From a virus, in the IMG/VR virus record IMGVR_UViG_3300011271_000002, positions 40,423 to 104,422 of that record: 64,000 nucleotides of DNA, one strand, 5' to 3'. Below, piece by piece: positions 1-64,000 of this stretch. The position numbers were made by a program, and so were the translations under genes. The number at the start of each line of letters is the position of its first letter. The first letter of the stretch is position 1. The notes under the pieces were generated by a model. It was not told where the DNA came from. It saw nothing but the letters and a program-made list of their open reading frames with translations, and did no database searches.

Positions 1-3000
1 AGCCTGAGCGGCTCATCGCCGTCAAGCGATTCGGTTCCCTGGAGATCATCCGTGAACGCACCAATCAAAAGCTGTTTGCGGACGTAGTTGATGGTCGGAA
101 TCGTGATCGTGCTGACCGATTGCGGATCCGGATTATCACCAATCGGGGTGGATGAGAACGGGAACCAACTCGGGCCAACGATAATCGGAACTGAAGTCGC
201 ATCCATCAACAAGGGTTGATCGAAGGTATAGCCGGTGTGACCATTGGCCACCACTTTCGCGGTTGCCCCGCGATTGAAACCAGCCCAAATAAGCCCGAAC
301 AAACCGACCTCGAAATTTATGTTGAGTCCAGCGTGTGGATTCGGGATACCGGTGATCTGGTCGATGTTCTGCGAATTCGACATGCCGGCATCGGTGAAGA
401 CCGTGTTCGAGCCGCTGTTGTCATAGCCCTTGAACGAAACCGCGAACACGTCGCCGATCAGGATGTCGCTGGGTGTGCGATCCAGAGTGAAGGTGCCGGT
501 CGCCGGATCGAACGCCGTGATGCTGTAAGCGCTGAATGGCGCTGCGGCGTTATTCCGCCCCATCAAGATCCAGAAACGCCCCGCCCAATTATCCGTGAGG
601 CTGACATCCACGCAATCCGGAGAAATTATCGTATTACCGACGATGCTGCCAACCGTGGCACCCTCGACGCCGGCATGACCGATTGGCTTGTATTTCAGGA
701 TCACGTCATTGACCTGATCGTCCGGAAGCGCCCAGGTGGACCGTGCCAGAGGCCCAGTCAGCGTAACGGAACCAGGCGTATAGTTGTCGGGCGGCGAAGA
801 TGCCGTCAATGCACCGGTCGCCTGCTCGCAGATCAGATCATTGAAGTAGGAAGCGAAAATAGTGTAGGTCGTTAGCCCGCCAGCGCTGGGCCAGATAATA
901 TCCGCGCCGCCATAAAACACCCCCATGTTGCCCCAAATCGCAATGCCCGAGGCGGTCAACGAGTTCCCCGCCAAGCCCGCAGTGATAGCCGTGCATTGAA
1001 TGCTCACATTGTCCGCGGCCAACGCCGCCGTCGCGCTCCCATTGGCAGTTGTGGCGGCTGCATAGGCGCTACCGGAGCCAGCGCCAAGATTTACGGCCGC
1101 CGCGAAATTGCTAATGCTGGTAGGAAGGTCGACGCCGATCGCCACATTGCCGTCGACATTGGTCAGCGTGGTCTGAAAAGTGTATAGTTTGCCCGCGATC
1201 TGGACCTGATTGCCATCGCCCGGCTGTGCCGCGAACAGGCCAGCAATCGATGCTTGCGCAGGACCGATCACTATTTTGTTAGTGTTAGTCCCAGCCGGAA
1301 TGCTTACGGCAACTATTTTTGATGGTGGAATTTGATTGCGATTGGCGTCCTGAGCGCCGAGCGCGAGCCAGACAGTTGTGCCGCCCTTTAGAAATCCGCC
1401 GGTCGGCAGCACGCTGATGTTGGACAGCATGAGCGACATCGCGACGGTACCTGGAATGAAAGTGGTGCACGGGAATTTGCCGGTCGCGTTAGCGAACGCC
1501 TGGGCGCTTCCATCGGCCAACATCGTGTAGGTTTGCGAGAGATCGAAAGTCCATTCGCTCGGGAAAAGCGCATCGCTCGCCGAGGCCTGCACCTGGAACG
1601 GCGCCCATTGCCCGATCGGAACGATAGCAACGGGACCGCCTTGCGCGATAACCCAAGCGGAAGGAATGCCGGCGGCGTTCACCGAGCGAATCCGGACGGT
1701 GAATTGCTGGCCGGCTGTCAACCCGGGAATTGGGATGCTGGTTATTTTTGGATCTATCTTGCCGAGCGAGATCCAGATACCGGGCGGCGTCGCCAAAAGC
1801 TGATATTGGGGCTCGAGGTGGCCCCCATTGATGACATAGGAATCCGCCGGCGCCGTCCAGGAAAGGATCACATTGCGTTCATGGTCTCCCGTGACGCGTA
1901 CGTTAGTCGGTGGCGCCGGATTTCTTGTATCGGGAGAGATCGCCTGCTGGAAACCGTCTGGGGAAAGCTCCTCTCCGATTACCCAGGCATAGATTGAACT
2001 ATCCGTTTCCTGAACGTCTATTTCGGTTCCGAGCAGCGTGACATCCTGACCCGAATGCCCCGATTGCCGGTCCATCTTGAAGCGAAACGCCTGAATTTCC
2101 AGCGTCTTGGCGGACCATCCAAAATACGGAAAATCCATTGAGATCACGTCTAGCGGCGCGAGCTGGTAACCGGTCATGTTCAACATGAAACTGCCGGTCC
2201 CCATATTCAATCTGCGCAGCAATTCTATCTTGGCGATTCTTTGAGCGGTCGCGGCGGAATTTGTAAACGGAAGTTGAATATCGAGCCAGCGACGGTCGCC
2301 GCCATCGTAATCTAAATTTGCATCGAATGTCGGGCCCGCTCCCCAGGTGTATCCGTGATACGTGTCCTGGGCATACCTGGGAAAGTCAGCAGCCATCCAG
2401 CCGTTCGAAGGACTGATGTAGGTTCCCTTGACGCCGTTGTACCGATTGGATATTGAGACCGTCGGCCGCCAGCGGGGGCCGCCTGTTGAAAGCGAAAGAA
2501 TCTCCGTTGCTAGCGAGGGCGTGCCGCCAACGCCAATAATGGTAGAGACGCCGGCCCAATGCGCCGGCCAAATCACGAATTGTCCGCCCACGTAAGTTAT
2601 GCGGCCGGCGCAAGAGGTCAGCATGTTGTGGAGAATCTCGCCGCGCTTCATGGTCAATTGAAAACCGCCGTTGCAGGTATAGCGTGGTTCGGTTCCGCCA
2701 GTCGCTAGCGGCACAGCCTCATCGCAAATATTGGCGGCGGCGATCAACGGCGCACTCGGGATGTCGGTGCCATAGTTCGCTTTGAATCCCCATTTCTTGT
2801 TCGCCAAATGATCTGCCGTGCATAACGCGGCGTTTTCGCTGTAACCGGAGGTCGAGGTCCTGGGGTCGAAAATGTCGTTTTTGCCGCGGACCAAAAAGCT
2901 AATCTGCGGGAGTCCGTTAGCGAATACTTCGTCGTTGTAGTGAAGGCGCAAAAATACCGCTGTCATCCCAACCAAAGAACAGTTTGCGGTCCATGGGTTC

Positions 3001-3779
3001 GTGTTGTTGTGAACGAGATTGCCGGCGTCGCCGTCATATGGCGTGCCGTTGATCATGCCATTGAAGGTCTGGCCGAGAGTCTGCGAGCCCAGCATGACCT
3101 CCATATAAATTTTGCCGCGATAGTCAACCCAGGCCGTGTGCGTGTCGCCGGTTTCGGAACCAGGGAACGAGGGAATGCTGATCGCCACGCCGCCGGAAAC
3201 GTAGGTGAATGTAACCGTGTTTCCTGGTCCGTGCGTGACCGTTTGCACCATGACCTTGCCGTTGAGTCCGGCGCTGACCGGATGCACGTTCTGGACGATA
3301 ACGGAATCGCCAACGGATAACAGCGGAATGTCCTTGCTCACGTGAACCGTAACGATGTTCCCAACCCTGGCGATGCTGCTATTCGAAGGATCTTGCTGCA
3401 CCGGACTGAAACTCGTGTTGTTGCGGCCAATTTGAACCTTCTGCTGATCGAAGAGTAGCCAATCGACTGCCTGACACGGATGGCAGGCGAGGACAATTAC
3501 AAGATCGCGGTACTTATCGTTGTCGCCGAAAGAATTGTCATAAACCAGCGTGCCGCCCTCGCGTTTGCGGCCATAGATTACGTTCCACGGCGCAATCGGA
3601 TTGCGTTCGGTGGTGGCAAACCCCTGGAGCGGCCCTTTCTGAAATATGGTGCCGAGTGCGCTGAGGACGAGGCCCGCCGCGGAACTGATGAGAAATTCCG
3701 AGAGCCCAATGATGGCCGCCCCAACACCTGGCGTGGGCGCATAAGCTCCGGCGATTTTTCCAAATATGCCCTTGGACAA
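1..3779 (-). CDS. Tail tip / host-specificity protein (J-like), 3' end outside window
   Basis: The frame stays open from a TTG at 3779 to the left edge (1,259 codons without a stop), so the C-terminus is missing. The N-terminus is a Gly/Ala-rich hydrophobic stretch followed by a segment like NPIAPWNVIYG, typical of distal tail hub proteins of siphoviruses and gene transfer agents. Residues about 618-705 look like a fibronectin type III domain (PAPPTNVRVTG to TVRIRSVN). It is last in the series DUF2460-like, DUF2163-like, NlpC/P60-like, which is where the receptor-contacting tip protein normally sits. The start is uncertain: no in-frame ATG occurs for about 170 codons, and the TTG follows directly on the upstream stop. 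Confidence 0.85.
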   Translation of the reverse strand, partial: MSKGIFGKIAGAYAPTPGVGAAIIGLSEFLISSAAGLVLSALGTIFQKGPLQGFATTERNPIAPWNVIYGRKREGGTLVYDNSFGDNDKYRDLVIVLACHPCQAVDWLLFDQQKVQIGRNNTSFSPVQQDPSNSSIARVGNIVTVHVSKDIPLLSVGDSVIVQNVHPVSAGLNGKVMVQTVTHGPGNTVTFTYVSGGVAISIPSFPGSETGDTHTAWVDYRGKIYMEVMLGSQTLGQTFNGMINGTPYDGDAGNLVHNNTNPWTANCSLVGMTAVFLRLHYNDEVFANGLPQISFLVRGKNDIFDPRTSTSGYSENAALCTADHLANKKWGFKANYGTDIPSAPLIAAANICDEAVPLATGGTEPRYTCNGGFQLTMKRGEILHNMLTSCAGRITYVGGQFVIWPAHWAGVSTIIGVGGTPSLATEILSLSTGGPRWRPTVSISNRYNGVKGTYISPSNGWMAADFPRYAQDTYHGYTWGAGPTFDANLDYDGGDRRWLDIQLPFTNSAATAQRIAKIELLRRLNMGTGSFMLNMTGYQLAPLDVISMDFPYFGWSAKTLEIQAFRFKMDRQSGHSGQDVTLLGTEIDVQETDSSIYAWVIGEELSPDGFQQAISPDTRNPAPPTNVRVTGDHERNVILSWTAPADSYVINGGHLEPQYQLLATPPGIWISLGKIDPKITSIPIPGLTAGQQFTVRIRSVNAAGIPSAWVIAQGGPVAIVPIGQWAPFQVQASASDALFPSEWTFDLSQTYTMLADGSAQAFANATGKFPCTTFIPGTVAMSLMLSNISVLPTGGFLKGGTTVWLALGAQDANRNQIPPSKIVAVSIPAGTNTNKIVIGPAQASIAGLFAAQPGDGNQVQIAGKLYTFQTTLTNVDGNVAIGVDLPTSISNFAAAVNLGAGSGSAYAAATTANGSATAALAADNVSIQCTAITAGLAGNSLTASGIAIWGNMGVFYGGADIIWPSAGGLTTYTIFASYFNDLICEQATGALTASSPPDNYTPGSVTLTGPLARSTWALPDDQVNDVILKYKPIGHAGVEGATVGSIVGNTIISPDCVDVSLTDNWAGRFWILMGRNNAAAPFSAYSITAFDPATGTFTLDRTPSDILIGDVFAVSFKGYDNSGSNTVFTDAGMSNSQNIDQITGIPNPHAGLNINFEVGLFGLIWAGFNRGATAKVVANGHTGYTFDQPLLMDATSVPIIVGPSWFPFSSTPIGDNPDPQSVSTITIPTINYVRKQLLIGAFTDDLQGTESLDGDEPLR

Positions 3780-3780
3780 T

Positions 3781-4212
3781 CTATACCCGCCACGCCGTCA
3801 CCGCAAAACTGAGCGGAATGCGCAGCAATTCCTTTTTGCCGGGGATGACGATCTGGGCGCCGTTCAAGGCCAATATCCCAATGGAATAATCTCTTGGTCT
3901 TTTTACGACGATCATGTCGCCGCGTCTGGCCAGCCCCGGCGCGGCCTGCTCCATCGAATGTTCCTGAGCTAGCTTTTCCGCAATCCTGGCGACGGATCGG
4001 TGTCCGCAGTATTCCCGAATTCGGCGAATCGCCGTGTTTGCCGAATCGTATCGCCCGCGGAATTTAGTCGCTACATCAACACCCGTCATCACCTGGATTG
4101 CGTCGGCCGCAAACAGACAGCAGTCCCAGCGCCCATACAGAAACGCGCGCTCGCGATTCGCCAAGAAGAAATTGTCCAATAGCGATTCCCAGTTTACAAA
4201 TCGTGTCAGCAT
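3781..4212 (-). CDS. NlpC/P60-like distal tail protein (DUF6950-like)
   Basis: This 143-residue protein carries the pattern GRWDCCLFAADAI (residues ~27-39), then a GRYDSA segment and a C-terminal PLSFAVTAWRV. Together these match the DUF6950 type of small cysteine-peptidase-like phage proteins. The cysteine in DCC would be the nucleophile position of the NlpC/P60 fold; I do not see an obvious catalytic histidine, so activity is uncertain. It lies between the DUF2163-like and tip genes, the position of GTA gp14. The family is thought to help tail-tip assembly or to cut peptidoglycan during entry. Confidence 0.8.
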   Translation of the reverse strand: MLTRFVNWESLLDNFFLANRERAFLYGRWDCCLFAADAIQVMTGVDVATKFRGRYDSANTAIRRIREYCGHRSVARIAEKLAQEHSMEQAAPGLARRGDMIVVKRPRDYSIGILALNGAQIVIPGKKELLRIPLSFAVTAWRV

Positions 4213-4213
4213 C

Positions 4214-4795
4214 TCAAATGTTGGTGCTCGAGGACGGAACGCGGCCCCATGGCACGGTGATTTCCTGAATGGAGATCACAAAGAAGAAGCCGCGATCTCC
4301 AGGAGAATCAATTTGCTGATCGTCCTGAGTGTAGCGGCGATCGACCGCCACGTTCATATCGAGCAATCTGTTTTCGCAGTTGATCGAAATCGTCGCAGTA
4401 TCGGCTCCCACTTCAATCGTCGGCTGATCCATCCGCCCGCTCCAGGAAGTGAATGGCGTTGCAATAAGAGTTCCGGAGTTGTCGAACAATCCGAGATAGA
4501 GCAACACTGGTAGGCCCAGTTGTAGATTCTGAAGCGCCTCGGCCAGCATCGCGGGGTCAATGCCGCTGAGCGTTAAGGTGATGCCCTTTGCCTCCACGGT
4601 GTCGCCTTCCTCGATAATGGAGCAGCCGCCGTAGGTCCCGATACCGATCCAACTATGCGTATTCCACACCGTCGTGCCCACGCCGCTCCACACATAGACG
4701 ATTCCATCCGCGAAATGAAGCTCGACAAATATGGCGGGCCTCATCTCGGTCGCCTGCACCGCAGCCAACATCCCACTAGTTAATGAGCGCGGCAC
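4214..4795 (-). CDS. DUF2163-like distal tail protein (GTA gp13-like)
   Basis: This is a 193-residue protein with a GTG start placed directly after the upstream TAA. The N-terminus (RSLTSGMLAAVQA), followed by a beta-rich body (AIFVELHFADG, EAKGITLTLSG, TSWSGRMDQPTIEV) and late NCENRLLDM, resembles the DUF2163 phage family. Family members form part of the distal tail hub. Gene order (after the DUF2460-position gene and before the NlpC/P60-like gene) supports the call. Confidence 0.8.
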   Translation of the reverse strand: MPRSLTSGMLAAVQATEMRPAIFVELHFADGIVYVWSGVGTTVWNTHSWIGIGTYGGCSIIEEGDTVEAKGITLTLSGIDPAMLAEALQNLQLGLPVLLYLGLFDNSGTLIATPFTSWSGRMDQPTIEVGADTATISINCENRLLDMNVAVDRRYTQDDQQIDSPGDRGFFFVISIQEITVPWGRVPSSSTNI

Positions 4796-5182
4796 TTACT
4801 TGGCCTCGCGGATTTCGAACTGAACCCCGAACACTCGCATCTCAGAGATCGACCATTTTCGCGTGTTGGTTTTCAATCGCCAATAGCGCGAGCCGATACT
4901 GGAAGCATATTGGGTGGCGAAAGCTGACCCGAATTGGAAGACGTTGGCCATACCGTTCAATGCCCGCAGGAAGGTGATCCAGGCTTCCGACTGTGTTTGC
5001 GTTAACGGCGGATAGGCTACGATCGCTTCCTCGGGAAGCGGGCCCCAATTCTGGGTTTGCTGCTGGCCGGTGAACAGACTGATGTTGATCGCTACCGCAT
5101 CGTCAATAATGAATTCGATGGATGCTGGGGCCGGCGGATTCGTCGGTATCGTGATGACGTTCCAGCCGAGATAGGTTGGCAT
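4796..5182 (-). CDS. Minor tail protein at the DUF2460 (GTA gp12) position
   Basis: This 128-residue protein starts at an ATG at 5182. It contains YPPLTQTQSEAWITFLRAL (residues ~57-75) and ends with VFGVQFEIREAK. The position just before the DUF2163-like gene is that of GTA gp12/DUF2460. The motif PPLTxxQSxAWxxFxRxL recurs in the protein encoded at 5535-5855, so the two appear related. The family assignment rests on context more than on motif. Confidence 0.65.
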   Translation of the reverse strand: MPTYLGWNVITIPTNPPAPASIEFIIDDAVAINISLFTGQQQTQNWGPLPEEAIVAYPPLTQTQSEAWITFLRALNGMANVFQFGSAFATQYASSIGSRYWRLKTNTRKWSISEMRVFGVQFEIREAK

Positions 5183-5243
5183 GGCTTAAAGGATAGTTTG
5201 ACACAAGCTTCGGCGAGAGTTGCGTGATTGGTATTCTGTTGAA

Positions 5244-5534
5244 ATGAACAGAAGGTTGTTTTTTAGTCGATTCCTGGCAGCCATCATCAGTCTGAAATCG
5301 CTCTACGGCGTGGGTAGTTTATCAAATCGCGAGAAGATCGCGGCATCGTTAAAAATGTGGGGGCATGTAAAGTTAAGCGATCTCGGGAAGGTAGAGTCGC
5401 GCACCTTTTCGAAACAAGAAATATTTATCCCTGCGCATTGGGGCGATCCGGCTTTGACGAAAAGGCGAGTCGTAATGGGTCTTCTGTCGGCGCATCGTTT
5501 CGATCAAGGAAGATTAGATTGGCGTTTCTTATAG
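5244..5534 (+). CDS. Small plus-strand protein with an N-terminal signal-like segment
   Basis: This 96-residue ORF is on the opposite strand to all neighbouring tail genes and fills the 350-base gap between two of them. It begins MNRRLFFSRFLAAIISL, a basic then hydrophobic start resembling a twin-arginine or Sec signal/anchor. The rest (REKIAASLKMW, IFIPAHWGDPALTKRR) matches nothing I know. It ends one base before the minus-strand gene that converges on it. No strong Shine-Dalgarno sequence precedes the ATG. It could be a moron gene or a chance ORF. Confidence 0.45.
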   Translation: MNRRLFFSRFLAAIISLKSLYGVGSLSNREKIAASLKMWGHVKLSDLGKVESRTFSKQEIFIPAHWGDPALTKRRVVMGLLSAHRFDQGRLDWRFL

Positions 5535-5855
5535 TCAGAACCATCTTCTCCGACGCGGAGCCTGATTCATCACCGGGCGGGGCAACAGCAACTTGTAAAT
5601 GAATTGCGCCTGCTCTGGCGTAAACGCGGCCTTTCTGGCCTCAACAAAGAACTGCTCTTTAGCGTTTTCTTCCGCAAATAACTTAGCAGCGCCTGGACCG
5701 ATAAAATCGGGATGCTGGCGCGGCAACAATGCTCGCCACAAAACTTCCACGGACACATCTCGCTCGCGATGCAATTCTCGAAAGAACTCCAGCCAAGCTC
5801 GCGATTGCTCTTCAGTCAGCGGCGGGAAATAGACGGGCATGCCGAAAACGGTCAT
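5535..5855 (-). CDS. Small tail-region protein related to the 4796-5182 product
   Basis: This is a 106-residue protein whose ATG overlaps the TGA of the upstream 29-codon ORF (ATATGA). Residues ~10-28 contain FPPLTEEQSRAWLEFFREL, the same PPLTxxQSxAWxxFxRxL pattern as in the next tail gene. The C-terminus is strongly basic (PRRRRWF). Its place between tape measure and hub genes suggests a tail function; the exact role is not recognised. Confidence 0.6.
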   Translation of the reverse strand: MTVFGMPVYFPPLTEEQSRAWLEFFRELHRERDVSVEVLWRALLPRQHPDFIGPGAAKLFAEENAKEQFFVEARKAAFTPEQAQFIYKLLLPRPVMNQAPRRRRWF

Positions 5856-5941
5856 ATGGTGATCACGGCTCTGAATCCATTGACTGTAGCGCCCAGCGAG
5901 GCATCTTCTGCTTCCTGGCCGACGAAATATTTATCGCTCAT
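5852..5941 (-). CDS. Micro-ORF, 29 residues, doubly coupled
   Basis: This short ORF runs MSDKYFVGQEAEDASLG to AVITI and is followed by TGA. Its ATG overlaps the upstream stop (ATGA) and its own stop overlaps the next ATG, as expected for a translated member of the operon. No function is recognised. It could also be the displaced N-terminus of the 106-residue protein, separated from it by a one-base shift. Confidence 0.45.
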   Translation of the reverse strand: MSDKYFVGQEAEDASLGATVNGFRAVITI

Positions 5942-6225
5942 ATAACAATCCAGTCCCCGAGAGGACGGCCTTCGCGTGGGCTGGGGCCATAGCGATCCTC
6001 GCCAAAAACAGTATTGATCCGTTCATTAGGAAACGCCGCGTGTGTCTTCGCGATAGCCTCCTCTGTTGTATTGGCTATAACAACACAGGAAGTAACGCGC
6101 GGCTTCCCCTTTTTCCTGATCAGCGGAATCTGGTCCCCGGTGGCGGCGTATTCGTATAGACTTTCAAAATACACCTTCCAGATACGCCCCCTGTACTTTA
6201 CGGTTTTCGTTCGTTGCTTTTTCAT
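5938..6225 (-). CDS. Hypothetical protein, 95 residues
   Basis: The ATG at 6225 overlaps the stop of the upstream RHH gene (ATGA). The protein starts KKQRTKTVKYRGRIWKVYF and has a mixed alpha/beta look (VTSCVVIANTTEEAIAKTHA). I do not recognise the family. Coupling to a 47-residue ribbon-helix-helix protein recalls a toxin-antitoxin arrangement, but no toxin motif is visible. Confidence 0.6.
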   Translation of the reverse strand: MKKQRTKTVKYRGRIWKVYFESLYEYAATGDQIPLIRKKGKPRVTSCVVIANTTEEAIAKTHAAFPNERINTVFGEDRYGPSPREGRPLGDWIVI

Positions 6226-6365
6226 GAGACTCCCTGTTTCTTGGCCATTTCCCGCACAGCCATTTCCATCACGGCGGTCTGCGTGACCCCGAGATTAGCA
6301 GCAAGCTTCACGAGCAGGCGTTTCCCTATCGCGCTGAATCGGATTGCTGTTTGTGTTTTAGCCAC
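6222..6365 (-). CDS. Ribbon-helix-helix (Arc/CopG-like) small protein
   Basis: This is a 47-residue protein with a GTG start. The sequence begins with a short strand (TQTAIRFSAIG) followed by two helices (KRLLVKLAANLGVTQTAV and MEMAVREMAKKQG), the size and pattern of a ribbon-helix-helix DNA-binding domain. A consensus sigma70 promoter ends only ~10 bases upstream of the GTG, so the mRNA may be nearly leaderless. The stop overlaps the next ATG. It probably regulates itself or the following genes; the target is unknown. Confidence 0.65.
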   Translation of the reverse strand: MAKTQTAIRFSAIGKRLLVKLAANLGVTQTAVMEMAVREMAKKQGVS

Positions 6366-6374
6366 AGCCGGAAG

Positions 6375-6402
6375 TGTATAACGATTGGCTACGCGATGTC
6401 AA
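6375..6402 (-). promoter_or_regulatory. Sigma70-type promoter upstream of the RHH gene
   Basis: Read on the minus strand, there is a perfect -35 TTGACA (6402-6397), a 16-base spacer and -10 TATACA (6380-6375). It lies in the only gap of the tail operon, just after the tape measure stop. The predicted start of transcription (about 6368) is 3-5 bases from the GTG at 6365. Confidence 0.7.
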
Positions 6403-6419
6403 GCTAGCAAGATTGGGGC

Positions 6420-9371
6420 TTAATTTCCGGCAGAGGACAGCGTTCCATAGGGGACGCGTCGAAGGCGATCGGCATTCACGCGTACGGCGGTGCCAACGGC
6501 ATCACGATGCGCCGCGAGTATACCCATCCTCGTTCGTTGCTCGGTGAGCACGGGATCCGTCCCGCGCGCATCGATTGCATAGTATGCATTCGGCCCGCCA
6601 CCGCCGAATGCCCGGCGCGCGGACGCATTGCTCATGATCGTACCTGGGCTATTTGGGAAAAACGGCTCGGCACCGCGCTCTCCGACCAAATAGGCCGACC
6701 CAGGCGAGACTGGACCGCCGCTAGCATGCGGTATCAGCGAGCTCGCCAACAGACTGAAAATCCCACCTCCCTTGTCGCCCTCACCGAATAGTCCCCCAAT
6801 GCTCTTGCCGAGTCCGTCTCTCGCGCCGCCGAGTCCGAGTGAATCGGCTAGCTTCATATAGCCCGGATTGGTTTTTGTGAAATCCGGCTTGCCGCCGCCG
6901 ATGAGATCCGTTAGCCCGCTGAGCTTAGGAAATGCCTTGCCAAGCGCGCCAAGGCCTTTTTGGGCCATGCCCTTGATCTGGCCCTCGACTACATGGCCGC
7001 CAATGTCCTGGAAGACTTTGCTGAAAGACGTTTTCTGGAAGGTCGCCAACTTGGCCAGCTCGCCGGTGACGCGATCAAAGCCCATGTGAAACGCTTCGTA
7101 AATGCTTTCGGCGGCCGATTTACCATCCCGTTGCATGTCCAAGAAAAAGGCCCGGACGCCATCTCGCATGCCACGCATGGCGAGCGATTGTTCCGCGAGA
7201 ATTCGGAGTTGATCGTTGCGGAGATTGCGTAGCGAAAGTTCGATTTCGAAATTCGTGTGCCCGCTGGCAATGATCAGCTCGAGTGTGGTGATCTGCTGAT
7301 TCAGCGCTTCCAACTGATTTTTGTAGATTAGACCGGTGCGCATGGCCTCGGCGGTGATCTGCCGTTGATGTTCCAATCGGGCCTCGCCGGCCTCCGCCAC
7401 AGCCTCTTGCGTCAATCCGCCGGCACCAGGAATCGGAGTGCCACCACTTCTCACGGATTCGATAGCTCTATTTTTTAATGCCGCGCGCCGTTCCGCCTCG
7501 GCGCCTTCCGTGATGGCCGCAGTGAGTCGCTTCGTGGCGGCGATTCTTTCGTTGATGCGTGTCATCGCAGCCGCGGATTGATTGATCCCTCTCGCCTTGA
7601 ATAAATCAAGCTCGGCCTTAATCTGCTCCTTTGTGGCACCGTCCTCTTGCATCTTGGCGAGTTTGACTTGAAGGGTCGCCAAGCGCACCGCTTCCGCTCC
7701 CTGACTTTGGACTTGCGCCAAGCGGTTTTCCAGAGTGATTTCGTCCATCAATTTATCGGAAGCGTTCTTTGCCTGCTCGAGATGCTTCGCTTCATACTCT
7801 GCGGCGTATTTGGATCGCACTGCCGTCACCTCATTCAGGTGGGTGAGCATAAATATTTCATCGTTGTATTTCTCAGCGCCCACGGCCGCGGCCACGCGGG
7901 TTTCCACGTTCGCCTTTTTGATGGCCTCGTATCCTTTCCCGATCGCGGCGGTCAAGGTCTCCTGGGATCGAACGCTATTCCTGATCTGCGCCGTGGTCTG
8001 GGCCAGTTTCGTCTTCCACTTTTCCTCTTCGCCAGTGGTCACGATCTGAAGCTCAATAGCTTTGATGGAATCCTTCTGCGAGGTGCTCAGTTGCGTGTGC
8101 CGACGTTCTAAGGCCTTGTTCACCTCCTCGATAATTTTCAGCGACTCCCCATAAGCTGCGGCAACCGCTTTTTCTGCCTCGCTGAGTCCGGCAGCGTCCA
8201 CCTTCGCCTTTGCCGCCGCTAGTTCCGCCGCCAATTTTTTCATGCGGTCCTGGAACGGGCGATCCAGTTTGGCGTTTTCGGCATCGCTCGTAAGTTTTTC
8301 CTTTTTTGCGGCCAGATCCTCTTCGGCGAACTTTTTAGGAACATACCGGGCTTGTTCGGCCACATAGCGACGGGCTTCCTTCAACTCCTCCAATTCCACG
8401 GTGTTTTCAGTGGTAGCAGCGTGCCCTACGAGGCTTGGCACTCCTTGTGGATTTACCAGCGTACGGGATTTTGGACTAGTCTCGTATCGTAAAGTGTTCT
8501 TTCTGGCTTCTTCCGCATCGGCGATGCGTTTATCCAGGATTGCCAACTTAGCATCGAAGAAGTCTTTCAACTCACTTTTTGTCTTTTCGCGCGCGGCCGC
8601 TATTGCTGCGGTTTGGAGTTTGGGATCTTTAATCGTTCCAGCAGCTTCTATTTTGGCCCGCCCTTGGTCGGTGATAACATCCATTTCGGCCTTCATGCCG
8701 CCACCGCCAGCTTTACCACCGATAAACTCGCGGATGTATTTCGTGCCGGTCTCGCCGAGCAATCGCCGCATGATGCCGACGTCTGATTCCTTGAGTAGTT
8801 TGTAAAGCGCGGAGAGGTCTCTGTCCAGAGCCATCGCTAGATTGTCGGCCGCAGCGCGGGCTTCATCCAACGCTAGTTTCAGCGTGTTCTGTCTTCGCCC
8901 TTCCAATTTGGCGATCTGGTTTTCGAGGCGATCATTCGTCACGTCGAGTTGATCGTTTGTCAATTTTAGCGGAGCATTCAACTCTCGAAACATCAGATTC
9001 ACTTTTTCAGGGGCGTTCTGTATGGTTTTGAAAAATTCGTAAACTTTTTCTCCAATGCCGACGATCAAGCCTGAAAAGGCAACCGCGCCAACGATGGGAA
9101 AGGCAGCCTGCAACACCGGGCTCAGCCCCAGCGTTGTGGACATGAAGCGCTCTACCGCCCGCACGTTGTGGGTGAGATTGCCCTCCATCGTACGGATCGC
9201 GCCGCTCGCCGCCATCATACTCGATGCGGTGTGGCCGCCGAACTCCCGCATGGCCTGCGATCCGGAGGAGCCGAATTTCTTTACACGAACCTCGGCTTGA
9301 TTGATATCGCTGGTGAAGCGGCTGGTGCCTGCGGCGAGATCGATGACCACGGTTCCAATTCTTTTTGGCAC
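6420..9371 (-). CDS. Tail tape measure protein
   Basis: At 983 residues this is the longest tail gene, at the expected place after the chaperone-like genes. The start (IGTVVIDLAAGTSRFTSDI) is typical of tape measure proteins. A hydrophobic segment lies at residues ~90-112 (FPIVGAVAFSGLIVGIGEK). Long Ala/Lys/Glu-rich coiled-coil stretches fill the middle, and the C-terminal part has a Gly-rich LVGERGAEPF segment common in tape measure C-termini. It sets tail length and is delivered into the cell at infection. The start is a GTG that overlaps the upstream TAG by one base (TAGTG). From its length, a tail on the order of 150 nm would be expected (general rule, not measured). Confidence 0.93.
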   Translation of the reverse strand: MPKRIGTVVIDLAAGTSRFTSDINQAEVRVKKFGSSGSQAMREFGGHTASSMMAASGAIRTMEGNLTHNVRAVERFMSTTLGLSPVLQAAFPIVGAVAFSGLIVGIGEKVYEFFKTIQNAPEKVNLMFRELNAPLKLTNDQLDVTNDRLENQIAKLEGRRQNTLKLALDEARAAADNLAMALDRDLSALYKLLKESDVGIMRRLLGETGTKYIREFIGGKAGGGGMKAEMDVITDQGRAKIEAAGTIKDPKLQTAAIAAAREKTKSELKDFFDAKLAILDKRIADAEEARKNTLRYETSPKSRTLVNPQGVPSLVGHAATTENTVELEELKEARRYVAEQARYVPKKFAEEDLAAKKEKLTSDAENAKLDRPFQDRMKKLAAELAAAKAKVDAAGLSEAEKAVAAAYGESLKIIEEVNKALERRHTQLSTSQKDSIKAIELQIVTTGEEEKWKTKLAQTTAQIRNSVRSQETLTAAIGKGYEAIKKANVETRVAAAVGAEKYNDEIFMLTHLNEVTAVRSKYAAEYEAKHLEQAKNASDKLMDEITLENRLAQVQSQGAEAVRLATLQVKLAKMQEDGATKEQIKAELDLFKARGINQSAAAMTRINERIAATKRLTAAITEGAEAERRAALKNRAIESVRSGGTPIPGAGGLTQEAVAEAGEARLEHQRQITAEAMRTGLIYKNQLEALNQQITTLELIIASGHTNFEIELSLRNLRNDQLRILAEQSLAMRGMRDGVRAFFLDMQRDGKSAAESIYEAFHMGFDRVTGELAKLATFQKTSFSKVFQDIGGHVVEGQIKGMAQKGLGALGKAFPKLSGLTDLIGGGKPDFTKTNPGYMKLADSLGLGGARDGLGKSIGGLFGEGDKGGGIFSLLASSLIPHASGGPVSPGSAYLVGERGAEPFFPNSPGTIMSNASARRAFGGGGPNAYYAIDARGTDPVLTEQRTRMGILAAHRDAVGTAVRVNADRLRRVPYGTLSSAGN

Positions 9372-9469
9372 TAGATCGCCGCCTTTATTTTTTCAGAACA
9401 GGGCTTGCCACGCCAGGCATAATCGATCCGCGATTGGGTAAAATAGAAACGGGCCGCGACGAAGTTCAT
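9371..9469 (-). CDS. Short ORF coupled to tape measure; possibly remnant of an interrupted tail gene
   Basis: The frame ending at the TAG that overlaps the tape measure GTG encodes MNFVAARFYFTQSRIDYAW and a basic tail (32 residues from the ATG at 9469). The stop/start overlap suggests a translated gene. Upstream, the same frame runs into the antisense of the HNH nuclease gene, so the original 5' part may have been displaced by that insertion. No family is recognised. Confidence 0.35.
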   Translation of the reverse strand: MNFVAARFYFTQSRIDYAWRGKPCSEKIKAAI

Positions 9470-9511
9470 AGCTTCGTGCAGCCCTGACCGATGCGACCGA
9501 TAGGGAGTCAC

Positions 9512-9913
9512 ATGGCTACCACCAATACTAAGGGACCAGAGCCGAATAGTGGCTGTTGGCTGTGGACTGGCATGCTCAAGGATAGCGGCTACGGAAAGAT
9601 TCAAACCGGCACGTTCGCCAACCCCAACATGCAGCGGGCGCATCGCGTTGCCTACGAATTGTTCGTTGGCCCAATACCTCCCGGACTGCAACTTGACCAT
9701 CTTTGCCGGGTTTCTAGTTGCGTCAATCCGAATCATCTGGAGCCGGTCACTAATGCAGAGAACACAAGACGCGGAATCGCAGGACAGTGGCAGAAAAACA
9801 AAACACATTGCCCACAGGGTCATGAATACACAATTGAAAATACCATGATGTATTTGGGAAAGTGGAGGCGCTGCCGAACATGCAGCAGAGAGCGTAATCA
9901 TCTTGCCGCTTGA
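9512..9913 (+). CDS. HNH homing endonuclease, opposite strand, inside the tail operon
   Basis: This 133-residue protein has a clear Shine-Dalgarno sequence (AGGGAG, four bases before ATG). Motifs, in order, are GCWLWTG, AHRVAYELFVGPIPPGLQL, DHLCR, CVNPNHLEPVT and EN, then a C-terminal zinc ribbon (HCPQGHEY to CRTCSRERN). This is the common phage HNH family with two zinc-binding sites. It is transcribed against the tail genes and sits between the gp10-like gene and the tape measure, the usual behaviour of a free-standing homing endonuclease. Confidence 0.9.
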   Translation: MATTNTKGPEPNSGCWLWTGMLKDSGYGKIQTGTFANPNMQRAHRVAYELFVGPIPPGLQLDHLCRVSSCVNPNHLEPVTNAENTRRGIAGQWQKNKTHCPQGHEYTIENTMMYLGKWRRCRTCSRERNHLAA

Positions 9914-9918
9914 CGAGC

Positions 9919-10374
9919 TCACGGAATCACCATGCTAGTTGAACCCTGCGGGAATTGCTCCCTTACGGTCTGTGCCAAAGAGTCGGCAAATGCGGCTATG
10001 GCCCGTTCCGCTGAACTATCAAACGCCACTCTCATAAAAGGGTGTGGAGCGATCATCCCCTCCGCTTTTTTTCCCGGCTTGTGGCCGATCATGCGATGCC
10101 CGTATTCCACCCACAGCGCGCGCTGGCCCATTTTGCCATAGCCGATTCTGGCCAAGCCGCCGCGGAGTTGATTGTCGAGAGTGATCTCCATCATCCGCGC
10201 TGCCTTGAGTTTCCCTTCGCGGACCGGTTCTCTGATGTTGAGCTCGCGATTGATTTCCTGCGCGCCGGCGTTCAGTGCTTTAAGGAAACCAGTGGCCACG
10301 ATGATCTTGGGTGCCTCGCGTAGCATCTTGCAGACATCCTCGATGCCGATGATCCGCGAGACCTCGCCAGCCAT
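9919..10374 (-). CDS. HK97 gp10-like protein (head-tail/tail completion family)
   Basis: This is a 151-residue protein. The pattern EYGHRMIGHKPGKKAEGMI then HPFMRVAFDSSAERAI, with a C-terminal helix, matches HK97 gp10-like proteins. In other phages the family acts in joining or completing the tail. Here it lies after the chaperone-like genes rather than before the tail terminator. Confidence 0.7.
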   Translation of the reverse strand: MAGEVSRIIGIEDVCKMLREAPKIIVATGFLKALNAGAQEINRELNIREPVREGKLKAARMMEITLDNQLRGGLARIGYGKMGQRALWVEYGHRMIGHKPGKKAEGMIAPHPFMRVAFDSSAERAIAAFADSLAQTVREQFPQGSTSMVIP

Positions 10375-10383
10375 GAGTTAATC

Positions 10384-10872
10384 TTAGCCGCTTGCGGCAG
10401 CTTCGACCGGCAATGCTTCCGGGTTGGGCGTTGGTGACGCGGGCGGCGGCACTTCCGCAGTCGCAGGCTCGGGCGTTGGCTGTGACGGGGAAGGATTAAG
10501 CAGTTCGTCCAGGCTTTTCGGCTCGTTGCCCATCGAGACATTGTAGGCGTTTGCCAGGGCGGCCATCGCGATCCCGAGCCGATCGACGCGCAGCAGCTTG
10601 CCGGTTTCCTTGAGCGAATCTTTCTTGCTCAATCCAGGGAAAGCCGCCTCAGGCCCAGCTTCCAGCGCGGCGAAGAAAAGCCCGCGCAATTCCGCAGCCG
10701 TGATGCCGCCGCCCTCGCCCGTGATGCGGAGCAGCGCACTGAAAAGATTGCAACCGCAGATTTCCTCTACGTCCACGATGGTGTTGAAATCGTAGGCGAG
10801 CGTCAGTTCCTCGGCATCGTCGTCGTCAAACTTGAATCGATAGTATTTCAGATCGTCTTTCGGTTGTGGCAT
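10384..10872 (-). CDS. Tail assembly chaperone-like protein with Pro-rich C-terminus
   Basis: This is a 162-residue protein. The first ~110 residues (LAYDFNTIVDVEEICG, LRGLFFAALEAG, VDRLGIAMAALANAYN) resemble the N-terminal domain of tail assembly chaperones encoded between the major tail protein and the tape measure. The last ~45 residues are Pro/Ala/Glu-rich and probably disordered. I chose the ATG at 10872 because the leader AAGGGTGAAC sits four bases upstream, as in several other genes of this genome. An ATG at 10902 would overlap the upstream gene. Confidence 0.65.
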   Translation of the reverse strand: MPQPKDDLKYYRFKFDDDDAEELTLAYDFNTIVDVEEICGCNLFSALLRITGEGGGITAAELRGLFFAALEAGPEAAFPGLSKKDSLKETGKLLRVDRLGIAMAALANAYNVSMGNEPKSLDELLNPSPSQPTPEPATAEVPPPASPTPNPEALPVEAAASG

Positions 10873-10876
10873 GTGT

Positions 10877-11545
10877 TCACCCTTGTTTTCTAAACTGCGC
10901 AAAATGTCTCATCAGGTATTCGCCAGTGATCGGCTGCTCACGCTGCTTGGCCCAGGGATGCAGCATGAAGGCGTCGGCACGCAACGGCTCCTTCGGGGCC
11001 AATTGGCTGTAGTTCGCGTTGTTGGCGATGACCATCCCAAACATCAGTTCCCATTGTCGTAGATTTTCAATGTGCCGGCGCAGAAGTGCCTGAAGAAGTT
11101 TGGGCGTCAGATCAAGCCATTCGCGATCAGTGAGGCGAAGATTCTCGTGGGCCATCGCCCAAGCTTCTGGCCAACTCAACGATTTGGCCTGTTTCGCGGA
11201 TTCGCCTTCATCGGCATTTTCCGAATCTTCTTCCTCGTTTCTCTCTGGCATCGAGGCCTGCCAGGCTCTGAAAAGGATGTTCCTGACATTCATCACGTTC
11301 CCGAGATGAAGGATTTCGCCGGCAGCCCGAATCGAACAATCAGCGCCAACGTGGGTAAGAATTTCGAAAAGCACGCTGCGGAGCGTTTTAGCCGCTGGGC
11401 GGACAAGGTTCAGATTTCCTGCCAAGACGTCCAGGCCGGTGCTGCTTTCAAGTTTCAACAGAAGCTCGTGCGTGAAGAGAATTCGCCAGCGTCGGCCGCC
11501 GAAAGGCAATTCGATCACCGGGCTGAGAATTTCGGCTATCGTCAC
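10877..11545 (-). CDS. Tail assembly chaperone-like protein with second (gpT-like) domain
   Basis: This 222-residue protein has two parts. The N-terminal half (FTHELLLKLESSTGLDVL, FEILTHVGADCSI) is chaperone-like. After an acidic linker, the C-terminal part (LTPKLLQALLRRHIENLRQWE then DAFMLHPW) looks like the domain that other phages make by frameshift. Here both domains appear in one uninterrupted frame. It follows directly on the major tail protein. Confidence 0.7.
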   Translation of the reverse strand: MTIAEILSPVIELPFGGRRWRILFTHELLLKLESSTGLDVLAGNLNLVRPAAKTLRSVLFEILTHVGADCSIRAAGEILHLGNVMNVRNILFRAWQASMPERNEEEDSENADEGESAKQAKSLSWPEAWAMAHENLRLTDREWLDLTPKLLQALLRRHIENLRQWELMFGMVIANNANYSQLAPKEPLRADAFMLHPWAKQREQPITGEYLMRHFAQFRKQG

Positions 11546-11554
11546 ATGGAGCGA

Positions 11555-11998
11555 TTAGACGACTGTTTCGGTAATGGTCCCGCTGATTTGGACATCGGCC
11601 ATATATTCGATGGCCTTGTTTTGTTCGAATGGGCCGTTCTCGTACTTGGCAATATAGCCGATGCCGGTGCATGTGTAAACCTTGCTGCCCTTATCCACCG
11701 GCGCGGTAATCTTCCACGAAAAAACTGTTTGGGCTTGGGCGAGCGCCAGGAGACTCAACTGCGAGGTGTCCCCGATGAAATTTCCAGCGATTGAATTCAG
11801 GCCAGGCTTGATTAGTCCGGGAATGAATTCCTCCGTTGCGTTCGGAGAAAGCAGATGCGTCGTATCTACCTGCGGAACACTCACCTGCGCAGGCTTGATA
11901 CTTTTCACCTCAAGCATCGCATTGTAGCTGCCAGGACTGGCTACAGTGCCAATGTAAAATACCGCTGTGTTGCCAGTGTTGGCGCGAGATGCTGCCAT
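11555..11998 (-). CDS. Major tail tube protein
   Basis: This 147-residue beta-rich protein lies between the tail terminator and the chaperone genes, the fixed position of the tube protein. It begins MAASRANTGNTAVFYIG and has SWKITAPVDKGSKVYTCTGIGYIA and IEYMADVQISGTIT. A strong ribosome site (AAGGAG, seven bases from the ATG) fits high expression. A TATGAT-like -10 lies at 12034-12039, but without a convincing -35. The function is inferred mainly from position and size. Confidence 0.75.
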   Translation of the reverse strand: MAASRANTGNTAVFYIGTVASPGSYNAMLEVKSIKPAQVSVPQVDTTHLLSPNATEEFIPGLIKPGLNSIAGNFIGDTSQLSLLALAQAQTVFSWKITAPVDKGSKVYTCTGIGYIAKYENGPFEQNKAIEYMADVQISGTITETVV

Positions 11999-12068
11999 GA
12001 CATTCTCCTTGTCTTTGGGACTTCTAGCTACCCATCATATCCCTAAAAGCAAATCTGCGTGTAAATGT

Positions 12069-12476
12069 TTAATTCGCCTGATTGAACCAGATCTCGTATT
12101 CGATCATCCGGCGAAAGGTTCGGCTGGCATCGTCATAGGGGAAATCCATCGGTTCTTGTTCCATCAGGCAGCTTTGCACGAACGTGGAATCTGGGTCCGA
12201 TAGCGTCCCCCTGAAATTGTTCAACACTACGTCAATGGCGCTGGCGAGAGTGATCGTGCCCGCCTGATCGTAAGCGTAGCAATCTATCTGTAGACGCCGA
12301 TGCCTTGGTCCTCGTTCGCCAGCCAGCGTGTGATCGGGCGTTCCTCCAACATAGAGATAGGTCCAACTGGGCAGCACCATATCCTTTGGCAACTGGCCCA
12401 GGAAGCCTCCGCTGGCAGCGATCGCGGCCACGGCCGGCGTTCCCTGTACCAGCACGCTGATGCCTTGATCTATCAA
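12069..12476 (-). CDS. Tail terminator (DUF3168-like)
   Basis: This 135-residue protein starts with a pore-facing pattern (MIDQGISVLVQGTPAVAAI) and has LQIDCYAYDQAGTITLASAIDVVL in the centre, typical of DUF3168 tail terminators, which cap the tail tube and join it to the head. The ATG overlaps the TGA of the upstream glycosyltransferase gene, so this tail gene is coupled to the glycan-modification module. Confidence 0.8.
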   Translation of the reverse strand: MIDQGISVLVQGTPAVAAIAASGGFLGQLPKDMVLPSWTYLYVGGTPDHTLAGERGPRHRRLQIDCYAYDQAGTITLASAIDVVLNNFRGTLSDPDSTFVQSCLMEQEPMDFPYDDASRTFRRMIEYEIWFNQAN

Positions 12477-13213
12477 CCCACAAGGATATCATTGGATTTC
12501 TTCACCCACTGATGCGTGCGCACCAATTCCTCATATTGTTGATGCCAGTTCATTGCCCGTTCGGCAGGATCGTAGCGGGCTATCCGCTCCTGCAATACCT
12601 TTCGGGCGCCCTGAACACTACCGCGGATTGGGTAGTGTTTGAGAACGAAGCGCTCCGGATAGACATGCATTCCGGGGAATGTCGCGATATGCCCGCCGCT
12701 GGAAGTGAGATTGACTCGCTGAGTGTTTCGCCAAGCCTTAACGTGATGAAGCTTCGAATCCAGATGGTCAAGAGTGAAGCTTTGGAAGTGACGCTCGGGA
12801 TCACCTGTATACAGATCATCGGTCGGGTAGAATTGCAAAACCTGATGATCCACTGCGTTATAGCCGGCCGCCTGGACCCGCACGAAGGCGTCCTTCAGTG
12901 ATTCATCAGGCACGGGACTTTTCCGGATTTCATCGGCGTCGTGATGAATGCACCAGGATGCGGTTGATGCCGCCGCTAGTTCTTCCACGCGGGTCAACAG
13001 CGGCCGCCACGAGTAGTATTGCGAAGGCCCGTCGGCCGGAAACTTCTCGAAGCCGACCAGCGGAAACTCCCGCACGAGATCGGGGCTTCCATCGGTGGAC
13101 CAATTGTCGATCACGTAGACGCCGATGCCCTGATTGATCAGATGTTGGATCGTGAAAACAATTATGTCGGCCTCGTTAAAACAAGTCATGAACGCTGCGA
13201 CGGAAAACTTCAT
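12473..13213 (-). CDS. Family 2-type glycosyltransferase
   Basis: This 246-residue protein starts at the ATG overlapping the methyltransferase TGA. The N-terminus MTCFNEADII, then YVIDNWSTDGSPDL, and the metal-binding region HHDADEIR are hallmarks of the GT2/GT92-like fold that uses nucleotide sugars. The C-terminal third has conserved-looking histidines (HVKAWRNTQRVNL, LKHYPIR). It is the last gene of a GT/methyltransferase/GT block directly upstream of the tail terminator. Whether it modifies the tail, the host glycan or phage DNA cannot be told from sequence. Confidence 0.8.
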   Translation of the reverse strand: MKFSVAAFMTCFNEADIIVFTIQHLINQGIGVYVIDNWSTDGSPDLVREFPLVGFEKFPADGPSQYYSWRPLLTRVEELAAASTASWCIHHDADEIRKSPVPDESLKDAFVRVQAAGYNAVDHQVLQFYPTDDLYTGDPERHFQSFTLDHLDSKLHHVKAWRNTQRVNLTSSGGHIATFPGMHVYPERFVLKHYPIRGSVQGARKVLQERIARYDPAERAMNWHQQYEELVRTHQWVKKSNDILVG

Positions 13214-14055
13214 GATTTTGTGTCGCTGCCACTGGCGTTCTTTGCACACCACTCTCGCAGGCGCTGGGCCCAATGCTCCGCGTCTTCGCCCTTGAATGGA
13301 GATCGATACAATACGCAGTCCACCGCGTGATGCGCTCCGGGCTCCGGTTTCGGGCGGCCTGGCTGACAATGCAGGCATCTGGTCCTGATGTCGTGAATCT
13401 TGCTCGCGCCGTGAATTATCGCATAACAGGGCAGTGCGTGCCATGGCCGGATTTGATTCCAGGCGTAGACGATTCTAAAATGCCGGGCAACCATGCTCTC
13501 GAATTCAGCCGGCGTGAAATCGTGCCGGTGATGCGGATTGGTCGCCATCGTCGGGACAATCGGAGTCGAGACAATCAAATGCCGAGCTCGCCTGGCCATC
13601 ATGGCCAGGAACTCTTCGGGATTTTCCAAATGTTCCAACACCTCAAACGCCATCGCCCCGTCAAACTCCTCGTCTTCCTCGAGCTGTTCGGGACGCAGGA
13701 AAGTTCCCAGCTTGCCAGGCCGCTGCCGGGCAAGGGTGAGCGCGGATTCAGATGTATCGACGGAAACGACATGGCAGCCCGCGCGGGTCAACATCTCCGA
13801 GCCATAACCGACCCCGCAACCAAAATCCAGAATGCGGCCGCCGGTGAAGCACTTCCGCGCGAATGCGTATCGTTCAATATGGGCGTTACGTTCCCACAGA
13901 TCCGGGCAGCGATCCACGTCAAGGGCACCGCCATCCGGAAGTATCCAATCCAGCGTCGGCAGATCCTCTAAATGCCCCAGTCCGCCGAAGCGAGACCGGG
14001 GAACGCGCCCTCCACCCGGCGCGTGAATATCGACTACTAAATCTGATTGCCCCAT
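13210..14055 (-). CDS. Class I SAM-dependent methyltransferase
   Basis: Motif I (ILDFGCGVGYGSEML, residues ~75-89) and the acidic AFEVLEHL region identify a class I SAM methyltransferase. Zinc-like CLHCQPG and the extra ~90 C-terminal residues are unexplained. It is sandwiched between two glycosyltransferases with overlapping stops and starts, which suggests it methylates a sugar or an intermediate of the same product. An alternative start at 14070 is possible; the ATG at 14055 has a better GGGGA site upstream. Confidence 0.8.
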   Translation of the reverse strand: MGQSDLVVDIHAPGGGRVPRSRFGGLGHLEDLPTLDWILPDGGALDVDRCPDLWERNAHIERYAFARKCFTGGRILDFGCGVGYGSEMLTRAGCHVVSVDTSESALTLARQRPGKLGTFLRPEQLEEDEEFDGAMAFEVLEHLENPEEFLAMMARRARHLIVSTPIVPTMATNPHHRHDFTPAEFESMVARHFRIVYAWNQIRPWHALPCYAIIHGASKIHDIRTRCLHCQPGRPKPEPGAHHAVDCVLYRSPFKGEDAEHWAQRLREWCAKNASGSDTKS

Positions 14056-14714
14056 ATGTCCAGTCCCCACTTGGCCTTGAATAGCTCATGGTTGGCGCTG
14101 TAATCGCCGGGGCTTCGCGGATCCCCGCGAAACGTGCTCGGCAGACTAAGATGATCCACAAATACGCCATCCAGAATACCGAGCTTCAGTCCAGCCCGTC
14201 GAACCCGCAGGCAGTAGTCGTCGTCATCGCCGCCATAACCGACGAAGCGTTCATCTAACAGGCCAATTTTATTGATCGTGCGCCGCGGTATGAAAACACA
14301 CACGAAGCAACAGACGCGCGGTTCCTCCCTCAGCCCGACGATTCCAGCAAGGGGATTTTGATTTGGATTGCCGACATTATTCGTGGTGGCCGAAACGAGA
14401 CCGTATTCTGGATGCTCCTGCGTCGCGCGCTGCATCGCCGCGAACCCACCGGAGCTTTTCAGGAGTGCGTCATCGTTGAGCAATACCACATCATCGCTGC
14501 CCGCGGATTCAATCCCGATGTTTACATTGCGAGCAAAAACGAAATCTGATTCCACGTCTCTAACGTCGAATCCGTCCGGGGGGATCCAGTCATTTCCTTT
14601 CGAGCGGTCCCATATCACAATGATCCGGGATGTTTCACCGGCCGCGCGGATGGCCGCGACGCAGGCGCGGAGATTGTTCTCTGTTCTCGAAGGAATGATG
14701 ATTGAGAAATTCAA
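14037..14714 (-). CDS. Family 2 glycosyltransferase
   Basis: This 225-residue protein uses a TTG start that overlaps the upstream TGA (TTGA). It opens with FSIIIPSRTENNL, has the nucleotide-sugar site VVLLNDDALL (residues ~75-84) and the late GYGGDDDDYCLRVRRAG acceptor-site motif, all standard for GT2 enzymes such as rhamnosyltransferases. It is the first enzyme of the three-gene glycan block. Confidence 0.82.
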   Translation of the reverse strand: MNFSIIIPSRTENNLRACVAAIRAAGETSRIIVIWDRSKGNDWIPPDGFDVRDVESDFVFARNVNIGIESAGSDDVVLLNDDALLKSSGGFAAMQRATQEHPEYGLVSATTNNVGNPNQNPLAGIVGLREEPRVCCFVCVFIPRRTINKIGLLDERFVGYGGDDDDYCLRVRRAGLKLGILDGVFVDHLSLPSTFRGDPRSPGDYSANHELFKAKWGLDIWGNQI

Positions 14715-15388
14715 TGTGGACTGTCTTGCCCTTTGGGCTCGAATCTCGCGCCCGGGGCCCGCCGCCAGAAGGAAAGATACCACAGCAAAAAGCATGCGCC
14801 AGCGATCCACATCAATTTCGTGCTGATCGCGCTGGTCGTCACGGAGAAGTAGGCGGCCGAATTCATCCACAGATACACAGCCAGGATGATCGAATGCCTT
14901 CCTTCGATCTTCATGACATGATGCCGACGGACGGGCAGGAGACTCAACGCCGTGAGTCCGCACGCCAGAAAGCAATCGACGCCAGCCCGAAGTGCATAGA
15001 CGATTTCGAGCCACGATTCCGGCCAGCGCGTTTCGGCGTGAAGCTCCAAGAATATCCAGGTGCTGGCGAAGGCCGACGCGCCGAATACCAATATCATCGA
15101 TTGAAGATGAAAGGGCGTCCGCAAATGCATCCTTCTGGCGGCTTCATAGGAAACGACTCCGCGGAAGGCGATCTGAATCACCATCGCGGTAATGGCGAAC
15201 CGAGCGTAGAATTTATTTCCAGCCCTGAATTCTGCTAGACCGAAGAGGATAACGCTGACGATGAGATCGAACAGTAGATAGAGATAGAATTTCCCGTACA
15301 GTGATCGCCAGGATCGTACTTTCATAGTCAGCGCGAATTCCGCGAAGAGCGACAAGCCCCAGGCGAGAGCCAGATTCGGATCCATCAA
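14711..15388 (-). CDS. Integral membrane protein, about seven helices
   Basis: This 225-residue protein has repeated hydrophobic segments (ALAWGLSLFAEFAL, FYLYLLFDLIVSVILFGL, FAITAMVIQIAF, MILVFGASAFASTWIFL, CFLACGLTALSLLPV, LAVYLWMNSAAYFSV, LMWIAGACFLLWYL), giving roughly seven membrane spans. The last residues are basic. It is coupled to the glycosyltransferase genes, so a role in sugar transfer at the membrane is possible, but no flippase motif is recognised. Confidence 0.7.
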   Translation of the reverse strand: MMDPNLALAWGLSLFAEFALTMKVRSWRSLYGKFYLYLLFDLIVSVILFGLAEFRAGNKFYARFAITAMVIQIAFRGVVSYEAARRMHLRTPFHLQSMILVFGASAFASTWIFLELHAETRWPESWLEIVYALRAGVDCFLACGLTALSLLPVRRHHVMKIEGRHSIILAVYLWMNSAAYFSVTTSAISTKLMWIAGACFLLWYLSFWRRAPGARFEPKGQDSPH

Positions 15389-15393
15389 AGAGT

Positions 15394-15576
15394 TTACTCC
15401 TTACTGGATGGACTTCCGCTCGGCGGATTTCGTTTCGCTGGCTTTTTACCCTTGGGCTTTTTGGCCTTTGGCGCCGGCACCGGTTTCTTCACGGTGGCGT
15501 CCGGGCATGGTGGCTGATCTGGGCCGCAGGGAGGCGGGAAATCACCGCTCCCCATTTGCATCACTTGACTCGTCAT
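15394..15576 (-). CDS. Small Pro/Lys-rich protein
   Basis: This is a 60-residue protein. The N-terminal part is Pro/Cys-rich (PPPCGPDQPPCP) and the rest is a run of Lys/Pro/Ala repeats (KPVPAPKAKKPKGKKP). An AAAGGAGA ribosome site seven bases before the ATG at 15576 fixes the start. It is likely disordered and nucleic-acid- or membrane-binding; function unknown. Confidence 0.6.
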   Translation of the reverse strand: MTSQVMQMGSGDFPPPCGPDQPPCPDATVKKPVPAPKAKKPKGKKPAKRNPPSGSPSSKE

Positions 15577-15793
15577 CGCGTTGTCTCCTTTGCCTGATTT
15601 CATTTCTTACGAAATTAAGTGACTCGATGTAGGCTCCCATGAAATATCTTCCGTCTTTGGTTAGAAGCCAGTTCTTGGTACGCTTTTCCGCGCCGCCAGC
15701 CAACCAAATCGATAGCCAGCCGCTCACTACCGCGACCATCGTGATCACGCTTCCGATGGCCTGAATAGCGGCGCCGAACGATTGCCCCTGCAT
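15542..15793 (-). CDS. Small single-span membrane protein
   Basis: This 83-residue protein has one strongly hydrophobic segment (IGSVITMVAVVSGWLSIWL, residues ~13-31) followed by a basic cytoplasmic-type tail. It overlaps the next gene by 35 bases. Holin-like size and layout are suggestive, but one membrane span and no lysis neighbour keep this open. Confidence 0.55.
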   Translation of the reverse strand: MQGQSFGAAIQAIGSVITMVAVVSGWLSIWLAGGAEKRTKNWLLTKDGRYFMGAYIESLNFVRNEIRQRRQRDDESSDANGER

Positions 15794-15863
15794 CACAATA
15801 ATGACCGCCGAAATTAGATCTCATTAACGATACCATGAACGGAAAATATGATCGGACTTTTTA

Positions 15864-16067
15864 TCAGGGCTCATCCTCTAGTTGACTGATAAAGTTCAAC
15901 TGCGAGATATCTTCCGAGAACGGGTCGCAGTCGTTGTCGTCCGGCCATTCGTCGATGGAGCCGGGAGCGTTCAGAAAGTCCGGGGCATCGGATCGTTCCT
16001 TGGGCGAGCTATCAAGCTTCACCGGCTTTCTTCCGGGCTTTCGCTTGGGGTCTGGCATGATTGTCAT
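15864..16067 (-). CDS. Hypothetical charged protein, 67 residues
   Basis: The ATG overlaps the upstream TGA (ATGA). A basic start (MPDPKRKPGRKPVKLD) is followed by an acidic second half (DEWPDDNDCDPF). No family is recognised. Confidence 0.5.
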   Translation of the reverse strand: MTIMPDPKRKPGRKPVKLDSSPKERSDAPDFLNAPGSIDEWPDDNDCDPFSEDISQLNFISQLEDEP

Positions 16068-16270
16068 TTCCCGCTTCGCGCTCTCTCAAGTATACGCGCC
16101 GCGATTTCGCGAGCCGAACGTTTTGGCTTGGGTCCCGGCTTATCGACCCTATTGATAAGCGCATCTTTAATCATGCGCCCATGATCGAGTCTTCGCTGTT
16201 CGGACCATTTCGGATTTCGGGCCTGGAACCGTGCGAGTTTGCGGGCATAGATTTCCGATCCCTTGGCCAT
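16064..16270 (-). CDS. Hypothetical basic protein, 68 residues
   Basis: This is a helical, strongly basic protein (EIYARKLARFQARNPKWSEQ, KRSAREIAARILERARSGK) coupled at both ends to its neighbours. It may bind nucleic acid. It directly follows the RusA-like resolvase gene. Confidence 0.55.
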   Translation of the reverse strand: MAKGSEIYARKLARFQARNPKWSEQRRLDHGRMIKDALINRVDKPGPKPKRSAREIAARILERARSGK

Positions 16271-16887
16271 CAGGCCTCGCTGTCCGATGTTTCCGGCGCG
16301 TCGATCTCCTGTTCATCCGGCTCATCGGGCACGAGCGCGAGCTGGTCGCCATCGTCGGGCGGTAGAATTTCGAGGCAGACCTCGATCCTTGGATGCTTGT
16401 GATCAACGTGAAGCCGTGTTCCGTCCCAGTGGCGAATGAGAACGTCATTCTGAATCAGACCTTTATAGACCTTGTTGTCCTTGGCCCCTGGCGGTCGCTT
16501 GTATCCGCCGGCCCTTCCTGTCGGGCAGTGACCGCCCTTGTGCGCTACCGCCGGGCATTCGCAATTAAGGCAATCCGGTTTAATCGAACTGTGCCATTCG
16601 AGGATATCCCCGAGGGCCTGCGTGAAACCGTTCCAGTCTCCGGAATTTTGCTTGCGATAGAATTGGGCCGAAATACAAACGGGATCAGCGATCGGCATCG
16701 GAACGCCGACTGCGGCGAAGTCTTTGCGGAGTTTAGTGATGTGCGGTTTACATTCTCGGAACATGGTGGTGAAAGCTTCGCTGGGCAGGATGCGGACCAT
16801 CCCACCTCTAATAATCTGACTGGCAGGAACCACGGAACTATTTTTCTTGGTTCGGGGTATGCAAGGCAAAGTGAAGCGGATTTTCAA
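16270..16887 (-). CDS. rusA: RusA-like Holliday junction resolvase
   Basis: This 205-residue protein starts FTLPCIPRTKKNSS and has PVCISAQFYRKQ, DWNGFTQALGDILE, GLIQNDVLI and the late VDHKHPRIEVCLE. This is the RusA arrangement, with the conserved aspartates (DWNG, ALGD, QND, VDHKHPR) that bind metal. An inserted segment between the D motifs carries CLNCECPAVAHKGGHC, a possible zinc knuckle not found in the E. coli enzyme. RusA resolves four-way junctions during phage replication and recombination. The acidic C-terminal tail is an addition. Confidence 0.85.
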   Translation of the reverse strand: MKIRFTLPCIPRTKKNSSVVPASQIIRGGMVRILPSEAFTTMFRECKPHITKLRKDFAAVGVPMPIADPVCISAQFYRKQNSGDWNGFTQALGDILEWHSSIKPDCLNCECPAVAHKGGHCPTGRAGGYKRPPGAKDNKVYKGLIQNDVLIRHWDGTRLHVDHKHPRIEVCLEILPPDDGDQLALVPDEPDEQEIDAPETSDSEA

Positions 16888-17147
16888 TTGGTTCCCTGGC
16901 GCAAGAGCCTGCTCCAGCCCTCCATCTCTCGAAGTCGCTGGATCGTTTGCTGGGCGAACTCTCGCTCGTTCAAGCCTAGCTCTGAAGCATTTTTAGCGGC
17001 GGATTCCCACCATTCCAGAGCTGCAAAAGCATAGCGATCATAATCTGGCACGGCATCGTTATCATTCAGCGAAGCCGTGGTCATGTGCGCTTTCATCACG
17101 ATCTGCGCCTCGGGACAATGCTGCAGGATGCGCTCGCGGGCGGTCAT
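16884..17147 (-). CDS. Hypothetical protein, 87 residues
   Basis: This is an alpha-helical protein with TARERILQHCPEAQIVMK and YAFAALEWWESAAKNASEL. ATGA overlaps couple it to genes on both sides. The function is not recognised. Confidence 0.55.
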   Translation of the reverse strand: MTARERILQHCPEAQIVMKAHMTTASLNDNDAVPDYDRYAFAALEWWESAAKNASELGLNEREFAQQTIQRLREMEGWSRLLRQGTN

Positions 17148-17359
17148 GTGAGTTTGATCTCCACGCCGCTGATGCTGTCATCATCGAGCAGTAGAGCGTC
17201 CTCAGCGGCCTCTTTCTTCTCCTTGGCCGCCGCAATACAGGACGTGCAGACCTGGCCGTATATTTCCTCGGAGACGAACTTGCCCTCGGTGTTGTGGCCC
17301 TTGATCAGCGTCAGGCAATCGTGGGACGGTACTTCATGGTCGCAAATGAGGCAGATCAA
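17144..17359 (-). CDS. Small zinc-ribbon protein
   Basis: This 71-residue protein has paired cysteines near the N-terminus (MICLICDHEVPSHDC) and in the middle (CTSC), likely binding one zinc, and an acidic C-terminal part. It is coupled by ATGA to both neighbours. The role is unknown. Confidence 0.55.
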   Translation of the reverse strand: MICLICDHEVPSHDCLTLIKGHNTEGKFVSEEIYGQVCTSCIAAAKEKKEAAEDALLLDDDSISGVEIKLT

Positions 17360-17631
17360 TCTACAGGCTCCATGCGATAATATCGCGCACCTTCCACATG
17401 TGACGAATCGTGGGGATTCCCTGAAAGTTCGTTCATTCGTACTATCTGTCGTGCGAATTCAGCGTGTGTCGAAGGCCCGATGCAACGCAGCGCGGTTCTG
17501 GTATCCTCCTCGTAGTAATCGCAACGATGAATCGAGCCGCGTTGGCAGTAGGCATGCATAGTCATGACCAAGAACCCCTGCTCGTTGTAAACTTGCGATG
17601 CTATTTCGTCTCCGCTCACGGCCTCACCCAT
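17356..17631 (-). CDS. Hypothetical protein, 91 residues
   Basis: It overlaps the end of the DUF1643-like gene by 16 bases. The sequence has CQRGSIHRCDYYEEDTRTALRCIGP and a helical second half. No family is recognised. Confidence 0.5.
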   Translation of the reverse strand: MGEAVSGDEIASQVYNEQGFLVMTMHAYCQRGSIHRCDYYEEDTRTALRCIGPSTHAEFARQIVRMNELSGNPHDSSHVEGARYYRMEPVD

Positions 17632-18278
17632 AGAATCGGCTTGGCATTATCCGGCACTCGCATTCGCCCACGTGCCATCGGGTGCAGCGGCTGGCCGGCG
17701 GAATTAACGCCGATGCAATAGAGTCGCTCATCAACATCGGCTCGATCATAGCCAGTTTCGTCCTCGTCCATGCCTGAATAACAATACTGCTTGCCGAGAA
17801 TTTCTGTCGGTTGACTGAACGCTTCCAGGCATTGCTCCAGCCACGGCTCGTTGCGCTTCACGGCCTCGGCACCGAACGCCACGATGCGGATCGAAGCCAT
17901 ACGCGCGAAGCGCTCGATATCCTTCAGATTGGTCTGCATATCGTCGCGAGCGGGATAGTCATCGGTCACTTGCCAGTTAGCGCGAAGCCACATTTCGGGA
18001 GGATCGCTCGTGACAAACGGATAGAGATTCACCGCGATATAGCCGCCATATCCCCAAGCCTTGCTGAAATTTATTATCCGCCTGCTAGTCGGATCCTCTT
18101 TGCTTTCGGATGCGTCCGACGGATTCAGCATCAACCACACCGCCCAGCGGCGAAGACCAACGCCATTATGCGGGCTCAATGGACCGAGCGAACCGCCGTC
18201 CCACCAGCGCGAGAGATGCCGGCGGATCGTGCGGTCGCGCCCGAACATCGCGTCGCCATTGATTGTTGGTGCGCCCAT
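17616..18278 (-). CDS. DUF1643-like protein
   Basis: The core WLMLNPSDASESKEDPTSRR, then AWGYGGYIAVNLYPF and the late IVAFGAEA, is the conserved pattern of DUF1643 proteins, which occur in many phages and bacteria. Their biochemical function is not established. At 220 residues it is a little longer than usual, with an added C-terminal segment (YDRADVDERLYCIGVNSAGQ). Confidence 0.8.
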   Translation of the reverse strand: MGAPTINGDAMFGRDRTIRRHLSRWWDGGSLGPLSPHNGVGLRRWAVWLMLNPSDASESKEDPTSRRIINFSKAWGYGGYIAVNLYPFVTSDPPEMWLRANWQVTDDYPARDDMQTNLKDIERFARMASIRIVAFGAEAVKRNEPWLEQCLEAFSQPTEILGKQYCYSGMDEDETGYDRADVDERLYCIGVNSAGQPLHPMARGRMRVPDNAKPILWVRP

Positions 18279-18826
18279 TAGCCCTGCTCGGACATGAAAT
18301 CCTCGGCGGACATGAAATCCTCGGCTTCGCTTGCGTTAATCATGGCGCAAGCTCTACATCCGCACTCGCCATCACACGTCTCATCGCATGATTCCGAACA
18401 GGTGCACTCCGGATCAACATCATCAACAGTAGGCGAACTGAGCGCAAAAGCCGGACCTGGCGCACGCTCGATAAGGATTAACGGGCGCGGCGACTTCCGT
18501 TCGAGAGCCTGACGCGCCGCTTCCTCATTGCAGGGATTGATGGCGTAGAGCGCTCCTGGCGATAATAGTCTGGTCCTCGCTGGACTGGCGGCGCGTTTTA
18601 CTTTGGACCCAGCCGGGCACCATTGCCGCAGGTCGTCATCCACGCTGCCATTCGCATATTCCGGAGCGGTGAGCACAAATTCCCGCTCCGGAAGATCCGG
18701 CGTATCGACGCGAAACATGACCGCCTGACCATAGGCTTCCGTGGTGACGAAGCCGATTTCAATTTGACGGCCGAGAAGCTCAACTATAGCCCAACCCTCG
18801 AATTTATTTTGCAGATTCTCGTTCAT
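18278..18826 (-). CDS. Conserved phage protein with Cys-rich tail
   Basis: This is a 182-residue protein. A very strong ribosome site (AGGAGGAGAGG) directly precedes the ATG at 18826. The N-terminal half (FEGWAIVELLGRQIEIGFV) is typical of a common phage protein of unknown function. The C-terminal part carries CTCSESCDETCDGECGCRAC, a likely metal-binding cluster, and ends with a duplicated EDFMS encoded by an 18-base tandem repeat. Confidence 0.65.
   Translation of the reverse strand: MNENLQNKFEGWAIVELLGRQIEIGFVTTEAYGQAVMFRVDTPDLPEREFVLTAPEYANGSVDDDLRQWCPAGSKVKRAASPARTRLLSPGALYAINPCNEEAARQALERKSPRPLILIERAPGPAFALSSPTVDDVDPECTCSESCDETCDGECGCRACAMINASEAEDFMSAEDFMSEQG
18289..18324. repeat. Perfect 18-bp tandem duplication
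   Basis: The unit CGGACATGAAATCCTCGG occurs twice head to tail and encodes the repeated EDFMSA/EDFMSE at the C-terminus of the overlapping gene. The copies are identical, so the duplication is recent or maintained. Confidence 0.9.
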
Positions 18827-19473
18827 CCTCTCCTCCTGGACTGGCCAGAACATATTCTTCTGGCGGTGCTGAAATTTACGCCGAACAAAGTCCCAAGAGC
18901 CACGTAGCTTAGTCCTTCTATTCGTTTCTCTTTTAGGCTCTGGATCTGGCGATGATCAAGCGTGGCGGCATGATGGTTTTCGCCGAAAGGCACATTCGGA
19001 ATCCTAAGTCCAGTGCGATAGGCGTGCTTCAAATTATCTGATCGGGTCAGATACTCCAGATTCAACAATTTCGGATTGCCTTTATTGCCATCCTTGTGAT
19101 TCACCTCGAGTCCTTCAGGTGCGGGGCCGAGGAAGGCGCTGGCGACCAGAACGTGGACTTGAAAGTTTGTCTCGTGATTGTCCTTGGATAATTGAACCGC
19201 TAAATATTCCGCGCACCATCCCGGTACCAGTTTACGCATGCGTCCAGTGCGAGCATTTCTGACACGGCCCATGTCGCTGACTTCATAAAGTCCTTCAAAG
19301 TCAACGACTGGTTTCCAGCGCTCTAATGCCTCTGCCAGTTTTAACGCGTTCCAGTCCTCAATGATCTTCCTGGCGCTGCATTCTAGCCCATTCACACAGT
19401 TCATGCAGATTACTGAATCGTGAAGGCGGGCGAGTTCCAGCATAGACTCGCCGGCCCAGTCTCGCGGCTCCAT
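18823..19473 (-). CDS. NUMOD4/HNH homing endonuclease with Cys-containing N-terminus
   Basis: This 216-residue protein starts at the ATG at 19473. From residue ~57 it has the NUMOD4 pattern WKPVVDFEGLYEVSDMGRVRN, then HNH motifs (VHVLVASAFLG, LEVNHKDGNKGNPKLLNLEYLT, NLKHAYRTG) and a C-terminal helix-turn-helix (YVALGTLFGVNFSTARRI). The first ~55 residues (VICMNCVNGLECSARKIIED) do not belong to NUMOD4 and may derive from a small resident gene fused to the invader. Confidence 0.88.
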   Translation of the reverse strand: MEPRDWAGESMLELARLHDSVICMNCVNGLECSARKIIEDWNALKLAEALERWKPVVDFEGLYEVSDMGRVRNARTGRMRKLVPGWCAEYLAVQLSKDNHETNFQVHVLVASAFLGPAPEGLEVNHKDGNKGNPKLLNLEYLTRSDNLKHAYRTGLRIPNVPFGENHHAATLDHRQIQSLKEKRIEGLSYVALGTLFGVNFSTARRICSGQSRRRG

Positions 19474-19475
19474 CG

Positions 19476-20018
19476 CTAAGCCTCGACTTCCGCCGTTTCG
19501 TTCTCGGCTTCGGTTTCCTCTGGGACGCTTTTCGATATCAGCCTCAATTGAGCTTCCGCTGCTTTCACGGCCGTCGCATTGCCTGGCTGTATATCGCAAT
19601 CGAATGGATCTTTTCTCATGGCGTGCATCGCCTGGTGCATGGCAGCGTCCTCGTCGATCATTGCGAAGTGAAAAGAAATGAGACACTGCTCGTCGTTCTT
19701 GTGTTTTTTTACCACAAAGCTATCCACCTTCAACGAGCCGAATCTAAGTTCATTATCGATCTTGATTCGCCCATCCGTGGTCGCCTGTTTGGGGCGAATT
19801 ATCAACGACGCCGCAACCATCTCCAAGTCAAGCCCCCAAGTTCGCACCTCGGCATCTTCTTCATTTCGGCGTTTGTAAACCTCCTTGAGGCCCATCTGAT
19901 CGGCCACCAGTTGATCGAATCGAGCGCTTACGGTTACGGTTGTAAGGCAGCTCGATCCCAATTTTAGCGTCGCGCCGCGAAAGTTCGCGTCAAGTAGTCT
20001 GATACGTTTTCTTGCCAT
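19476..20018 (-). CDS. Possible single-stranded DNA-binding-type protein
   Basis: This is a 180-residue protein with an excellent ribosome site (AAGGAGAATC before ATG), like those of the major tail and annealing-protein genes, which implies abundance. The body is beta-rich (LGSSCLTTVTVSARF, MVAASLIIRPKQAT) and the C-terminus is a run of acidic residues (EETEAENETAEVEA), as in SSB proteins. It sits beside the HerA-like ATPase and near the recombination genes. No OB-fold motif is certain; the call is inference. Confidence 0.4.
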   Translation of the reverse strand: MARKRIRLLDANFRGATLKLGSSCLTTVTVSARFDQLVADQMGLKEVYKRRNEEDAEVRTWGLDLEMVAASLIIRPKQATTDGRIKIDNELRFGSLKVDSFVVKKHKNDEQCLISFHFAMIDEDAAMHQAMHAMRKDPFDCDIQPGNATAVKAAEAQLRLISKSVPEETEAENETAEVEA

Positions 20019-20033
20019 GATTCTCCTTGGATT

Positions 20034-21833
20034 CTAATCGAACAAATTCCGGTCTGCCCTAACCTCGCCGCGCGGAAGTACTTCAACCAATCCTCTAGCC
20101 TTGAGCCGCTGAATGTATGCATCACGGCTGGACCGGGCATAACCAGTCGGCTCATCCAGCGAATCGCGCTGAAGCGGTTCCCCGGCAGCCGCTATCAGCA
20201 ACGCCAGAATCTTGGCCTCACCGTCGGGGAGCTTGTGCTCCCAATATTCCTGTAGCGCCGAGCCGGTGGGCAGCGGCTCGAAGTCACCTAGCGCAGCGAT
20301 ACCTTCCGGCGTGGCCGTGATGATAGGCCCATCCTCGACGTATCCCTTTTCTCGCAGGCGCTGAATGTAGGCGTCGCGCGAGGAGCGCCTGTAGCCGGTG
20401 AGTACGCGGAGTCGATTGCGTTCGCAGCCTTCTGGATAGGTGGCGCAGGCCGTCAGCACGGCTCGTTCTCCGGGCGGGAGTTTCACATTGCCGTTATTGG
20501 CGGATGGCGGGCGCTGGCTGACCGATCGGGCCGATCGCGGCGGGATCTTTGGCGCTTGTCGGTCAAGTAAAGCTCGCGGCAAGATTGGTGGTCGTTCGAT
20601 TTCTTCCGGCTGCACCGGCAGCGCCTTGTCCACAGCCGCGATCGCCAGGTTGATCGCTTCGACCGCACCTGAGCCAAGATTCTTGATAGTGTGCGATCGA
20701 TCCGCTCCACAGCGGATTTCGACATTGAGCGGCAGGGCGTCATCGATTTCGCGCTTCGCGAGCTTCAGCGTACCAACGATCTCGCCGCGGATGCGTTTGC
20801 GCTCAGCCTTGACGCCACGTTCGTAGGCGGCGATGAGTTTCTCTTGACTCACGGCTTTGGACGGAGATGGCACTGGCGCGGCGATGCTGGCCTTGCTCGC
20901 CAATTGCTTCCTGAGCGTGGATACTTCGGCGCGGAGTTCCTTCTCTGTCGCCAGCTTCTTTTCCGATTCTCCCGGCTCAGCCAATTGTGCAAGAATCCGC
21001 TGGATTTCGGCTGGCGCAGCCGTGGGCGCAGTCATTCTGGAACCGAGTCGAGGTGATTCTGTCACTGTAGGACCGACGAATACCTCCATAACCTCATCAC
21101 TGAAAGCTGGACCGAATGTATAGAAGTGTCCCTTATGGAGCCCACGAATCAACTGCTCGTCCTTCCGTCCGATGCCGAGATATCGCATCGCGCGTGCGAC
21201 ATCAATGTCGAGCGTTGATTTGCCGATCATCATATTATGGGCTTCAGAAATGGCGTTCTTGTCCAGCTTCGAGAGCCGCTGCGTGGCAAGGATCGGACAT
21301 AGCAGCCGCTTCCGCGCTTGGGCCATCAGTGTGATGACTGAATTTCGCGACGCGGCCTCTCCCTCGCCCTTCTCGGGCGCGAACGCATGAGCTTCGTCGA
21401 GCACAACCATGCACGGGTGCCGAAGGTTCTTTGGTGCGTTAAGAAGTGCATCGATAAAGTTCTTGACGAACAGCACTCGACCGTCGGGGTTCAGTTCGTA
21501 CAGATCGATAATGCACGAGACGCGCAGTTCCAAAAGTCGCAACGCCAGACTATCAGCCTTATGCGGATCGGCAGGACAATCGCCATTCTGCCCGGCAAGC
21601 ACATAGGGGAATTTCTCGCGCAAAGTGTAAAACTCGCCCTCGGGGTCGATTACGATCTGCTGCACCTGGCCGTGAGTCTGTTCAAGTATCCGGCGGATAG
21701 CGTGACTCTTTCCGCCGCCCGAAATGGCCGTTAGAACGAGCCTGGTTTCGATCAAGCGCTCGATGTCAATACGAACGTCGGCTCCTTCGACTTTGCTTAT
21801 GCCATCCGTTGCTTTTCCTAGAACTGGCTTCAT
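20034..21833 (-). CDS. HerA/FtsK-like ATPase with two C-terminal winged-helix repeats
   Basis: This is a 599-residue protein. Walker A SGGGKS is at residues 38-43 and Walker B MVVLDEAH at ~142-149; the context (IVIDPEGEF, ILATQRLSKLDKNAI) is that of DUF87/HerA-type hexameric DNA-pumping ATPases. A coiled-coil linker follows (~295-420). The C-terminus has two copies of RSSRDAYIQRL(R/K)xxG at ~481 and ~565, each part of a winged-helix unit. No NurA-type nuclease is next to it. It probably moves or clears DNA during replication or recombination. The ATG at 21833 has a CAGGAA site. Confidence 0.82.
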   Translation of the reverse strand: MKPVLGKATDGISKVEGADVRIDIERLIETRLVLTAISGGGKSHAIRRILEQTHGQVQQIVIDPEGEFYTLREKFPYVLAGQNGDCPADPHKADSLALRLLELRVSCIIDLYELNPDGRVLFVKNFIDALLNAPKNLRHPCMVVLDEAHAFAPEKGEGEAASRNSVITLMAQARKRLLCPILATQRLSKLDKNAISEAHNMMIGKSTLDIDVARAMRYLGIGRKDEQLIRGLHKGHFYTFGPAFSDEVMEVFVGPTVTESPRLGSRMTAPTAAPAEIQRILAQLAEPGESEKKLATEKELRAEVSTLRKQLASKASIAAPVPSPSKAVSQEKLIAAYERGVKAERKRIRGEIVGTLKLAKREIDDALPLNVEIRCGADRSHTIKNLGSGAVEAINLAIAAVDKALPVQPEEIERPPILPRALLDRQAPKIPPRSARSVSQRPPSANNGNVKLPPGERAVLTACATYPEGCERNRLRVLTGYRRSSRDAYIQRLREKGYVEDGPIITATPEGIAALGDFEPLPTGSALQEYWEHKLPDGEAKILALLIAAAGEPLQRDSLDEPTGYARSSRDAYIQRLKARGLVEVLPRGEVRADRNLFD

Positions 21834-22201
21834 TTGCGTTCCTGCCCGCTGGCGGCTGGCAGCAGAAACCGTGCATCGATCTGCCGCTGCGACTCTGTCC
21901 GCGCCGGAATGTCGGCGGAGAATTCGTAATTCACGCTCTCGCGCGGCTTCGGCGCACATTTACTGCACCAGGGCAACAGATCGAGAATCGGCCCGCTCAT
22001 CGGGATTATTTCACTGTGCGGGTTCGGGCGCTTGATCAGATAGGTGCAATTCGGATTCGCGTGGAGATGCCCGACGTTGACGTGGTGATTCTCCGCGTCG
22101 TACAGCCCGCCAGGACCGTGCGCCTGCACTACCGTCAGCCGGGCCCAGGCTCGGGCAAATGGCGCTGGCGTTCGACTGGCTGGAGTCACAGACCGGCTCA
22201 C
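21830..22201 (-). CDS. Hypothetical protein, 123 residues
   Basis: It is coupled by overlaps to the genes on both sides. It contains HHVNVGHLHANPNCTYLI and LPWCSKCAPKPR, which give one CxxC pair and several histidines. The N-terminal ~30 residues are low in recognisable structure, so an internal start is possible. The function is not recognised. Confidence 0.5.
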   Translation of the reverse strand: MSRSVTPASRTPAPFARAWARLTVVQAHGPGGLYDAENHHVNVGHLHANPNCTYLIKRPNPHSEIIPMSGPILDLLPWCSKCAPKPRESVNYEFSADIPARTESQRQIDARFLLPAASGQERK

Positions 22202-22473
22202 CTAATCCTCCGGATGCTTATCTTTTTAGTTCCGTCCGGCAACGTCTCGATTATCTCGGACATCGCGAACGTCTCGTCGGTCTTGAGGATGTTCAAGGCG
22301 CGGATCTGCTTGTCGGACGGAGAGTAATAATCCTCCAACAAGGCAGACGTGCAGTGCAGATCATCATCAAGACCGAAATCGGCGATAAGGGAAATCTTGT
22401 GCTTTTTGCAGATGGCTAGGATCTGGGCCATCAGTGGCTCGATTTGACTGTCATATATTTCTTCTTTGCTCAT
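22198..22473 (-). CDS. Conserved small phage protein
   Basis: This 91-residue protein starts MSKEEIYDSQIEPLMAQIL and continues ICKKHKISLIADFGL, a pattern I have seen in many phage genomes without a known function. The start at 22473 overlaps the upstream stop (ATGA). Confidence 0.65.
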   Translation of the reverse strand: MSKEEIYDSQIEPLMAQILAICKKHKISLIADFGLDDDLHCTSALLEDYYSPSDKQIRALNILKTDETFAMSEIIETLPDGTKKISIRRIR

Positions 22474-22937
22474 GAATGGCACCCAAGAATCTCTTTCGCC
22501 CTATCTACCGCTTGATCGGTCATGGAAACCAATTGCACGAGTGGGCTAGACGCGTCCACTCTCCGATCACGAAGATGTGAGCAGCAAGCGAAGTGGCGGC
22601 GGCGCTCAGATTTAAGATAGTATTGGCATTTTCGGCAAACTGATCGCGGGACGTAAAAGACGAGTCGTTGTCCTTCGCGTCGCGAGAACATCGGGTATTT
22701 TCCACGACACAGTTCTTGAGCTTCGCAGTTGGAAACCGATTCCTTCAGCGCGGCGCTGGCCTGCTTGCCATCGGCGTCGATGACCGGGTATAGCTTAATG
22801 CCGGATTTGGTAACCGCGCCCTGGTCGCAGAATGCATAGCCTGATCGCACGAAATGTATGCGCCCCAGTTTGAAGTCTCGCTGGTCACGCGCAATCGTGA
22901 CCATTAGTTGTGATAGTGCGCCTTGCCTTCTAGCCAT
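22470..22937 (-). CDS. Hypothetical zinc-binding protein, 155 residues
   Basis: The C-terminal half carries many cysteines (NCEAQELCRG, VCRKCQYYL, FACCSHLR), suggesting one or two zinc sites. The N-terminal half (FVRSGYAFCDQGAVTKSG) is not recognised. It follows the putative annealing protein. Confidence 0.55.
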   Translation of the reverse strand: MARRQGALSQLMVTIARDQRDFKLGRIHFVRSGYAFCDQGAVTKSGIKLYPVIDADGKQASAALKESVSNCEAQELCRGKYPMFSRREGQRLVFYVPRSVCRKCQYYLKSERRRHFACCSHLRDRRVDASSPLVQLVSMTDQAVDRAKEILGCHS

Positions 22938-22944
22938 ACCAAAT

Positions 22945-24162
22945 TCAGTCTTTCTTCAGGCCAGCCTTCGCCTGCAACTCTTCCTCAAGCCAGCGCATGA
23001 AGGCAATCTTATCGCCGCGAAACTTACCAAGGAACTCCTCGAGCTGAGGGCGATTTTGCGCGTGGCCCAAAGATTTTAGTCCAGCCTGCACGCTCTTAAA
23101 TTCCTCGCTATTGAAAGCGCCAATAGAGATCCCCGTGCTGGTTCCAGATTGTGTCTGCGACTCGCCGCCGTTTGTTTGTTTCTCGGTTGACTTGTCAGTG
23201 GCTGGCGTACTGGCCCCGGTCGGCTGGCTTCCCTTTGCGTCGCCGGCAGGAGCTCCGGTTGCTCTTTTTAATTTATCCTTCAAGGACTCACTGCCTGGTT
23301 CTTCGTCCGCCCCATCCTCGGCACGTTTTGCAGCCATAACGTCGCGCCACGTTGTGTGCCCTTCCCTGATAGCTGTGTACAGTTCACGCAAGGCGGCAAG
23401 CTCCGCAGGCGCGACCTGGCTCAATTCGGTTTCAAGATACTCCTTCAAATGGGATGGGAGAATGTTTAATTTCAGGAACGCGTCGGCGATCTCTTTGCGT
23501 TCCGAATCTGGATCATCCTTGATCTTGGCCGCGATGGTTGTATTGATTGCCAACAGGCATTCTGCTTTCAGATCTGGGGGAATGACGCGTTCAATGCCGG
23601 TGCGTGACGCTTTACTCACCAGCGAATTTTCCTTTGTCAACAATTCTTCGTCGGTCGCCCGGACAATGGCTATCGTGCCGCCATCTGCCTTTTGCCGAAA
23701 GCGCACCACCTCCCTGCCAGCATGATCTTTTCTCTCTATCGTCTTGAGGATTACTACGTCCTTGGTCCAGGTAACATTGCGCTCTAGATCCATGACCGTC
23801 ACGCAAATCGTGCGTTGATATTCATCCTCAACGATACAGGGCGCACTCACATACATATTGCCGAGATGAGCCATAGCGGATTCGGCGAATCTGATCGTGA
23901 ATCCCTCGCCGCGATTTGGAATTTTGTATCGTGCGGCCTTAGCAAACTCAGGGCGCTGACAATCCTTGAGTAGTCTTGCGCGAACGTCATCCATGTCCCG
24001 CCGATTAAGCATGGCCATCGAGTAGCGGGCTTCGACCTCAGCCTTAGCCTTCGCTGCCTGCGCGATGGCAGACCGTTCAGCCTGCATCATCATCTCGCGC
24101 TCGCCAAATCCCTCGCGCACCTTCAAGCTCACCTGGGGTGCGGTAATTTCGGTACTTGCCAT
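22945..24162 (-). CDS. Putative single-strand annealing recombinase
   Basis: This is a 405-residue protein with a strong ribosome site (AAGGAG). The central region (MAMLNRRDMDDVRARLLKDC, then GFTIRFAESAMAHLGNMYV, VTVMDLERNVTWTKDV and SLVSKASRTG) belongs to a phage family typically found beside a YqaJ exonuclease. The C-terminal ~130 residues are a Ser/Thr/Gly/Gln-rich linker and a short helical end domain. Its pairing with the adjacent YqaJ gene argues that it is the annealing partner (RecT/Erf analogue). No fold motif proves this. Confidence 0.6.
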   Translation of the reverse strand: MASTEITAPQVSLKVREGFGEREMMMQAERSAIAQAAKAKAEVEARYSMAMLNRRDMDDVRARLLKDCQRPEFAKAARYKIPNRGEGFTIRFAESAMAHLGNMYVSAPCIVEDEYQRTICVTVMDLERNVTWTKDVVILKTIERKDHAGREVVRFRQKADGGTIAIVRATDEELLTKENSLVSKASRTGIERVIPPDLKAECLLAINTTIAAKIKDDPDSERKEIADAFLKLNILPSHLKEYLETELSQVAPAELAALRELYTAIREGHTTWRDVMAAKRAEDGADEEPGSESLKDKLKRATGAPAGDAKGSQPTGASTPATDKSTEKQTNGGESQTQSGTSTGISIGAFNSEEFKSVQAGLKSLGHAQNRPQLEEFLGKFRGDKIAFMRWLEEELQAKAGLKKD

Positions 24163-24183
24163 GACAATTCTCCTTCTCTTGAA

Positions 24184-25050
24184 CTATTTGAAATTCTTGT
24201 GAAGCCGCCTATGATCTGGGACCACGTATGATCGTGGGCCACCCCGCACCTTCTTGAATGTCACCGTGCCTCCGGACCAGATAAATCCTTCGCTTTCGGC
24301 GATGGCGAATTTAAGCCGCGCTTCTAGGTCTTTCTTGTTTTTTTCCGCGATATCGAATTCTTCATCAGCCAGACGGTAGCAATTCAACAAGTCTTCTTCT
24401 TCTAGCGTGGGTGTTCGCAAGGCCCCATCATTATCAGGGAAACGCTTCTTCAGCCATTCCAATGTTGAATCGGTAGCCGTTATTTCAGGAGCCTTGCCGT
24501 TCAGAACATGATCAACCCAAAATCTTTCGCCCGCCTCGACCAGCATCGCTTCGACTTCCTCGTCGCGAACCACGATATATACCTTCAAGTTGTGCCCGCC
24601 GAAAAGAGCGGCTACGTCCCATCGCTCGCGTTCCGGCAGCGCCGACAGGCTCCAATGGCACTGTAAGGCAATCCTGTCGGGAACTTCCGCGGTACCGGGT
24701 TCGCCGAACTTGCCAGCCTGATCCCAGGCCACATTTTTGCAATCTACGCCGATCGGTTCATGGACCACGAAGGCATCGGGGGTCAGAACTTGATACGGAT
24801 GCCGGCCCAATATCGTTTTGTCGAACCATTCAATTTCGCGATTTGTCTCGATAGCGTAGCCCTGGGCAATCGCTTGCTCCAGTAATCGGCCCCAACGCAC
24901 GCGCGGATTTGAAGCAAAGTCTTCTTGTTCGACCTGGCCGGTCTTAGCGAGCCAGAGATCAAACGCTGAACGCGTGGGATGCAGTCCCACCACGCAGGCG
25001 ATCTCGCTGGCACCTATACCTTTCGAGCGAAGGGCGACATCAACAGGCAT
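24184..25050 (-). CDS. YqaJ-family viral recombinase (exonuclease)
   Basis: This is a 288-residue protein. It opens with GIGASEIACVVGLHPTRSAFDLW, then RVRWGRLLEQAIAQGYA, TPDAFVV, GVDCKNV and IALQCHWSL. These are the E/D/EVK-type nuclease motifs of the YqaJ family (lambda exonuclease fold). It degrades one strand of double-stranded ends to provide substrate for an annealing protein. It is encoded just upstream of that protein's candidate gene. Confidence 0.88.
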   Translation of the reverse strand: MPVDVALRSKGIGASEIACVVGLHPTRSAFDLWLAKTGQVEQEDFASNPRVRWGRLLEQAIAQGYAIETNREIEWFDKTILGRHPYQVLTPDAFVVHEPIGVDCKNVAWDQAGKFGEPGTAEVPDRIALQCHWSLSALPERERWDVAALFGGHNLKVYIVVRDEEVEAMLVEAGERFWVDHVLNGKAPEITATDSTLEWLKKRFPDNDGALRTPTLEEEDLLNCYRLADEEFDIAEKNKKDLEARLKFAIAESEGFIWSGGTVTFKKVRGGPRSYVVPDHRRLHKNFK

Positions 25051-25316
25051 TAGCTTTTGGCCTGCTCGAATACATGAAAGACTAGAGAGCCCTCCATCAA
25101 TTGATAGGTTCCGATGTACCGCAGATCGTCACGGATGAACTCGTGCCCGGTGCCGACAATGCGGAAAGATCTGTGCTCGTTTTGTTGTCCGGGATCAACG
25201 ATGGCCCACACTTTGGGCTTATCGCGTTGCGTTTGAACCGCCAATATTTCTGCGCCGCGAGGCATGGCCACGGTTTGAACGTCGGTTGTTTCTAAATCAA
25301 ACTTCCAGATTTTCAT
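25050..25316 (-). CDS. Conserved small phage protein (DUF7352-like)
   Basis: This 88-residue protein has MKIWKFDLETTDVQTVAMPRG, AEILAVQTQ, WAIVDPG, GTGHEF and YIGTYQL, a widespread phage family that I remember as DUF7352. The function is unknown. It overlaps the YqaJ start by one base (TAATG-type). Confidence 0.72.
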   Translation of the reverse strand: MKIWKFDLETTDVQTVAMPRGAEILAVQTQRDKPKVWAIVDPGQQNEHRSFRIVGTGHEFIRDDLRYIGTYQLMEGSLVFHVFEQAKS

Positions 25317-25318
25317 GG

Positions 25319-25777
25319 CTAGTCCTTCTTCCTTGTGGGATTCTTCTTACATCTCGGCTCGTGATACCGCAATTCCATCGCGCCTTTGAGTTGCCGGCAC
25401 CATCGGCAAGGTTTGCCGTTCTTGATTTCTCCCTCGCGCCGATTCGGATTCTTGCCGCAGTTCGGCAGATGGACGTAGCGGAGCTCGAGCTTGCTCGGTC
25501 GCTTTGAATTGCAGTGCGGACACAGAGCAGTCTGGCCGACGAAGCCGACGCGCGTCTTCCGGAGCGCCGCTGACAGCGCCGACCCGGTGTTGATCCACTC
25601 ATGATCGTCGATGACGCGATGGCAGCGCGGACAGCGGGAATCGTAGGTTGGCTTGCTCCGAAGATTCTGGCGCAGGGCTGCCGCGAGCCGGCCGCCAATC
25701 TGTATCCAAACCTTCGGCGGGATCTCGCGATAACAATGCGGGCACGCGGTTTTTGAAACGCGATCAATCTGGTTCAC
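25319..25777 (-). CDS. Multi-zinc-ribbon protein
   Basis: This ~152-residue protein has at least four Cys pairs (ACPHCYREIP, RCPRCHRVI, LCPHCNSKRP, PCRWCRQLK) and a late CxxxxC/H group. It is probably a nucleic-acid-binding regulator. A TTGACA promoter lies upstream at 25804-25832 and its -10 overlaps the ATG at 25816, so the real start must be downstream. The GTG at 25777 lies inside the recurring leader AAAGGGTGAACC; an ATT three codons later is also conceivable. Confidence 0.65.
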   Translation of the reverse strand: MNQIDRVSKTACPHCYREIPPKVWIQIGGRLAAALRQNLRSKPTYDSRCPRCHRVIDDHEWINTGSALSAALRKTRVGFVGQTALCPHCNSKRPSKLELRYVHLPNCGKNPNRREGEIKNGKPCRWCRQLKGAMELRYHEPRCKKNPTRKKD

Positions 25778-25803
25778 CCTTTGGGCCTCTGCGGCTCTCA
25801 ACA

Positions 25804-25832
25804 ATAATGCTCCCATTCGAATCGTTTGTCAA
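25804..25832 (-). promoter_or_regulatory. Sigma70-type promoter upstream of the zinc-ribbon gene
   Basis: On the minus strand, TTGACA (25832-25827), a 17-base spacer and CATTAT (25809-25804). It lies in a gap of about 105 bases, one of the larger ones in this gene block. Confidence 0.55.
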
Positions 25833-25883
25833 GGCTTGTGGCGGCAATCGTCATTCTGTGCCGCTTTACTGGCTTGTGTGGTT

Positions 25884-26204
25884 TCATTTTAAGTCCCCCT
25901 CAATTCCCAACTCCCTCAGCACTTGTTGGTAATCGTGGCAATGCACTCCCTTGCGCCACTGCTTGTTCTTGACGAACTTGGCAGATGACGGCCACCACTC
26001 CCACGCATCGACTCCGTTGCGAATGATCCAGTGCTGCCCTTCGTTCTTGATTGCCATCGCGAACCCGGCGCGCGCTAACGTCGCGGCGAACTGATCTCGG
26101 GCTTCGAGGTTCGCTCGTAATCGGCGCTCGTGACGATCTGCCGCGGGCTCGTCGCGGACGAAGGGAACGATAACGCTTTTCCCGGCTGATCGGGCGTCAC
26201 GCAT
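25884..26204 (-). CDS. Hypothetical protein, 106 residues
   Basis: The C-terminal half (IRNGVDAWEWWPSSAKFV, KGVHCHDYQQVLREL) resembles small phage proteins with a WEWWPSSAK-type core that I have seen in other phage genomes without a known function. The N-terminal half is charged and helical. Confidence 0.6.
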   Translation of the reverse strand: MRDARSAGKSVIVPFVRDEPAADRHERRLRANLEARDQFAATLARAGFAMAIKNEGQHWIIRNGVDAWEWWPSSAKFVKNKQWRKGVHCHDYQQVLRELGIEGDLK

Positions 26205-26254
26205 GGCGGCGCTTCACTGGGAATCGCTTCATTCTTTGCCGATCTTGGAGAGTA

Positions 26255-26344
26255 TCACGCTAGGATGCTCTTCACGTTTACCGCGCACCCATGACGTAGC
26301 TCATCTGCGCCGACCACGACAGGTTTGCGGACGAACATCTGCAT
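26255..26344 (-). CDS. Micro-ORF, 29 residues
   Basis: It starts immediately after the TAA of the upstream gene (TAAATG) and reads MQMFVRKPVVVGADELR to SILA. It fills most of a gap of 140 bases in an otherwise gene-packed operon. The evidence is only position and openness. Confidence 0.3.
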   Translation of the reverse strand: MQMFVRKPVVVGADELRHGCAVNVKSILA

Positions 26345-26479
26345 TTAGTTTCCCGTCCTCCAGAACGCCAGCAATGTCAGCCCAAGCGCGATAACCGCGA
26401 TCCAGAAAAAGATCCACAGATATGGCTGGCAGCCGCTGGTATGCTTCGGCGGGCGAGGCTGCGGCACAGGCGGCTTCAT
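26345..26479 (-). CDS. Single-span membrane microprotein
   Basis: This 44-residue protein has a Pro-rich start followed by one clear membrane span (LWIFFWIAVIALGLTLLAFW). The ATG at 26479 overlaps the upstream stop (ATGA). The function is unknown. Confidence 0.55.
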   Translation of the reverse strand: MKPPVPQPRPPKHTSGCQPYLWIFFWIAVIALGLTLLAFWRTGN

Positions 26480-26670
26480 GCGATCCGCTCCAGATTGGCT
26501 GCGCCGTAGCCTTGTGGTTTGCCTTTCGAATTGAAAAGCGGATTGTCCCACTTAACCAGAAGTCGCGAGGGCGCCACCTTCACGATGGTGCCAGGGCCGG
26601 GTCTGTAAAGCGGGTTCACGCTATTCCCACAATAGCGGACGCGGTCGTCCTTCTTTGGATCTTCGATCAT
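26476..26670 (-). CDS. Small SH3-like hypothetical protein
   Basis: This 64-residue protein, rich in short strands (DDRVRYCG, PGTIVKVAPSRLLVKW), has a look compatible with an SH3-like barrel. It is coupled to both neighbours. The function is not recognised. Confidence 0.5.
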   Translation of the reverse strand: MIEDPKKDDRVRYCGNSVNPLYRPGPGTIVKVAPSRLLVKWDNPLFNSKGKPQGYGAANLERIA

Positions 26671-26870
26671 ACCGCTGGCTGCGCGTTAACAAGTTTTATC
26701 AACGCCTTTTGCGCACTGAGTTTGTCTGGTCTCACAAAATCCGGCGTGTGTGCTCCATCAAGATAGCCAGCCCAAGAACCGCCAGCTGACTCAATGCGTC
26801 CGCAAAGCGTGCCGTTGTGATCGCGCAATGATACAACATCGCTTGTGAAATCTTCTTCCCAGGTCCACAT
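26667..26870 (-). CDS. Hypothetical protein, 67 residues
   Basis: It starts MWTWEEDFTSDVV, has a short beta pattern (LCGRIESAGGSWAGY) and a helical C-terminus (SAQKALIKLVN). The stop overlaps the next ATG. No family is recognised. Confidence 0.5.
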   Translation of the reverse strand: MWTWEEDFTSDVVSLRDHNGTLCGRIESAGGSWAGYLDGAHTPDFVRPDKLSAQKALIKLVNAQPAV

Positions 26871-26872
26871 TT

Positions 26873-27271
26873 TTACTTCTCCTCTCTAACTTTCCGCCAT
26901 AACTCCGCGACATCAATCGTGTGGACAGCGCCCTGCTGACAGGCCCACTCTATCGCCTTGCGCTGGTCGGTGTGGCATTTGATGGTCAAGCCGCTCAACA
27001 GCGCATAGAAATGAGGCTGTCTGTTTTCGAAGTTGTCGAAGCTGGACAGGAACTGCTCGAGGATTCGTTTCGAAACCTGCTTCGCCGCCGAGAGCCGCAA
27101 GCCTCTTCTGTGCAGCTCGGCGAAGATCATGATGTTCAGCGTATCGCGATTGCAGAATTCAAGAGGCCCGCGGCCGCAGCGAGCGCTATGGATGTACCGA
27201 TGGTCGCGCCACCACCGAAGCTGGCGGCCGGTGATGCCGGCCAGCCGCATGACATCCACGCTACGAAGCAT
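26873..27271 (-). CDS. MerR-like DNA-binding regulator
   Basis: This is a 132-residue protein. The N-terminus (VDVMRLAGITGRQLRWWRDHRYI then FCNRDTLNIMIFAELHRRG) is a MerR-type winged helix. The C-terminal ~55 residues have no known effector domain. It probably controls early genes in this block. Confidence 0.72.
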   Translation of the reverse strand: MLRSVDVMRLAGITGRQLRWWRDHRYIHSARCGRGPLEFCNRDTLNIMIFAELHRRGLRLSAAKQVSKRILEQFLSSFDNFENRQPHFYALLSGLTIKCHTDQRKAIEWACQQGAVHTIDVAELWRKVREEK

Positions 27272-27527
27272 CGCTGCTCCTCTGTAGGTGCGTCCATGGC
27301 TCAGGGCAGACGTGCGCGAATCCCCAGCCGTGAACCTGCCAGCCTAATAGAAATACCATCATGAGCGTCACCGGCCCGGCGGCCGCCGAACCTAAGCCGC
27401 TTCGAAGATCGGAGGAGTAGTGCGAGCAGGCGAGAGCGGGAAACTCTCTCTGAAAATTGCGGACAGCGTAGCCAGCGCCTAAGAGTCCACAGCCTAGCCA
27501 CGCAATCGCGATCAATACCCAAGTCAT
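27261..27527 (-). CDS. Small two-span membrane protein
   Basis: This 88-residue protein has hydrophobic segments WVLIAIAWLGCGLLGAGYA at the N-terminus and VTLMMVFLLGWQVHGWGF near residue 60. The ATG at 27527 overlaps the upstream stop. The function is unknown. Confidence 0.55.
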   Translation of the reverse strand: MTWVLIAIAWLGCGLLGAGYAVRNFQREFPALACSHYSSDLRSGLGSAAAGPVTLMMVFLLGWQVHGWGFAHVCPEPWTHLQRSSDAS

Positions 27528-27991
27528 GGCGTGCGGACCCATCGCTGTTTCGGTGTGACCGGATCGGCTTTGCGATTCGGGCGCGAAGCCCAGCCGTAGC
27601 CGCTCTTGTGCGTGCTCATACCGAACGGTGCCCAGCCATCCGCTCGATAGATAGTCCCCTCGTGCCCTTGCTGCGGGTCGCTATAGGAGATGAGCAGTCG
27701 AATTCCGTTGAGCCAAGTGCGCACGTGTTTGCGCATCATCGCGAGCGCTTGAGATTCAACATAGGCGGTCGTATCGTCGATAAAGTAGAGCCGATTCAAT
27801 TCAAGGACAAGATCCGCGTCCAGTCCCCGCGAGGATGGCCGACCGAGGATCATCGCCCCGATCAGTTCTCGACCTTCGACAAATTCCAGCACGTGAACGA
27901 ACCCCGACGGCTTCGAACGCAGATAATGCAATTCGGCGATCCACTCTGCCGTGAGCCGCGATTCGGATGGCTGGCACCGGCGAATGTTCAC
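27524..27991 (-). CDS. Mom-like DNA modification enzyme
   Basis: This is a 155-residue protein with a GTG start overlapping the upstream TGA. LIGAMILGRPSSRGLDADLVLELNRL, a central helix, ISYSDPQQGHEGTIYRADGW and FG are the pattern of phage Mu Mom and its relatives, which have an acetyltransferase fold. Mom converts adenine in phage DNA to a carbamoylmethyl form that blocks many restriction enzymes. It is coupled to the SMC-like ATPase gene. The activity is inferred from the family. Confidence 0.72.
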   Translation of the reverse strand: MNIRRCQPSESRLTAEWIAELHYLRSKPSGFVHVLEFVEGRELIGAMILGRPSSRGLDADLVLELNRLYFIDDTTAYVESQALAMMRKHVRTWLNGIRLLISYSDPQQGHEGTIYRADGWAPFGMSTHKSGYGWASRPNRKADPVTPKQRWVRTP

Positions 27992-29424
27992 GGCTTGGTC
28001 CGATCCAGCACCATTTGCGCAGACTCGTTCTGACTCGCCCGCAGATCCTCAACGCTACCAATCTCCCTGGTGCGCAACGGGCCCAGCGCCACTTCGGTCA
28101 TTATGCACTGCATGCCGCTCTCCAACAGTCGCGCAACGAGCCGCTCCTGATGTTCCGGGTCAAGCGCCTGAATCCCATCGACGCAGATGAATCCGAGCTT
28201 GCCAGCCCGCTGCTCGGCGAGGCGCACGGATAGATCGATTCGCTCGGCTTCGTTTAGCCGCTGGAACGGCACGCCCTTAACGAATATCTCGCCGTCGATG
28301 ACCTCGGTTTCCGGAAGTGGATTTTGCTTCAGAAGTTCAGAGCGTCGTGCGGCGATGGCTTCGAGGCGCGCGGAATACTGCGCGGAGATCGCCTCGGCAG
28401 TCTCGGCCTGTTGTTTGAACTTCTCCTGTGCTTGGCGGGATTGTTCGACTGCGCCCCAGTCGGCGAGGGAACGCTCGGCGGCCTCAAGCGATACCCTCGC
28501 TTCGTCGATTGGCTTTTGGAAATCTGTGGCGATTTGTCCTAGGGCTAATTCTTTTGCATGCCCGATGTTTTGCGACGCTTCGTTGAAAATGTTGCTGGCC
28601 GCCAACAACGCCTCTCGATAAACGCGCTCTGCTTCCGCGCAACTGGCGATCTTGACTTCTTCCGCTGATCGAAGCGCGGTTATTGCCTCTCGTCGCGCTT
28701 CATCCATTGCCTCGGTCGCCTTTTGGCGAATCTCTGTCAGGGTCTGACGCCGATTCTCCACTTCCGCCTGCGACACGCCCACAACCGTCAACTTCGGCGC
28801 CGTCTCAGCCAGCGTCTTCATGGTGGCGCGGTATTCTTTGGCCTTCACGTTCTGTTGCTTGCGGAATTCGGTAAGGAATCCATCAGCCTTGCGAAGCGCT
28901 TCCAGTGGATGCTGTTTCATGAGCGTCGCCACATCTGTCGGGGACAGCCCGGAGTCGGCGACCAGATCCTCGGCCGAAAGTTTCAGCGGCATCGATTCAA
29001 GGAGCCAACGCGCCCGCTCCTTGGGGTCCGTGACGGCCAGAAACTCCAGCGGGTTCGCCAGCCGCAGATCGAGAAGATCGTTCAGCCAAGCGGCGCTGGC
29101 CCCGATAACGCCGAATTTTGGGACGCGCACCTTGCGATTGATCTTGCCTGGCCGAATATCCGCATCAAGCTCGCCATGCGGCTCGTCAGGCGTCCGGTCA
29201 TCACTGAAGACGATGAGTACATTGGCCTTCTCGGCGCTAGTCCGGATGAGGGTAGCGTCGGCCACCACTCCTGGGCCACCCAATGCGGACCTGATGGCGG
29301 TTGCCAGGGAACTTTTGCCCGAAGCGTTCCTGCCCTTGACCAAAGTGATTTTCTTGCCCGGCTCCAGGGAGTATTCCTCGAGGCCCAAGGCGTTGATTGT
29401 GGTTATCTTGCTGATGTATAACAT
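27988..29424 (-). CDS. SMC/Rad50-like AAA ATPase
   Basis: This is a 478-residue protein. The N-terminus ITTINALGLEEYSLEPGKK is followed by Walker A GRNASGKSS (residues 31-39). Two long heptad-like stretches (~180-400) form a coiled coil. The C-terminal lobe has GFICVDGIQALDPEHQERL, the ABC-type Walker B/D-loop region. This is the small AAA_23 group found in many phages; it probably acts on DNA ends together with a nuclease, though no SbcD-like nuclease is in view. The start at 29424 was chosen over a long upstream extension into the next gene. Confidence 0.82.
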   Translation of the reverse strand: MLYISKITTINALGLEEYSLEPGKKITLVKGRNASGKSSLATAIRSALGGPGVVADATLIRTSAEKANVLIVFSDDRTPDEPHGELDADIRPGKINRKVRVPKFGVIGASAAWLNDLLDLRLANPLEFLAVTDPKERARWLLESMPLKLSAEDLVADSGLSPTDVATLMKQHPLEALRKADGFLTEFRKQQNVKAKEYRATMKTLAETAPKLTVVGVSQAEVENRRQTLTEIRQKATEAMDEARREAITALRSAEEVKIASCAEAERVYREALLAASNIFNEASQNIGHAKELALGQIATDFQKPIDEARVSLEAAERSLADWGAVEQSRQAQEKFKQQAETAEAISAQYSARLEAIAARRSELLKQNPLPETEVIDGEIFVKGVPFQRLNEAERIDLSVRLAEQRAGKLGFICVDGIQALDPEHQERLVARLLESGMQCIMTEVALGPLRTREIGSVEDLRASQNESAQMVLDRTKP

Positions 29425-29429
29425 GCTTT

Positions 29430-29936
29430 TCACTCTTTCGGTACCAGTCGTAAACTCTTCTCGACAATTTCCTCGAAGCGCCCTTCCTGATGCAGCATAG
29501 CCTTCGATAGAGAGATCATCTTCACCATCAGATCCTCGAAGCTGAAGTATTCGACGCGCAAAATGCCGCAATCGAACGTGATACCGGTAAGCTCGTCGAA
29601 GTTCGGCACGGGCGGCAGTTTGAAACTGGCGTGCCGCGCCGGGCTGATGCTGGCTTCCATTGTCACTACCTTTGCTATTCCAGCCCGACGTCGGCGCTCC
29701 TTCTTGAAATCGCCAACCCTGCTCTCTACATACTTTAGAAGCATCGACGCCGGAATCTTCATATTGCGACCTACCGAGGCGGCACCAGCGATTTTCATTA
29801 CACGGATGGCTTCCGTTTTCCTCACGCTAAACAGATCCTCCACGTTTCTACGATTAAGAGATTGAGTTGGTTCCAAATTCGCCAGTCGCTCAATGATGGG
29901 TTCGGTATTCGCAAACCAATCTGGCTTTCGTGGCAT
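29430..29936 (-). CDS. Helix-turn-helix protein, 168 residues
   Basis: Residues ~27-70 (LNRRNVEDLFSVRKTEAIRVM to IPASMLLKYVES) look like a helix-turn-helix of the kind that tests an operator and then reads a wing. The C-terminal half (FDELTGITFDCGILRVEYFSF, MVKMISLSKAMLHQE) is unassigned. Genes of this type often precede the SMC-like ATPase in phages (my recollection). Confidence 0.6.
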   Translation of the reverse strand: MPRKPDWFANTEPIIERLANLEPTQSLNRRNVEDLFSVRKTEAIRVMKIAGAASVGRNMKIPASMLLKYVESRVGDFKKERRRRAGIAKVVTMEASISPARHASFKLPPVPNFDELTGITFDCGILRVEYFSFEDLMVKMISLSKAMLHQEGRFEEIVEKSLRLVPKE

Positions 29937-29939
29937 TAC

Positions 29940-30560
29940 TCAAGCCGCCCTGGTTTTGGCTCTGATCCTATCGAGAGTCTTTTCAAAAGCCTCAATTAGA
30001 TCTAGAAGTGTGTTGTACAGATCAGGCGAGGAGAAAAGTTCCAGTTCCGCCTGGACCTGTTCGCGGAGTTTCACTGATCTCGATTCTTCGATCATTCGCG
30101 ATCTCAAGGATTCGATCCGCAATCGGTCTTGATCGGATCGTTCCCATGCCCAATAAGCCCTGCCGTTTGGAGCGAAAATATGACAAGCGAGACAGAGTGT
30201 CCGGAGACATCCAGGACGATTATCTCGCCAACTATTCACATGATGCACCTGAAAGGAGTCCGGATGTAAATGCTTCAAATTCAGCGTTTGCGGACGAGCA
30301 CATTTTCGGCATTGATAACCATCGCGTGCCAGAATCAATGGGCGAAGTTTACCGAATTCCGATTGATGTAAGGATGCTTTGTCGCGAGGCTGCTTCTTCT
30401 CGTTTATATATCTGGCGAGACTGGGCTTACAGGATCGATTTCTCTTAAGTTGTTGAAACAACTTAGTTAGGCATGATTTGCGGAAGCGCAAAAAGTGCTT
30501 AACGTTTACGGTCGAGCGTCGGCATTGTTTAGGGTCGATCAAGCCGTCGGCGATGCTCAT
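29940..30560 (-). CDS. HNH endonuclease, 206 residues
   Basis: The HNH core is RPLILARDGYQCRKCARPQ, FQVHHVNSWRDNRPGCLRTLCLACH: two CxxC zinc pairs around the HH. The N-terminal ~60 residues are basic and the C-terminal ~60 form a helix. It could be a homing endonuclease or a phage-function HNH; location does not decide. Confidence 0.8.
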   Translation of the reverse strand: MSIADGLIDPKQCRRSTVNVKHFLRFRKSCLTKLFQQLKRNRSCKPSLARYINEKKQPRDKASLHQSEFGKLRPLILARDGYQCRKCARPQTLNLKHLHPDSFQVHHVNSWRDNRPGCLRTLCLACHIFAPNGRAYWAWERSDQDRLRIESLRSRMIEESRSVKLREQVQAELELFSSPDLYNTLLDLIEAFEKTLDRIRAKTRAA

Positions 30561-30895
30561 GAGTCTTCCTCCGCTTGAATCAGCAGGTCAACATTGGCGA
30601 TAAGGTTCTTCGCCGCCGAGCGCATCGCCTGTAAGTCACCATGCCTGTTTTTGGAAGCGATGATGCCTTTGAACAAATCCGCGATGATAAGCGAGTCCAT
30701 CCACGCCTGATCGAGTGCGTTTAAGGCATTGGGCTTGGGGGCCAACTGTACTTGATTCGGTACAGACTGTTCATTATGCTGAACAGCCGCGCTGTTAGCA
30801 TTGGACTTCTTGGCACGCGGTTTTTGCAGTAATTCATTATGCTGAATTGACTCGGGAGCGGTGGAGAAGCGAATAGAGCGTGAGCCGCCGGTCAT
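30557..30895 (-). CDS. Hypothetical protein, 112 residues
   Basis: The ATG at 30895 overlaps the upstream stop. The N-terminal ~60 residues are a disordered Asn/Gln/Ser-rich region with two copies of (I/V)QHNE. The C-terminal part is helical (MDSLIIADLFKGIIASKN, AMRSAAKNLIANVDLLIQ). No family is recognised. Confidence 0.5.
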   Translation of the reverse strand: MTGGSRSIRFSTAPESIQHNELLQKPRAKKSNANSAAVQHNEQSVPNQVQLAPKPNALNALDQAWMDSLIIADLFKGIIASKNRHGDLQAMRSAAKNLIANVDLLIQAEEDS

Positions 30896-31233
30896 GGTTT
30901 CGGATTCTCCGTCGGCGGCAAAACTACGAAAATAGTGCTCTCGTCTGGCATGGCCGCCCATGGCGTAGCTGGTGACAAAGGCACTCTCGCCAGCAATTCG
31001 ACGTGCAGGCGACGCATGGTATCGACCGCGTTCTGCATCAGTGCGAGCGCATCGGTGCAGAGTTCCAGAATTTTTCGGTTGCGCCTTTCAATGGCGCGAC
31101 TCGCTTCGTCGTGCTGGCCTTGCGAGTTCAATTGATGAACTTCCGCGACGTTGTCGGCGAACAGATGGATAAGGGTGATTGTCAGCGCACGTGCGTATTC
31201 ATTCGAGACTGGCTTGGCTGGAAGATCGCTCAC
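30892..31233 (-). CDS. Hypothetical helical protein, 113 residues
   Basis: This helical protein contains YARALTITLIHLFADNVAEVH and LELCTDALALMQNAVDTM. The GTG at 31233 is preferred because a promoter -10 (31254-31259) overlaps the upstream ATG, and because GGGTGAATC, a variant of the recurring leader, sits four bases before this GTG. The function is unknown. Confidence 0.5.
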   Translation of the reverse strand: MSDLPAKPVSNEYARALTITLIHLFADNVAEVHQLNSQGQHDEASRAIERRNRKILELCTDALALMQNAVDTMRRLHVELLARVPLSPATPWAAMPDESTIFVVLPPTENPKP

Positions 31234-31253
31234 GTTCGATTCACCCGCCAATA

Positions 31254-31282
31254 ACATTACCACACAAGGCTTCTGTCGGCAA
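31254..31282 (-). promoter_or_regulatory. Sigma70-type promoter before the 30.9-31.2 kb gene
   Basis: On the minus strand, TTGCCG (31282-31277), a 17-base spacer and TAATGT (31259-31254). It lies in the 130-base gap that separates the adhesin operon from the next gene block. The same gap also holds TTGACA-N17-TAGCTT in plus orientation, with no clear gene after it. Confidence 0.5.
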
Positions 31283-31365
31283 TAGCTATTTTTTTTACGG
31301 TTGACAATTTCCAGACATCAGTTTAGCTTCAAGAAGGAGCCAGGTTCCAGATCTGTTCACCCAAA

Positions 31366-31842
31366 TCAGATTATCTGACTTGGTTCTACCGGGCCCATCT
31401 TCGGCTGGGCCTGGTTCCCCGTTCTTCTCCTCGTGCTGCATCGACCCCGATGATACTGTTTTCGGCCGCAGGCGCATTTTCGCCCGCCGAAAAGATCTTC
31501 GAGCAGGCGATAGGCGTTTCTCGCGGTGTTCCGCCCTGCGCTGGCAGCCCGCGCTGCGCTTCTGATCGCCTCTCCCGCCAAGTAGCAGCTCTTGAAAATT
31601 CTCCACTGGTTAGCCAGTCGCATTCGCCTTTTGTGAAGCTTTGAGCCGGAAGGCGCGATAGCCGACGTAGAAAAGCGTTTACAAGCGTAGCACTGAAATC
31701 TCTGTGCGCCATTTCTCGCATGGCCGTATTTGCGAATGCGATGTCCAGCGAGCACGCAGGCGACAGGCGCACCTCGCGGAGCATCGCCGAGGCCAGCCGC
31801 GATCAGACTGTCTAGCTCGAGGAAAGCTGCCGAACGAGACAC
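31366..31842 (-). CDS. InsA-like zinc-ribbon DNA-binding protein (copy A)
   Basis: This is a 158-residue protein. HRIRKYGHARNGAQRFQCYAC is the zinc ribbon plus lead-in seen in IS1 InsA-like proteins. A helix-turn-helix follows (SCYLAGEAIRSAARAASAGRNTARN), and the C-terminus carries a second zinc knuckle (KCACGRKQYHRGRCSTRR). The protein encoded at 48391-48795 has the same three-part plan. It follows the adhesin-like genes. A DNA-binding regulatory role is more likely than transposition, since no transposase catalytic part is present. Confidence 0.65.
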   Translation of the reverse strand: MSRSAAFLELDSLIAAGLGDAPRGAPVACVLAGHRIRKYGHARNGAQRFQCYACKRFSTSAIAPSGSKLHKRRMRLANQWRIFKSCYLAGEAIRSAARAASAGRNTARNAYRLLEDLFGGRKCACGRKQYHRGRCSTRRRTGNQAQPKMGPVEPSQII

Positions 31843-31846
31843 TAAC

Positions 31847-32560
31847 TCACCAGGTGCTTACGGCCACTCGCCGCCAGGTGCCAGTGTTGACGCATGAATA
31901 ATAGAAGGAGCTATCCACCGCGTATGAGCCTGATACGCACGCCGAGGCGGAGCTTGTCGGCACAGCCACTCTGATCCCGATCAAGGTCAGATCGGCCCCG
32001 AGAGTGGTGATGCCGCCGACGTCCGTCGTCGTCATGCCGGTGCCGGGTTGAATGGCCTTCGTTCCGATAAACGCGCGGAGATCGGTGCCTCCGTTTATAT
32101 CCCATGCGCCGTTCGTCGCCGTCCACTGAAAGAGCGGAACGGAATCGGGAGGGAACGAGTTTACGCCGAGAACGGAAGTGCAGCCCGCGCAGGCGATGGT
32201 CAAGTTATGCCCGACCGTCAGGTTTCCTTGCGGGGTTATGTAGAATAGTGCTGCGCCACTGCCGGCCGAGATCGTCGCTGTCGCGCTGGCGACCAGCGAG
32301 TAGACCAAGCTGCCGAAACGCACATTGCAGGGTGTGGGGATGGAACAGCGCGCGCCGATCGTGAGAATGTGCGGATCTTTGCCGACATCGAAATCCCCAA
32401 GCTGGCTCGCCATCGAAGCGCCGGCGCCGGAAATTGTCACGCTGGCTGGCGCGTTCTTGAGATCCTTAGCGCTGAATTGCGTCGGGCTCTGTGCGAAGGC
32501 CCCGGCGATCGCCAGTAGCAGAATCGAAAGCTTTAAGGATTGGTCTTGTAGTCGAAACAT
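31847..32560 (-). CDS. Secreted tail-fibre/adhesin-like protein, 237 residues
   Basis: The N-terminus has a signal peptide (LKLSILLLAIAGAFA, likely cut before Q), preceded by ten extra residues. After it comes QSPTQFSAKDLKNAP, which closely resembles the start of the next upstream protein (QSPTQINIKDI). The body is beta-rich and Gly/Ser/Thr-rich (TVGHNLTIACAG, GTDLRAFIGTKAIQPGTGM). The C-terminal SACVSGSYAVDSSFYYSCV is like small phage fibre tips. It is last of nine exported proteins in a row. Confidence 0.7.
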   Translation of the reverse strand: MFRLQDQSLKLSILLLAIAGAFAQSPTQFSAKDLKNAPASVTISGAGASMASQLGDFDVGKDPHILTIGARCSIPTPCNVRFGSLVYSLVASATATISAGSGAALFYITPQGNLTVGHNLTIACAGCTSVLGVNSFPPDSVPLFQWTATNGAWDINGGTDLRAFIGTKAIQPGTGMTTTDVGGITTLGADLTLIGIRVAVPTSSASACVSGSYAVDSSFYYSCVNTGTWRRVAVSTW

Positions 32561-33279
32561 ATCCGGCCATCACCAGGTTGGAACCGTGCGGGGTTGATGA
32601 TCGTCACTGTCGTGCCCGTGAGTCCATAATCCTGCCCCGCTTCCCATTGCTGGCCATTCTCATGGACGTAGAGACTTCCGGAAACAAGAGAAGTTCCGGC
32701 CGCTAGTGCTAACGGATAAGAGCCACTGGCATTCGCCGCGTAGCACTCGCCGCGGACGGTCGATGGTGTAGCGGTCGGCGAGCTAGCCGGAAGCGCCTGC
32801 GGCTCCCAGCGGCCTGTGGTGGCGTTCCAAATGAGCGCCTGCCCTTCCTGTGGCGCATTCGGCGAAACAGGCTTGCCCTGAATCGCGAGCACGGCATTGA
32901 CACCCAGTGTGCCCTGCACGTCGCCGGTTAAGGCGAGCGCCTGCCAGAGCGCATTAACGCCATCGGTCAAGAGAGACTGCCCGACGTGTCCGGCCATCGG
33001 CGGCAGACCGGATCCTCCGGTCGGTGTCACGGTAAAGATTCCAGGTGTGCCGCCAAGCGCAGGCGCGGGCCCGGTCGGCGGCGTGAGCTTTGCGCCGACG
33101 AGAATCGCGCAGCCGCACTGATAGGCCATTCCGTTATTGACTGGCCAACAGGTAAACACCACAGGCTGTGGCGCGAGCGGCACGCAGGAGCCAGGCACGA
33201 TGTCTTTGATGTTGATTTGCGTGGGGGACTGAGCCTGGAGAGTCAAACAGAGCCATATCGAAATGAATGCTGATCTCAT
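32533..33279 (-). CDS. Secreted tail-fibre/adhesin-like protein, 248 residues
   Basis: The signal peptide MRSAFISIWLCLTLQA precedes Q. Then QSPTQINIKDIVPGSC resembles the N-terminus of the 237-residue neighbour. The middle is Pro/Gly-rich (PPTGPAPALGGTPG) and contains a fibre-like EGQALIWNATTGRWEPQAL segment. The C-terminus (LYVHENGQQWEAGQDYGLTG then FQPGDGRICFDYKTN) resembles phage tail-fibre end domains. The start is placed at the signal peptide, not at the longer upstream frame. Confidence 0.7.
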   Translation of the reverse strand: MRSAFISIWLCLTLQAQSPTQINIKDIVPGSCVPLAPQPVVFTCWPVNNGMAYQCGCAILVGAKLTPPTGPAPALGGTPGIFTVTPTGGSGLPPMAGHVGQSLLTDGVNALWQALALTGDVQGTLGVNAVLAIQGKPVSPNAPQEGQALIWNATTGRWEPQALPASSPTATPSTVRGECYAANASGSYPLALAAGTSLVSGSLYVHENGQQWEAGQDYGLTGTTVTIINPARFQPGDGRICFDYKTNP

Positions 33280-33311
33280 GGAGCGCAGTCTAGCACGATC
33301 CGGCAATAACC

Positions 33312-34808
33312 TTAGTGTATCGCTCCTCCAGCCAACACGCTCTTGCTGGATAACTGTCCACCGCCCATCGGGCCGAACACCACCACGGTATTGGAAAACG
33401 TGCTCAGATAGACCTTGCCGTTCGCAACAGTGGGCGAGACATACTTGGCACAATTACCAACGGCGTCTCCAGCCTTGGCGGTTGAATCGTATAGTAGGGA
33501 CAGTGTCGTGCCATCGAAGGCCCGCAGCGCTCCGACCTGTGTAACGTCCAGATTGTATACTTGGCAGGAATTCACCCAAAGTATTCCATTGGAGGCTCCG
33601 TTTGAGCTGTAGGCCACTCCCGACATATAAGTCGGATACACATAGCTAGTAGCAGATGGAGTGGTCGTGAATGTCGTTCCGTTGTATGTGTTGCGTTGGA
33701 TTCCCGCTGGCAGAGCCGGATTGACATGCGAGTTATCAATAGTGTAGAGACCGTTGTTGGCAAAGGCTGAAGCGTCAAAAAGTTCTATCTGCCCTGCCCA
33801 ATCCTGCACCTGAGAACTTGGTGAGGCAGCAACCTGAGTATGTCCCATGTTGCTCTGGTCGGTTATCCACCAAACGCCGTTCTTGCCGCCGGACATCACG
33901 CGCGTGCCGACCAGGATTGGGCGTCCAGAACCTTGATCGGTATCGTTGGTATTGAGCGTGGCCCACCCGGAGTTGACGAGATAATCTTGGACAACCAGGG
34001 AAGAGTTTAGTTTGAGGATGCATTCACCGAAATTGTTGGTGCCGTCGAATGATCCGTTTCCAACTGTACAGTAGACATTTCCAGAACCATCGGCAGCCAT
34101 GCCTCCGCCCGCCTGCCAGATTCCGCCTCTTCCCCCGCTCGTGTTGACTGTGACAAACACGGCAGTTTGAGCAAGCGTCGTTGAATTGTAAGCAAATGCC
34201 CAGCCCTGCCATGTACCGCCGTCGTTGTAGCTGGCAAATCCGAAGTCCACCTTTCCACCGGATAACAGCAGGGCAGTCCTCGCCTGATGGCTGGTGGAAT
34301 CAAAGGTTAACCCTTGGGCGGTACCGGAAATAGTGACGGCGGCGTGGAATGTGGACCCATCGGAGATATTGAGCGCAAAAAGTTTCCACACATCGGTTGA
34401 GTTCACGCAGACTAGATAGATCACGCCAGCCGACGAATCGATGACTGGTGTGCTGGTGCAACCAACCTTGGCTGCCGAGAAGTTCGTATCCGTGGTGGTT
34501 TTCGGAGTGTCGAGATGTTGGCTCCAGATAGCTGATCCGCAGCCATCCGCATTAAAGGCGTAGACGGTATCGTTGTCGGTGGCCACAAAGATCCGATTCG
34601 GGCTCCCACTCATATATAGGACTTGTCCGTAAACCAAACCATCCACCGAGTACGAACATAGTTTGCCAAATGCCCCACTCACTTTGGCGGTAGTTAGTAT
34701 GGTCTCGGTTGTGGTCGCGTTTGTACGCGAATTGTCGTACTGACCGGTGAGTACATCGGCACACGCATGGCAGCCAAACAATAGAAAACTTACAAGCAAG
34801 GTCCTCAT
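33312..34808 (-). CDS. Secreted quinoprotein-like beta-propeller protein
   Basis: This is a 498-residue protein. The signal peptide MRTLLVSFLLFGCHACA is followed by DVLTGQYDNSRTNATTTET, then repeated blades (VYGQVLYMSGSPNRIFVAT, DTVYAFNADGCGSAIWSQ, STPVIDSSAGVIYLV, SPTVANGKVYLSTFSNTVVVF). This is a PQQ-dehydrogenase-like eight-blade propeller fold without visible cofactor residues. Related secreted propellers are common in Acidobacteriota (my recollection). It lies inside the adhesin cluster and starts in the ATGA overlap with the upstream gene. It was possibly captured from a host; a binding role is likely. Confidence 0.75.
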   Translation of the reverse strand: MRTLLVSFLLFGCHACADVLTGQYDNSRTNATTTETILTTAKVSGAFGKLCSYSVDGLVYGQVLYMSGSPNRIFVATDNDTVYAFNADGCGSAIWSQHLDTPKTTTDTNFSAAKVGCTSTPVIDSSAGVIYLVCVNSTDVWKLFALNISDGSTFHAAVTISGTAQGLTFDSTSHQARTALLLSGGKVDFGFASYNDGGTWQGWAFAYNSTTLAQTAVFVTVNTSGGRGGIWQAGGGMAADGSGNVYCTVGNGSFDGTNNFGECILKLNSSLVVQDYLVNSGWATLNTNDTDQGSGRPILVGTRVMSGGKNGVWWITDQSNMGHTQVAASPSSQVQDWAGQIELFDASAFANNGLYTIDNSHVNPALPAGIQRNTYNGTTFTTTPSATSYVYPTYMSGVAYSSNGASNGILWVNSCQVYNLDVTQVGALRAFDGTTLSLLYDSTAKAGDAVGNCAKYVSPTVANGKVYLSTFSNTVVVFGPMGGGQLSSKSVLAGGAIH

Positions 34809-35695
34809 GGATGTATCCATGCGATTCCTAAATTGTCGGCGTTGTTAGCAAATGCTCCAAGCGTGGCTGGTAGAGTCGTCCCGCTGATGGAATTTGCCAC
34901 TTTTCCAGCAACCCCAAAACTAGTATCTAACAGCAACTCGATGTTCCCCGTGGCATTCACCGCTCCGATAAGGCCTACGCCACTATCCGTGCAACCTATC
35001 GCAGAGTAGTAAAAGCCTGGGTTCAGAACAACCGTGGTGATCGTGGTGGTTTTGACCCCCGTGGCCGCACTGGAAATAGCCCCCGAGGTCAGAAGGAGGG
35101 TGTTGCCCGTATTGTCATATACACCGACCAAGCAATTACTTGCCGCAATGGCGGTCGTAACGAGGATGTCTATTTTGGTGACCGACAGGGTGAATGGAAG
35201 ATTAAATAGAGCGGCTTGAACGCTATTAGAGCCAGGGTTGTTCCAAGGCGTGCCGTTGATAGTGGCAATCGCTGGATTGCCGAACGGTAACAAAATACCG
35301 CAATTGCCGCTTGAGCAACTGAACCCGCCCGCCGCCGTAGTCTGCGGATTTTGCAATTCCCATTGCGTGCCAGTTGTGTTGTAGATCGCACAGGCTTGGG
35401 CAGTGGTGATAATGTCGTTAGCCACGAGAGCGCCGCCTGCCTTGACGATGGGGTGGGCTGTTAGGCCGTTGGGCGAGAAGCTCGGCGCGGCTGCGGTGTT
35501 GGCCGCTGTTGGCTTCCAGCAGACATGCAATCCGTCGTAGAGTCCGGTAATCGCTGGGGAGTAGGTGGCCGTCTGCGCCTGGGCTGTGCCGCCGCCAGCT
35601 ATCCAGTTATGAGCACCGTCCACCGTGCGGGATCCTTCCCTAGTCTGAGCAAGCGTTACTACCGAAACAACGAGGATGATTGCAACTTTTTTCAT
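34805..35695 (-). CDS. Secreted tail-fibre-like protein, 296 residues
   Basis: The signal peptide MKKVAIILVVSVVTLA precedes Q. Next comes NWIAGGGTAQAQTATYSPAI, then KPTAANTAAAPSFSPNGL, VANDIITTAQACAIYN and WELQNPQ. This is a module found in many phage tail fibres and repeated in the 341-residue protein of this cluster. The rest is a jelly-roll-like beta domain (LPFTLSVTKIDILVTTAI, NPGFYYSAIG). Fibre homology together with an export signal is unusual. Confidence 0.75.
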   Translation of the reverse strand: MKKVAIILVVSVVTLAQTREGSRTVDGAHNWIAGGGTAQAQTATYSPAITGLYDGLHVCWKPTAANTAAAPSFSPNGLTAHPIVKAGGALVANDIITTAQACAIYNTTGTQWELQNPQTTAAGGFSCSSGNCGILLPFGNPAIATINGTPWNNPGSNSVQAALFNLPFTLSVTKIDILVTTAIAASNCLVGVYDNTGNTLLLTSGAISSAATGVKTTTITTVVLNPGFYYSAIGCTDSGVGLIGAVNATGNIELLLDTSFGVAGKVANSISGTTLPATLGAFANNADNLGIAWIHP

Positions 35696-35700
35696 AACGC

Positions 35701-36429
35701 TCAGTGAACCACAAAGACGCTTGGAGTGCTCACATAGCTCAGGGCCGACGTGTCCATTTCAACAGCGACAACGCCGAAAGCGCTCGCCGATGTTCCGCCC
35801 CAAGTAATTGTTGTGCCTGTGAACCCGCTATCACGAGTCTCATAGTCCGCTCCGGTGGAAGGCGTGTTGTATCCAGTGTCGGACTGCCGCGTCCAACTTG
35901 ACGTGACTGTAACGCCTCCTGTGTTGGTACCGTTGCCGACGCAACTGAGCGTTGGGTTTCCGGTGAGAGCCGAACCTGTAAAGGTAGTAGCGGGCGTGCC
36001 GGATGCAGCCTGGTTACTAGACACTTTGGATTGTTTAACGGCGCTGGAACCTTTTCGCGTCATGCCGCTTATGCGAGCCACCATTACGATCGCGCCGGTG
36101 GCGTTGCCGCCAGAAGTGTTGAACGTCACGGTCATTGAGGAATTCGCGGCGAGCGCGTTGGCCACAAAGACGTAGATCGTATCCGCGCTGCTGTTTTTTA
36201 ATGCAGTTGTGATCTGGGTGAAGCCTAGGGACTGGGAGTCGGTGAGACTGCCCGCAGTATTGCCGCTGGATATAACGCAGGCGTACAGGAGATCATTCGC
36301 GGCCGGCGTGAAGGAACCGCTCGCGTAGGTCGAAACGTTGGAAGTGCTGGCCGTAGAAACCCCAGCCGTCACCGCCGCTGCCGAGAGAGAAAGCGAGAGC
36401 GCGAGCAGTATCAACAAGCCGCGCCGCAT
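35701..36429 (-). CDS. Secreted beta-rich protein, 242 residues
   Basis: The signal peptide MRRGLLILLALSLSLSAAA is followed by a Ser/Thr/Ala-rich beta domain (LLYACVISSGNTAGSLTDSQ, TIYVFVANALAANSSMTVTF, FGVVAVEMDTSALSYV). The pattern of short strands suggests a jelly-roll or Ig-like fold. The ATG overlaps the TGA of the 1140-residue gene (TGATG). The function is not recognised; surface exposure is inferred. Confidence 0.65.
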   Translation of the reverse strand: MRRGLLILLALSLSLSAAAVTAGVSTASTSNVSTYASGSFTPAANDLLYACVISSGNTAGSLTDSQSLGFTQITTALKNSSADTIYVFVANALAANSSMTVTFNTSGGNATGAIVMVARISGMTRKGSSAVKQSKVSSNQAASGTPATTFTGSALTGNPTLSCVGNGTNTGGVTVTSSWTRQSDTGYNTPSTGADYETRDSGFTGTTITWGGTSASAFGVVAVEMDTSALSYVSTPSVFVVH

Positions 36430-39400
36430 CACCTCATCACCATCCAGTTTAGGGTGATCGCTCCTGGAGTGACGGAAGACCCGGTGTTATTGCACGTCTT
36501 AAAATTCACATTTCCAGAAGTAGGATACGCGATGATAGTCAACATCCCGCTTGTGGATGGGACGTAGCCGGTAACCGCTGTCGGATCGCCGTTAAAGCTG
36601 GCTACCAGTACATCGGTCGATGCCACGCCGGTTGCGGTGGACGTGACTACAGTGGCGCACGCTCCGGAGGAAATCGCTCCAGTTCCCATCGCCGCCGTGC
36701 CGCTGGCAATAGTCTGACTGAGGATATTTGATCCGGCGGCCGTGGGGACCGTGCTGCCATTGATCGAGGTCAGGCTGGCTAGTGTCGAAACACCTGTAGC
36801 ATCCCCGTTCCCGACTCCCTGATGACTGGCGAGCCGAATCAACGGCAAGGTGGTAGAAAGCGTAGGGAATGCTGTTCCATCAGGGAATGTGGGCCAAGTT
36901 CCGCTGGTTGCGATCACCACACCAACCGTAATGCCCGTGCCGCATGGAGTAGTACCGCCGCTATCGGTCACCTTTCCGGCGGTCGTTCCCGCGCACACGG
37001 TATGACCTATCGTGACGGCCGCCGAAGCATTCACCGGTATTTCAGACGGGGCTGCAGCCACTGTGACTTGAATAGTGCTCGACTTTGAAAGCGCTATCCC
37101 GGCGATGACCTTGGGGGAGGCGCTGCAATCCGTCGCTGTCTTTGCAGTAGAGGTATAGCATTCAAGATTCCACTGAGTAACGGTGCCGCTCTGAGCGTAG
37201 GACTCCGCGACCAGGAGTAATCCTTGAAGGCCCGTACTGGTAGCACCGGTGCTAGATCCTGCCAGTAACTCAGCCGACCCACCCGCACTCGCTGTATTCG
37301 TAGCGGCATTCGATCCGCCGGCATGGAGCGCACCGCCGCCCTGTGAAGACGCTCCACCTGCGCCGGTTTCGTTCGCTCCGCGTAGCGTCACAGATCCAAG
37401 GGCCGAGTTTGCCGATGCGTCCTGGCCGCCGATATAAGTGAGCGCCTGTGTAGAGGTCGGCGATTGCAATTTGTTCGTTCCATCCTGAAAACTGGCTAAC
37501 TCAACGTATCCTTGTGACTCGATTCTAAGATGGGTATCGTAAGTCCCGCCTCCTCCGTTGGTAGTAAGAACCCGTCCCAGTATTTGTCCGATGAGAGGAA
37601 CCGTCGCGCCCGCATCGTGACAGTCGCCAGCGGTGGTGGTCGATATCTGTACATAATCGCCAGCGGTGGTAGCCCCGTCGTATATACACTGAGTCATTCC
37701 GGCTATGCTGATTTCGGCGGTGCTAGTAGTGCCACAGCCGGAAACGCAAATGCCTATAACGCCGTTCGTATCGGTAGTGAGTGGCGTAACTGCTGTACTT
37801 GGAGCTCCAGTCAATTTAGCCAACTTGTTCAGTGTCGTCCCCGTCGAACTGGCGTTCGTGTGCGTCATCGTGATCGCCATGTTGCCCACGCTGAGATTGG
37901 TATTCAGCGACGGAAAAACTAAGTTGGATAGAGCCGTGTTCGCGCCGCCAGTACCGCTTCCACTCTTAAGAAGCAAAACGTACCCCGCCGTGGCGGTATC
38001 CCAGTTGATTGTCACATCATACTGCGTCCCGCCCGCCGCCATCTCGCAATGCGCGTCCTTCGGCTGAAGCCACTGACGAGTTGTCCCTGATGTGACCAAG
38101 GTGGTAAAGGACAAATCGCAAGTGCCCAAACCGTGAACCGAGTTGGGGATGCTCCAAGTTGTAGCCGAAGCTTCGGCGGCGGCGTAAGATCCAGATCCGC
38201 CAGAGAAAGGCATCACGCCACCAGAGCGCTGGGTAAACGTATTAGCCGTGACGGCATTGGTGGAAAACGCCACCGTGAAGTCCACGAACAGAGCGGCGGT
38301 TAAATCGATGTTTGAGGATACGGCGGTATTTGTATCTACAAATACTGAGTCTGCTGTAGTCGTCAACGCGCCTAAATCGACAGCCAATGGACCATGGATC
38401 TCAAGGTTCCCCGAGGCCCCGGTGGTAGCAGTATAGCCGAGCACGGCAAGATTCCAGTTGTTATTCGTGACCGCTGCAATGGTGGCGGTGCTGACAATCG
38501 AAACGAGTGTCACCACTGTTCCCGATCCGCAGCCGCTTACGGTGCAAAGTTTGGTCTTGAGAGTAATCGTTGGAGTCTGGGCAGTTTGGGTTGAGTACGT
38601 TCCAGCCCCATCGAACAGAAACGGTTGACGGAGGTTATTCAAATACCCGGTCGGCAAGGCTAGTTCCATTAACGTCTGATCAGATGTCGTATTGGTATTC
38701 ACCGTCACAGCGCTGAGATTAACAACTGCACCACCAGGCGGAGTGATCGGGATATAACCGGACACACTGCTACCTGAAGTTTGCCACGTTACATTAACAT
38801 TACCCCCCGGCGCGGCGGGCGTGGCTGCGTTGAAGTTTGGACTAGAAACCGATCCGCCATTTACTGATACGCTGGTGCCGCCTCCTCCTCCACTGATCAC
38901 TTCGGCAAAGTAGTTAGTGCCATCTGACCAGACGCGCCAGCCAGTAGGAGCCGTTGCCGAGCCCGCCGTGCCGGTAAGATTCGCAGCCGCACCGTTGATG
39001 TTCTGTCCGCTACGCGCAAGTATCACAACGCCAGTTCCATAGTTCAAGATCGTGATGTAATTTCCATTCACAGGTTGAGAACCGGAAGCCACGAGCGTAA
39101 TGGTAAAAGTGCCAGAGGCCACGAGAATAGTTTTGTAGTTGGTGAAGTCGGCGGCTAGGACTTGGTAGGCAGCGGTTTGAGCGTTGGAGGCGAATGGAGC
39201 GCCGAGAACGACCTGGCGGCTTGAGTTCGTGGCTAGTAGAGCGGCAGACAAAGGAAGAATAAGACCATTGGTTCCCGTGATCTGATCGGAGATGTTGATG
39301 TCCACGCCGGATGCTACTACCTGCACTGCCCCGCCATTGTTGTTGTTCATCTTCCAACGATGCGCGGCGCTATCGGCATAGAATAGATCCGAGTTCGCCA

Positions 39401-39851
39401 CGCCAGCAGGCGCGGAGCCTTCCGGTTCCGACACTCCATGCCAACTACTTCCAGGGACTCCCGTCACCACACCCGTCATGTTCGTACCGTCATATGAGAA
39501 AATTTGTTCAGTGCAATTCGTGGTCCCAGCTGCAGGATCAGGCTGGCTACCGCTAAGGATGTTTGAAGAGAACGTGTATGTCCGACTACCGACTGAATCC
39601 TGGCACGAGCGTAGGAGATATAGCCCCGGTCCTTCCGTCGTGGCGCTGAAAGCCAGTGTGGTGTTACCCGCCCCGAAGTCCACCTCGCAGACATTCGTAT
39701 TTAGGAAATTACACGTTGTCGTCCCACCCGAATTGAACGTCGGCTTATTGACATTGCCGTTTGAGAACAATGATGGAACGCCGTTCAAGGTTAAAGTTTG
39801 AGCCGCCATCGGCACGCACGAGATGGTGAGTAGTATTAGGGCTTGGCGCAT
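36429..39851 (-). CDS. Giant secreted tail-fibre/adhesin-like protein, 1140 residues
   Basis: The signal peptide MRQALILLTISCVPMAA precedes Q. Around residues 150-175 is VANSDLFYADSAAHRWKMNN, a segment typical of phage tail fibres. The rest is built of Thr/Ser/Gly/Asn-rich beta repeats (TNYFAEVISGGGGG, GATVPLIGQILGRVLTT), with a domain like those of virion-associated trimeric fibres in the C-terminal third (TVTQWNLECYTSTAK). The stop overlaps the next start. Large, repetitive and exported, it would behave as a surface adhesin or an exported fibre. Confidence 0.75.
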   Translation of the reverse strand: MRQALILLTISCVPMAAQTLTLNGVPSLFSNGNVNKPTFNSGGTTTCNFLNTNVCEVDFGAGNTTLAFSATTEGPGLYLLRSCQDSVGSRTYTFSSNILSGSQPDPAAGTTNCTEQIFSYDGTNMTGVVTGVPGSSWHGVSEPEGSAPAGVANSDLFYADSAAHRWKMNNNNGGAVQVVASGVDINISDQITGTNGLILPLSAALLATNSSRQVVLGAPFASNAQTAAYQVLAADFTNYKTILVASGTFTITLVASGSQPVNGNYITILNYGTGVVILARSGQNINGAAANLTGTAGSATAPTGWRVWSDGTNYFAEVISGGGGGTSVSVNGGSVSSPNFNAATPAAPGGNVNVTWQTSGSSVSGYIPITPPGGAVVNLSAVTVNTNTTSDQTLMELALPTGYLNNLRQPFLFDGAGTYSTQTAQTPTITLKTKLCTVSGCGSGTVVTLVSIVSTATIAAVTNNNWNLAVLGYTATTGASGNLEIHGPLAVDLGALTTTADSVFVDTNTAVSSNIDLTAALFVDFTVAFSTNAVTANTFTQRSGGVMPFSGGSGSYAAAEASATTWSIPNSVHGLGTCDLSFTTLVTSGTTRQWLQPKDAHCEMAAGGTQYDVTINWDTATAGYVLLLKSGSGTGGANTALSNLVFPSLNTNLSVGNMAITMTHTNASSTGTTLNKLAKLTGAPSTAVTPLTTDTNGVIGICVSGCGTTSTAEISIAGMTQCIYDGATTAGDYVQISTTTAGDCHDAGATVPLIGQILGRVLTTNGGGGTYDTHLRIESQGYVELASFQDGTNKLQSPTSTQALTYIGGQDASANSALGSVTLRGANETGAGGASSQGGGALHAGGSNAATNTASAGGSAELLAGSSTGATSTGLQGLLLVAESYAQSGTVTQWNLECYTSTAKTATDCSASPKVIAGIALSKSSTIQVTVAAAPSEIPVNASAAVTIGHTVCAGTTAGKVTDSGGTTPCGTGITVGVVIATSGTWPTFPDGTAFPTLSTTLPLIRLASHQGVGNGDATGVSTLASLTSINGSTVPTAAGSNILSQTIASGTAAMGTGAISSGACATVVTSTATGVASTDVLVASFNGDPTAVTGYVPSTSGMLTIIAYPTSGNVNFKTCNNTGSSVTPGAITLNWMVMR

Positions 39852-40174
39852 TCAAGCACGTTCTCTTTGGCAAACTTGGCTTCATCCAGTTGGCAGATTG
39901 CTCGAACTACTATCAGATAAGCATCGAATTCTCTTTCCGCCGCGATCCGCGCCGCCTGGGCATTTATTTCGTCGAGCCGCTTCTCCATCATTTTTGCCCG
40001 CTTGCTCCAATAGATGATCTGCATGGGAGCTAGGATGACAGGCGAATCTTTCTTGCTCTCCGGCGTGGCGACTGTTTCTTTCGTGGCGTCGGCCACCGGC
40101 TTTTCGTCCTGTTGCTTCGTTTGGCCAGCAAAGGATAGACTCGCACACAATACGAAAAATAGTAACCGTGTCAT
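39836..40174 (-). CDS. Small exported coiled-coil protein, 112 residues
   Basis: The signal peptide MTRLLFFVLCASLSFA is followed by a charged linker and a long amphipathic helix (KRAKMMEKRLDEINAQAARIA). Two cysteines lie in the C-terminal part (AICQLDEAKF, VLECAKP). Its stop overlaps the start of the 1140-residue gene. It may be a periplasmic partner or assembly helper of the large protein. Confidence 0.6.
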   Translation of the reverse strand: MTRLLFFVLCASLSFAGQTKQQDEKPVADATKETVATPESKKDSPVILAPMQIIYWSKRAKMMEKRLDEINAQAARIAAEREFDAYLIVVRAICQLDEAKFAKENVLECAKP

Positions 40175-40183
40175 TCTCGGTTC

Positions 40184-41209
40184 CTACATGTTGATGACGG
40201 AGATGCCGGTAGCGTAAGAATTGGTTCCGTCGTCGAGAAACGATACAACTGTACACTTCGACGCCGTAAGACCGATGTCTGGATGACCCAACATCGTGGC
40301 TGGCCAAACGAAGGTAAAGTTCCCAGTTCCATTTTGGCAGACTTTGATTATTGGCTCAAGGCCGTTCGAATGATTCGATACCGTCGCTCCGGTGACGTTG
40401 CCGGTCAGTGTGATGGTGAAAATGTCCGACAAACTTAGATCAAAATTAGGCGTGGCGGAAAATGACACCGTCGTGCTCTTGTGTGCCATGTTGCCTGGCA
40501 GAATGATGGCAGTAGCCAACGAGATCACCGGAGTTGTACCTCCAGTGCTCGCGATTTGATTGCTCGTACCGTTGACTGCTGTCACGGAACCACCAGCGCT
40601 ACCACAAGCCCCTGACTGAGGATTGAATAGTTGGAATTGAGTTCCATCATAAATGACTTCGGCCACGGCCGCCGTGATCAGATCATTCGCCACAAGAGCC
40701 GTAGTTCCGCACTTCGTGATGGCCGTGGCGGTAAGACCATTGACCGCTAGCGTCGGAGCCGCTCCGGTATTGGCCGCATTCGGCTTGAAATAAAGCGTGA
40801 GACCGGTCGTCAACGCCGTAGCGGCAGGAGCTAGCGTTGCGGTCTGAGCTTGCGCCGTGCCACCACCCGCGATGTAGTCGGTTGCGTTGAGATCAGAGAA
40901 ACTCTTGCCAGCTGGATCGGCTCCCGTCACGCCACTCAAGATAGCTAGGTTCGCAAGCGCTACGCCGCCGATCGCATTGCCAGAAGCTGCGTTAACCGAT
41001 ACGCTATGATTCGCCGCCCCGCTATTGACGTTGCAGGTAGAACCTAAGGTACAGGTCTGGCCATTGACGGTAGTGGAAGCATTACTCAGCGAGCCGTTGG
41101 TAACACTAGCCAGCGTTTGATTTGGGACGCCATTGATGGTGCCGGTACCTTGTGCGAAAGCCGCTATTGCGATTAGCTGCAACGAGAAGGCGAGACGAAG
41201 AGAACGCAT
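40184..41209 (-). CDS. Secreted tail-fibre-like protein, 341 residues
   Basis: The signal peptide MRSLRLAFSLQLIAIAAFA precedes Q. Residues ~115-200 carry the same YIAGGGTAQAQTATLAP to FQLFNPQSG module as the 296-residue protein. The C-terminal ~95 residues (FDLSLSDIFTITLTGNVTGA to ASKCTVVSFL) match the C-terminus of the 265-residue protein next to it. The protein therefore links two modules found separately in its neighbours. Confidence 0.75.
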   Translation of the reverse strand: MRSLRLAFSLQLIAIAAFAQGTGTINGVPNQTLASVTNGSLSNASTTVNGQTCTLGSTCNVNSGAANHSVSVNAASGNAIGGVALANLAILSGVTGADPAGKSFSDLNATDYIAGGGTAQAQTATLAPAATALTTGLTLYFKPNAANTGAAPTLAVNGLTATAITKCGTTALVANDLITAAVAEVIYDGTQFQLFNPQSGACGSAGGSVTAVNGTSNQIASTGGTTPVISLATAIILPGNMAHKSTTVSFSATPNFDLSLSDIFTITLTGNVTGATVSNHSNGLEPIIKVCQNGTGNFTFVWPATMLGHPDIGLTASKCTVVSFLDDGTNSYATGISVINM

Positions 41210-41231
41210 TTTGTTTTGTATCCTTCTTGTG

Positions 41232-42029
41232 TCATTGATTGATGAGACCCTTAGCGTAGATTTGATCACCATCCGAAGTGAAATCCTGTGTTGAACATTT
41301 GCTTGCTATCAATCCTACCCCAAAACCGCCGTGCACGCGCGCGGCCCAAGCGAAGGTGTGATTTCCGGCCGGGTCCTGGCAGATCGTTATGGTGATCGTC
41401 TGTCCAGCCAGAACGTTGGGGAAAGTCTGATTCGTCACGTTGCCGGTCAATGTTATTTTGAAGGCGGTCGCCACGCTGAGATCGAATACCGGTGTGGCAG
41501 AATAAGGCACAGTTAAAAAAGTTGGCGGGCTCTGCGGTCCCCATTGCACGACGCCGCCTATCACCTCGAGCGCATAACCATTCGATCCAATCGGCGTCAG
41601 TTGATTTATGTTCAGCGCGAACGGCGTGGCGGGTAAGGCGTTGACCTGAACTCCGGAAAGATCCAGCGTCGTCCCCGTATCCGGCACGCTCCAGAAATCG
41701 CGGTACACGATCCCGTTCGTGTGGTACTCCGCAACGTATCCGAGCGGCGCCGTGGTGGTGCCCGTGGCCGTACTTCCGATCGTTGGTTGCAGATTGACAT
41801 CGAGGTATCCGGTGTTCGCTCCGGATGTGGGGATATCGTATCGGAAAACTGTGGTGGTGACCGCTACGCCACCGGCCGTCCGGAAGGGACGATTTGCCTG
41901 GATCAACACGTAGCCTGTCGCCGGTGCGCTGCCCGGGCCCGCGACATTGAGCAATTGGCGAATGTGCGTGATCGCGCCCAATGGCATGGAGACGCTCAGA
42001 AGAGCAAGTACTGCCAGCCTGTGACGCAT
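41232..42029 (-). CDS. Secreted tail-fibre-like protein, 265 residues
   Basis: First gene of the exported cluster. The signal peptide MRHRLAVLALLSVSMPLGA is followed by an N-terminal beta domain (GYVLIQANRPFRTAGG, TTTVFRYDIP) and YHTNGIVYRDFWSVPD. The C-terminal domain (FDLSVATAFKITLTGNVTNQ to GLIASKCSTQDF) is shared with the next protein and is of a kind seen in phage fibres. Transcription must start in the 42030-42101 gap. Confidence 0.72.
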   Translation of the reverse strand: MRHRLAVLALLSVSMPLGAITHIRQLLNVAGPGSAPATGYVLIQANRPFRTAGGVAVTTTVFRYDIPTSGANTGYLDVNLQPTIGSTATGTTTAPLGYVAEYHTNGIVYRDFWSVPDTGTTLDLSGVQVNALPATPFALNINQLTPIGSNGYALEVIGGVVQWGPQSPPTFLTVPYSATPVFDLSVATAFKITLTGNVTNQTFPNVLAGQTITITICQDPAGNHTFAWAARVHGGFGVGLIASKCSTQDFTSDGDQIYAKGLINQ

Positions 42030-42101
42030 CGGACGCGCGACCTCCAGTCGGGATTCTTAATTACTCAGTCTACGCTAAGATCGGAACTGGAGGAACATCC
42101 C

Positions 42102-42272
42102 ATGTGGCTCTCGGTGCTCGTGTTCGTGCTCGGCCTCGCTCTTTTCGTGACGGTCGATCAGGCGAAATATCCAAACTTGAAGGAAATCGGAAGGATAATG
42201 TTATTTTCCGGCCTGTTCGTGGCGCTGCTGAAATTCGCTTGGCCGCTGAGTGAGGCAGTGCGGAGATTTTAG
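42102..42272 (+). CDS. Plus-strand two-span membrane microprotein
   Basis: This 56-residue protein has a strong ribosome site (GGAGGAAC, five bases from the ATG). Two membrane spans are clear (LSVLVFVLGLALFVTV and GRIMLFSGLFVALLKFAW), joined by YPNLKEIG. I have seen very similar small proteins in many phages. It is divergent from the adhesin operon and converges with the next gene. The function is unknown. Confidence 0.6.
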   Translation: MWLSVLVFVLGLALFVTVDQAKYPNLKEIGRIMLFSGLFVALLKFAWPLSEAVRRF

Positions 42273-42502
42273 TCGGCAAGATCCGCTTCGCCGTGACTCG
42301 CGTTCCAGTGCGGAATCTCGCCACAGGCCGCGCAGTGCACGAACTTGCCCACGGTACCGCCGGGCGCATCGTGGCCGCATTCCAGTGCCACTCTTCGCGG
42401 CGTCATCGACGGGCACTCGCATTTCGTGGATCGCCGGTGGCAGGCAATGCAGAACGCGACTACTTCGCGTAGGAGTTTGAAGGCGCCGGATTTGAAGCCC
42501 AT
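42269..42502 (-). CDS. Small zinc-binding protein, 77 residues
   Basis: Cysteine pairs CIACHRRSTKCECP and CGHDAP/HCAACGEIPHW suggest two zinc sites. It overlaps the end of the HNH gene by ~40 bases and its stop overlaps the plus-strand microprotein. The role is unknown. Confidence 0.55.
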   Translation of the reverse strand: MGFKSGAFKLLREVVAFCIACHRRSTKCECPSMTPRRVALECGHDAPGGTVGKFVHCAACGEIPHWNASHGEADLAD

Positions 42503-42813
42503 TTGCTATTCCTCTGAATCTGCCTGTGTTTGATGATTAGTTCCGCCATCACCTCGGGATTTCTGTAGACGATCCTGCTTTTGCATCGCTGGCGCATCGC
42601 ATCGTCGATCTCTTGAACTCCTCGAATCAAATTGCAGTAACGATGGGCCAGTTTAAGATTCTCGCTGACCGTCTGCCCTTTCTTAAAGCGCGGCACAACG
42701 TGATCGAGGGAAGCGCGAACATCGTGGCTCAACGGAAGATGAGAAAGAAACCTACCACGAAATAGCATCGGCAGTTCGCAGATCCAGCACAGCTCGCCGT
42801 GTTCGTGGCGCAT
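42460..42813 (-). CDS. HNH endonuclease, about 117 residues
   Basis: ELCWICELPM, ASLDHVVPRFKKGQTVSENLKLAHRYCN and LIRG form the HNH/McrA core, with CxxC at the front and the DH...N...H catalytic series. The start is uncertain: GTG 42819 and ATG 42813 lie just upstream of the core, while the ATG at 42882 would overlap the previous gene by 43 bases. It could be a homing nuclease or a packaging-type HNH. No terminase is nearby. Confidence 0.75.
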   Translation of the reverse strand: MRHEHGELCWICELPMLFRGRFLSHLPLSHDVRASLDHVVPRFKKGQTVSENLKLAHRYCNLIRGVQEIDDAMRQRCKSRIVYRNPEVMAELIIKHRQIQRNSKWASNPAPSNSYAK

Positions 42814-42839
42814 CCGCACGAGATTCGAGCGCAGACTTT

Positions 42840-43379
42840 TCAGCCGATCATCCTCAACTGTTCCGGCCAGTGCTCCGCGCAAATGAATGAGCGGTCATCG
42901 CCAAGGTCGCGGATGTGTCGGAAGCAGCCTGGCTGTCCGCATTGGACGCGCTGTAGGGTCAGGACGACGTCGCTCTTTTTCCAGTAATATTCGTCGACGC
43001 GGCGGTCGCCACCAGACTTGTTCCGCTTCCTCCGGACGATAACGCGCATCGTGTGATCCATGACAACTCCCTGCTGATTGAGGTCCGCGATTTGCAGAAT
43101 GTGGCCCTGGCGAGTTCGCTTCATATTTGAGCATTCGTCGCCAACCTGGAGAAGATCCACGCGCTTGGGCAGGAACAATTCAACCGGCCAGATACAGCGG
43201 CCATCGGCGGCGGCCGCGCACTGGTAGCAGAGCTGATGTTTGCATGTGCAATCGGTGAAAGTGCCCGTCATCGAAACCGTCATCGCGGTGCAAAACTGGA
43301 AAATCTGGCCATGCTCGCGCGGGCAGCGATGGCAGAATGGACGGTCGCTTCGACAGATCGCGCAGAAGGCGGAAGTCAT
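42840..43379 (-). CDS. Cys-rich multi-zinc protein, 179 residues
   Basis: The ATG at 43379 overlaps the upstream TGA. At least five Cys pairs appear (FCAICRSDRPFCHRC, CTCKHQLCYQC, CGQPGCFRH, CAEHW), with a strand-rich middle (IVRRKRNK, EYYWKKSDVVLTLQRV). This is like zinc-knuckle proteins seen beside rSAM or HNH genes in phages. The function is unknown. Confidence 0.55.
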   Translation of the reverse strand: MTSAFCAICRSDRPFCHRCPREHGQIFQFCTAMTVSMTGTFTDCTCKHQLCYQCAAAADGRCIWPVELFLPKRVDLLQVGDECSNMKRTRQGHILQIADLNQQGVVMDHTMRVIVRRKRNKSGGDRRVDEYYWKKSDVVLTLQRVQCGQPGCFRHIRDLGDDRSFICAEHWPEQLRMIG

Positions 43380-43798
43380 TTGCCTTCCAGGATGCCTCTG
43401 ATCTTGTGAATCCGACATGTGTGATCGAAACTGCACGGATCGCCATCTTCGCAGCGATCTAAATTGACGTGATCTCCAATTCTTGAGGCCAGATCGGTAG
43501 GCGGTAAGGCAGGAACGCCACTGCCGCCGCGCGGTGGGACTGGCACCGTCGCCATTTCTACCGCCGCATCAATCGGGCCATCGTGCTCGCGCCCAGCGAG
43601 CCTGTCGATCACCCACGGATCGCGCGCGGCCGGCCACACCTTCGCGGACCGCATCAGCCCGCCGCCGTCCGAGTGCGTCGTCCAACCGAAGACTCGCTCG
43701 GCGCCGGTTTGCGCATCGAAGAAGCGGACCTCGTAGCGCTGGCCGCGGTCACCGCTTATGACGGCAAGAAAACTACACTCGTTTTCAGTCTTCGACAT
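43376..43798 (-). CDS. Hypothetical protein, 140 residues
   Basis: The N-terminal region (FLAVISGDRGQRYEVRFFDA) is beta-rich. The centre contains MRSAKVWPAARDPWVIDR, and the C-terminus carries CSFDHTCRIHKI. It is coupled by ATGA to the next gene. No family is recognised. Confidence 0.5.
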   Translation of the reverse strand: MSKTENECSFLAVISGDRGQRYEVRFFDAQTGAERVFGWTTHSDGGGLMRSAKVWPAARDPWVIDRLAGREHDGPIDAAVEMATVPVPPRGGSGVPALPPTDLASRIGDHVNLDRCEDGDPCSFDHTCRIHKIRGILEGK

Positions 43799-44111
43799 CG
43801 CGCTCTCCAGGGCCGAAAGGATCGAATTGCGTCAGGATGTCAACCGCGAACCGTTTGGCGGAATCGACGTCTATGAACATAAAACCGTCGCACTGGTTGA
43901 GAATTTTTGAGGGTACGCCGCAGCGGAATTCTACTTGGTAATCATATTCATCCTCGGTAGGTTCCTTTATGTCCGCGAGGATTCTGCCGCTGGCATGCAC
44001 CAGGATGTGATTTGAGAATTTATCACCATCACGATCACGTCCGGATTTGAACTGCCAGTCAAGCTCGGCTGCATCGAGGCGGCGGGATTCACTCCCTATT
44101 TTTTCTTCCAT
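43785..44111 (-). CDS. Hypothetical protein, 108 residues
   Basis: This mixed alpha/beta protein has NHILVHASGRILADI, YDYQVEFRCGVP and FMFIDVDSAKRFAVDIL. It overlaps both neighbours. The function is not recognised. Confidence 0.5.
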   Translation of the reverse strand: MEEKIGSESRRLDAAELDWQFKSGRDRDGDKFSNHILVHASGRILADIKEPTEDEYDYQVEFRCGVPSKILNQCDGFMFIDVDSAKRFAVDILTQFDPFGPGERDVED

Positions 44112-44356
44112 TTCAAGCCTCCTGTCAGCCCATGTGTCAGGGCCCGCGCACCGCGTTGCTTTCGCGCATCCGAAGCGGCGCTCGAGTCTCGCGCTCTATC
44201 GATTCCCGATCTACGCATCCAGGCCATGCCGCGAGAGTGCGTCTGGCAGCGCCCGGTGATTGGATCGGCTGGGAACACACAGCCCTTTACCGCCGTGCAG
44301 CGCGGGCCGGGATCGACCGGGGAGTCCGCACGCATCGCTGGGGCCATGTTGGGCAT
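44096..44356 (-). CDS. Small protein with Cys/His pair, 86 residues
   Basis: It starts at the ATG overlapping the rSAM gene stop (TAATG). RCTAVKGCVFPADPITGRCQTH suggests a zinc site, and the C-terminus is basic (KQRGARALTHGLTGGLK). The role is unknown. Confidence 0.5.
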   Translation of the reverse strand: MPNMAPAMRADSPVDPGPRCTAVKGCVFPADPITGRCQTHSRGMAWMRRSGIDRARDSSAASDARKQRGARALTHGLTGGLKWKKK

Positions 44357-45231
44357 TAGGCAGTTCTCCATGCTGCGTGGATGATCGCCGGCCTAGCCCA
44401 GCGCCGCTGAAATCGGCGCCACTCCAGACCAGGCCTATACCTCTCCGCGCTGGCAGTCTCCGGATCCCATAGCATCGCGTGTGGAGTGAAACCGATTTCC
44501 AGCATTTCGCGCAATCGTTTTTCGGCCGCCGGAAAAGTGTCTTTGGGGTAGCCGATTAGAACGTAAACGCGTAAACGATGCGAACGCGCGGTGAAGCCGG
44601 CCGCGAGTAGCCGATCAGCCGCACTCTTCAACGTCTCGAATGGATCGCCAGGATCATAGGCGAAGAAACAATTCGGGCGTGGCTTCAGATCGGCCAGTAG
44701 CCCGACCTGATAGTCCTCTAACGCCAAGGCCTCGAGCCCACCCGTGAATTCTACCCGTCGACGTTGGCGTGTAAGCATAGCGAACACCGCGCGCACGTGT
44801 GGCTCTGGACACGCTAGCAGATTATCATCGAGGATGTTCCAGCCGTCCTGAATCGGTAGCAGACGTGGAATTGGATCTCTTTTCCACACTGAACAGAACC
44901 AGCAACGTCGCGGGCAGCCACGCGACGTGAAGGTATAGCCGGTCTTGATGTACCGCCCTGGAATGAATTCGGCGCCGGGATCTTCGTACGCCACGCCGCC
45001 AAGCTTGATCGTCGCCACATGCCGCCATTCTTCGGCGAGCCGCTCAGCTCGCGCCTTGTCGGCGGTGAAGGTCACGTCGATGTGCACCTCGTCGGCCTCA
45101 ACGAACAGGTTTGGCGGGCCGAAAAAGGCCATCGCATCATCGGGGCTCGCCTTCGTTCGACGCGGGAACACGCGGGCCATAAGCTTCGGCTCAGGCGGCT
45201 GGCCCAGGATGGGAAAAGTTGGAATAATCAT
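44356..45231 (-). CDS. Radical SAM protein
   Basis: This is a 291-residue protein. The cluster motif is CPRRCWFC (CxxxCxxC) inside TFTSRGCPRRCWFCSVWKR (residues ~99-118), the iron-sulfur site of radical SAM enzymes. Later FTGGLEAL and YVLIGYPKD fit the barrel. The N-terminal ~95 residues (LFVEADEVHIDVTFTADKARAERLA) may bind a partner or substrate. It is near several zinc proteins. Substrate unknown: phage rSAM enzymes have been linked to base or tRNA modification, but this one cannot be placed by eye. Confidence 0.8.
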   Translation of the reverse strand: MIIPTFPILGQPPEPKLMARVFPRRTKASPDDAMAFFGPPNLFVEADEVHIDVTFTADKARAERLAEEWRHVATIKLGGVAYEDPGAEFIPGRYIKTGYTFTSRGCPRRCWFCSVWKRDPIPRLLPIQDGWNILDDNLLACPEPHVRAVFAMLTRQRRRVEFTGGLEALALEDYQVGLLADLKPRPNCFFAYDPGDPFETLKSAADRLLAAGFTARSHRLRVYVLIGYPKDTFPAAEKRLREMLEIGFTPHAMLWDPETASAERYRPGLEWRRFQRRWARPAIIHAAWRTA

Positions 45232-45554
45232 GGCTTTTTGGCTCTTCGTATACGAGCCGTACAGAAGCCGGCCGTCTCCCGCCCGAACTCATTTTGGCAG
45301 TGTAGCCCAGGATCAGCTTTGCAATGTGGACATGGGAACGCTAATGGATCTACCTGATCCATGCATGCGGGATCGCTACAACGTGCGGCATATTGACCAT
45401 TCGAGCACGTTGTGTGACCGCATTCCAATCGGACACGCGGCCGATCAAAGATGCTGTTGGATACCGTCAGGACCTCAACTATTTTACGAAGCGGCCCGCG
45501 GCGCTGAGCGGAATTTCCGCCAGTCCTTCCCTTCAGGTGTCCCTGACGGCTCAT
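45228..45554 (-). CDS. Zinc-binding protein, 108 residues
   Basis: RVRLECGHTTCSNGQ, CSDPACMDQ and FPCPHCKADPGLHCQNEFG give several Cys/His pairs. It is coupled to the initiator-like gene upstream and to the rSAM gene downstream. It may be a DNA-binding regulator; no family is recognised. Confidence 0.55.
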   Translation of the reverse strand: MSRQGHLKGRTGGNSAQRRGPLRKIVEVLTVSNSIFDRPRVRLECGHTTCSNGQYAARCSDPACMDQVDPLAFPCPHCKADPGLHCQNEFGRETAGFCTARIRRAKKP

Positions 45555-47101
45555 GCGGATGCCGCCTCTCGCAGTTCTCGCGCCTCGCGCTTCGTGGTGA
45601 CCCAGCGGGCAAGTTCCTCAAGCACGGCCTTTACCCATCCCCATGAACGGGGCCGTAAATCAGCTTTTTCAATGCAAAGCTTATAGCGATTGTATAGCCT
45701 GGAGACCGCGACCTCTGTCGGTATTTCGCAACGAGTGATGATCCTAATCGCGGCGCGCATGATTTTAGTATCGGCCTCAAGCTGCACTTTTATCCAGGGT
45801 TGGAACTGTAGCAGCCCACGCCGTAGAAGATCGATATCTTCTGATTCCAGAAGTTGCCCGTATGCCGGCGGTTTCCGCGGGGGTTGGGTTTTGGTTTGGG
45901 GTTGAGTTGGATTTATGAGTTCGGCTGAATCAAAGGTTTTCAGATTAGAGAAACCCACTAATGATACGGGCATGAGTGGATCGGACAAAGTGTCCGATGG
46001 ACCAGTTGAGATATTCTCTTTATCCACAGGCTTTTCAACAGGCTTGGCGGTGGATCGCAGGAAGTACAACGAAGCAGACCGATAGCGCCTTTTGATCCAA
46101 ATCAGACCCTTCTCCACAAGTTCTTGTGTCCAGCGAGTTACTGACCGGCTCGAACTTTCCAGTTTAGCGGCAAGCCACCGCTGGCGAGGATTGCAGGTCT
46201 CGAGGCCGCGCGATACTCGGACAAGCAGCGCCATAAGCTCCCGTGCGCCACGGCTGAGTCCGCGGCCGGCCCAGGCGTCATGCAAGACAGTGCCCGGGCC
46301 TTTGGGGTAGCCTTTCTGTGTCGGCCATGGCGGGCGCTGTACGGGCGCTGCGCTGGGGACTGCCGCTATACATTCCACCATGCCTATGTATGGTGGAGAC
46401 TGCTCAAGTTGTTGATTCTTGGTTTCCGAAACCATACATCTGCATTCCGTGCTGATATTATCAGACGGTTCTGCAGTCTCACGGAGCTCGAGAACCTGCT
46501 GGCTACCATCAGGGAGGATGTGGGAGGATGTGGGAGGATGTGGGAGCGGTTGGGAAGATTCAGTAGTATCTAACAGTTGAGAGGAGTCGACTTCCACTTT
46601 TTCTCCTTCATTTGAGGCCGTCGATTGGGGTGTCGCGTCGACACCCTGGCTCACTTGACCGCACGCGCCGGGGTCCAGCGCCTCATCGCCAGCATCGCAG
46701 CCGCCGATTCGGGCCGCGATCCGTTCGATGGTCGACGCTGCGCTCATCATCCCTCCGCCGCGACTTCCGGTAAAACGCGGTAAATCGGTGGCGCAGAGTG
46801 GAACGGTTTCCGACATAGATCGTTGATTCGATTCATTCGAATGCTGGGCACAAGGTGGTAGTGACTGGCGGTAAAACGCGGTAGAAACAGCGGCTGGCGG
46901 TGGCGTCGTGCCTGAAGGTGTACAATCGTGGTAAAGCTGACTTTTTGAGCTAGGCGTTGATTGCGGGTAGTTCTGGCGGGCTCGCCACCGCGCCTGCTGT
47001 TCCTGGTAGATCTGGTCTGCCTCGGCCCTGGTGACGCGCTCGCCAGTGGGCAGGACTACAAAGGTATGGCTTTTTGGATTAGAACCAGTTATAATTGGCA
47101 C
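45551..47101 (-). CDS. Winged-helix protein, candidate replication initiator
   Basis: This is a 516-residue protein. The GTG at 47101 has a near-perfect ribosome site (AAGGAGG, seven bases away), so the longer upstream frame is not used. After a disordered Ser/Pro-rich region (~45-230), residues ~255-330 (GLSRGARELMALLVRVSRG, QRWLAAKLESSSRSVTRWTQEL) form a winged helix like those of phage and plasmid initiators. The C-terminus (DLLRRGLLQFQPWIKVQLE, SWGWVKAVLEELARW) is helical. It contains 10-bp tandem repeats, as initiator genes with internal origins do. No helicase or primase motif is seen. Confidence 0.5.
   Translation of the reverse strand: MPIITGSNPKSHTFVVLPTGERVTRAEADQIYQEQQARWRARQNYPQSTPSSKSQLYHDCTPSGTTPPPAAVSTAFYRQSLPPCAQHSNESNQRSMSETVPLCATDLPRFTGSRGGGMMSAASTIERIAARIGGCDAGDEALDPGACGQVSQGVDATPQSTASNEGEKVEVDSSQLLDTTESSQPLPHPPTSSHILPDGSQQVLELRETAEPSDNISTECRCMVSETKNQQLEQSPPYIGMVECIAAVPSAAPVQRPPWPTQKGYPKGPGTVLHDAWAGRGLSRGARELMALLVRVSRGLETCNPRQRWLAAKLESSSRSVTRWTQELVEKGLIWIKRRYRSASLYFLRSTAKPVEKPVDKENISTGPSDTLSDPLMPVSLVGFSNLKTFDSAELINPTQPQTKTQPPRKPPAYGQLLESEDIDLLRRGLLQFQPWIKVQLEADTKIMRAAIRIITRCEIPTEVAVSRLYNRYKLCIEKADLRPRSWGWVKAVLEELARWVTTKREARELREAASA
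46512..46541. repeat. Three tandem 10-bp repeats inside the initiator-like gene
   Basis: The unit GGGAGGATGT occurs three times in a row, followed by a partial GGGAG. Because the surrounding gene looks like a replication initiator, these could be iterons of an origin, as in lambda O, but three copies of 10 bp is a minimal case. Confidence 0.6.
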
Positions 47102-47165
47102 GTCAAGCCCTCCTTGGGCCGACTCCGCGATTCGTCGTCGCGGGTGATCTGTGGTCTTGGATTCG

Positions 47166-47189
47166 GGCCGGCCTTCGGGTCGGCCTTTT
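47166..47189 (+). terminator. Rho-independent terminator on the plus strand, antisense to the initiator 5' region
   Basis: An 8-bp stem (GGCCGGCC/GGTCGGCC, one G-T pair) with a TTCG tetraloop is followed by TTTTGCTTCT. It is oriented to stop plus-strand transcripts. No plus-strand gene ends here, so it may end an antisense or regulatory RNA, or protect the start of the initiator gene from opposing transcription. Confidence 0.65.
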
Positions 47190-47309
47190 GCTTCTAAGGC
47201 GAAAATAAACTGTACACCCACTCCAGCCGATTTGCAAATTTATCTATTAGTGGGCTGGCTCAAGTCAGGACACGCCGCTAATTGTGGCGCTGCCGATTTA
47301 CCACTTATT

Positions 47310-47813
47310 TTAATGGAATTTTTTGTTACTCACTAGAGAGGCCATCAGCCCGATCCTGAGACCAGCCTCAAAGGACGCGGCGGCCTGCTGATGGATGAAC
47401 ATTCCGGCCGTCTTGCGCTGCTCAATAGTGAGAGTCCGAAATTGCTCTGACAACGCACTTCTCTGTTTTTCGACACACTCGCCCCAATCATCGCCCCACA
47501 GCCGCTTCTTGGCGTAGTACAACACCCCGTAGGCTGCGAACTCACCGAATCCCTCGCAATGCAGTGCGGCCGCAATAGGCGCAAGTGATTTCGTATGGCG
47601 CTCCCGCTCGGATCTAGCGGCGGCTTCCTCGCGTTCTTTTGGATCAGTCGATTTACGGGACGGGCGCTTCTTTCCTTTCGCGCCCAACAATGCCGCATTC
47701 GGGCCGATCAATTCCTCAATCAGCGCAGAAGCTGCGGATCCCGGAACTCCAACTCCTGACCGCTGAAGCGCGTCCTTCATCGCGTCATTGCGCCTGATTT
47801 GTGCTTTGTTCAT
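47310..47813 (-). CDS. Hypothetical protein, 167 residues
   Basis: The N-terminal ~45 residues and a basic stretch (KGKKRPSRKSTDPKEREEAA) precede a helical half (LHCEGFGEFAAYGVLYYAKK, FRTLTIEQRKTAGMFIHQQ). The ATG overlaps the stop of the RHH gene. The function is not recognised. Confidence 0.55.
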   Translation of the reverse strand: MNKAQIRRNDAMKDALQRSGVGVPGSAASALIEELIGPNAALLGAKGKKRPSRKSTDPKEREEAAARSERERHTKSLAPIAAALHCEGFGEFAAYGVLYYAKKRLWGDDWGECVEKQRSALSEQFRTLTIEQRKTAGMFIHQQAAASFEAGLRIGLMASLVSNKKFH

Positions 47814-47953
47814 AATTTGGCTTTCAGCGCCCGCGCCATCAACACAAGAATCATCTGACTGCGATTGCGCGATTCGAGCTTAGCCGCCTGATCGAGCAGG
47901 CGAAGCAATTCGCGAGGAATACGAAGTGATACCGGCATACTGGGCGACGTCAT
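47810..47953 (-). CDS. Ribbon-helix-helix (CopG-like) regulator
   Basis: This 47-residue protein (or 42 from the ATG at 47938) reads SMPVSLRIPRELLRLLDQAA then RSQMILVLMARALK: one strand and two helices of the RHH family. It is the first gene after a 145-base gap that holds a palindrome, so it probably represses its own operon, which includes the initiator-like gene. Confidence 0.7.
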   Translation of the reverse strand: MTSPSMPVSLRIPRELLRLLDQAAKLESRNRSQMILVLMARALKAKL

Positions 47954-48031
47954 ACAGTACATCGTAAGACAACGCATGGCAAAAAGGCAAGGGGCGGTGG
48001 TGCTGAATGAACGAATGAACTATGTGTTAAC

Positions 48032-48072
48032 GTAGTTCGAAGGGGTTCGAACACCCCCCCCACTCGAACTAC
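48032..48072. promoter_or_regulatory. Nested palindrome, candidate operator
   Basis: The outer arms are GTAGTTCGA (48032-48040) and TCGAACTAC (48064-48072). Inside, GGGGTTCGAACACCCC forms a second palindrome around TTCGAA, so GTTCGAA occurs as a repeated half-site. It lies about 80 bases upstream of the RHH gene start. No T-run follows on either strand, which argues against a terminator. Confidence 0.55.
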
Positions 48073-48097
48073 ATTTCACGCAGTATCAAGGCGACTT

Positions 48098-48394
48098 TCA
48101 CGGCAGGCTCTCCCAGAACGCTTCGAAGCGCTCTGCAGTCAGCCCGCCGGTCGCCGGGTAGAGTAGAACGCGGTCCTTCGAATGAAACACGCACTGACCA
48201 GCCGAATTGAAGATCTGCACCTCGCGGCCTCGCCTGATGTCGTCGCGCACGAAGGCCCGCTCAAGTCCCGAGATTATCTCGACCGCGCGGTCGGTTGGCG
48301 TGCGCCGCGTGTAGCTCGTGCCGACAGGCCTGTCCGAGTTCTCGTGAAAGGTCAAGACAGTGAGGCGGCCGGCGCGTGAGTCGCTATAGGTCAC
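48098..48394 (-). CDS. Hypothetical protein, 98 residues
   Basis: The ATG overlaps the stop of the zinc-ribbon gene. It contains RAVEIISGLERAFVRDDIRRG then VQIFNSAGQCVFHSKD, which has an alpha/beta look. No family is recognised. Confidence 0.5.
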   Translation of the reverse strand: MTYSDSRAGRLTVLTFHENSDRPVGTSYTRRTPTDRAVEIISGLERAFVRDDIRRGREVQIFNSAGQCVFHSKDRVLLYPATGGLTAERFEAFWESLP

Positions 48395-48795
48395 TGCTTA
48401 CGCCGACTTGCCCATCTAGCCGAACACATTCCTTTATGTTGAGCCGGGGCGCCACACGAACATGGAGGGCGGGGAATATACTTTCCGAGCAATTTGTAAA
48501 CATGACAAATTCTTCGACGCGATAAACCAGAGAGGCGCGCCGCTTCATAAAAGCCAACGCCGGCCCGATAGAGAGGCAGAACATCGATAGCGCATGCAAA
48601 CAGATTCCGTCTGACGTACCGGGCATTCTGGATGTACGTTTTTCCACAATACGCGCATCGATATCTTTGCCTATGGCCGTATTTTCTGGTCTTGTGAAAT
48701 CCAATCTTCCAGAAATGATGAGTGCAGTTGGACCCGAAGCGAGCGGACTCAAGGCGATGCAGCAATTGCTGCTTGTGCTGCTGATCTAACTCCAA
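48391..48795 (-). CDS. InsA-like zinc-ribbon DNA-binding protein (copy B)
   Basis: This 134-residue protein has the same three-part plan as the 31366-31842 product: HKTRKYGHRQRYRCAYCGKTY zinc ribbon, helix-turn-helix (YRAGVGFYEAARLSGLSRRRI) and a C-terminal knuckle PPCSCGAPAQHKGMCSARW. The likely start is a TTG at 48795, because an in-frame TAA lies directly before it. It is probably a transcription regulator; transposase parts are absent. Confidence 0.65.
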   Translation of the reverse strand: MELDQQHKQQLLHRLESARFGSNCTHHFWKIGFHKTRKYGHRQRYRCAYCGKTYIQNARYVRRNLFACAIDVLPLYRAGVGFYEAARLSGLSRRRICHVYKLLGKYIPRPPCSCGAPAQHKGMCSARWASRRKQ

Positions 48796-48968
48796 TTAAA
48801 TTTCCAATCCGTCTGGTGATCCCGATACGGCGCCTCCTTATCGCAGTTGGTCTGTCTCGGCCTGGTGGTCACCGGACTATTTTAGACGCTTGATCCAGCA
48901 AGTAGTCCAGCCCGACAATGGTGCGCGGAATTCTACGGCCTCGGAAAAGTTTACGGGCTCGTAAAAAT
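48796..48968. other. Noncoding gap of 173 bases
   Basis: No gene is visible on either strand. It contains an AAGGAGG (minus strand, near 48835) with no standard start codon after it, and a short imperfect inverted repeat (GGACTA at 48874, TAGTCC at 48903). It may hold the leader of the zinc-ribbon gene. Confidence 0.3.
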
Positions 48969-49199
48969 TTAACCGTCATTGTCGGTGGCGACTCCCAGCG
49001 ACTTCAGCACGGCCCTGCAGGCGTCCTGAAACTGGCTCGTCGCTGCCTGATCGGGCAGGTACATCAGTCCATCAACAGGAGCGACTGGCAGCCCTTCCGC
49101 CTTCGCTTGGTCCACGAGCTTGGAGAAAGCGCATTCGGTTGCGAAATTGACCTTGCTCGCATCGCTCTTTTTTGGTTTTGCCACATTGATTGTTCCCAT
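48969..49199 (-). CDS. Hypothetical protein, 76 residues
   Basis: A ribosome site (CGGAG) precedes the ATG at 49199. The protein starts with a basic stretch (VAKPKKSDASKVNF) and has helical segments (ACRAVLKSLGVATD). The function is not recognised. Confidence 0.55.
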   Translation of the reverse strand: MGTINVAKPKKSDASKVNFATECAFSKLVDQAKAEGLPVAPVDGLMYLPDQAATSQFQDACRAVLKSLGVATDNDG

Positions 49200-49225
49200 G
49201 TATAATCTCCGTTAGGTCAAATTTT

Positions 49226-49447
49226 TCACTGAGCGTCTATAAAATCCAACTTTCCTAGAGCATTGCGACGCAGCGATCCGAGCATCTCATTTTGATGTTT
49301 CCAGATAGGATCCGGTATTCGCCTGGGCCATACGTTAGCGAAATTAAGACCAAGCTCATCGGCTACTTTCCGTCCCTGTTCGATGCTGCGAATTGTCTTC
49401 TGCCCCGGCTCTCCATTTCCGCAACGTCCACTCCATTCCATCCACAT
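49226..49447 (-). CDS. Hypothetical protein, 73 residues
   Basis: It begins MWMEWSGRCGNGEPGQKTIR and continues KVADELGLNFANVWPRRI. Seven bases separate it from the DUF6527-like gene upstream. The function is unknown. Confidence 0.5.
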   Translation of the reverse strand: MWMEWSGRCGNGEPGQKTIRSIEQGRKVADELGLNFANVWPRRIPDPIWKHQNEMLGSLRRNALGKLDFIDAQ

Positions 49448-49453
49448 ATAAAG

Positions 49454-49741
49454 TCAATCCCAGTCCGGAATCTCCACCGTCTGCCCGGCGAGTTTATGCC
49501 AGCAGTCCGATAGAAATTGGATCCGCCCGTCAGTCACGAACGAGTGGCAGCGCCGCGCCGGATCATCGCCGTCGCATAGCAGTGACGGGTTGAATGTCGG
49601 CTTGTCGAAGGAGCCGTTCCAGGTCCATCGCGGTACATGAAAGCCGTGGCCGCGCTCGCAGCCTGGGCAATGAAAGACATACAGCGTCTGCACGCCTTGA
49701 TTACCGGTGTCGCCAGTGCCCGCCTCGTGAATCTTCGCCAT
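49454..49741 (-). CDS. DUF6527-like zinc-binding protein
   Basis: This is a 95-residue protein. FHCPGCERGHGFHVPRWTWNG, TFNPSLLC, CHSFVTDGRIQFLSDCWHKLAG and VEIPDWD are the conserved run of a phage family I know as DUF6527. Cys and His pairs suggest one zinc site. The function is unknown. Confidence 0.75.
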   Translation of the reverse strand: MAKIHEAGTGDTGNQGVQTLYVFHCPGCERGHGFHVPRWTWNGSFDKPTFNPSLLCDGDDPARRCHSFVTDGRIQFLSDCWHKLAGQTVEIPDWD

Positions 49742-49742
49742 A

Positions 49743-49964
49743 TCACTCCACCCGCACGAGATCCCGCAACGCCTCTACCAACGAATCGCGCAGTGCCGCG
49801 TGGTCCGCTGGCGAAAGCCGGTCATCGGCTGAAAGGGCAATCGGCTCGAAGCGGCCCTCAAGATTTACGCGGCCCGTGATATTTGCTTCGTGAATGCGCG
49901 AAGGAAGGATACGACGGCCGGAATTGTCGCAATGCGGTTCGTCGATTGTCGAATCGTGGCTCAT
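49743..49964 (-). CDS. Hypothetical protein, 73 residues
   Basis: The ATG at 49964 overlaps the upstream stop. It contains LEGRFEPIALSADDRLS and a C-terminal helix (HAALRDSLVEALRDLVRV). The function is not recognised. Confidence 0.5.
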   Translation of the reverse strand: MSHDSTIDEPHCDNSGRRILPSRIHEANITGRVNLEGRFEPIALSADDRLSPADHAALRDSLVEALRDLVRVE

Positions 49965-50356
49965 TTGCTTTTTAGGCCAAACAAAAAACGCACTCCGATG
50001 ATAACGCAGATCGCGCACACGAGGCGTCCGGATATCAGCCAGGCTTCGTATTCGGTGGTGGGCACGATAGTTTTTTGCAGATCGGCAAGCGAGCCAATAG
50101 CAACACTGACTTGATTGTAGGTGAGCTGTTGACGTATCAGCTCTATTTTCGATTTGATCAGATTGCCAGAAGGACGATACTGCATCGCGATGATCGCGGT
50201 GATTCGCTCGATCATCATTCCAGAAAGCACCCAACAGAAACCGGCGGCAAGATCGCCGCGATCTTTAACCCGGAAGATCCTCCAGACGCCGGCGGCGCAG
50301 AACACAATCTCGCTGGCCAATATTAGCAAAAGCAAAACTACAATCGGCCCTCTCAT
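49961..50356 (-). CDS. Membrane protein with three spans, 131 residues
   Basis: The spans are PIVVLLLLILASEIVFC, LAAGFCWVLSGMMIERITAII and LISGRLVCAICVIIGVRFLF. It is coupled by ATGA to the coiled-coil/membrane gene upstream. Position next to other small membrane proteins suggests lysis or host-membrane functions. Confidence 0.6.
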   Translation of the reverse strand: MRGPIVVLLLLILASEIVFCAAGVWRIFRVKDRGDLAAGFCWVLSGMMIERITAIIAMQYRPSGNLIKSKIELIRQQLTYNQVSVAIGSLADLQKTIVPTTEYEAWLISGRLVCAICVIIGVRFLFGLKSK

Positions 50357-50814
50357 ATGTGCCCGCCATTGGTCGCAATTCGCAAGAGAAGGCCAAGGAT
50401 AGACACGGCGGCCGCCCACAACAAATAAGTCTTCAATTCAATTCCAGCGATAGTCACTTTCTGCTGCGTCTCCTCTTTTGCCGTGATTCTCTGCGTCTCC
50501 GCGTCAACCATCAATTGCGCGATCTGGCGATCCTTGGCATCCAGCTTCGTCTCGAACCCTTGGGCCGCGATCTTCCCTGTTATTTCGGCGTTCTGGCGGG
50601 AAACTGCCGCCTCGACATTCATTACCTTCTCCTTGATGTCGGAAGAAACCTTAGCCTGCTCTTCGAATTTTAAGCGGATAGCCTTCGCATCTTCTTCCCG
50701 CTTTTTCGCATCCTCCTCTTGCCTTTGCGCGATGGTATCCAGCCGTTTGTCTAAGCCGGCCAGCGTGCCGTGCAGTTGGTCGAGGGACGATTTATCGAGA
50801 TCACGGCCTGCCAG
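50353..50814 (-). CDS. Coiled-coil protein with C-terminal membrane span, probable CTG start
   Basis: The ATG at 50622 gives 89 residues, but the same frame continues upstream for 64 more codons of clear coiled coil (LDKRLDTIAQRQEEDAKKREE) back to a stop. The only start-like codon there is a CTG at 50814 with GAGGAG five bases before it. The protein ends with a membrane span (YLLWAAAVSILGLLLRI). This layout fits a lysis or membrane-anchoring helper; the family is unclear. Confidence 0.55.
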   Translation of the reverse strand: MAGRDLDKSSLDQLHGTLAGLDKRLDTIAQRQEEDAKKREEDAKAIRLKFEEQAKVSSDIKEKVMNVEAAVSRQNAEITGKIAAQGFETKLDAKDRQIAQLMVDAETQRITAKEETQQKVTIAGIELKTYLLWAAAVSILGLLLRIATNGGHI

Positions 50815-50907
50815 ATAGACTCCTCGTCCAACGTCGAACGGCTTGGACTACTTCCTATTTTCGCATGGGCTTCCAGCCAGCCCGCGCCAGTTCAAGTAGC
50901 CCCTGGT

Positions 50908-51639
50908 TCAAGTAGCCGCTGTCTTCGCCGCTATCGCCTCATCGAGCTTCGCTGCAGTGATGGGCTCCTTTGAAGGCAACGATGGTGGTCTGTGTCCACG
51001 GCGAGGGCTGGAAGTCAGCGCAAGTTCGATAGTCCACCCACGGGAAAGTCTCCTCCTCACAGTAGATTGATTGAGCGACGTCTTCTCAATCATGCTAACA
51101 AAAACATCGGTCTCGCCGCGAAAGCTAACGTACACATTTGTACAAGCGTTGCGCATTTGCTGGGACTGGGTCGCCCAACGGACGTTTCCGGGCTCGTAGT
51201 TCCCATCGTTGTTCGGGAATCGGTCAAGCGAATGCTGTTTGCTCGGTCGTTTGCCAACATCGGCCAGAAAGTTCGGGAAAGAATGTAGCCATCTTTCGCA
51301 TACGTTAATTCCGCGCCCACCGTAGCGGTCATAGTGTTTATTTTTCGGGTTCAGGCATCTCTGCTTGATTCCCTTCCAGATCGTGTATTCTGTGGTTTCG
51401 ATGCCGCCGTGCTTAGTTTTGTGCACACACCCGCACGAAACCGAAGATCCGTTTTCGATGTTGCCCGCTTGAACATCGCGAATCAAACCACAGATGCAGC
51501 GACATTTCCAATATAGCGGCGATCCGGGCGGTCTCGGTCTATCCGCCGGCCCCTCAATGAACCAATGGTTAACCCATTGTCCCGTTCTGTTTGGTAATCT
51601 GTGGTAGGCCATTTGATGAACCCTCCTACGGTTCTTCAT
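50908..51639 (-). CDS. Homing endonuclease of the YGGRGI/SLDR family (copy 1)
   Basis: This is a 243-residue protein. An N-terminal zinc segment (WKCRCICGLIRDVQAGNI, SCGC) is followed by IWKGIKQRCLNPKNKHYDRY, GGRGINVCERWLHSFPNFL, HSLDRFPNNDGNYEPGNVRWAT and QQMRN: the conserved series of a common phage HNH-like nuclease family. A C-terminal helix-turn-helix-like repeat (SLNQSTVRRRLSRGWTIELAL) is also found, three times, in the 52633-53388 protein. Confidence 0.85.
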   Translation of the reverse strand: MKNRRRVHQMAYHRLPNRTGQWVNHWFIEGPADRPRPPGSPLYWKCRCICGLIRDVQAGNIENGSSVSCGCVHKTKHGGIETTEYTIWKGIKQRCLNPKNKHYDRYGGRGINVCERWLHSFPNFLADVGKRPSKQHSLDRFPNNDGNYEPGNVRWATQSQQMRNACTNVYVSFRGETDVFVSMIEKTSLNQSTVRRRLSRGWTIELALTSSPRRGHRPPSLPSKEPITAAKLDEAIAAKTAAT

Positions 51640-51685
51640 GGTTGGTCTCGCGTTCTGTGTGAAGCAGTTCGCGAGACCGCTTCGT

Positions 51686-51988
51686 TTAGCTTATCAATTT
51701 TGAAGCGTTTTTGTCCGGAAAGATGGCGTTCGGGGCGGGAGCCTGATTCGCCTCGGCCAGCGCTTGCGGCGTTGACGGCACGCCGACATTTCCACCAGTC
51801 ACGTTATGATCCTTCGCGAAAAACCCCAAAAGCGCAACCAGGATTGCCATCTGCACCTTGCCGTCATGCAGGATCGTGCCGACGTTGCCATCACCGCTAG
51901 CCTGAACGATGCCGAGTATTAGCGAGATCGCACCGAACGCAGTGGTCTTCCAATTCTTGATGATGGGGACAGGAATGTTGATCGTCAT
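51686..51988 (-). CDS. Holin-like or small membrane protein, 100 residues
   Basis: Two spans are TAFGAISLILGIVQAS and MAILVALLGFFAKDHNVTGG. The ending FFAKDHNVTGG is typical of a small membrane protein found in many phages near lysis genes. The C-terminus is Ala/Pro-rich. The start at 51988 follows an AAAGGAGCAATAG leader. Confidence 0.6.
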   Translation of the reverse strand: MTINIPVPIIKNWKTTAFGAISLILGIVQASGDGNVGTILHDGKVQMAILVALLGFFAKDHNVTGGNVGVPSTPQALAEANQAPAPNAIFPDKNASKLIS

Positions 51989-52105
51989 TCGACTATTGCT
52001 CCTTTTGGATCGGCTTGGACTCAGTCTACCGCGAATTGTTTGTGCTATGCTGCCTTCAACTGGCCGCGAGGCCAAATTCAAACGTTAGGGAGAACCAATC
52101 ACTCA

Positions 52106-52162
52106 ATGAAGAACGCAACGAAGAAAAGTTCGAAGGCGGCGCCCGCAAGAAAGAAGAAGTAA
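52106..52162 (+). CDS. Lys-rich micro-peptide on the plus strand
   Basis: An 18-codon ORF (MKNATKKSSKAAPARKKK) lies downstream of an extended -10 (TGCTATGCT at 52043-52051). The composition is like basic DNA-binding tails. The ribosome site (GGGAG) is 13 bases from the ATG, which is far. It may be real or chance. Confidence 0.3.
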   Translation: MKNATKKSSKAAPARKKK

Positions 52163-52480
52163 CGAGGCGCCCTGAGGGCTTGCAGTTGAATTAGGGTTCA
52201 TGCAATCGGGCTGGAGAGATCTGGCCCATTTTTATGCCACTATACATGCGCGGCGTGCCGCCTGAGGCACTCTGGATCAACATGGGCAAACCGAGCAAGC
52301 CCGCGGGCACAGTGATCTTTCCAGGACCTCTGCCTAAAGGCACATGCAGGCACATGCAAGATTGCGCCGAGAGGCATTCTGTTCCGGAATTACAGGCCCG
52401 ATTACGACGGGCCACTGGTCGATTGCTGGTTACGACACTGCGGCATATTCCAATCTGGCAGAAACGCTCGTGCTTCTTAG
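52163..52480. other. No gene recognised (about 320 bases)
   Basis: ORFs are open on both strands but neither gives a convincing protein, and both run through the terminator at 52481-52515. A GGCACATGCA pair occurs in tandem near 52338-52357. I see no tRNA or other structured RNA here. Confidence 0.4.
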
Positions 52481-52515
52481 CTAAAAACAGCAACGGCCCC
52501 GATCGCTCGGAGCCG
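52481..52515 (-). terminator. Rho-independent terminator (minus strand)
   Basis: Read on the minus strand, a stem CGGCTCCGA/TCGGGGCCG with one mismatch and a four-base loop is followed by TTGCTGTTTTTAG. It lies downstream of the second homing endonuclease and would end its transcript. Confidence 0.7.
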
Positions 52516-52632
52516 CGCTGCATCAGATTGAAAATCACTGTTAGCTCAGGCTTGTTTTCCGCGATAGAACTCCTTTCGTTCAAGGATGGTAACACTGCGT
52601 GGTAGGCTTACAGGAAAGGAGTCGCCATGAAA

Positions 52633-53388
52633 CTATTTACCGCCCCGTCTACGTGCGGGCCCAAGCGGAGTGCTCAGGCTTTTTTCGATAGTCCAACCCA
52701 AACGCAATCTACGATGCAACGCCCCGAGATTAATTCCGGAATGCCTCCCCCACTCGGGAAGGGTCTTGCTAATCCCGTCGATAGTAAAAACGTGCGCCAG
52801 CATACGCCTTGGGGCCGTCAGCGCCTTTTCCTGCGTCCATCCATGTCTCAGCCGCCTGATCAAAAACTTTCGATTGACTCCAGTGGTTTTTGCCCACTCA
52901 CTCGTACGCCTAGTCTCTCCGTTAAGCGTCACGAGAAGATCTGGAATCGCTCTGACGGGCTTCGGAGAAGTAGTGAGTGTCCGCTCTTCACTCCAGCCGC
53001 GAACAAGACGCCGCCGCAATGTAGCATCCTTTATTCCCGTCACTTCACACCATTCGGTCAGCGTTCTAGTAACTTCGCCAAGAGTCAAGAAAACAGTGGT
53101 GCGTTTGTTTCTTCCTTGCTCAAGCTTCGTTCCCCATTTGCAATTGTCGGGACTGTATGGGCCATTGTTGTTGACTCTCTCAATGCTGTGCTCAGGCGTT
53201 GGACGGGGACCCATATCGGCGAAAAAAGCGGCGAAATCGTGCCATCGTTCGCAGAGCGTGATGCCTCTCGCTCCATAGTTCTTAAAAGCTTTATTGCTCG
53301 GAGTTTCGCATCGGGATTTCATTTGATGCCACGCGCCATACTCTGGCCTATCGTGAAGTCCGTGGCGATGGTACGATATCTTGGGCAT
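52633..53388 (-). CDS. Homing endonuclease of the YGGRGI/SLDR family (copy 2) with three C-terminal repeats
   Basis: This is a 251-residue protein. The catalytic series is AWHQMKSRCETPSNKAFKNY, GARGITLCERWHDFAAFF, HSIERVNNNGPYSPDNCKWGT. Then three copies of a ~50-residue unit end in LRRRLVRGW, LIRRLRHGW and LHRRLRLGW, probably DNA-reading helix-turn-helices. Its stop is three bases after the MKLF codons of a plus-strand ATG at 52627 that has a strong ribosome site. It therefore seems to sit inside the 5' end of another gene, on the opposite strand. Confidence 0.85.
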   Translation of the reverse strand: MPKISYHRHGLHDRPEYGAWHQMKSRCETPSNKAFKNYGARGITLCERWHDFAAFFADMGPRPTPEHSIERVNNNGPYSPDNCKWGTKLEQGRNKRTTVFLTLGEVTRTLTEWCEVTGIKDATLRRRLVRGWSEERTLTTSPKPVRAIPDLLVTLNGETRRTSEWAKTTGVNRKFLIRRLRHGWTQEKALTAPRRMLAHVFTIDGISKTLPEWGRHSGINLGALHRRLRLGWTIEKSLSTPLGPARRRGGK

Positions 53389-54156
53389 CGGGGAAATTCA
53401 TCCTTTTCTCGGTGCAATAGGGCCGCGCTGCTTACAACAGTAGCGACTCTGTGCATTTTAACAGGATTGTGCCCTACGACAACGGCCCAAACGGTCACGG
53501 TACCAGTAAGAATTGTCTCAACCTTCGAATCGATCGGCACGCTTCGCGCTGTGACTAACGCGAAGAATATCGGCAAGCACAATCTCAGCTTTTGTAACGA
53601 TGGGCAATTTCCGGTCGATCTGCCGCCCGAGCGGATTCTCCAGGCCTTGCCGGATCTACCAATGCTCGACGTTGCGGAAGCGATTACCCTTATGCGCCTG
53701 GCCTACAGTCGCAATTGGAAATTCAGCATCGCCCGATATGCGGAATACGCTCTGATCATCGTGGGAGCCGTGGCTTCAGGTGGCGCGACCGCAGTTTTCG
53801 TAATCTCAGCCAAGGGGCTTTCTAAGATAATTGCCGCGATAGGAATCATGCACGTGGTCGGCGACAAGTTGAAAGGGGAAGTGCCTCCACTTGAGGACTT
53901 CGTTAAAAACGCGCTAATCGATACGATCCACCTTGGCCCGGCCGGCAGCATCAATCAATGCGCGCGTCGCGTCGCATTCACTGGAATTATACATGGGGTC
54001 CACGGCTACAATGTCGTGGTGCAGGTTCCAGTGGCGCCGGCGGCCGCGATTCGAGTTGCCGAAGTTGCACCAGCACCGGCACAGAAGCCGATCCAAGCCG
54101 AAGAGGTTCGCCAGCTCGTGGCTTCCGCGATGAGCCTGGCGCTGTTCAATAATTAA
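53368..54156 (+). CDS. Exported plus-strand protein with a glycine-zipper membrane segment
   Basis: The frame contains a signal peptide (LLTTVATLCILTGLCPTTTA, cut before Q) followed by a soluble domain (TVPVRIVSTFESIGTL, PPERILQALPDLPMLDVA) and a Gly/Ala-rich hydrophobic pair (ALIIVGAVASGGATAVFVI, IIAAIGIMHVVGDK). The C-terminal part is Ala/Pro-rich. The frame is open from an ATG at 52627, where the ribosome site is best, but codons before 53368 are antisense to the homing endonuclease. The ATG at 53368 is used here as a conservative start. The pore- or membrane-type features suggest a lysis or superinfection role. Confidence 0.5.
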   Translation: MVRYLGHRGNSSFSRCNRAALLTTVATLCILTGLCPTTTAQTVTVPVRIVSTFESIGTLRAVTNAKNIGKHNLSFCNDGQFPVDLPPERILQALPDLPMLDVAEAITLMRLAYSRNWKFSIARYAEYALIIVGAVASGGATAVFVISAKGLSKIIAAIGIMHVVGDKLKGEVPPLEDFVKNALIDTIHLGPAGSINQCARRVAFTGIIHGVHGYNVVVQVPVAPAAAIRVAEVAPAPAQKPIQAEEVRQLVASAMSLALFNN

Positions 54157-54158
54157 AA

Positions 54159-54267
54159 ACCTGGGGCTCCGATTCTAACGGAACGCTGGACCGCTTCGCG
54201 TGTATACCCGCTAATCGTCACTGACGTCGGTTCGTAGCCGACCGCTCTCGCACTGAGCTACCCAGGC
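54159..54267 (-). tRNA. tRNA-Arg(ACG)-like element with a very long variable region
   Basis: Read on the minus strand: acceptor GCCTGGG pairs with CCCAGGT over 7 positions (one G-U), the D-arm is GCTC-AGTGCGA-GAGC, and the anticodon arm is GTCGG-CTACGAA-CCGAC (anticodon ACG). The T-arm is TTCCG-TTAGAAT-CGGAG with one extra base beside it. Between anticodon and T-arms are ~40 bases instead of 4-20, holding GTCAGTGAC and CGCGAAGCG hairpins. The D-loop lacks the usual GG. The 3' end runs into TTTTT, with no encoded CCA. It is either a degenerate or an unusual tRNA-like RNA. Confidence 0.5.
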
Positions 54268-54276
54268 AGTATTATT

Positions 54277-54591
54277 CTACACCGTCGGGGCTGGCGCGGC
54301 CGGCGTGTTTGCGGCAACGGCGGCGGAAAGCTCGTTGTCGTTGGCGACTAAGCTAGCCCGAAGTTGTGCGAGTTTAACTGGATCTGTACCCGCAGCGGCT
54401 AGTTTAGCTGCTAACCCCTGAATCAGTGCCAATGCGGATTTTTCGACGCTAGTATTGCGTGTAACTTCCGCTGTTAGATCATCAAGTTCCTGTGACATTA
54501 GTTTCTCCTGTGCCTTAAAAGTTTCTATCAGTGTGGCCAACGATGTTTCTATTGCGTCCAGTCTCGAAAGCACCTGTCGCCGCCACCACAC
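54277..54591 (-). CDS. Conserved small phage protein, 104 residues
   Basis: A GTG start is followed by a helix (LSRLDAIETSLATLIETFKA), then MSQELDDLTAEVTRNTSVEKS and ALIQGLAAKLAAAGTDPVKL, ending in Ala/Pro. This helical pattern is common in phage genomes, usually near lysis or tail genes; the function is unknown. It begins 10 bases from the tRNA-like element. Confidence 0.65.
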   Translation of the reverse strand: MWWRRQVLSRLDAIETSLATLIETFKAQEKLMSQELDDLTAEVTRNTSVEKSALALIQGLAAKLAAAGTDPVKLAQLRASLVANDNELSAAVAANTPAAPAPTV

Positions 54592-54873
54592 GCCATCAAG
54601 GTTAGCATTGTAGTCAGCCCATGACCAGGGACGGCTCGTGCTCGACCTTCTTCGAAGCTACCGCAGAGCAAAGGACAATGAGCCGCGCATCGCAATCACT
54701 CTGGATGTATGTTTGGATCAAGCAAATGCGCGCGCCCGGTTATCGGCTGCCAACAAATCATGCAGTCGCCGAATACAAATTCTGTGCGCACGCAGCGATC
54801 TGTGGCCTTGACGGGCATAGCATCTGCCACCAGTATACGGTGAATTAGGACGATTTCGAGCTAGGGAAAATAC
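54592..54873. other. Gap of 282 bases with only a weak ORF
   Basis: A 75-codon plus-strand frame (54621-54848) is open but has no ribosome site or recognisable pattern. Otherwise nothing is seen. Confidence 0.35.
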
Positions 54874-55593
54874 TCAGATTACCCGGAAGCACAGAACCCA
54901 TACCCAGCAGTTCTTCTCCCAGGGCATCGTCTTGCCGTTGATCTTATCCCAGATGTGCCGATAGCCCGCGCGATAGTTCGGCGGACCAGTCTCATCATGG
55001 CGCGAAAACAGACTCGCACCCTCAGCCTTCGCGTCTTCCTCCGTGATGTCGTGCAGTCGCTCGCCGCGGACTTCGGTAAGCTCCAGCCGCGTCCTGCAGG
55101 CCCAGCGTGGCATGAATATCGAGGGGCAGTAATCCTGTTTTCTTGTGGTGCGCCCAAGCATGGCCGTCTCGTCTTCTTTGGCGACCATCACGGGCTGATT
55201 GTCGGCGGCATAGAGCCACGGATCGCCGTCCGGCCGGATCAGCTTCTCACGCACCCACAAGCGGTCGCCGGTCCAGCCGTGCGGGCAGAAGAAGGGATTG
55301 CTCGAATAGCAGACCCCGTTGGTCTGCCAGTAATAAGCCTGGCTGGCTGCCGGAACATCCGTAGTGTAGGCGGCCACTTGGGACACCGGACGGCCCTTCG
55401 CGTTAGTCTGATCCGGCTGCGGCTTGATGATCCGGCGAGTCTCGGTCTTCAGCCCCTGGAGAATCAAGAGCGAGTTCTCTGGCGTGAATAATATGGGCGT
55501 TTCTTTCATTGGGCGCTTCGCTGATTGCTCAAAACGCAGATGACGATTAACGCTCTGATAATCAGGCTCATATGTCTGCACATCCCTAGTCAT
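54874..55593 (-). CDS. ASCH-like phage protein, 239 residues
   Basis: ILFTPENSLLILQGLKTETRR, GDRLWVREK, IFMPRWACRTRLELTEVRGERLHDITEEDAKAEG, YRHIWDKING and WVWVLCF are the signature of a phage protein family with an ASCH-type fold, often called phage morphogenetic or ASCH protein. The family may bind RNA; the function is not proven. The start at 55593 overlaps the upstream gene; an internal ATG (55509, MKETPILF) is where the family usually begins. Confidence 0.78.
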   Translation of the reverse strand: MTRDVQTYEPDYQSVNRHLRFEQSAKRPMKETPILFTPENSLLILQGLKTETRRIIKPQPDQTNAKGRPVSQVAAYTTDVPAASQAYYWQTNGVCYSSNPFFCPHGWTGDRLWVREKLIRPDGDPWLYAADNQPVMVAKEDETAMLGRTTRKQDYCPSIFMPRWACRTRLELTEVRGERLHDITEEDAKAEGASLFSRHDETGPPNYRAGYRHIWDKINGKTMPWEKNCWVWVLCFRVI

Positions 55594-58358
55594 GTGATCA
55601 CCGCGATCTCTTGCGGAATAGGTTCAAGCGCTTCCACTTCCAATAAATCGAATAGCGTCGGCGTGGCGCGTTTTTGTTCCTCAGCCTCGCAGTACATGCA
55701 ATTGTCAAAATAGTAGCTTGTGGAAAGCTCGACACCGATGCCGTTACGCCCGAGCTTGACGGCGCGAGAGGGGACGCTCCCAATTCCGGCGAACGGATCA
55801 AAAACGGTTTCTCCGGGCATCGACATTTGCGCGATGACCCGATCAACCAAATCGATTTGCATCGCGCAAAGATGCTGCTCCTTGCCCTTCTGAACCTGCG
55901 AACTGTTGAGCGTTCGCATTCTGGTGATGTCCGTCCAAACATCCGGGTGCCAGGACTGCGGCTGCAAGAGCATGAACGTGACCGGCAGAATTCCCTTGGC
56001 TTCCAGTTCCTCGCCTAGCCGCACGTGTTGTTCAAAGTCGTAGACTTTTTCGAGAGAGTACTTACGAAAGACCTTGAAGATTTGAGCATGAGTCAGGCCG
56101 TTGAGATCCTCGGGCTGCAAGAGCCGATTGCCATTCGAGCGCATGTAGCCATGCGCGTCAATTTGCCAGCGCGATCGCGAATAGCCGGAACCAGATTGAA
56201 TCGGAAGATCACGGTTGAAGGGGACAATCTGCCCGCTATCGTCAATACACAACGGTTTGTTTTTCTCCACCGGCACGTCCGCGTAGCTGTTGATACTGTC
56301 AGTCGGAGGCTTGCGGAAGAACAGGAGATACTCTGGCAGCCCATAGCCCATTTTGCTCGCGTCCTTACACTGCTCGCTCCAACCCAGCCGATAGGTCTGA
56401 TTGTTCTCTCGGACCACATCTGTGACCACCGTCTTGATGCCGATCAGCCCGAAACCGTGTTTGGTGAAGTGCGTGATGGTATCGAGATGAAAGGGATAGA
56501 TGGTTTGAAAACCTAAGCCCGAAACACCGCCCGGTATCACCCGATCCTTAACGTGCATACAGGCGATCCGGCCTGGTCGAAGGACGCGGAACAATTGCGG
56601 GATTAGAAAGTCCATCTGCTGCCAGAAGTGTTCGTTGGAGTCGCTGTGTCCCATATCGAAATAGGACGGGCTGTACTCGTATTGATGGGAAAATGGCGGC
56701 GAGCTAAGAATCAGATCGACGGAGTTTTCCTCCATCTCGAACGCTTCCAAAACGCAGTCGTTGTTGACTATCCGGTGATTGGCGCCACTCGATTCTAGCC
56801 GCACGATGTCGATTGATCGTGTCAGCGCTGCTTTCAAGGCCTCACGCGCCAAACCGTATTCTCGAATGATCGCGCTCATTTTGACGCACTGCTGTTTGTA
56901 GCGCTCCCATTTATCCATGAGCGTGTCGAGCACGGCCTTTTCGCTTTCGGCGTAGATCAGATAGATCACAACGTCCCGCCCTTGCAAGAATCGATAGATC
57001 CTGTGAATCGCCTGAATCAACTGCCGGAACGAATAGCCGATGCCGCAGAATATTGCCCGCGCGCAGTGTCTCTGGAAATTACAGCCGGCGGAAAACATCT
57101 TTGGCTTCGCGGCGAGATACTGGATGCGCCCCTCTGCGAAATCGCTTAATGCACGTTCCAGTTGCTCGGTTCCGGTCCTGGACGCGCGTTGCATTCCGAA
57201 TACGTCCACCGCGGCCGGGATCAGCTTCTTGATTGCCCGCCGTTCATCTTCCAGATCATGCCACAGAATAAAATGCTCATTAGGCTCAGCGTCCACGATC
57301 CGCTTCATCTCTGCCAGCCGAATATCCAGAGTGTCCCGCTTCTCCGTCGCGGCCTCGCTCAGCCCATGCGCGGCATTGCGATACATTCGGCCCTGACCAT
57401 CGCGTTCTGGCCTGGCACCAGCATGATCTACCTTCAGCTCGTGGAATCTGATGTCCAGCGGCGGCTGCGTGTAGCCTTCATCCGAAAATCCTTCGCCAAG
57501 ATCCGATGGAGTTTGCAAAAATAGAGCCCAGGTTGAGAGCCACATAAACCATTCGCGCTCCTTATGCGGATGAATCGTAAGATGATCCGCCTTCGTACTG
57601 TCACGCTTAAAGAAGCGCGTCTTGCCGGCAGAAACATCGAGGATGCCGAGGAACGCAGCGAAGGCCAGAAGCTCAATATATTCGTTCGGGTCAGGCGTTG
57701 CGGTCGCCACAAAACGATACTTCACGCATTCGAACTCACGCATGAATTCCCGGAAGGTCTTAACGCCGCCAAATCCGGCAAGGATGTCGCACTCATCAAG
57801 CGATGCCGTAGCGAAATGCTTCGTAGAAAGCTTGCCGTCCCGCACGCTCTCGTAATTGGTCAAGTAGATGCCGTCGCCACCAACTTCGGCATCTGTCCTG
57901 ATAAATTTAACCGTGATGCCGAGCTCAAGCGCTTCGCTTTCGAATTCCTGCCTGACTCCGAGAGGCATCACTTGTAATGCGCGGCCGCCTGTGCGCGTGA
58001 GGATCAATCGGAGGACTTCGAGTTGCTGTCTCGTTTTGCCCGCACCGAAAAATTCAAAGAGCGCACGGCGCCCGCCTCTCACCATCCAGCGCACACCGAC
58101 CCGTTGATGCGGTTTCAATGATGGATGGATCTCTGAATCGTCAACCTCAAACCCAAAATCATCCGAGAGAAGCACCTTGTCGTGAATGAATTTGCGATAG
58201 GCTTCCAGGCTGTAATCGGTATTGCCTTCGTCTGGCGCGTGAGCACGGGAACACTTCGCTCGATGCCCACGATGCAATTTGCATTCCGGGCAGATAGCCC
58301 CGGTGAGCATGTGTTTGGTAGCTGGCTGGCGTTTAGATAGTTCTGGTACGGAATTCAT
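55590..58358 (-). CDS. Fused SNF2-type helicase and beta-class DNA methyltransferase
   Basis: This is a 922-residue protein. The N-terminus has a zinc-like CPECKLHRGHRAKC. The helicase part has Walker A GAGKT (residues ~105-109), DEC motif II (SLDECDIL), ATATPDPNEY motif III and QAIHRIYR motif VI. The methyltransferase part has SSPPF motif IV at ~550, then FDPFAGIGSVPSRA motif I at ~853; this order (IV before I) is beta class, making N6-adenine or N4-cytosine. Such fusions occur in other phages and probably methylate phage DNA while translocating. It has its own TATAAT promoter and the leader AGGGTGAACC. Confidence 0.85.
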   Translation of the reverse strand: MNSVPELSKRQPATKHMLTGAICPECKLHRGHRAKCSRAHAPDEGNTDYSLEAYRKFIHDKVLLSDDFGFEVDDSEIHPSLKPHQRVGVRWMVRGGRRALFEFFGAGKTRQQLEVLRLILTRTGGRALQVMPLGVRQEFESEALELGITVKFIRTDAEVGGDGIYLTNYESVRDGKLSTKHFATASLDECDILAGFGGVKTFREFMREFECVKYRFVATATPDPNEYIELLAFAAFLGILDVSAGKTRFFKRDSTKADHLTIHPHKEREWFMWLSTWALFLQTPSDLGEGFSDEGYTQPPLDIRFHELKVDHAGARPERDGQGRMYRNAAHGLSEAATEKRDTLDIRLAEMKRIVDAEPNEHFILWHDLEDERRAIKKLIPAAVDVFGMQRASRTGTEQLERALSDFAEGRIQYLAAKPKMFSAGCNFQRHCARAIFCGIGYSFRQLIQAIHRIYRFLQGRDVVIYLIYAESEKAVLDTLMDKWERYKQQCVKMSAIIREYGLAREALKAALTRSIDIVRLESSGANHRIVNNDCVLEAFEMEENSVDLILSSPPFSHQYEYSPSYFDMGHSDSNEHFWQQMDFLIPQLFRVLRPGRIACMHVKDRVIPGGVSGLGFQTIYPFHLDTITHFTKHGFGLIGIKTVVTDVVRENNQTYRLGWSEQCKDASKMGYGLPEYLLFFRKPPTDSINSYADVPVEKNKPLCIDDSGQIVPFNRDLPIQSGSGYSRSRWQIDAHGYMRSNGNRLLQPEDLNGLTHAQIFKVFRKYSLEKVYDFEQHVRLGEELEAKGILPVTFMLLQPQSWHPDVWTDITRMRTLNSSQVQKGKEQHLCAMQIDLVDRVIAQMSMPGETVFDPFAGIGSVPSRAVKLGRNGIGVELSTSYYFDNCMYCEAEEQKRATPTLFDLLEVEALEPIPQEIAVIT

Positions 58359-58377
58359 CTTCGGTTCACCCTCACTG

Positions 58378-58406
58378 ATTATAGTGGCCCTAGAGATCCG
58401 CCACAA
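58378..58406 (-). promoter_or_regulatory. Sigma70-type promoter upstream of the helicase-methyltransferase gene
   Basis: On the minus strand, TTGTGG (58406-58401), a 17-base spacer and a perfect TATAAT (58383-58378), followed after five bases by the leader GAGGGTGAACC and the ATG at 58358. Confidence 0.75.
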
Positions 58407-58563
58407 GCTTGATCTCGCACCTGGTCTTGCTGCCCGGTTTCGGCACGTCCTTCGCTTCGACATCGGTGAACCAGGTAACCTCGATACCGCGCACCCACAC
58501 GCCCTGCTTCTGGAGCTGCTCGAGAACGTCGATGATGGTGGCCTTGCCTTCGGTGACGGTCAA
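58390..58563 (-). CDS. Small protein, 57 residues, TTG start
   Basis: The TTG overlaps the upstream TGA (TTGA). The protein reads LTVTEGKATIIDVLEQLQKQ then VWVRGIEVTWF, ending LVADL: beta-alpha-beta with good coding character. Its 3' end carries the -35 of the helicase-methyltransferase promoter. The function is unknown. Confidence 0.5.
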   Translation of the reverse strand: MTVTEGKATIIDVLEQLQKQGVWVRGIEVTWFTDVEAKDVPKPGSKTRCEIKLVADL

Positions 58564-58847
58564 AATCGGTCCTGTAGATCGTCAACAATTTCCTTCACCA
58601 TCGCGGCGGCGTCCGTTCTCATGGTTTCGAATAACAGATAAGCGGCGCGGCAAACCGCGAGCGGTAGCCGTGATGCGATGGCTGGCGTCGCGGATGATCT
58701 GGTGATGGCGGTCACCCGGCGAAGGATGGCGGTGTGTTCAGCGCGAAGTGTATGCGCCTCTATCGCCGTTTCGATAGCGGCGATCCTTTCCGTAGTGCTG
58801 ACACGTTTCTCGCCGAAGTGATCTGGATATCCGCAGGCGTCACACAT
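58560..58847 (-). CDS. Hypothetical helical protein, 95 residues
   Basis: It starts MCDACGYPDHF (a possible zinc knuckle) and is then strongly helical (RIAAIETAIEAHTLRAEH, MRTDAAAMVKEIVDDLQDRF). It is coupled to both neighbours. No family is recognised. Confidence 0.5.
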   Translation of the reverse strand: MCDACGYPDHFGEKRVSTTERIAAIETAIEAHTLRAEHTAILRRVTAITRSSATPAIASRLPLAVCRAAYLLFETMRTDAAAMVKEIVDDLQDRF

Positions 58848-59043
58848 TTCGCCTACCTGCCGCCATATGTTTCAGTTCCTCGCGGAGTCCCGCCAGCCCC
58901 TCGGTAACTCTCTGCAAGGCAATCGAGCAGGACGAAGTCGTTATGGTGGCTAGCGAGATGGCTTTGGCGAATCGCCTCAACTTCTGCTTTTCGGTTTCCT
59001 TGTAACTTTCCTTTCGATAGCGCAGACGCTTTCCATTCGGCAT
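58840..59043 (-). CDS. Basic helical protein, 67 residues
   Basis: The ATG at 59043 follows GGGAAGTGAACCAA, a form of the recurring leader. The protein is Lys/Arg-rich (GKRLRYRKESYKETEKQKLRR) with a long helix. The function is unknown. Confidence 0.5.
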   Translation of the reverse strand: MPNGKRLRYRKESYKETEKQKLRRFAKAISLATITTSSCSIALQRVTEGLAGLREELKHMAAGRRNV

Positions 59044-59048
59044 TTGGT

Positions 59049-59609
59049 TCACTTCCCTTCAAGAACGGCTTTCTCTATCAATGGCCACTCTTCGAGATGA
59101 TGCGCTAGATACTCGCCACCGTCATATCCTCGGATGGATGCTGTGTTTCCATCGAACAATTTTCTATAAAACGGCAGTCTTTGTTCTGGGGTTAGAGCTT
59201 TCCAGCAACTATCGCACAGCGGGAAGCACCCGCTACTCTCGGTGTAGTTTGTGGCGTGGCCCTTGACCCATTTCCAGGATCGATTGCAACGGCCGCATCG
59301 ACCGAATACCTGATCCGGAATACCTGGATGAAGATCGCGAACATCTTCCCCTTTTGGCGGCTTGCCCAGCGGAACGCCCAAGGCCTGATAGTACAAGCGA
59401 TCCTCAACCCACACGCCAGCTATGAGACTAAAGGAGCCATTGGAAACGTTTTCCGGAATGTGCCGACCAGTATCGGGTAGCTGTGGATGTCGGCGATCGC
59501 GGTCGATCAAATCGCGTATCTCGATAAGCTGCTTTTGTTCCGGAGAACTGTTGCATCCGAAGACGCCAAGAATGGATGCCCACGATAAAAACATTTTCGG
59601 TTTAGACAT
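59049..59609 (-). CDS. Zinc-binding phage protein, 186 residues
   Basis: The ATG at 59609 follows the exact 12-base leader AAAGGGTGAACC. The C-terminal domain (VFGRCGRCNRSWKWVKGHATN, GCFPLCDSCWKALTPEQRLPFY) with two CxxC pairs is a known phage type of unknown function. The first 18 residues include a hydrophobic SWASILGVFGC that could be a lipobox-like start, which is odd for a zinc protein. Confidence 0.65.
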   Translation of the reverse strand: MSKPKMFLSWASILGVFGCNSSPEQKQLIEIRDLIDRDRRHPQLPDTGRHIPENVSNGSFSLIAGVWVEDRLYYQALGVPLGKPPKGEDVRDLHPGIPDQVFGRCGRCNRSWKWVKGHATNYTESSGCFPLCDSCWKALTPEQRLPFYRKLFDGNTASIRGYDGGEYLAHHLEEWPLIEKAVLEGK

Positions 59610-59749
59610 TTTTCGGTTCACCCTTTAGGGACGCGGCCCGGTCTGCAATTCCGAGCCGCGCATGACCCCAACACTCATTCGCCGCGATGACGGCCCACCC
59701 AGCAACCAGGATGGCTGCCTATCCCGGCCCTTGTAAGCCGGAAATATCG

Positions 59750-60667
59750 TTACGCCGCCGGCGGAGCCGCTATCGCTAGGGCCAGAATCTGATCGACAAC
59801 TCGAACCACGTGTTGCAGGTTGTGATCTTGCGCCGCCGTCATGCCGCCGCCCGCGCTAATGCCGGCCGCTGGCGAACTCGGTGCCGCCATATCCGTGCGG
59901 TGCACCACGAAGCCCTGGCCGCTCATGAACGCGTTTGAATCCGTCAGGAATTCCTCGCCCGCCTTCAGACGCCGCTGCGGTATCGGCAATTGCGGATGGA
60001 CAGGCCCTGTCTCGCCGGTGTCCGGCCAGTCGAACGCAATCACCGGCTCCTGGTTGGTATCCGCCTGTAAAACCCAATGATAAGGCACGCCGATACCACG
60101 GGAGTTTATCTGATTTATTTTGCGCCCGGCGACCAATTGGAGCATTGGCGAGTAGTTGATTTCCCACACCTTTCGCAATTCGTCAGGGGGATACAGATAC
60201 TGGAATGGTTGGTTCGCGGTGTTCTCTTGAACGTCGTCTTTGGTGCGTCCCAGCTCAATCGCCAGCGCTACGGCTTGTTCCTTGGTGCTTAGATCCAGCG
60301 GATCTACCGGCCAGCCTCCGAGCGTTGCATGCGTAGGCGCGGGCGCGTAGGGCGGATAGTGATGGGCCCCAGTCAGATTCACCTTCGCCGCTTGACCGGC
60401 CGTCATGTTCATGGCGACTTCGTGAACCTTGCCGTCCGTTCCCAGCTTGTAATAGATGTATTGCGCTGGCGAGCTCGTATCGGCGCCGGCGAAACTATCG
60501 TCCTTCCATTTCTTGATTGGCAACGTCTTGTCGAAGTCCGGCGCCTGTTCGCCGAAACGAGCTTCATAGGCGGCGCGATCCAGTGATTCGGTGAATAGAT
60601 CGAGCAGGCCAGCGCCGTAAACGGGCTGATTTGGTTGCGGCTGCTCGGTCGGTAGAGATTGATTCAT
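59750..60667 (-). CDS. Hypothetical protein, 305 residues
   Basis: It is beta-rich, with a Pro/Gln-rich N-terminus, then GAGLLDLFTESLDRAAYEARFG, PFQYLYPPDELRKVW and LKAGEEFLTDSNAFMSGQGF. It ends with an Ala-rich helix (DQILALAIAAPPAA). An AGAGGA site precedes the ATG. Not recognised; it may be a virion or secretion-related protein. Confidence 0.55.
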   Translation of the reverse strand: MNQSLPTEQPQPNQPVYGAGLLDLFTESLDRAAYEARFGEQAPDFDKTLPIKKWKDDSFAGADTSSPAQYIYYKLGTDGKVHEVAMNMTAGQAAKVNLTGAHHYPPYAPAPTHATLGGWPVDPLDLSTKEQAVALAIELGRTKDDVQENTANQPFQYLYPPDELRKVWEINYSPMLQLVAGRKINQINSRGIGVPYHWVLQADTNQEPVIAFDWPDTGETGPVHPQLPIPQRRLKAGEEFLTDSNAFMSGQGFVVHRTDMAAPSSPAAGISAGGGMTAAQDHNLQHVVRVVDQILALAIAAPPAA

Positions 60668-60726
60668 ATTTTATTTATCCTCTCGGGTTGATTGCTGTTA
60701 CGGTTGAGACCGGAACGCCGGTCAAA

Positions 60727-61230
60727 TTATTTCCCTGCTTGACTTTGCGCCGGACAGGCCTCATCGACCGATCTGGTCGATTGCACCTGAACCGCCAGAA
60801 GATGACCGCGGCCCATATTTACAAAATGGTGCCCGAGCCCGGTCTGCCTTTCGAGCGGCGTTAGCGAGTAGGTCACCGCGAATGGTCTTTCATCGCCTTC
60901 ACTGTTTCTGCCGCCGTCCATAAGGTGAGCCGTGACGGTGATGCTTTCGATACACAATGGATGGCCCATCACTTCTGGCGTGCTGAGTGCAAATATGTTC
61001 TGCGGCGGATTGAATTGCCGGTCCCAGTGAACATCGCCGAATTTTAAGTGATCCAGTTTGTTGGGCACGGACACATAGGGGGCGGTTGGGACCGTGGCGG
61101 TCTGCTTTCGATGCGGGCCGCAGTCGTTAAGGAAAAGGGAGCATATGATGATAAACAGCACGCTCAAAAATCCGAAGACGCATGTGACCACAAAGCTATC
61201 CTTCATGCCTTGAACTGTTTCTTTTGTCAT
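60727..61230 (-). CDS. Membrane-anchored protein, 167 residues
   Basis: The N-terminal span DSFVVTCVFGFLSVLFIIICSLFL (residues ~11-34) is followed by an extended, mostly beta exterior domain (VMGHPLCIESITVTAHLM). The topology suggests an inner-membrane protein with a periplasmic domain. No family is recognised. Confidence 0.55.
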   Translation of the reverse strand: MTKETVQGMKDSFVVTCVFGFLSVLFIIICSLFLNDCGPHRKQTATVPTAPYVSVPNKLDHLKFGDVHWDRQFNPPQNIFALSTPEVMGHPLCIESITVTAHLMDGGRNSEGDERPFAVTYSLTPLERQTGLGHHFVNMGRGHLLAVQVQSTRSVDEACPAQSQAGK

Positions 61231-61248
61231 CTTAAATTTCCTTTCAAA

Positions 61249-61653
61249 TCACGGATGCGCCGGGGCGGAAGCCGCTTGCGGTCCTAGTATAAAGTTACCC
61301 ACGCTCACGGCGTCCACCTTGGTCTTCAACGCCTGCTCCAGCGACTTTTGCTTGGCGACCGCGGCGCGGACCTGCGCTTGCGAACTGCTCAGTCCAGCCA
61401 GCGCTTCCGCAGCCTTCGCGCGAAGCTCGGTCAATTGCTTGGCATGAGCTGCGTTCAGGGAGCGCTGGGCGTCAACTGTTTTCCACAGGTCCGAGATCGC
61501 CGTCTCGTGGCTGGCGCCGGCCGCCTTGATATTCCGTAGTTCGCCGACTAGGGCCCAACACAAACCGGTGAGTAGCAGAACCCACAGGGCGATTACGCCG
61601 ATCGCCAGATGACTGCCGGCGAAGTTGACCTTGAATCCTTTAACGAGTAGCAC
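61249..61653 (-). CDS. Membrane-anchored coiled-coil protein, spanin-like layout
   Basis: This 134-residue protein has an N-terminal span (LAIGVIALWVLLLTGLCWALV) followed by ~75 residues of coiled coil (KQLTELRAKAAEALAGLSSSQ, VRAAVAKQKSLEQALKTKV). This is the plan of inner-membrane spanins (Rz). No outer-membrane lipoprotein partner is seen in an overlapping frame. A spanin role is plausible. Confidence 0.5.
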   Translation of the reverse strand: MLLVKGFKVNFAGSHLAIGVIALWVLLLTGLCWALVGELRNIKAAGASHETAISDLWKTVDAQRSLNAAHAKQLTELRAKAAEALAGLSSSQAQVRAAVAKQKSLEQALKTKVDAVSVGNFILGPQAASAPAHP

Positions 61654-61867
61654 TGGCGATCTCCTCTACTGGAGCATCCGGAAGATAAACACCGACGTAT
61701 CCTTGCGCCTTCAATTGCTCCACGGTATAGGAAGCGGTCGCCTGAGGCTCACCGATGACCTTGCCCTTGAGCCACTGTCTTTGGCGCTGAATGGCGTGAT
61801 CGGACGTCTCGTTAAGACCGACCGCAATGTATCTCTCGTCAGGATGATGATTTGTCAGCCACTTCAT
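61640..61867 (-). CDS. Hypothetical protein, 75 residues
   Basis: A strong ribosome site (GGAGGG) precedes the ATG at 61867. It contains MKWLTNHHPDERYIAVGLNE and QWLKGKVIGEPQATASYTV. It follows the frameshifted Cys-rich gene by TAATG overlap. The function is not recognised. Confidence 0.55.
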   Translation of the reverse strand: MKWLTNHHPDERYIAVGLNETSDHAIQRQRQWLKGKVIGEPQATASYTVEQLKAQGYVGVYLPDAPVEEIASATR

Positions 61868-62053
61868 TATTTCCCTCCAACCATTTCCTCTATCAATACC
61901 GGCATCTCGAAACCTGGGCAATCGCATCCCGGCACAGAACACTTCCCGCCGCAGAACGCATGGCCATTCAATTCATGATGGCATCCTGAGCGAACGCAGA
62001 GGAGTTCCTGTTCGGCGTAAAACTCGCGGGGCGAGGCGCTGGTCTTTGGTCAT
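61867..62053 (-). CDS. Cys/His-rich protein with an apparent +1 frameshift
   Basis: An ATG in the usual ATGA overlap (62053) opens MTKDQRLAPR, but that frame stops after 26 codons. The next frame, entered around the CCCC run near 62030, reads EFYAEQELLCVRSGCHHELNG, AFCGGKCSVPGCDCPGF and ends in a TAA overlapping the next ATG. A +1 shift would give one ~62-residue zinc protein with canonical coupling at both ends. It could be programmed frameshifting, a mutation or an assembly error. Confidence 0.5.
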
Positions 62054-62271
62054 CGACCCACTCTCCGTCGCCGCGCCCGCTTGCTCATGGGCGGGATTGG
62101 GCAATTCTTCAATTCGTGCGGCCCATAACACCGTACGCATTTGTTCTCCTCGTCCGCAGTCCCAAGAATATGCGCCACGCGCTCATCGAATGCGTTGGCC
62201 AACTTCGCGGCACGCTCGTCTTGGCGGCGTTGGGACTCAGTATAGGGACAGTGATGGCGGGGTCGGTTCAT
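62050..62271 (-). CDS. Small zinc-knuckle protein, 73 residues
   Basis: CVRCYGPHELKNC (CxxC...H...C) looks like a CCHC-type zinc knuckle, followed by a basic tail (SKRARRRRVGR) that could bind nucleic acid. It is coupled to both neighbours. Confidence 0.55.
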   Translation of the reverse strand: MNRPRHHCPYTESQRRQDERAAKLANAFDERVAHILGTADEENKCVRCYGPHELKNCPIPPMSKRARRRRVGR

Positions 62272-62474
62272 GCGCCTCTTTGCGTTAACGCGATACGGCG
62301 ATGGTCGTCTAGTGTCTGCTTTAGGCGATCAAGCCATTGATTCATAAATTCCTGCTGGGAACGGCAGCAGTCCGCATAGGAAGTCGCCGCCTGTTCCATT
62401 TGATCCGCCGCGTTTTTGATGTTCCTGCCGGCGTTTCCAACTTCTTCACTACCAATCAAAATTATGTTGTTCAT
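62268..62474 (-). CDS. Helical protein, 68 residues
   Basis: The ATG at 62474 overlaps the upstream stop (ATGA). The sequence (NIKNAADQMEQAATSYADCC, MNQWLDRLKQTLDDHRR) is a predicted coiled coil. The function is unknown. Confidence 0.5.
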   Translation of the reverse strand: MNNIILIGSEEVGNAGRNIKNAADQMEQAATSYADCCRSQQEFMNQWLDRLKQTLDDHRRIALTQRGA

Positions 62475-63754
62475 CGCCATATCCTATGAGTGCCTTGCGG
62501 CGTTTGAATGTGGCACCATCTCGATCCCAGCGCCGGACAATCCCGCCGGATTTCCTCTGTGTACACATTCCCGCCTTCAGCCCAACGCACTACCTTAACT
62601 TCCTGCTCAATGATCCCGCCAATGTGGGACCGCATGAATTCTCTGATGTCGCGCAAACGAGAACCGACATGCCGTGTCGCCCACGCGTGGCCGAATTTGT
62701 AGCCAAGATGCCGCGAACCTCCGTGACTGTTAAAATGCCAAGCGCCTGACAATAGGCTTAGAAGCATTTTATGGTGCCAGAAATCGTAGATCCGAAAATC
62801 ATCGGAATCGAATGCCCGAAGCCAAAACACCGTCCAAGCGGACGGCGCAACCATCGGAATATGCATATCGCTATAGCTGCCGCTAATGCAGCCGTTGAAA
62901 GCCAGCGAGAAGCCCTCTTTGATCAGCGCTAAATCGTCAGCGTCGAATCGCTCCAGATCCTGCCGCCTGCGTCTAATGCGCTTCGTGAAGTTCTTGCCGC
63001 GAAGACCGTTGACGTAAATGCCGGGGTTGGCCGGCCTCCAGTAATAATCGTTTCCGCGCACCCCGCGCCTATCAACCTCGATAACCTGAGCGCGACCATA
63101 TTTTGTGTGGTCGGTATCAAGCACCAAGGCGCATGGCGCGGGATAGCGCGTGCTCTTGGAGCGAAGCTCAAACACTCGACCTGCTGCCAATTGGGAACGC
63201 CAGGAAGAGCGGCTCATCGGAACAGTCCCAACCAAGAGGCCCGCGAGCCAATCATCTTCTCCAGTTGCGGGCTCGGATATCCCAAGAACGGTTAGAGCCT
63301 TTGAGATCTCCTGGTGGTAAGGCTCCCACGCTCGTGCTGAGTCGTATTTACCGTTGTCGCTCAGATCGGTGAAAGTACAAGCCGGAAACATTTCATTGGG
63401 CACTAGAAGCCGACAGACGATAGGACGTTCGCCATGCGACAGCGTGCAGCCAGAGGCCCCAAGGAAAATGCAGCGACCGCCATAACTATAGTCAATGACG
63501 GTCTTGCTCTTTGTGGTGGCTGGCCGAATAAATTGGCCACCACCTTCACCTTCCCAGCCATCCCAACGATCAACACTCCACTTCCCGGACCCGAGCAACT
63601 GGACAATACCGGACAGTAGTTTATCTCTGTCCGGTGCGCCGAATTGCTCTGGCCACGCTGCGCCAGGAAGATCCTGACAGCATCGACCAGCGCATCGCCC
63701 GCAGAGTGCATTGTTGGTGTAGTTCTTTGCAGCTAGAATATTAAAGGCTTCCAT
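62471..63754 (-). CDS. YkgJ-like Cys-cluster protein with a novel C-terminal domain
   Basis: This is a 427-residue protein. CGRCAGRCC (residues ~18-26), then GGRCIFLGASGCTLSHGERPIVCRL (~92-116), is the CxxCxxxCC...CxxxxxxGC...RPxxCR pattern of YkgJ-type proteins, which bind a metal or iron-sulfur centre. The remaining ~300 residues (FDADDLALIKEGFSLAFNG, FGHAWATRHVGSRLRDIREFM) match nothing I recognise; usual YkgJ proteins are about half this size. Confidence 0.65.
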   Translation of the reverse strand: MEAFNILAAKNYTNNALCGRCAGRCCQDLPGAAWPEQFGAPDRDKLLSGIVQLLGSGKWSVDRWDGWEGEGGGQFIRPATTKSKTVIDYSYGGRCIFLGASGCTLSHGERPIVCRLLVPNEMFPACTFTDLSDNGKYDSARAWEPYHQEISKALTVLGISEPATGEDDWLAGLLVGTVPMSRSSWRSQLAAGRVFELRSKSTRYPAPCALVLDTDHTKYGRAQVIEVDRRGVRGNDYYWRPANPGIYVNGLRGKNFTKRIRRRRQDLERFDADDLALIKEGFSLAFNGCISGSYSDMHIPMVAPSAWTVFWLRAFDSDDFRIYDFWHHKMLLSLLSGAWHFNSHGGSRHLGYKFGHAWATRHVGSRLRDIREFMRSHIGGIIEQEVKVVRWAEGGNVYTEEIRRDCPALGSRWCHIQTPQGTHRIWR

Positions 63755-63763
63755 GCAAGACTC

Positions 63764-63958
63764 CTACGCCGCCTCTTCCGCCTTCGGCTTGTTCTTGCTA
63801 CCAGGCGGACGGCCCGGGCCCCGATGCTTGCTCATCCAATTCGGCGGACGGCCCCGGCGCTTAGTGGATCCGGCAGCATAGAGCCGCCCCGCCTCGATAA
63901 ACAGGTCGAGCCTGCGTCTTTGTTCCTCTGCCTCAGCGAGGATCTTATTGATGTTCAT
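63764..63958 (-). CDS. AT-hook protein, 64 residues
   Basis: Two AT-hook-like cores (RRGRPPNW and GPGRPPGSKNKPK) follow a helix (ILAEAEEQRRRLDLFIEAG). It is likely a minor-groove DNA binder. The ATG at 63958 follows the exact leader AAAGGGTGAACC, and TAAAATCAG, almost identical to the TATAATCAG of the 58378 promoter, lies just upstream. Confidence 0.65.
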   Translation of the reverse strand: MNINKILAEAEEQRRRLDLFIEAGRLYAAGSTKRRGRPPNWMSKHRGPGRPPGSKNKPKAEEAA

Positions 63959-63961
63959 TAT

Positions 63962-63982
63962 GGTTCACCCTTTCTGATTTTA
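63962..63982 (-). promoter_or_regulatory. Promoter -10 plus leader module (right edge)
   Basis: On the minus strand, TAAAAT (63982-63977), then CAG, then AAAGGGTGAACC (63973-63962), and the ATG three bases later. The -35, if at the usual distance, would fall at or beyond the window edge, so it cannot be judged. Confidence 0.45.
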
Positions 63983-64000
63983 CTGACTTACGCTCATATC

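Follow-up and report, generated by a model that had tools for sequence, protein, structure and literature searches.

Nine adjacent genes with predicted signal peptides suggest an operon of exported, partly fibre-like proteins in a siphovirus-like phage

Nine adjacent minus-strand genes of a tailed phage all encode proteins that begin with a predicted Sec signal peptide, and several of these proteins contain tail-fibre modules. Our best reading is that the run is an operon of exported, disulfide-bonded accessory proteins of a siphovirus-like tailed phage, several of them made from tail-fibre modules. Export of the nine products across the inner membrane is almost certain. Judging from the sequences, it is probable that they act at or beyond the envelope and not in the virion, and export and such action taken jointly are marginally less so. 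Masking of receptors or glycans in particular is a tentative suggestion that draws on analogy.

Results

Genome setting

The window, i.e., the whole stretch of 64,000 nucleotides analysed here, covers positions 40423-104422 of a 104,422-bp IMG/VR virus record, of which the other 40 kb were also read. The record is that of a tailed phage with a siphovirus-like gene set. Its landmark genes are listed below, in window positions where coordinates are given.

Large terminase, phrog_9
Small terminase, on the 104-kb contig
Portal, phrog_12
Head protease, on the 104-kb contig
Major head protein, phrog_10
-5514..-293, ordinary fibre genes, just beyond the J gene
-282..3779, J-like central tail (tip) protein, phrog_31/5616
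6420-9371, tape measure protein
29940..30560, minus strand, HNH endonuclease gene downstream of the run, phrog_119 (8e-9)
42460..42882, minus strand, HNH endonuclease gene upstream of the run, phrog_338 (3e-9)

The ordinary fibres have virion-type N-termini (MPWPPHQLSTFKPSSAEWN...) without a signal, and contain 3, 0, 0, and 0 cysteines. The nine-gene run lies more than 25 kb from the structural module with the J-like protein and these signal-less fibres, and is surrounded by DNA-metabolism and HNH genes. No Rfam element was found in the run region. Searches of the 104-kb contig, whose record may be a fragment, gave no match to a recombinase of the tyrosine or serine type. Mis-binning of bacterial DNA as viral was ruled out by the terminase, portal, major head protein, tape measure, and J-like tip protein, and is also contradicted by the recurrence of the run in many viral contigs.

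The nine genes

The genes of the run are contiguous on the minus strand (31847-42029), with gaps or overlaps of -28 to +32 bp.

Gene 9, 41232..42029, minus strand, 265 aa, signal MRHRLAVLALLSVSMPLGA, first of the run in transcription order, 2 mature Cys
Gene 8, 40184..41209, minus strand, 341 aa, signal MRSLRLAFSLQLIAIAAFA, 6 mature Cys
Gene 7, 39836..40174, minus strand, 112 aa, signal MTRLLFFVLCASLSFA, small and charged, 2 mature Cys
Gene 6, 36429..39851, minus strand, 1140 aa, signal MRQALILLTISCVPMAA before Q, multi-module and fibre-like, 18 mature Cys
Gene 5, 35701..36432, minus strand, 243 aa, signal MMRRGLLILLALSLSLSAAA, 2 mature Cys
Gene 4, 34805..35695, minus strand, 296 aa, signal MKKVAIILVVSVVTLA before Q, same bead module as gene 8, 6 mature Cys
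Gene 3, 33312..34820, minus strand, 502 aa, signal MDTSMRTLLVSFLLFGCHACA before D, 8 mature Cys
Gene 2, 32533..33279, minus strand, 248 aa, signal MRSAFISIWLCLTLQA before QSPTQ, phrog_11585 (0.004), 6 mature Cys
Gene 1, 31847..32560, minus strand, 237 aa, signal MFRLQDQSLKLSILLLAIAGAFA before QSPTQ, 6 mature Cys

The listed open reading frames of genes 8 and 2 were longer upstream, and their starts were moved from 41272 to 41209 (MRSLRLAFSLQLIAIAAFA followed by QGTG) and from 33453 to 33279, respectively.

The first-pass annotation had described the nine products as fibre-like. Sequence comparisons support phage-fibre modules in genes 1, 4, 6, 8, and 9; the description did not hold for genes 3 and 7, and genes 2 and 5 stayed without an assignment. 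The C-terminus of gene 1 is a phage tail-protein domain (residues 166-237; phrog_17312, 1.5e-9). Genes 8 and 9 have a C-terminal domain in common (49% over 90 aa), which in its gene 9 form recurs in a signal-bearing protein of another contig (L127:8525-9634). Gene 6 is a mosaic, with modules common to signal-bearing proteins of G001, L142, L138, G002, and L129 (82% over 178 aa for the G001 module).

Genes 4 and 8 carry the same tail-fibre-type bead module of ~100 residues, located at residues ~100-200 of gene 8. A profile search with the module hit gp47, a tail fibre of Pseudomonas phage Pa193 (PDB 9b45, E 8e-17). The AlphaFold model of gene 8 was confident in the bead module only (residues ~111-200), and a fold search with this model returned the same 9b45 chain at rank 1 (prob 1.00). 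The bead module of gene 4 is 81% identical in a protein of the G005 array and has a phrog_25864 match (1e-4).

Gene 3 aligns to a 'PQQ-binding-like beta-propeller repeat protein' of Acidisarcina polymorpha (34% over 96%), which bears its own signal peptide, and the G001 array holds a 37% homologue. We found no Pfam or NCBIfam match for gene 3, and its AlphaFold model had a pLDDT of 37. At the sequence level, its product resembles an exported PQQ-like beta-propeller-type protein of the kind found in cells. The family search with gene 7 gave sub-threshold matches only, which does not support a fibre-like nature, that with gene 5 gave no match, and none of the nine proteins matched an enzyme family.

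Signal peptides

In all nine N-termini, a basic n-region leads into a hydrophobic core and then a small-x-small cleavage site, after which the mature chain mostly begins with Q, D, or G. Signals were called with our own heuristic, which combines n-region charge, the hydrophobic core, and the -3/-1 rule, and the nine scored 10.2, 6.9, 8.8, 11.4, 11.1, 6.2, 9.2, 8.6, and 9.1. In a calibration with 72 annotated E. coli K-12 genes, whose four classes were assigned from gene names, the numbers scoring at least 6 were 14/14 for exported, 1/46 for cytoplasmic, and 1/12 for inner-membrane proteins. According to this calibrated heuristic, each of the nine has a cleavable type I signal peptide for Sec export. 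The earlier observation that nine adjacent minus-strand genes all bear signals was thus borne out, with scores of 6.2-11.4, the E. coli calibration, and even cysteine counts in 9/9 (see below).

On the 104-kb contig, 20/125 genes scored at least 6 in a genome-wide scoring that may pick a signal-favouring alternative start, a freedom applied to every gene alike; those outside the run mostly look like single-TM proteins. When the contig's calls were permuted 20,000 times, a run of nine signal genes arose 0 times. No membrane-span-like segments were found in the mature parts of the nine, and inspection of the nine signals revealed no clear lipobox such as an Llp-like small lipoprotein would have. 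A virion fibre is expected to have an N-terminal attachment domain and no export signal; the run has a signal peptide in 9/9, and shares with virion fibres the fibre-type modules of genes 1, 4, 6, 8, and 9.

Relatives in other viral contigs

A first scan with gene 8 yielded 75 viral contigs. Most carriers of the gene 8 module were ordinary signal-less fibres that start MARNGAGTYTLPAGNPVTTGTT..., which provides a natural control. In a tree of the module, the signal-bearing carriers fell into two well-supported clades (98/96 and 100/98), which led to the prediction of a signal in any phage gene whose module falls in the window's clade. A fresh scan with a six-sequence alignment of this clade, for which the prediction had been made beforehand, gave 35 contigs. 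After copies and contigs already seen had been dropped, a signal was present in 15/15 close carriers (including L121, where an internal start gives MKRFLVAILLTLPLLVAQ, and leaving out five further loci with no gene call over the match) and in 0/3 distant carriers with a gene call (L145, L147, and L151), which are ordinary fibres. The neighbours of the close carriers are usually signal-bearing too.

Signal-bearing proteins with these modules, usually standing in runs, recur in ~20 further viral contigs, which differ in type; the longest runs comprise five consecutive genes (G005, G007) or four (G006, L127, L136, L137). Within the mature chain, the position of the module varies from residue ~8 to ~2100. 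The signals of relatives are mostly 14-65% identical, the modules roughly 40-89%. L128:9444/L136:9458, a full-length pair, show 88% identity in the mature part and 65% in the signal, with a two-residue length change, and both N-termini are still signals. Signals that have diverged yet been kept, alongside modules that are more alike, form the pattern of real signal-peptide evolution. The first-pass annotation would have been contradicted by related phages with these N-termini as ordinary virion anchors, and the outcome was the reverse: such anchors (MARNGAGTYTLPAGNPVTTGTT...) occur in distant relatives, and those closest in the module bear signal peptides that are unrelated in sequence.

Scans in which gene 1, 3, or 9 was the sole query returned no relatives, probably owing to the short exact peptides used, and cultured phages gave no match to genes 3, 8, or 9. 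In the genome collection, the single relative came from an Armatimonadetes MAG and was a fibre of the ordinary, signal-less kind.

Cysteine parity

Even cysteine numbers are preferred in exported bacterial proteins (PMC7678975). The mature parts of genes 1 to 9 contain 6, 6, 8, 6, 2, 18, 2, 6, and 2 cysteines. These nine even counts, a mark of disulfide-bonded exported proteins, lend independent support to export. Even counts, as expected for cysteine pairing in an oxidising compartment, likewise prevail beyond the window. The array proteins with at least two cysteines, taken from 9 whole contigs plus the new loci without redundant copies, have an even count in 65/73 (p 1.6e-12, which is optimistic, as module-sharing proteins are not fully independent), and in 56/64 (87%) minus the window's nine; this set probably includes a few plain membrane proteins. 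Among the other genes of the same nine contigs it was even in 157/263. Per 100 aa, array proteins have 1.77 cysteines, and signal-less fibres that carry the same module have 0.41. The permutation, the E. coli calibration, and cysteine parity together ruled out chance or a hydrophobic N-terminus artefact as the origin of the run's signals.

Gene context of the relatives

Contigs L119 and L138 have the order baseplate wedge (phrog_6), short signal-less tail fibre (phrog_12796 / phrog_4209), and signal-bearing genes, which suggests that the exported proteins are additional to a virion fibre. In the virion operon of the podovirus-like G007, a Collar-domain fibre and a GH18 hydrolase both bear signals, and the signal-bearing fibre genes of this contig sit between head-tail and internal virion genes. 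A protein of G006 has a signal and then a fibre-type N-terminus; a further segment can be read as a tailspike-like start. G006 is podovirus-like as well, and in neither G006 nor G007 did we recognise any fibre-like gene in the virion operon other than the signal-bearing ones. Elsewhere, the G005 array includes a GDSL-like hydrolase, and those of L008/G003 have PKD domains and a weak GH42 match. A tyrosine integrase is present in G005 and a serine recombinase in G001. Comparing exported with virion fibres of one phage, we found no common recognisable domain bar a short stretch in L138.

Discussion

The standard teaching places tail fibres in the cytoplasm, as parts of the virion. The earlier claim that the products of the run are secreted, contrary to this scheme, is upheld by the signals, the even cysteine counts, the relatives that have kept their signals, and the ordinary fibres, which have neither feature. 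Export is well supported, and all steps past the inner membrane are ones that we infer. The products would pass the inner membrane by Sec, shed the signal, and be oxidised in the periplasm by host Dsb-type enzymes. Considering that tailed phages assemble in the cytoplasm, a protein sent through Sec would be unavailable for assembly, and the periplasmic products could not join virions forming on the other side of the membrane. They would build up at the envelope and exit at lysis or via a host secretion route; against this, we saw neither an outer-membrane anchor nor a known secretion motif. Outside, they may bind glycans or receptors exposed on the surface of the infected cell, its debris, and its neighbours, and in some phages they may cut these targets as well. 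The likeliest benefit would be that progeny virions are not lost by re-adsorption to spent hosts or debris and that superinfection is blocked, so that detached fibre modules would perform the job of T5 Llp.

Accessory action at or beyond the envelope is favoured because unsignalled fibres are present as a separate set in the window phage and in L119/L138, and array partners elsewhere, including the GH18 hydrolase and the GDSL-like hydrolase, favour glycan targets. Masking of the phage's own receptor is without direct support, given that exported and virion fibres share no binding domain. The signal-bearing fibres of G006 and G007, as the sole recognised fibres, count against accessory action and fit virion use. 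A serious, if less likely, alternative is that the exported fibres are virion parts that mature in the periplasm, become oxidised, and dock on virions at or after lysis, on a short cytoplasmic stub fibre or the tail tip. The signal-bearing genes that immediately follow those for baseplate and short fibre in L119 and L138, the Collar-domain fibre amid virion genes in G007, and the succession of signal, fibre-type N-terminus, and tailspike-like start in G006 would all suit such docking. In the window, however, the run stands more than 25 kb from the virion genes of a phage that has ordinary fibres, no docking domain is common to all nine proteins, and two of the nine are not fibre-like. We know of no precedent for virion loading of exported fibres among tailed phages. 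Were it to occur, some tailed phages would complete their host-recognition apparatus outside the cytoplasm, with mosaic, rapidly swapped, oxidised fibres loaded at lysis, an outcome we would not expect.

The hydrolases in the arrays raise the further idea of a secreted glycan-active arsenal, in which binding modules and hydrolases loosen extracellular polysaccharide and let progeny spread. The signal-bearing GH18 protein of G007, the GDSL-like hydrolase of G005, and the weak GH42 match with PKD domains in L008/G003 speak for this, whereas the nine window proteins include no enzyme family, which makes it a doubtful account of the run. Adhesins or surface proteins that help the host after lysogenic conversion would accord with the likeness of gene 3 to cellular exported propellers and with the tyrosine integrase of G005 and the serine recombinase of G001. 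The 104-kb window contig gave no match to either recombinase type, however, and many arrays lie inside or adjoin late virion operons, so that we regard this as improbable. Finally, some start codons were our choice and signals were called by a heuristic, so the N-termini might be virion anchors, membrane segments, or start-codon artefacts, with no export at all. This is hardly credible in view of the E. coli calibration, the contradicting cysteine parity, the ordinary anchors of signal-less relatives, and the signals that other relatives keep despite sequence divergence.

Runs of such genes in many unrelated uncultured phages would imply a widespread extracellular strategy, e.g., receptor or glycan masking or matrix remodelling, or else a new way of finishing virions. 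Pipelines that label such genes 'tail fibre' could misplace the site where the product acts.

Comparison with known systems

Fibre modules, Sec signals, and phage-encoded envelope proteins are already known. Runs of exported, disulfide-bonded proteins with fibre modules in many unrelated phages appear to be new. The first-pass annotation knew of no described system of this kind, and our literature search, which did not cover subscription journals and bioRxiv, agrees: it found no description of signal-bearing tail fibres or secreted phage fibres.

Exported products of tailed phages include the Lom/Bor-type morons of Lambda, and Lom lies near tail fibre genes. These are single small envelope proteins, whereas the window has a run of large fibre-like proteins. 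PblA and PblB of Streptococcus are not known to have a classical signal, while in the window run every gene has one. The likeness lies in phage tail-type proteins, which in Streptococcus are surface adhesins (PblB: PMC4508584). The bead module of genes 4 and 8 belongs to the same family and fold as Pa193 gp47 (PDB 9b45; PMC11042391). Gp47, however, is a virion fibre on the baseplate, and the window proteins begin with a signal peptide and no anchor domain, and their cysteines are paired. T5 Llp and other superinfection-exclusion proteins are phage-encoded, exported, and envelope-acting, and stop re-adsorption or superinfection (PMC9586334). The window proteins are likened to T5 Llp in their proposed function (PMC9586334); Llp is one small lipoprotein, whereas the window encodes a nine-product, non-lipoprotein operon, made in part of fibre modules and with a putative activity.

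Borders of the nine-gene run and neighbouring genes

HNH endonuclease genes (window 29940-30560 and 42460-42882) flank the nine-gene run on both sides, and the GC skew takes a positive turn across 30-42 kb of the window. The HNH bracketing and the skew could indicate a mobile cassette, or could simply reflect Thr/Gly/Ala-rich proteins. Two further genes of this phage were recorded, the first distant from the main terminase genes and the second, with weak SbcC-like matches, close to the run:

window 20034-21833, an additional terminase-like protein (phrog_2666, 2e-12)
window 27988-29424, a conserved protein resembling an ATPase (phrog_1499, 2e-46)

Within the structural module, a single plus-strand gene is surrounded by minus-strand fibre genes:

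window -2868 to -2512 (record coordinates G000:37554-37910), plus strand, 118-aa protein with a strong signal, MKRLLLALMFAALICSGCFA, and a predicted cleavage site before DPCNS

Genes on other viral contigs

On one podovirus-like contig, the late operon includes a gene for a hydrolase whose N-terminus, MTLSRRRFLLGSSALAAA, is twin-arginine-like:

L108:8717-10165, GH18-family hydrolase (family match 4e-37)

Very large signal-bearing phage proteins, of ~1,900-2,500 residues and with up to 60 cysteines, are encoded at three loci:

L009:3701-11137
L142:4485-12035
L136:10207-16017
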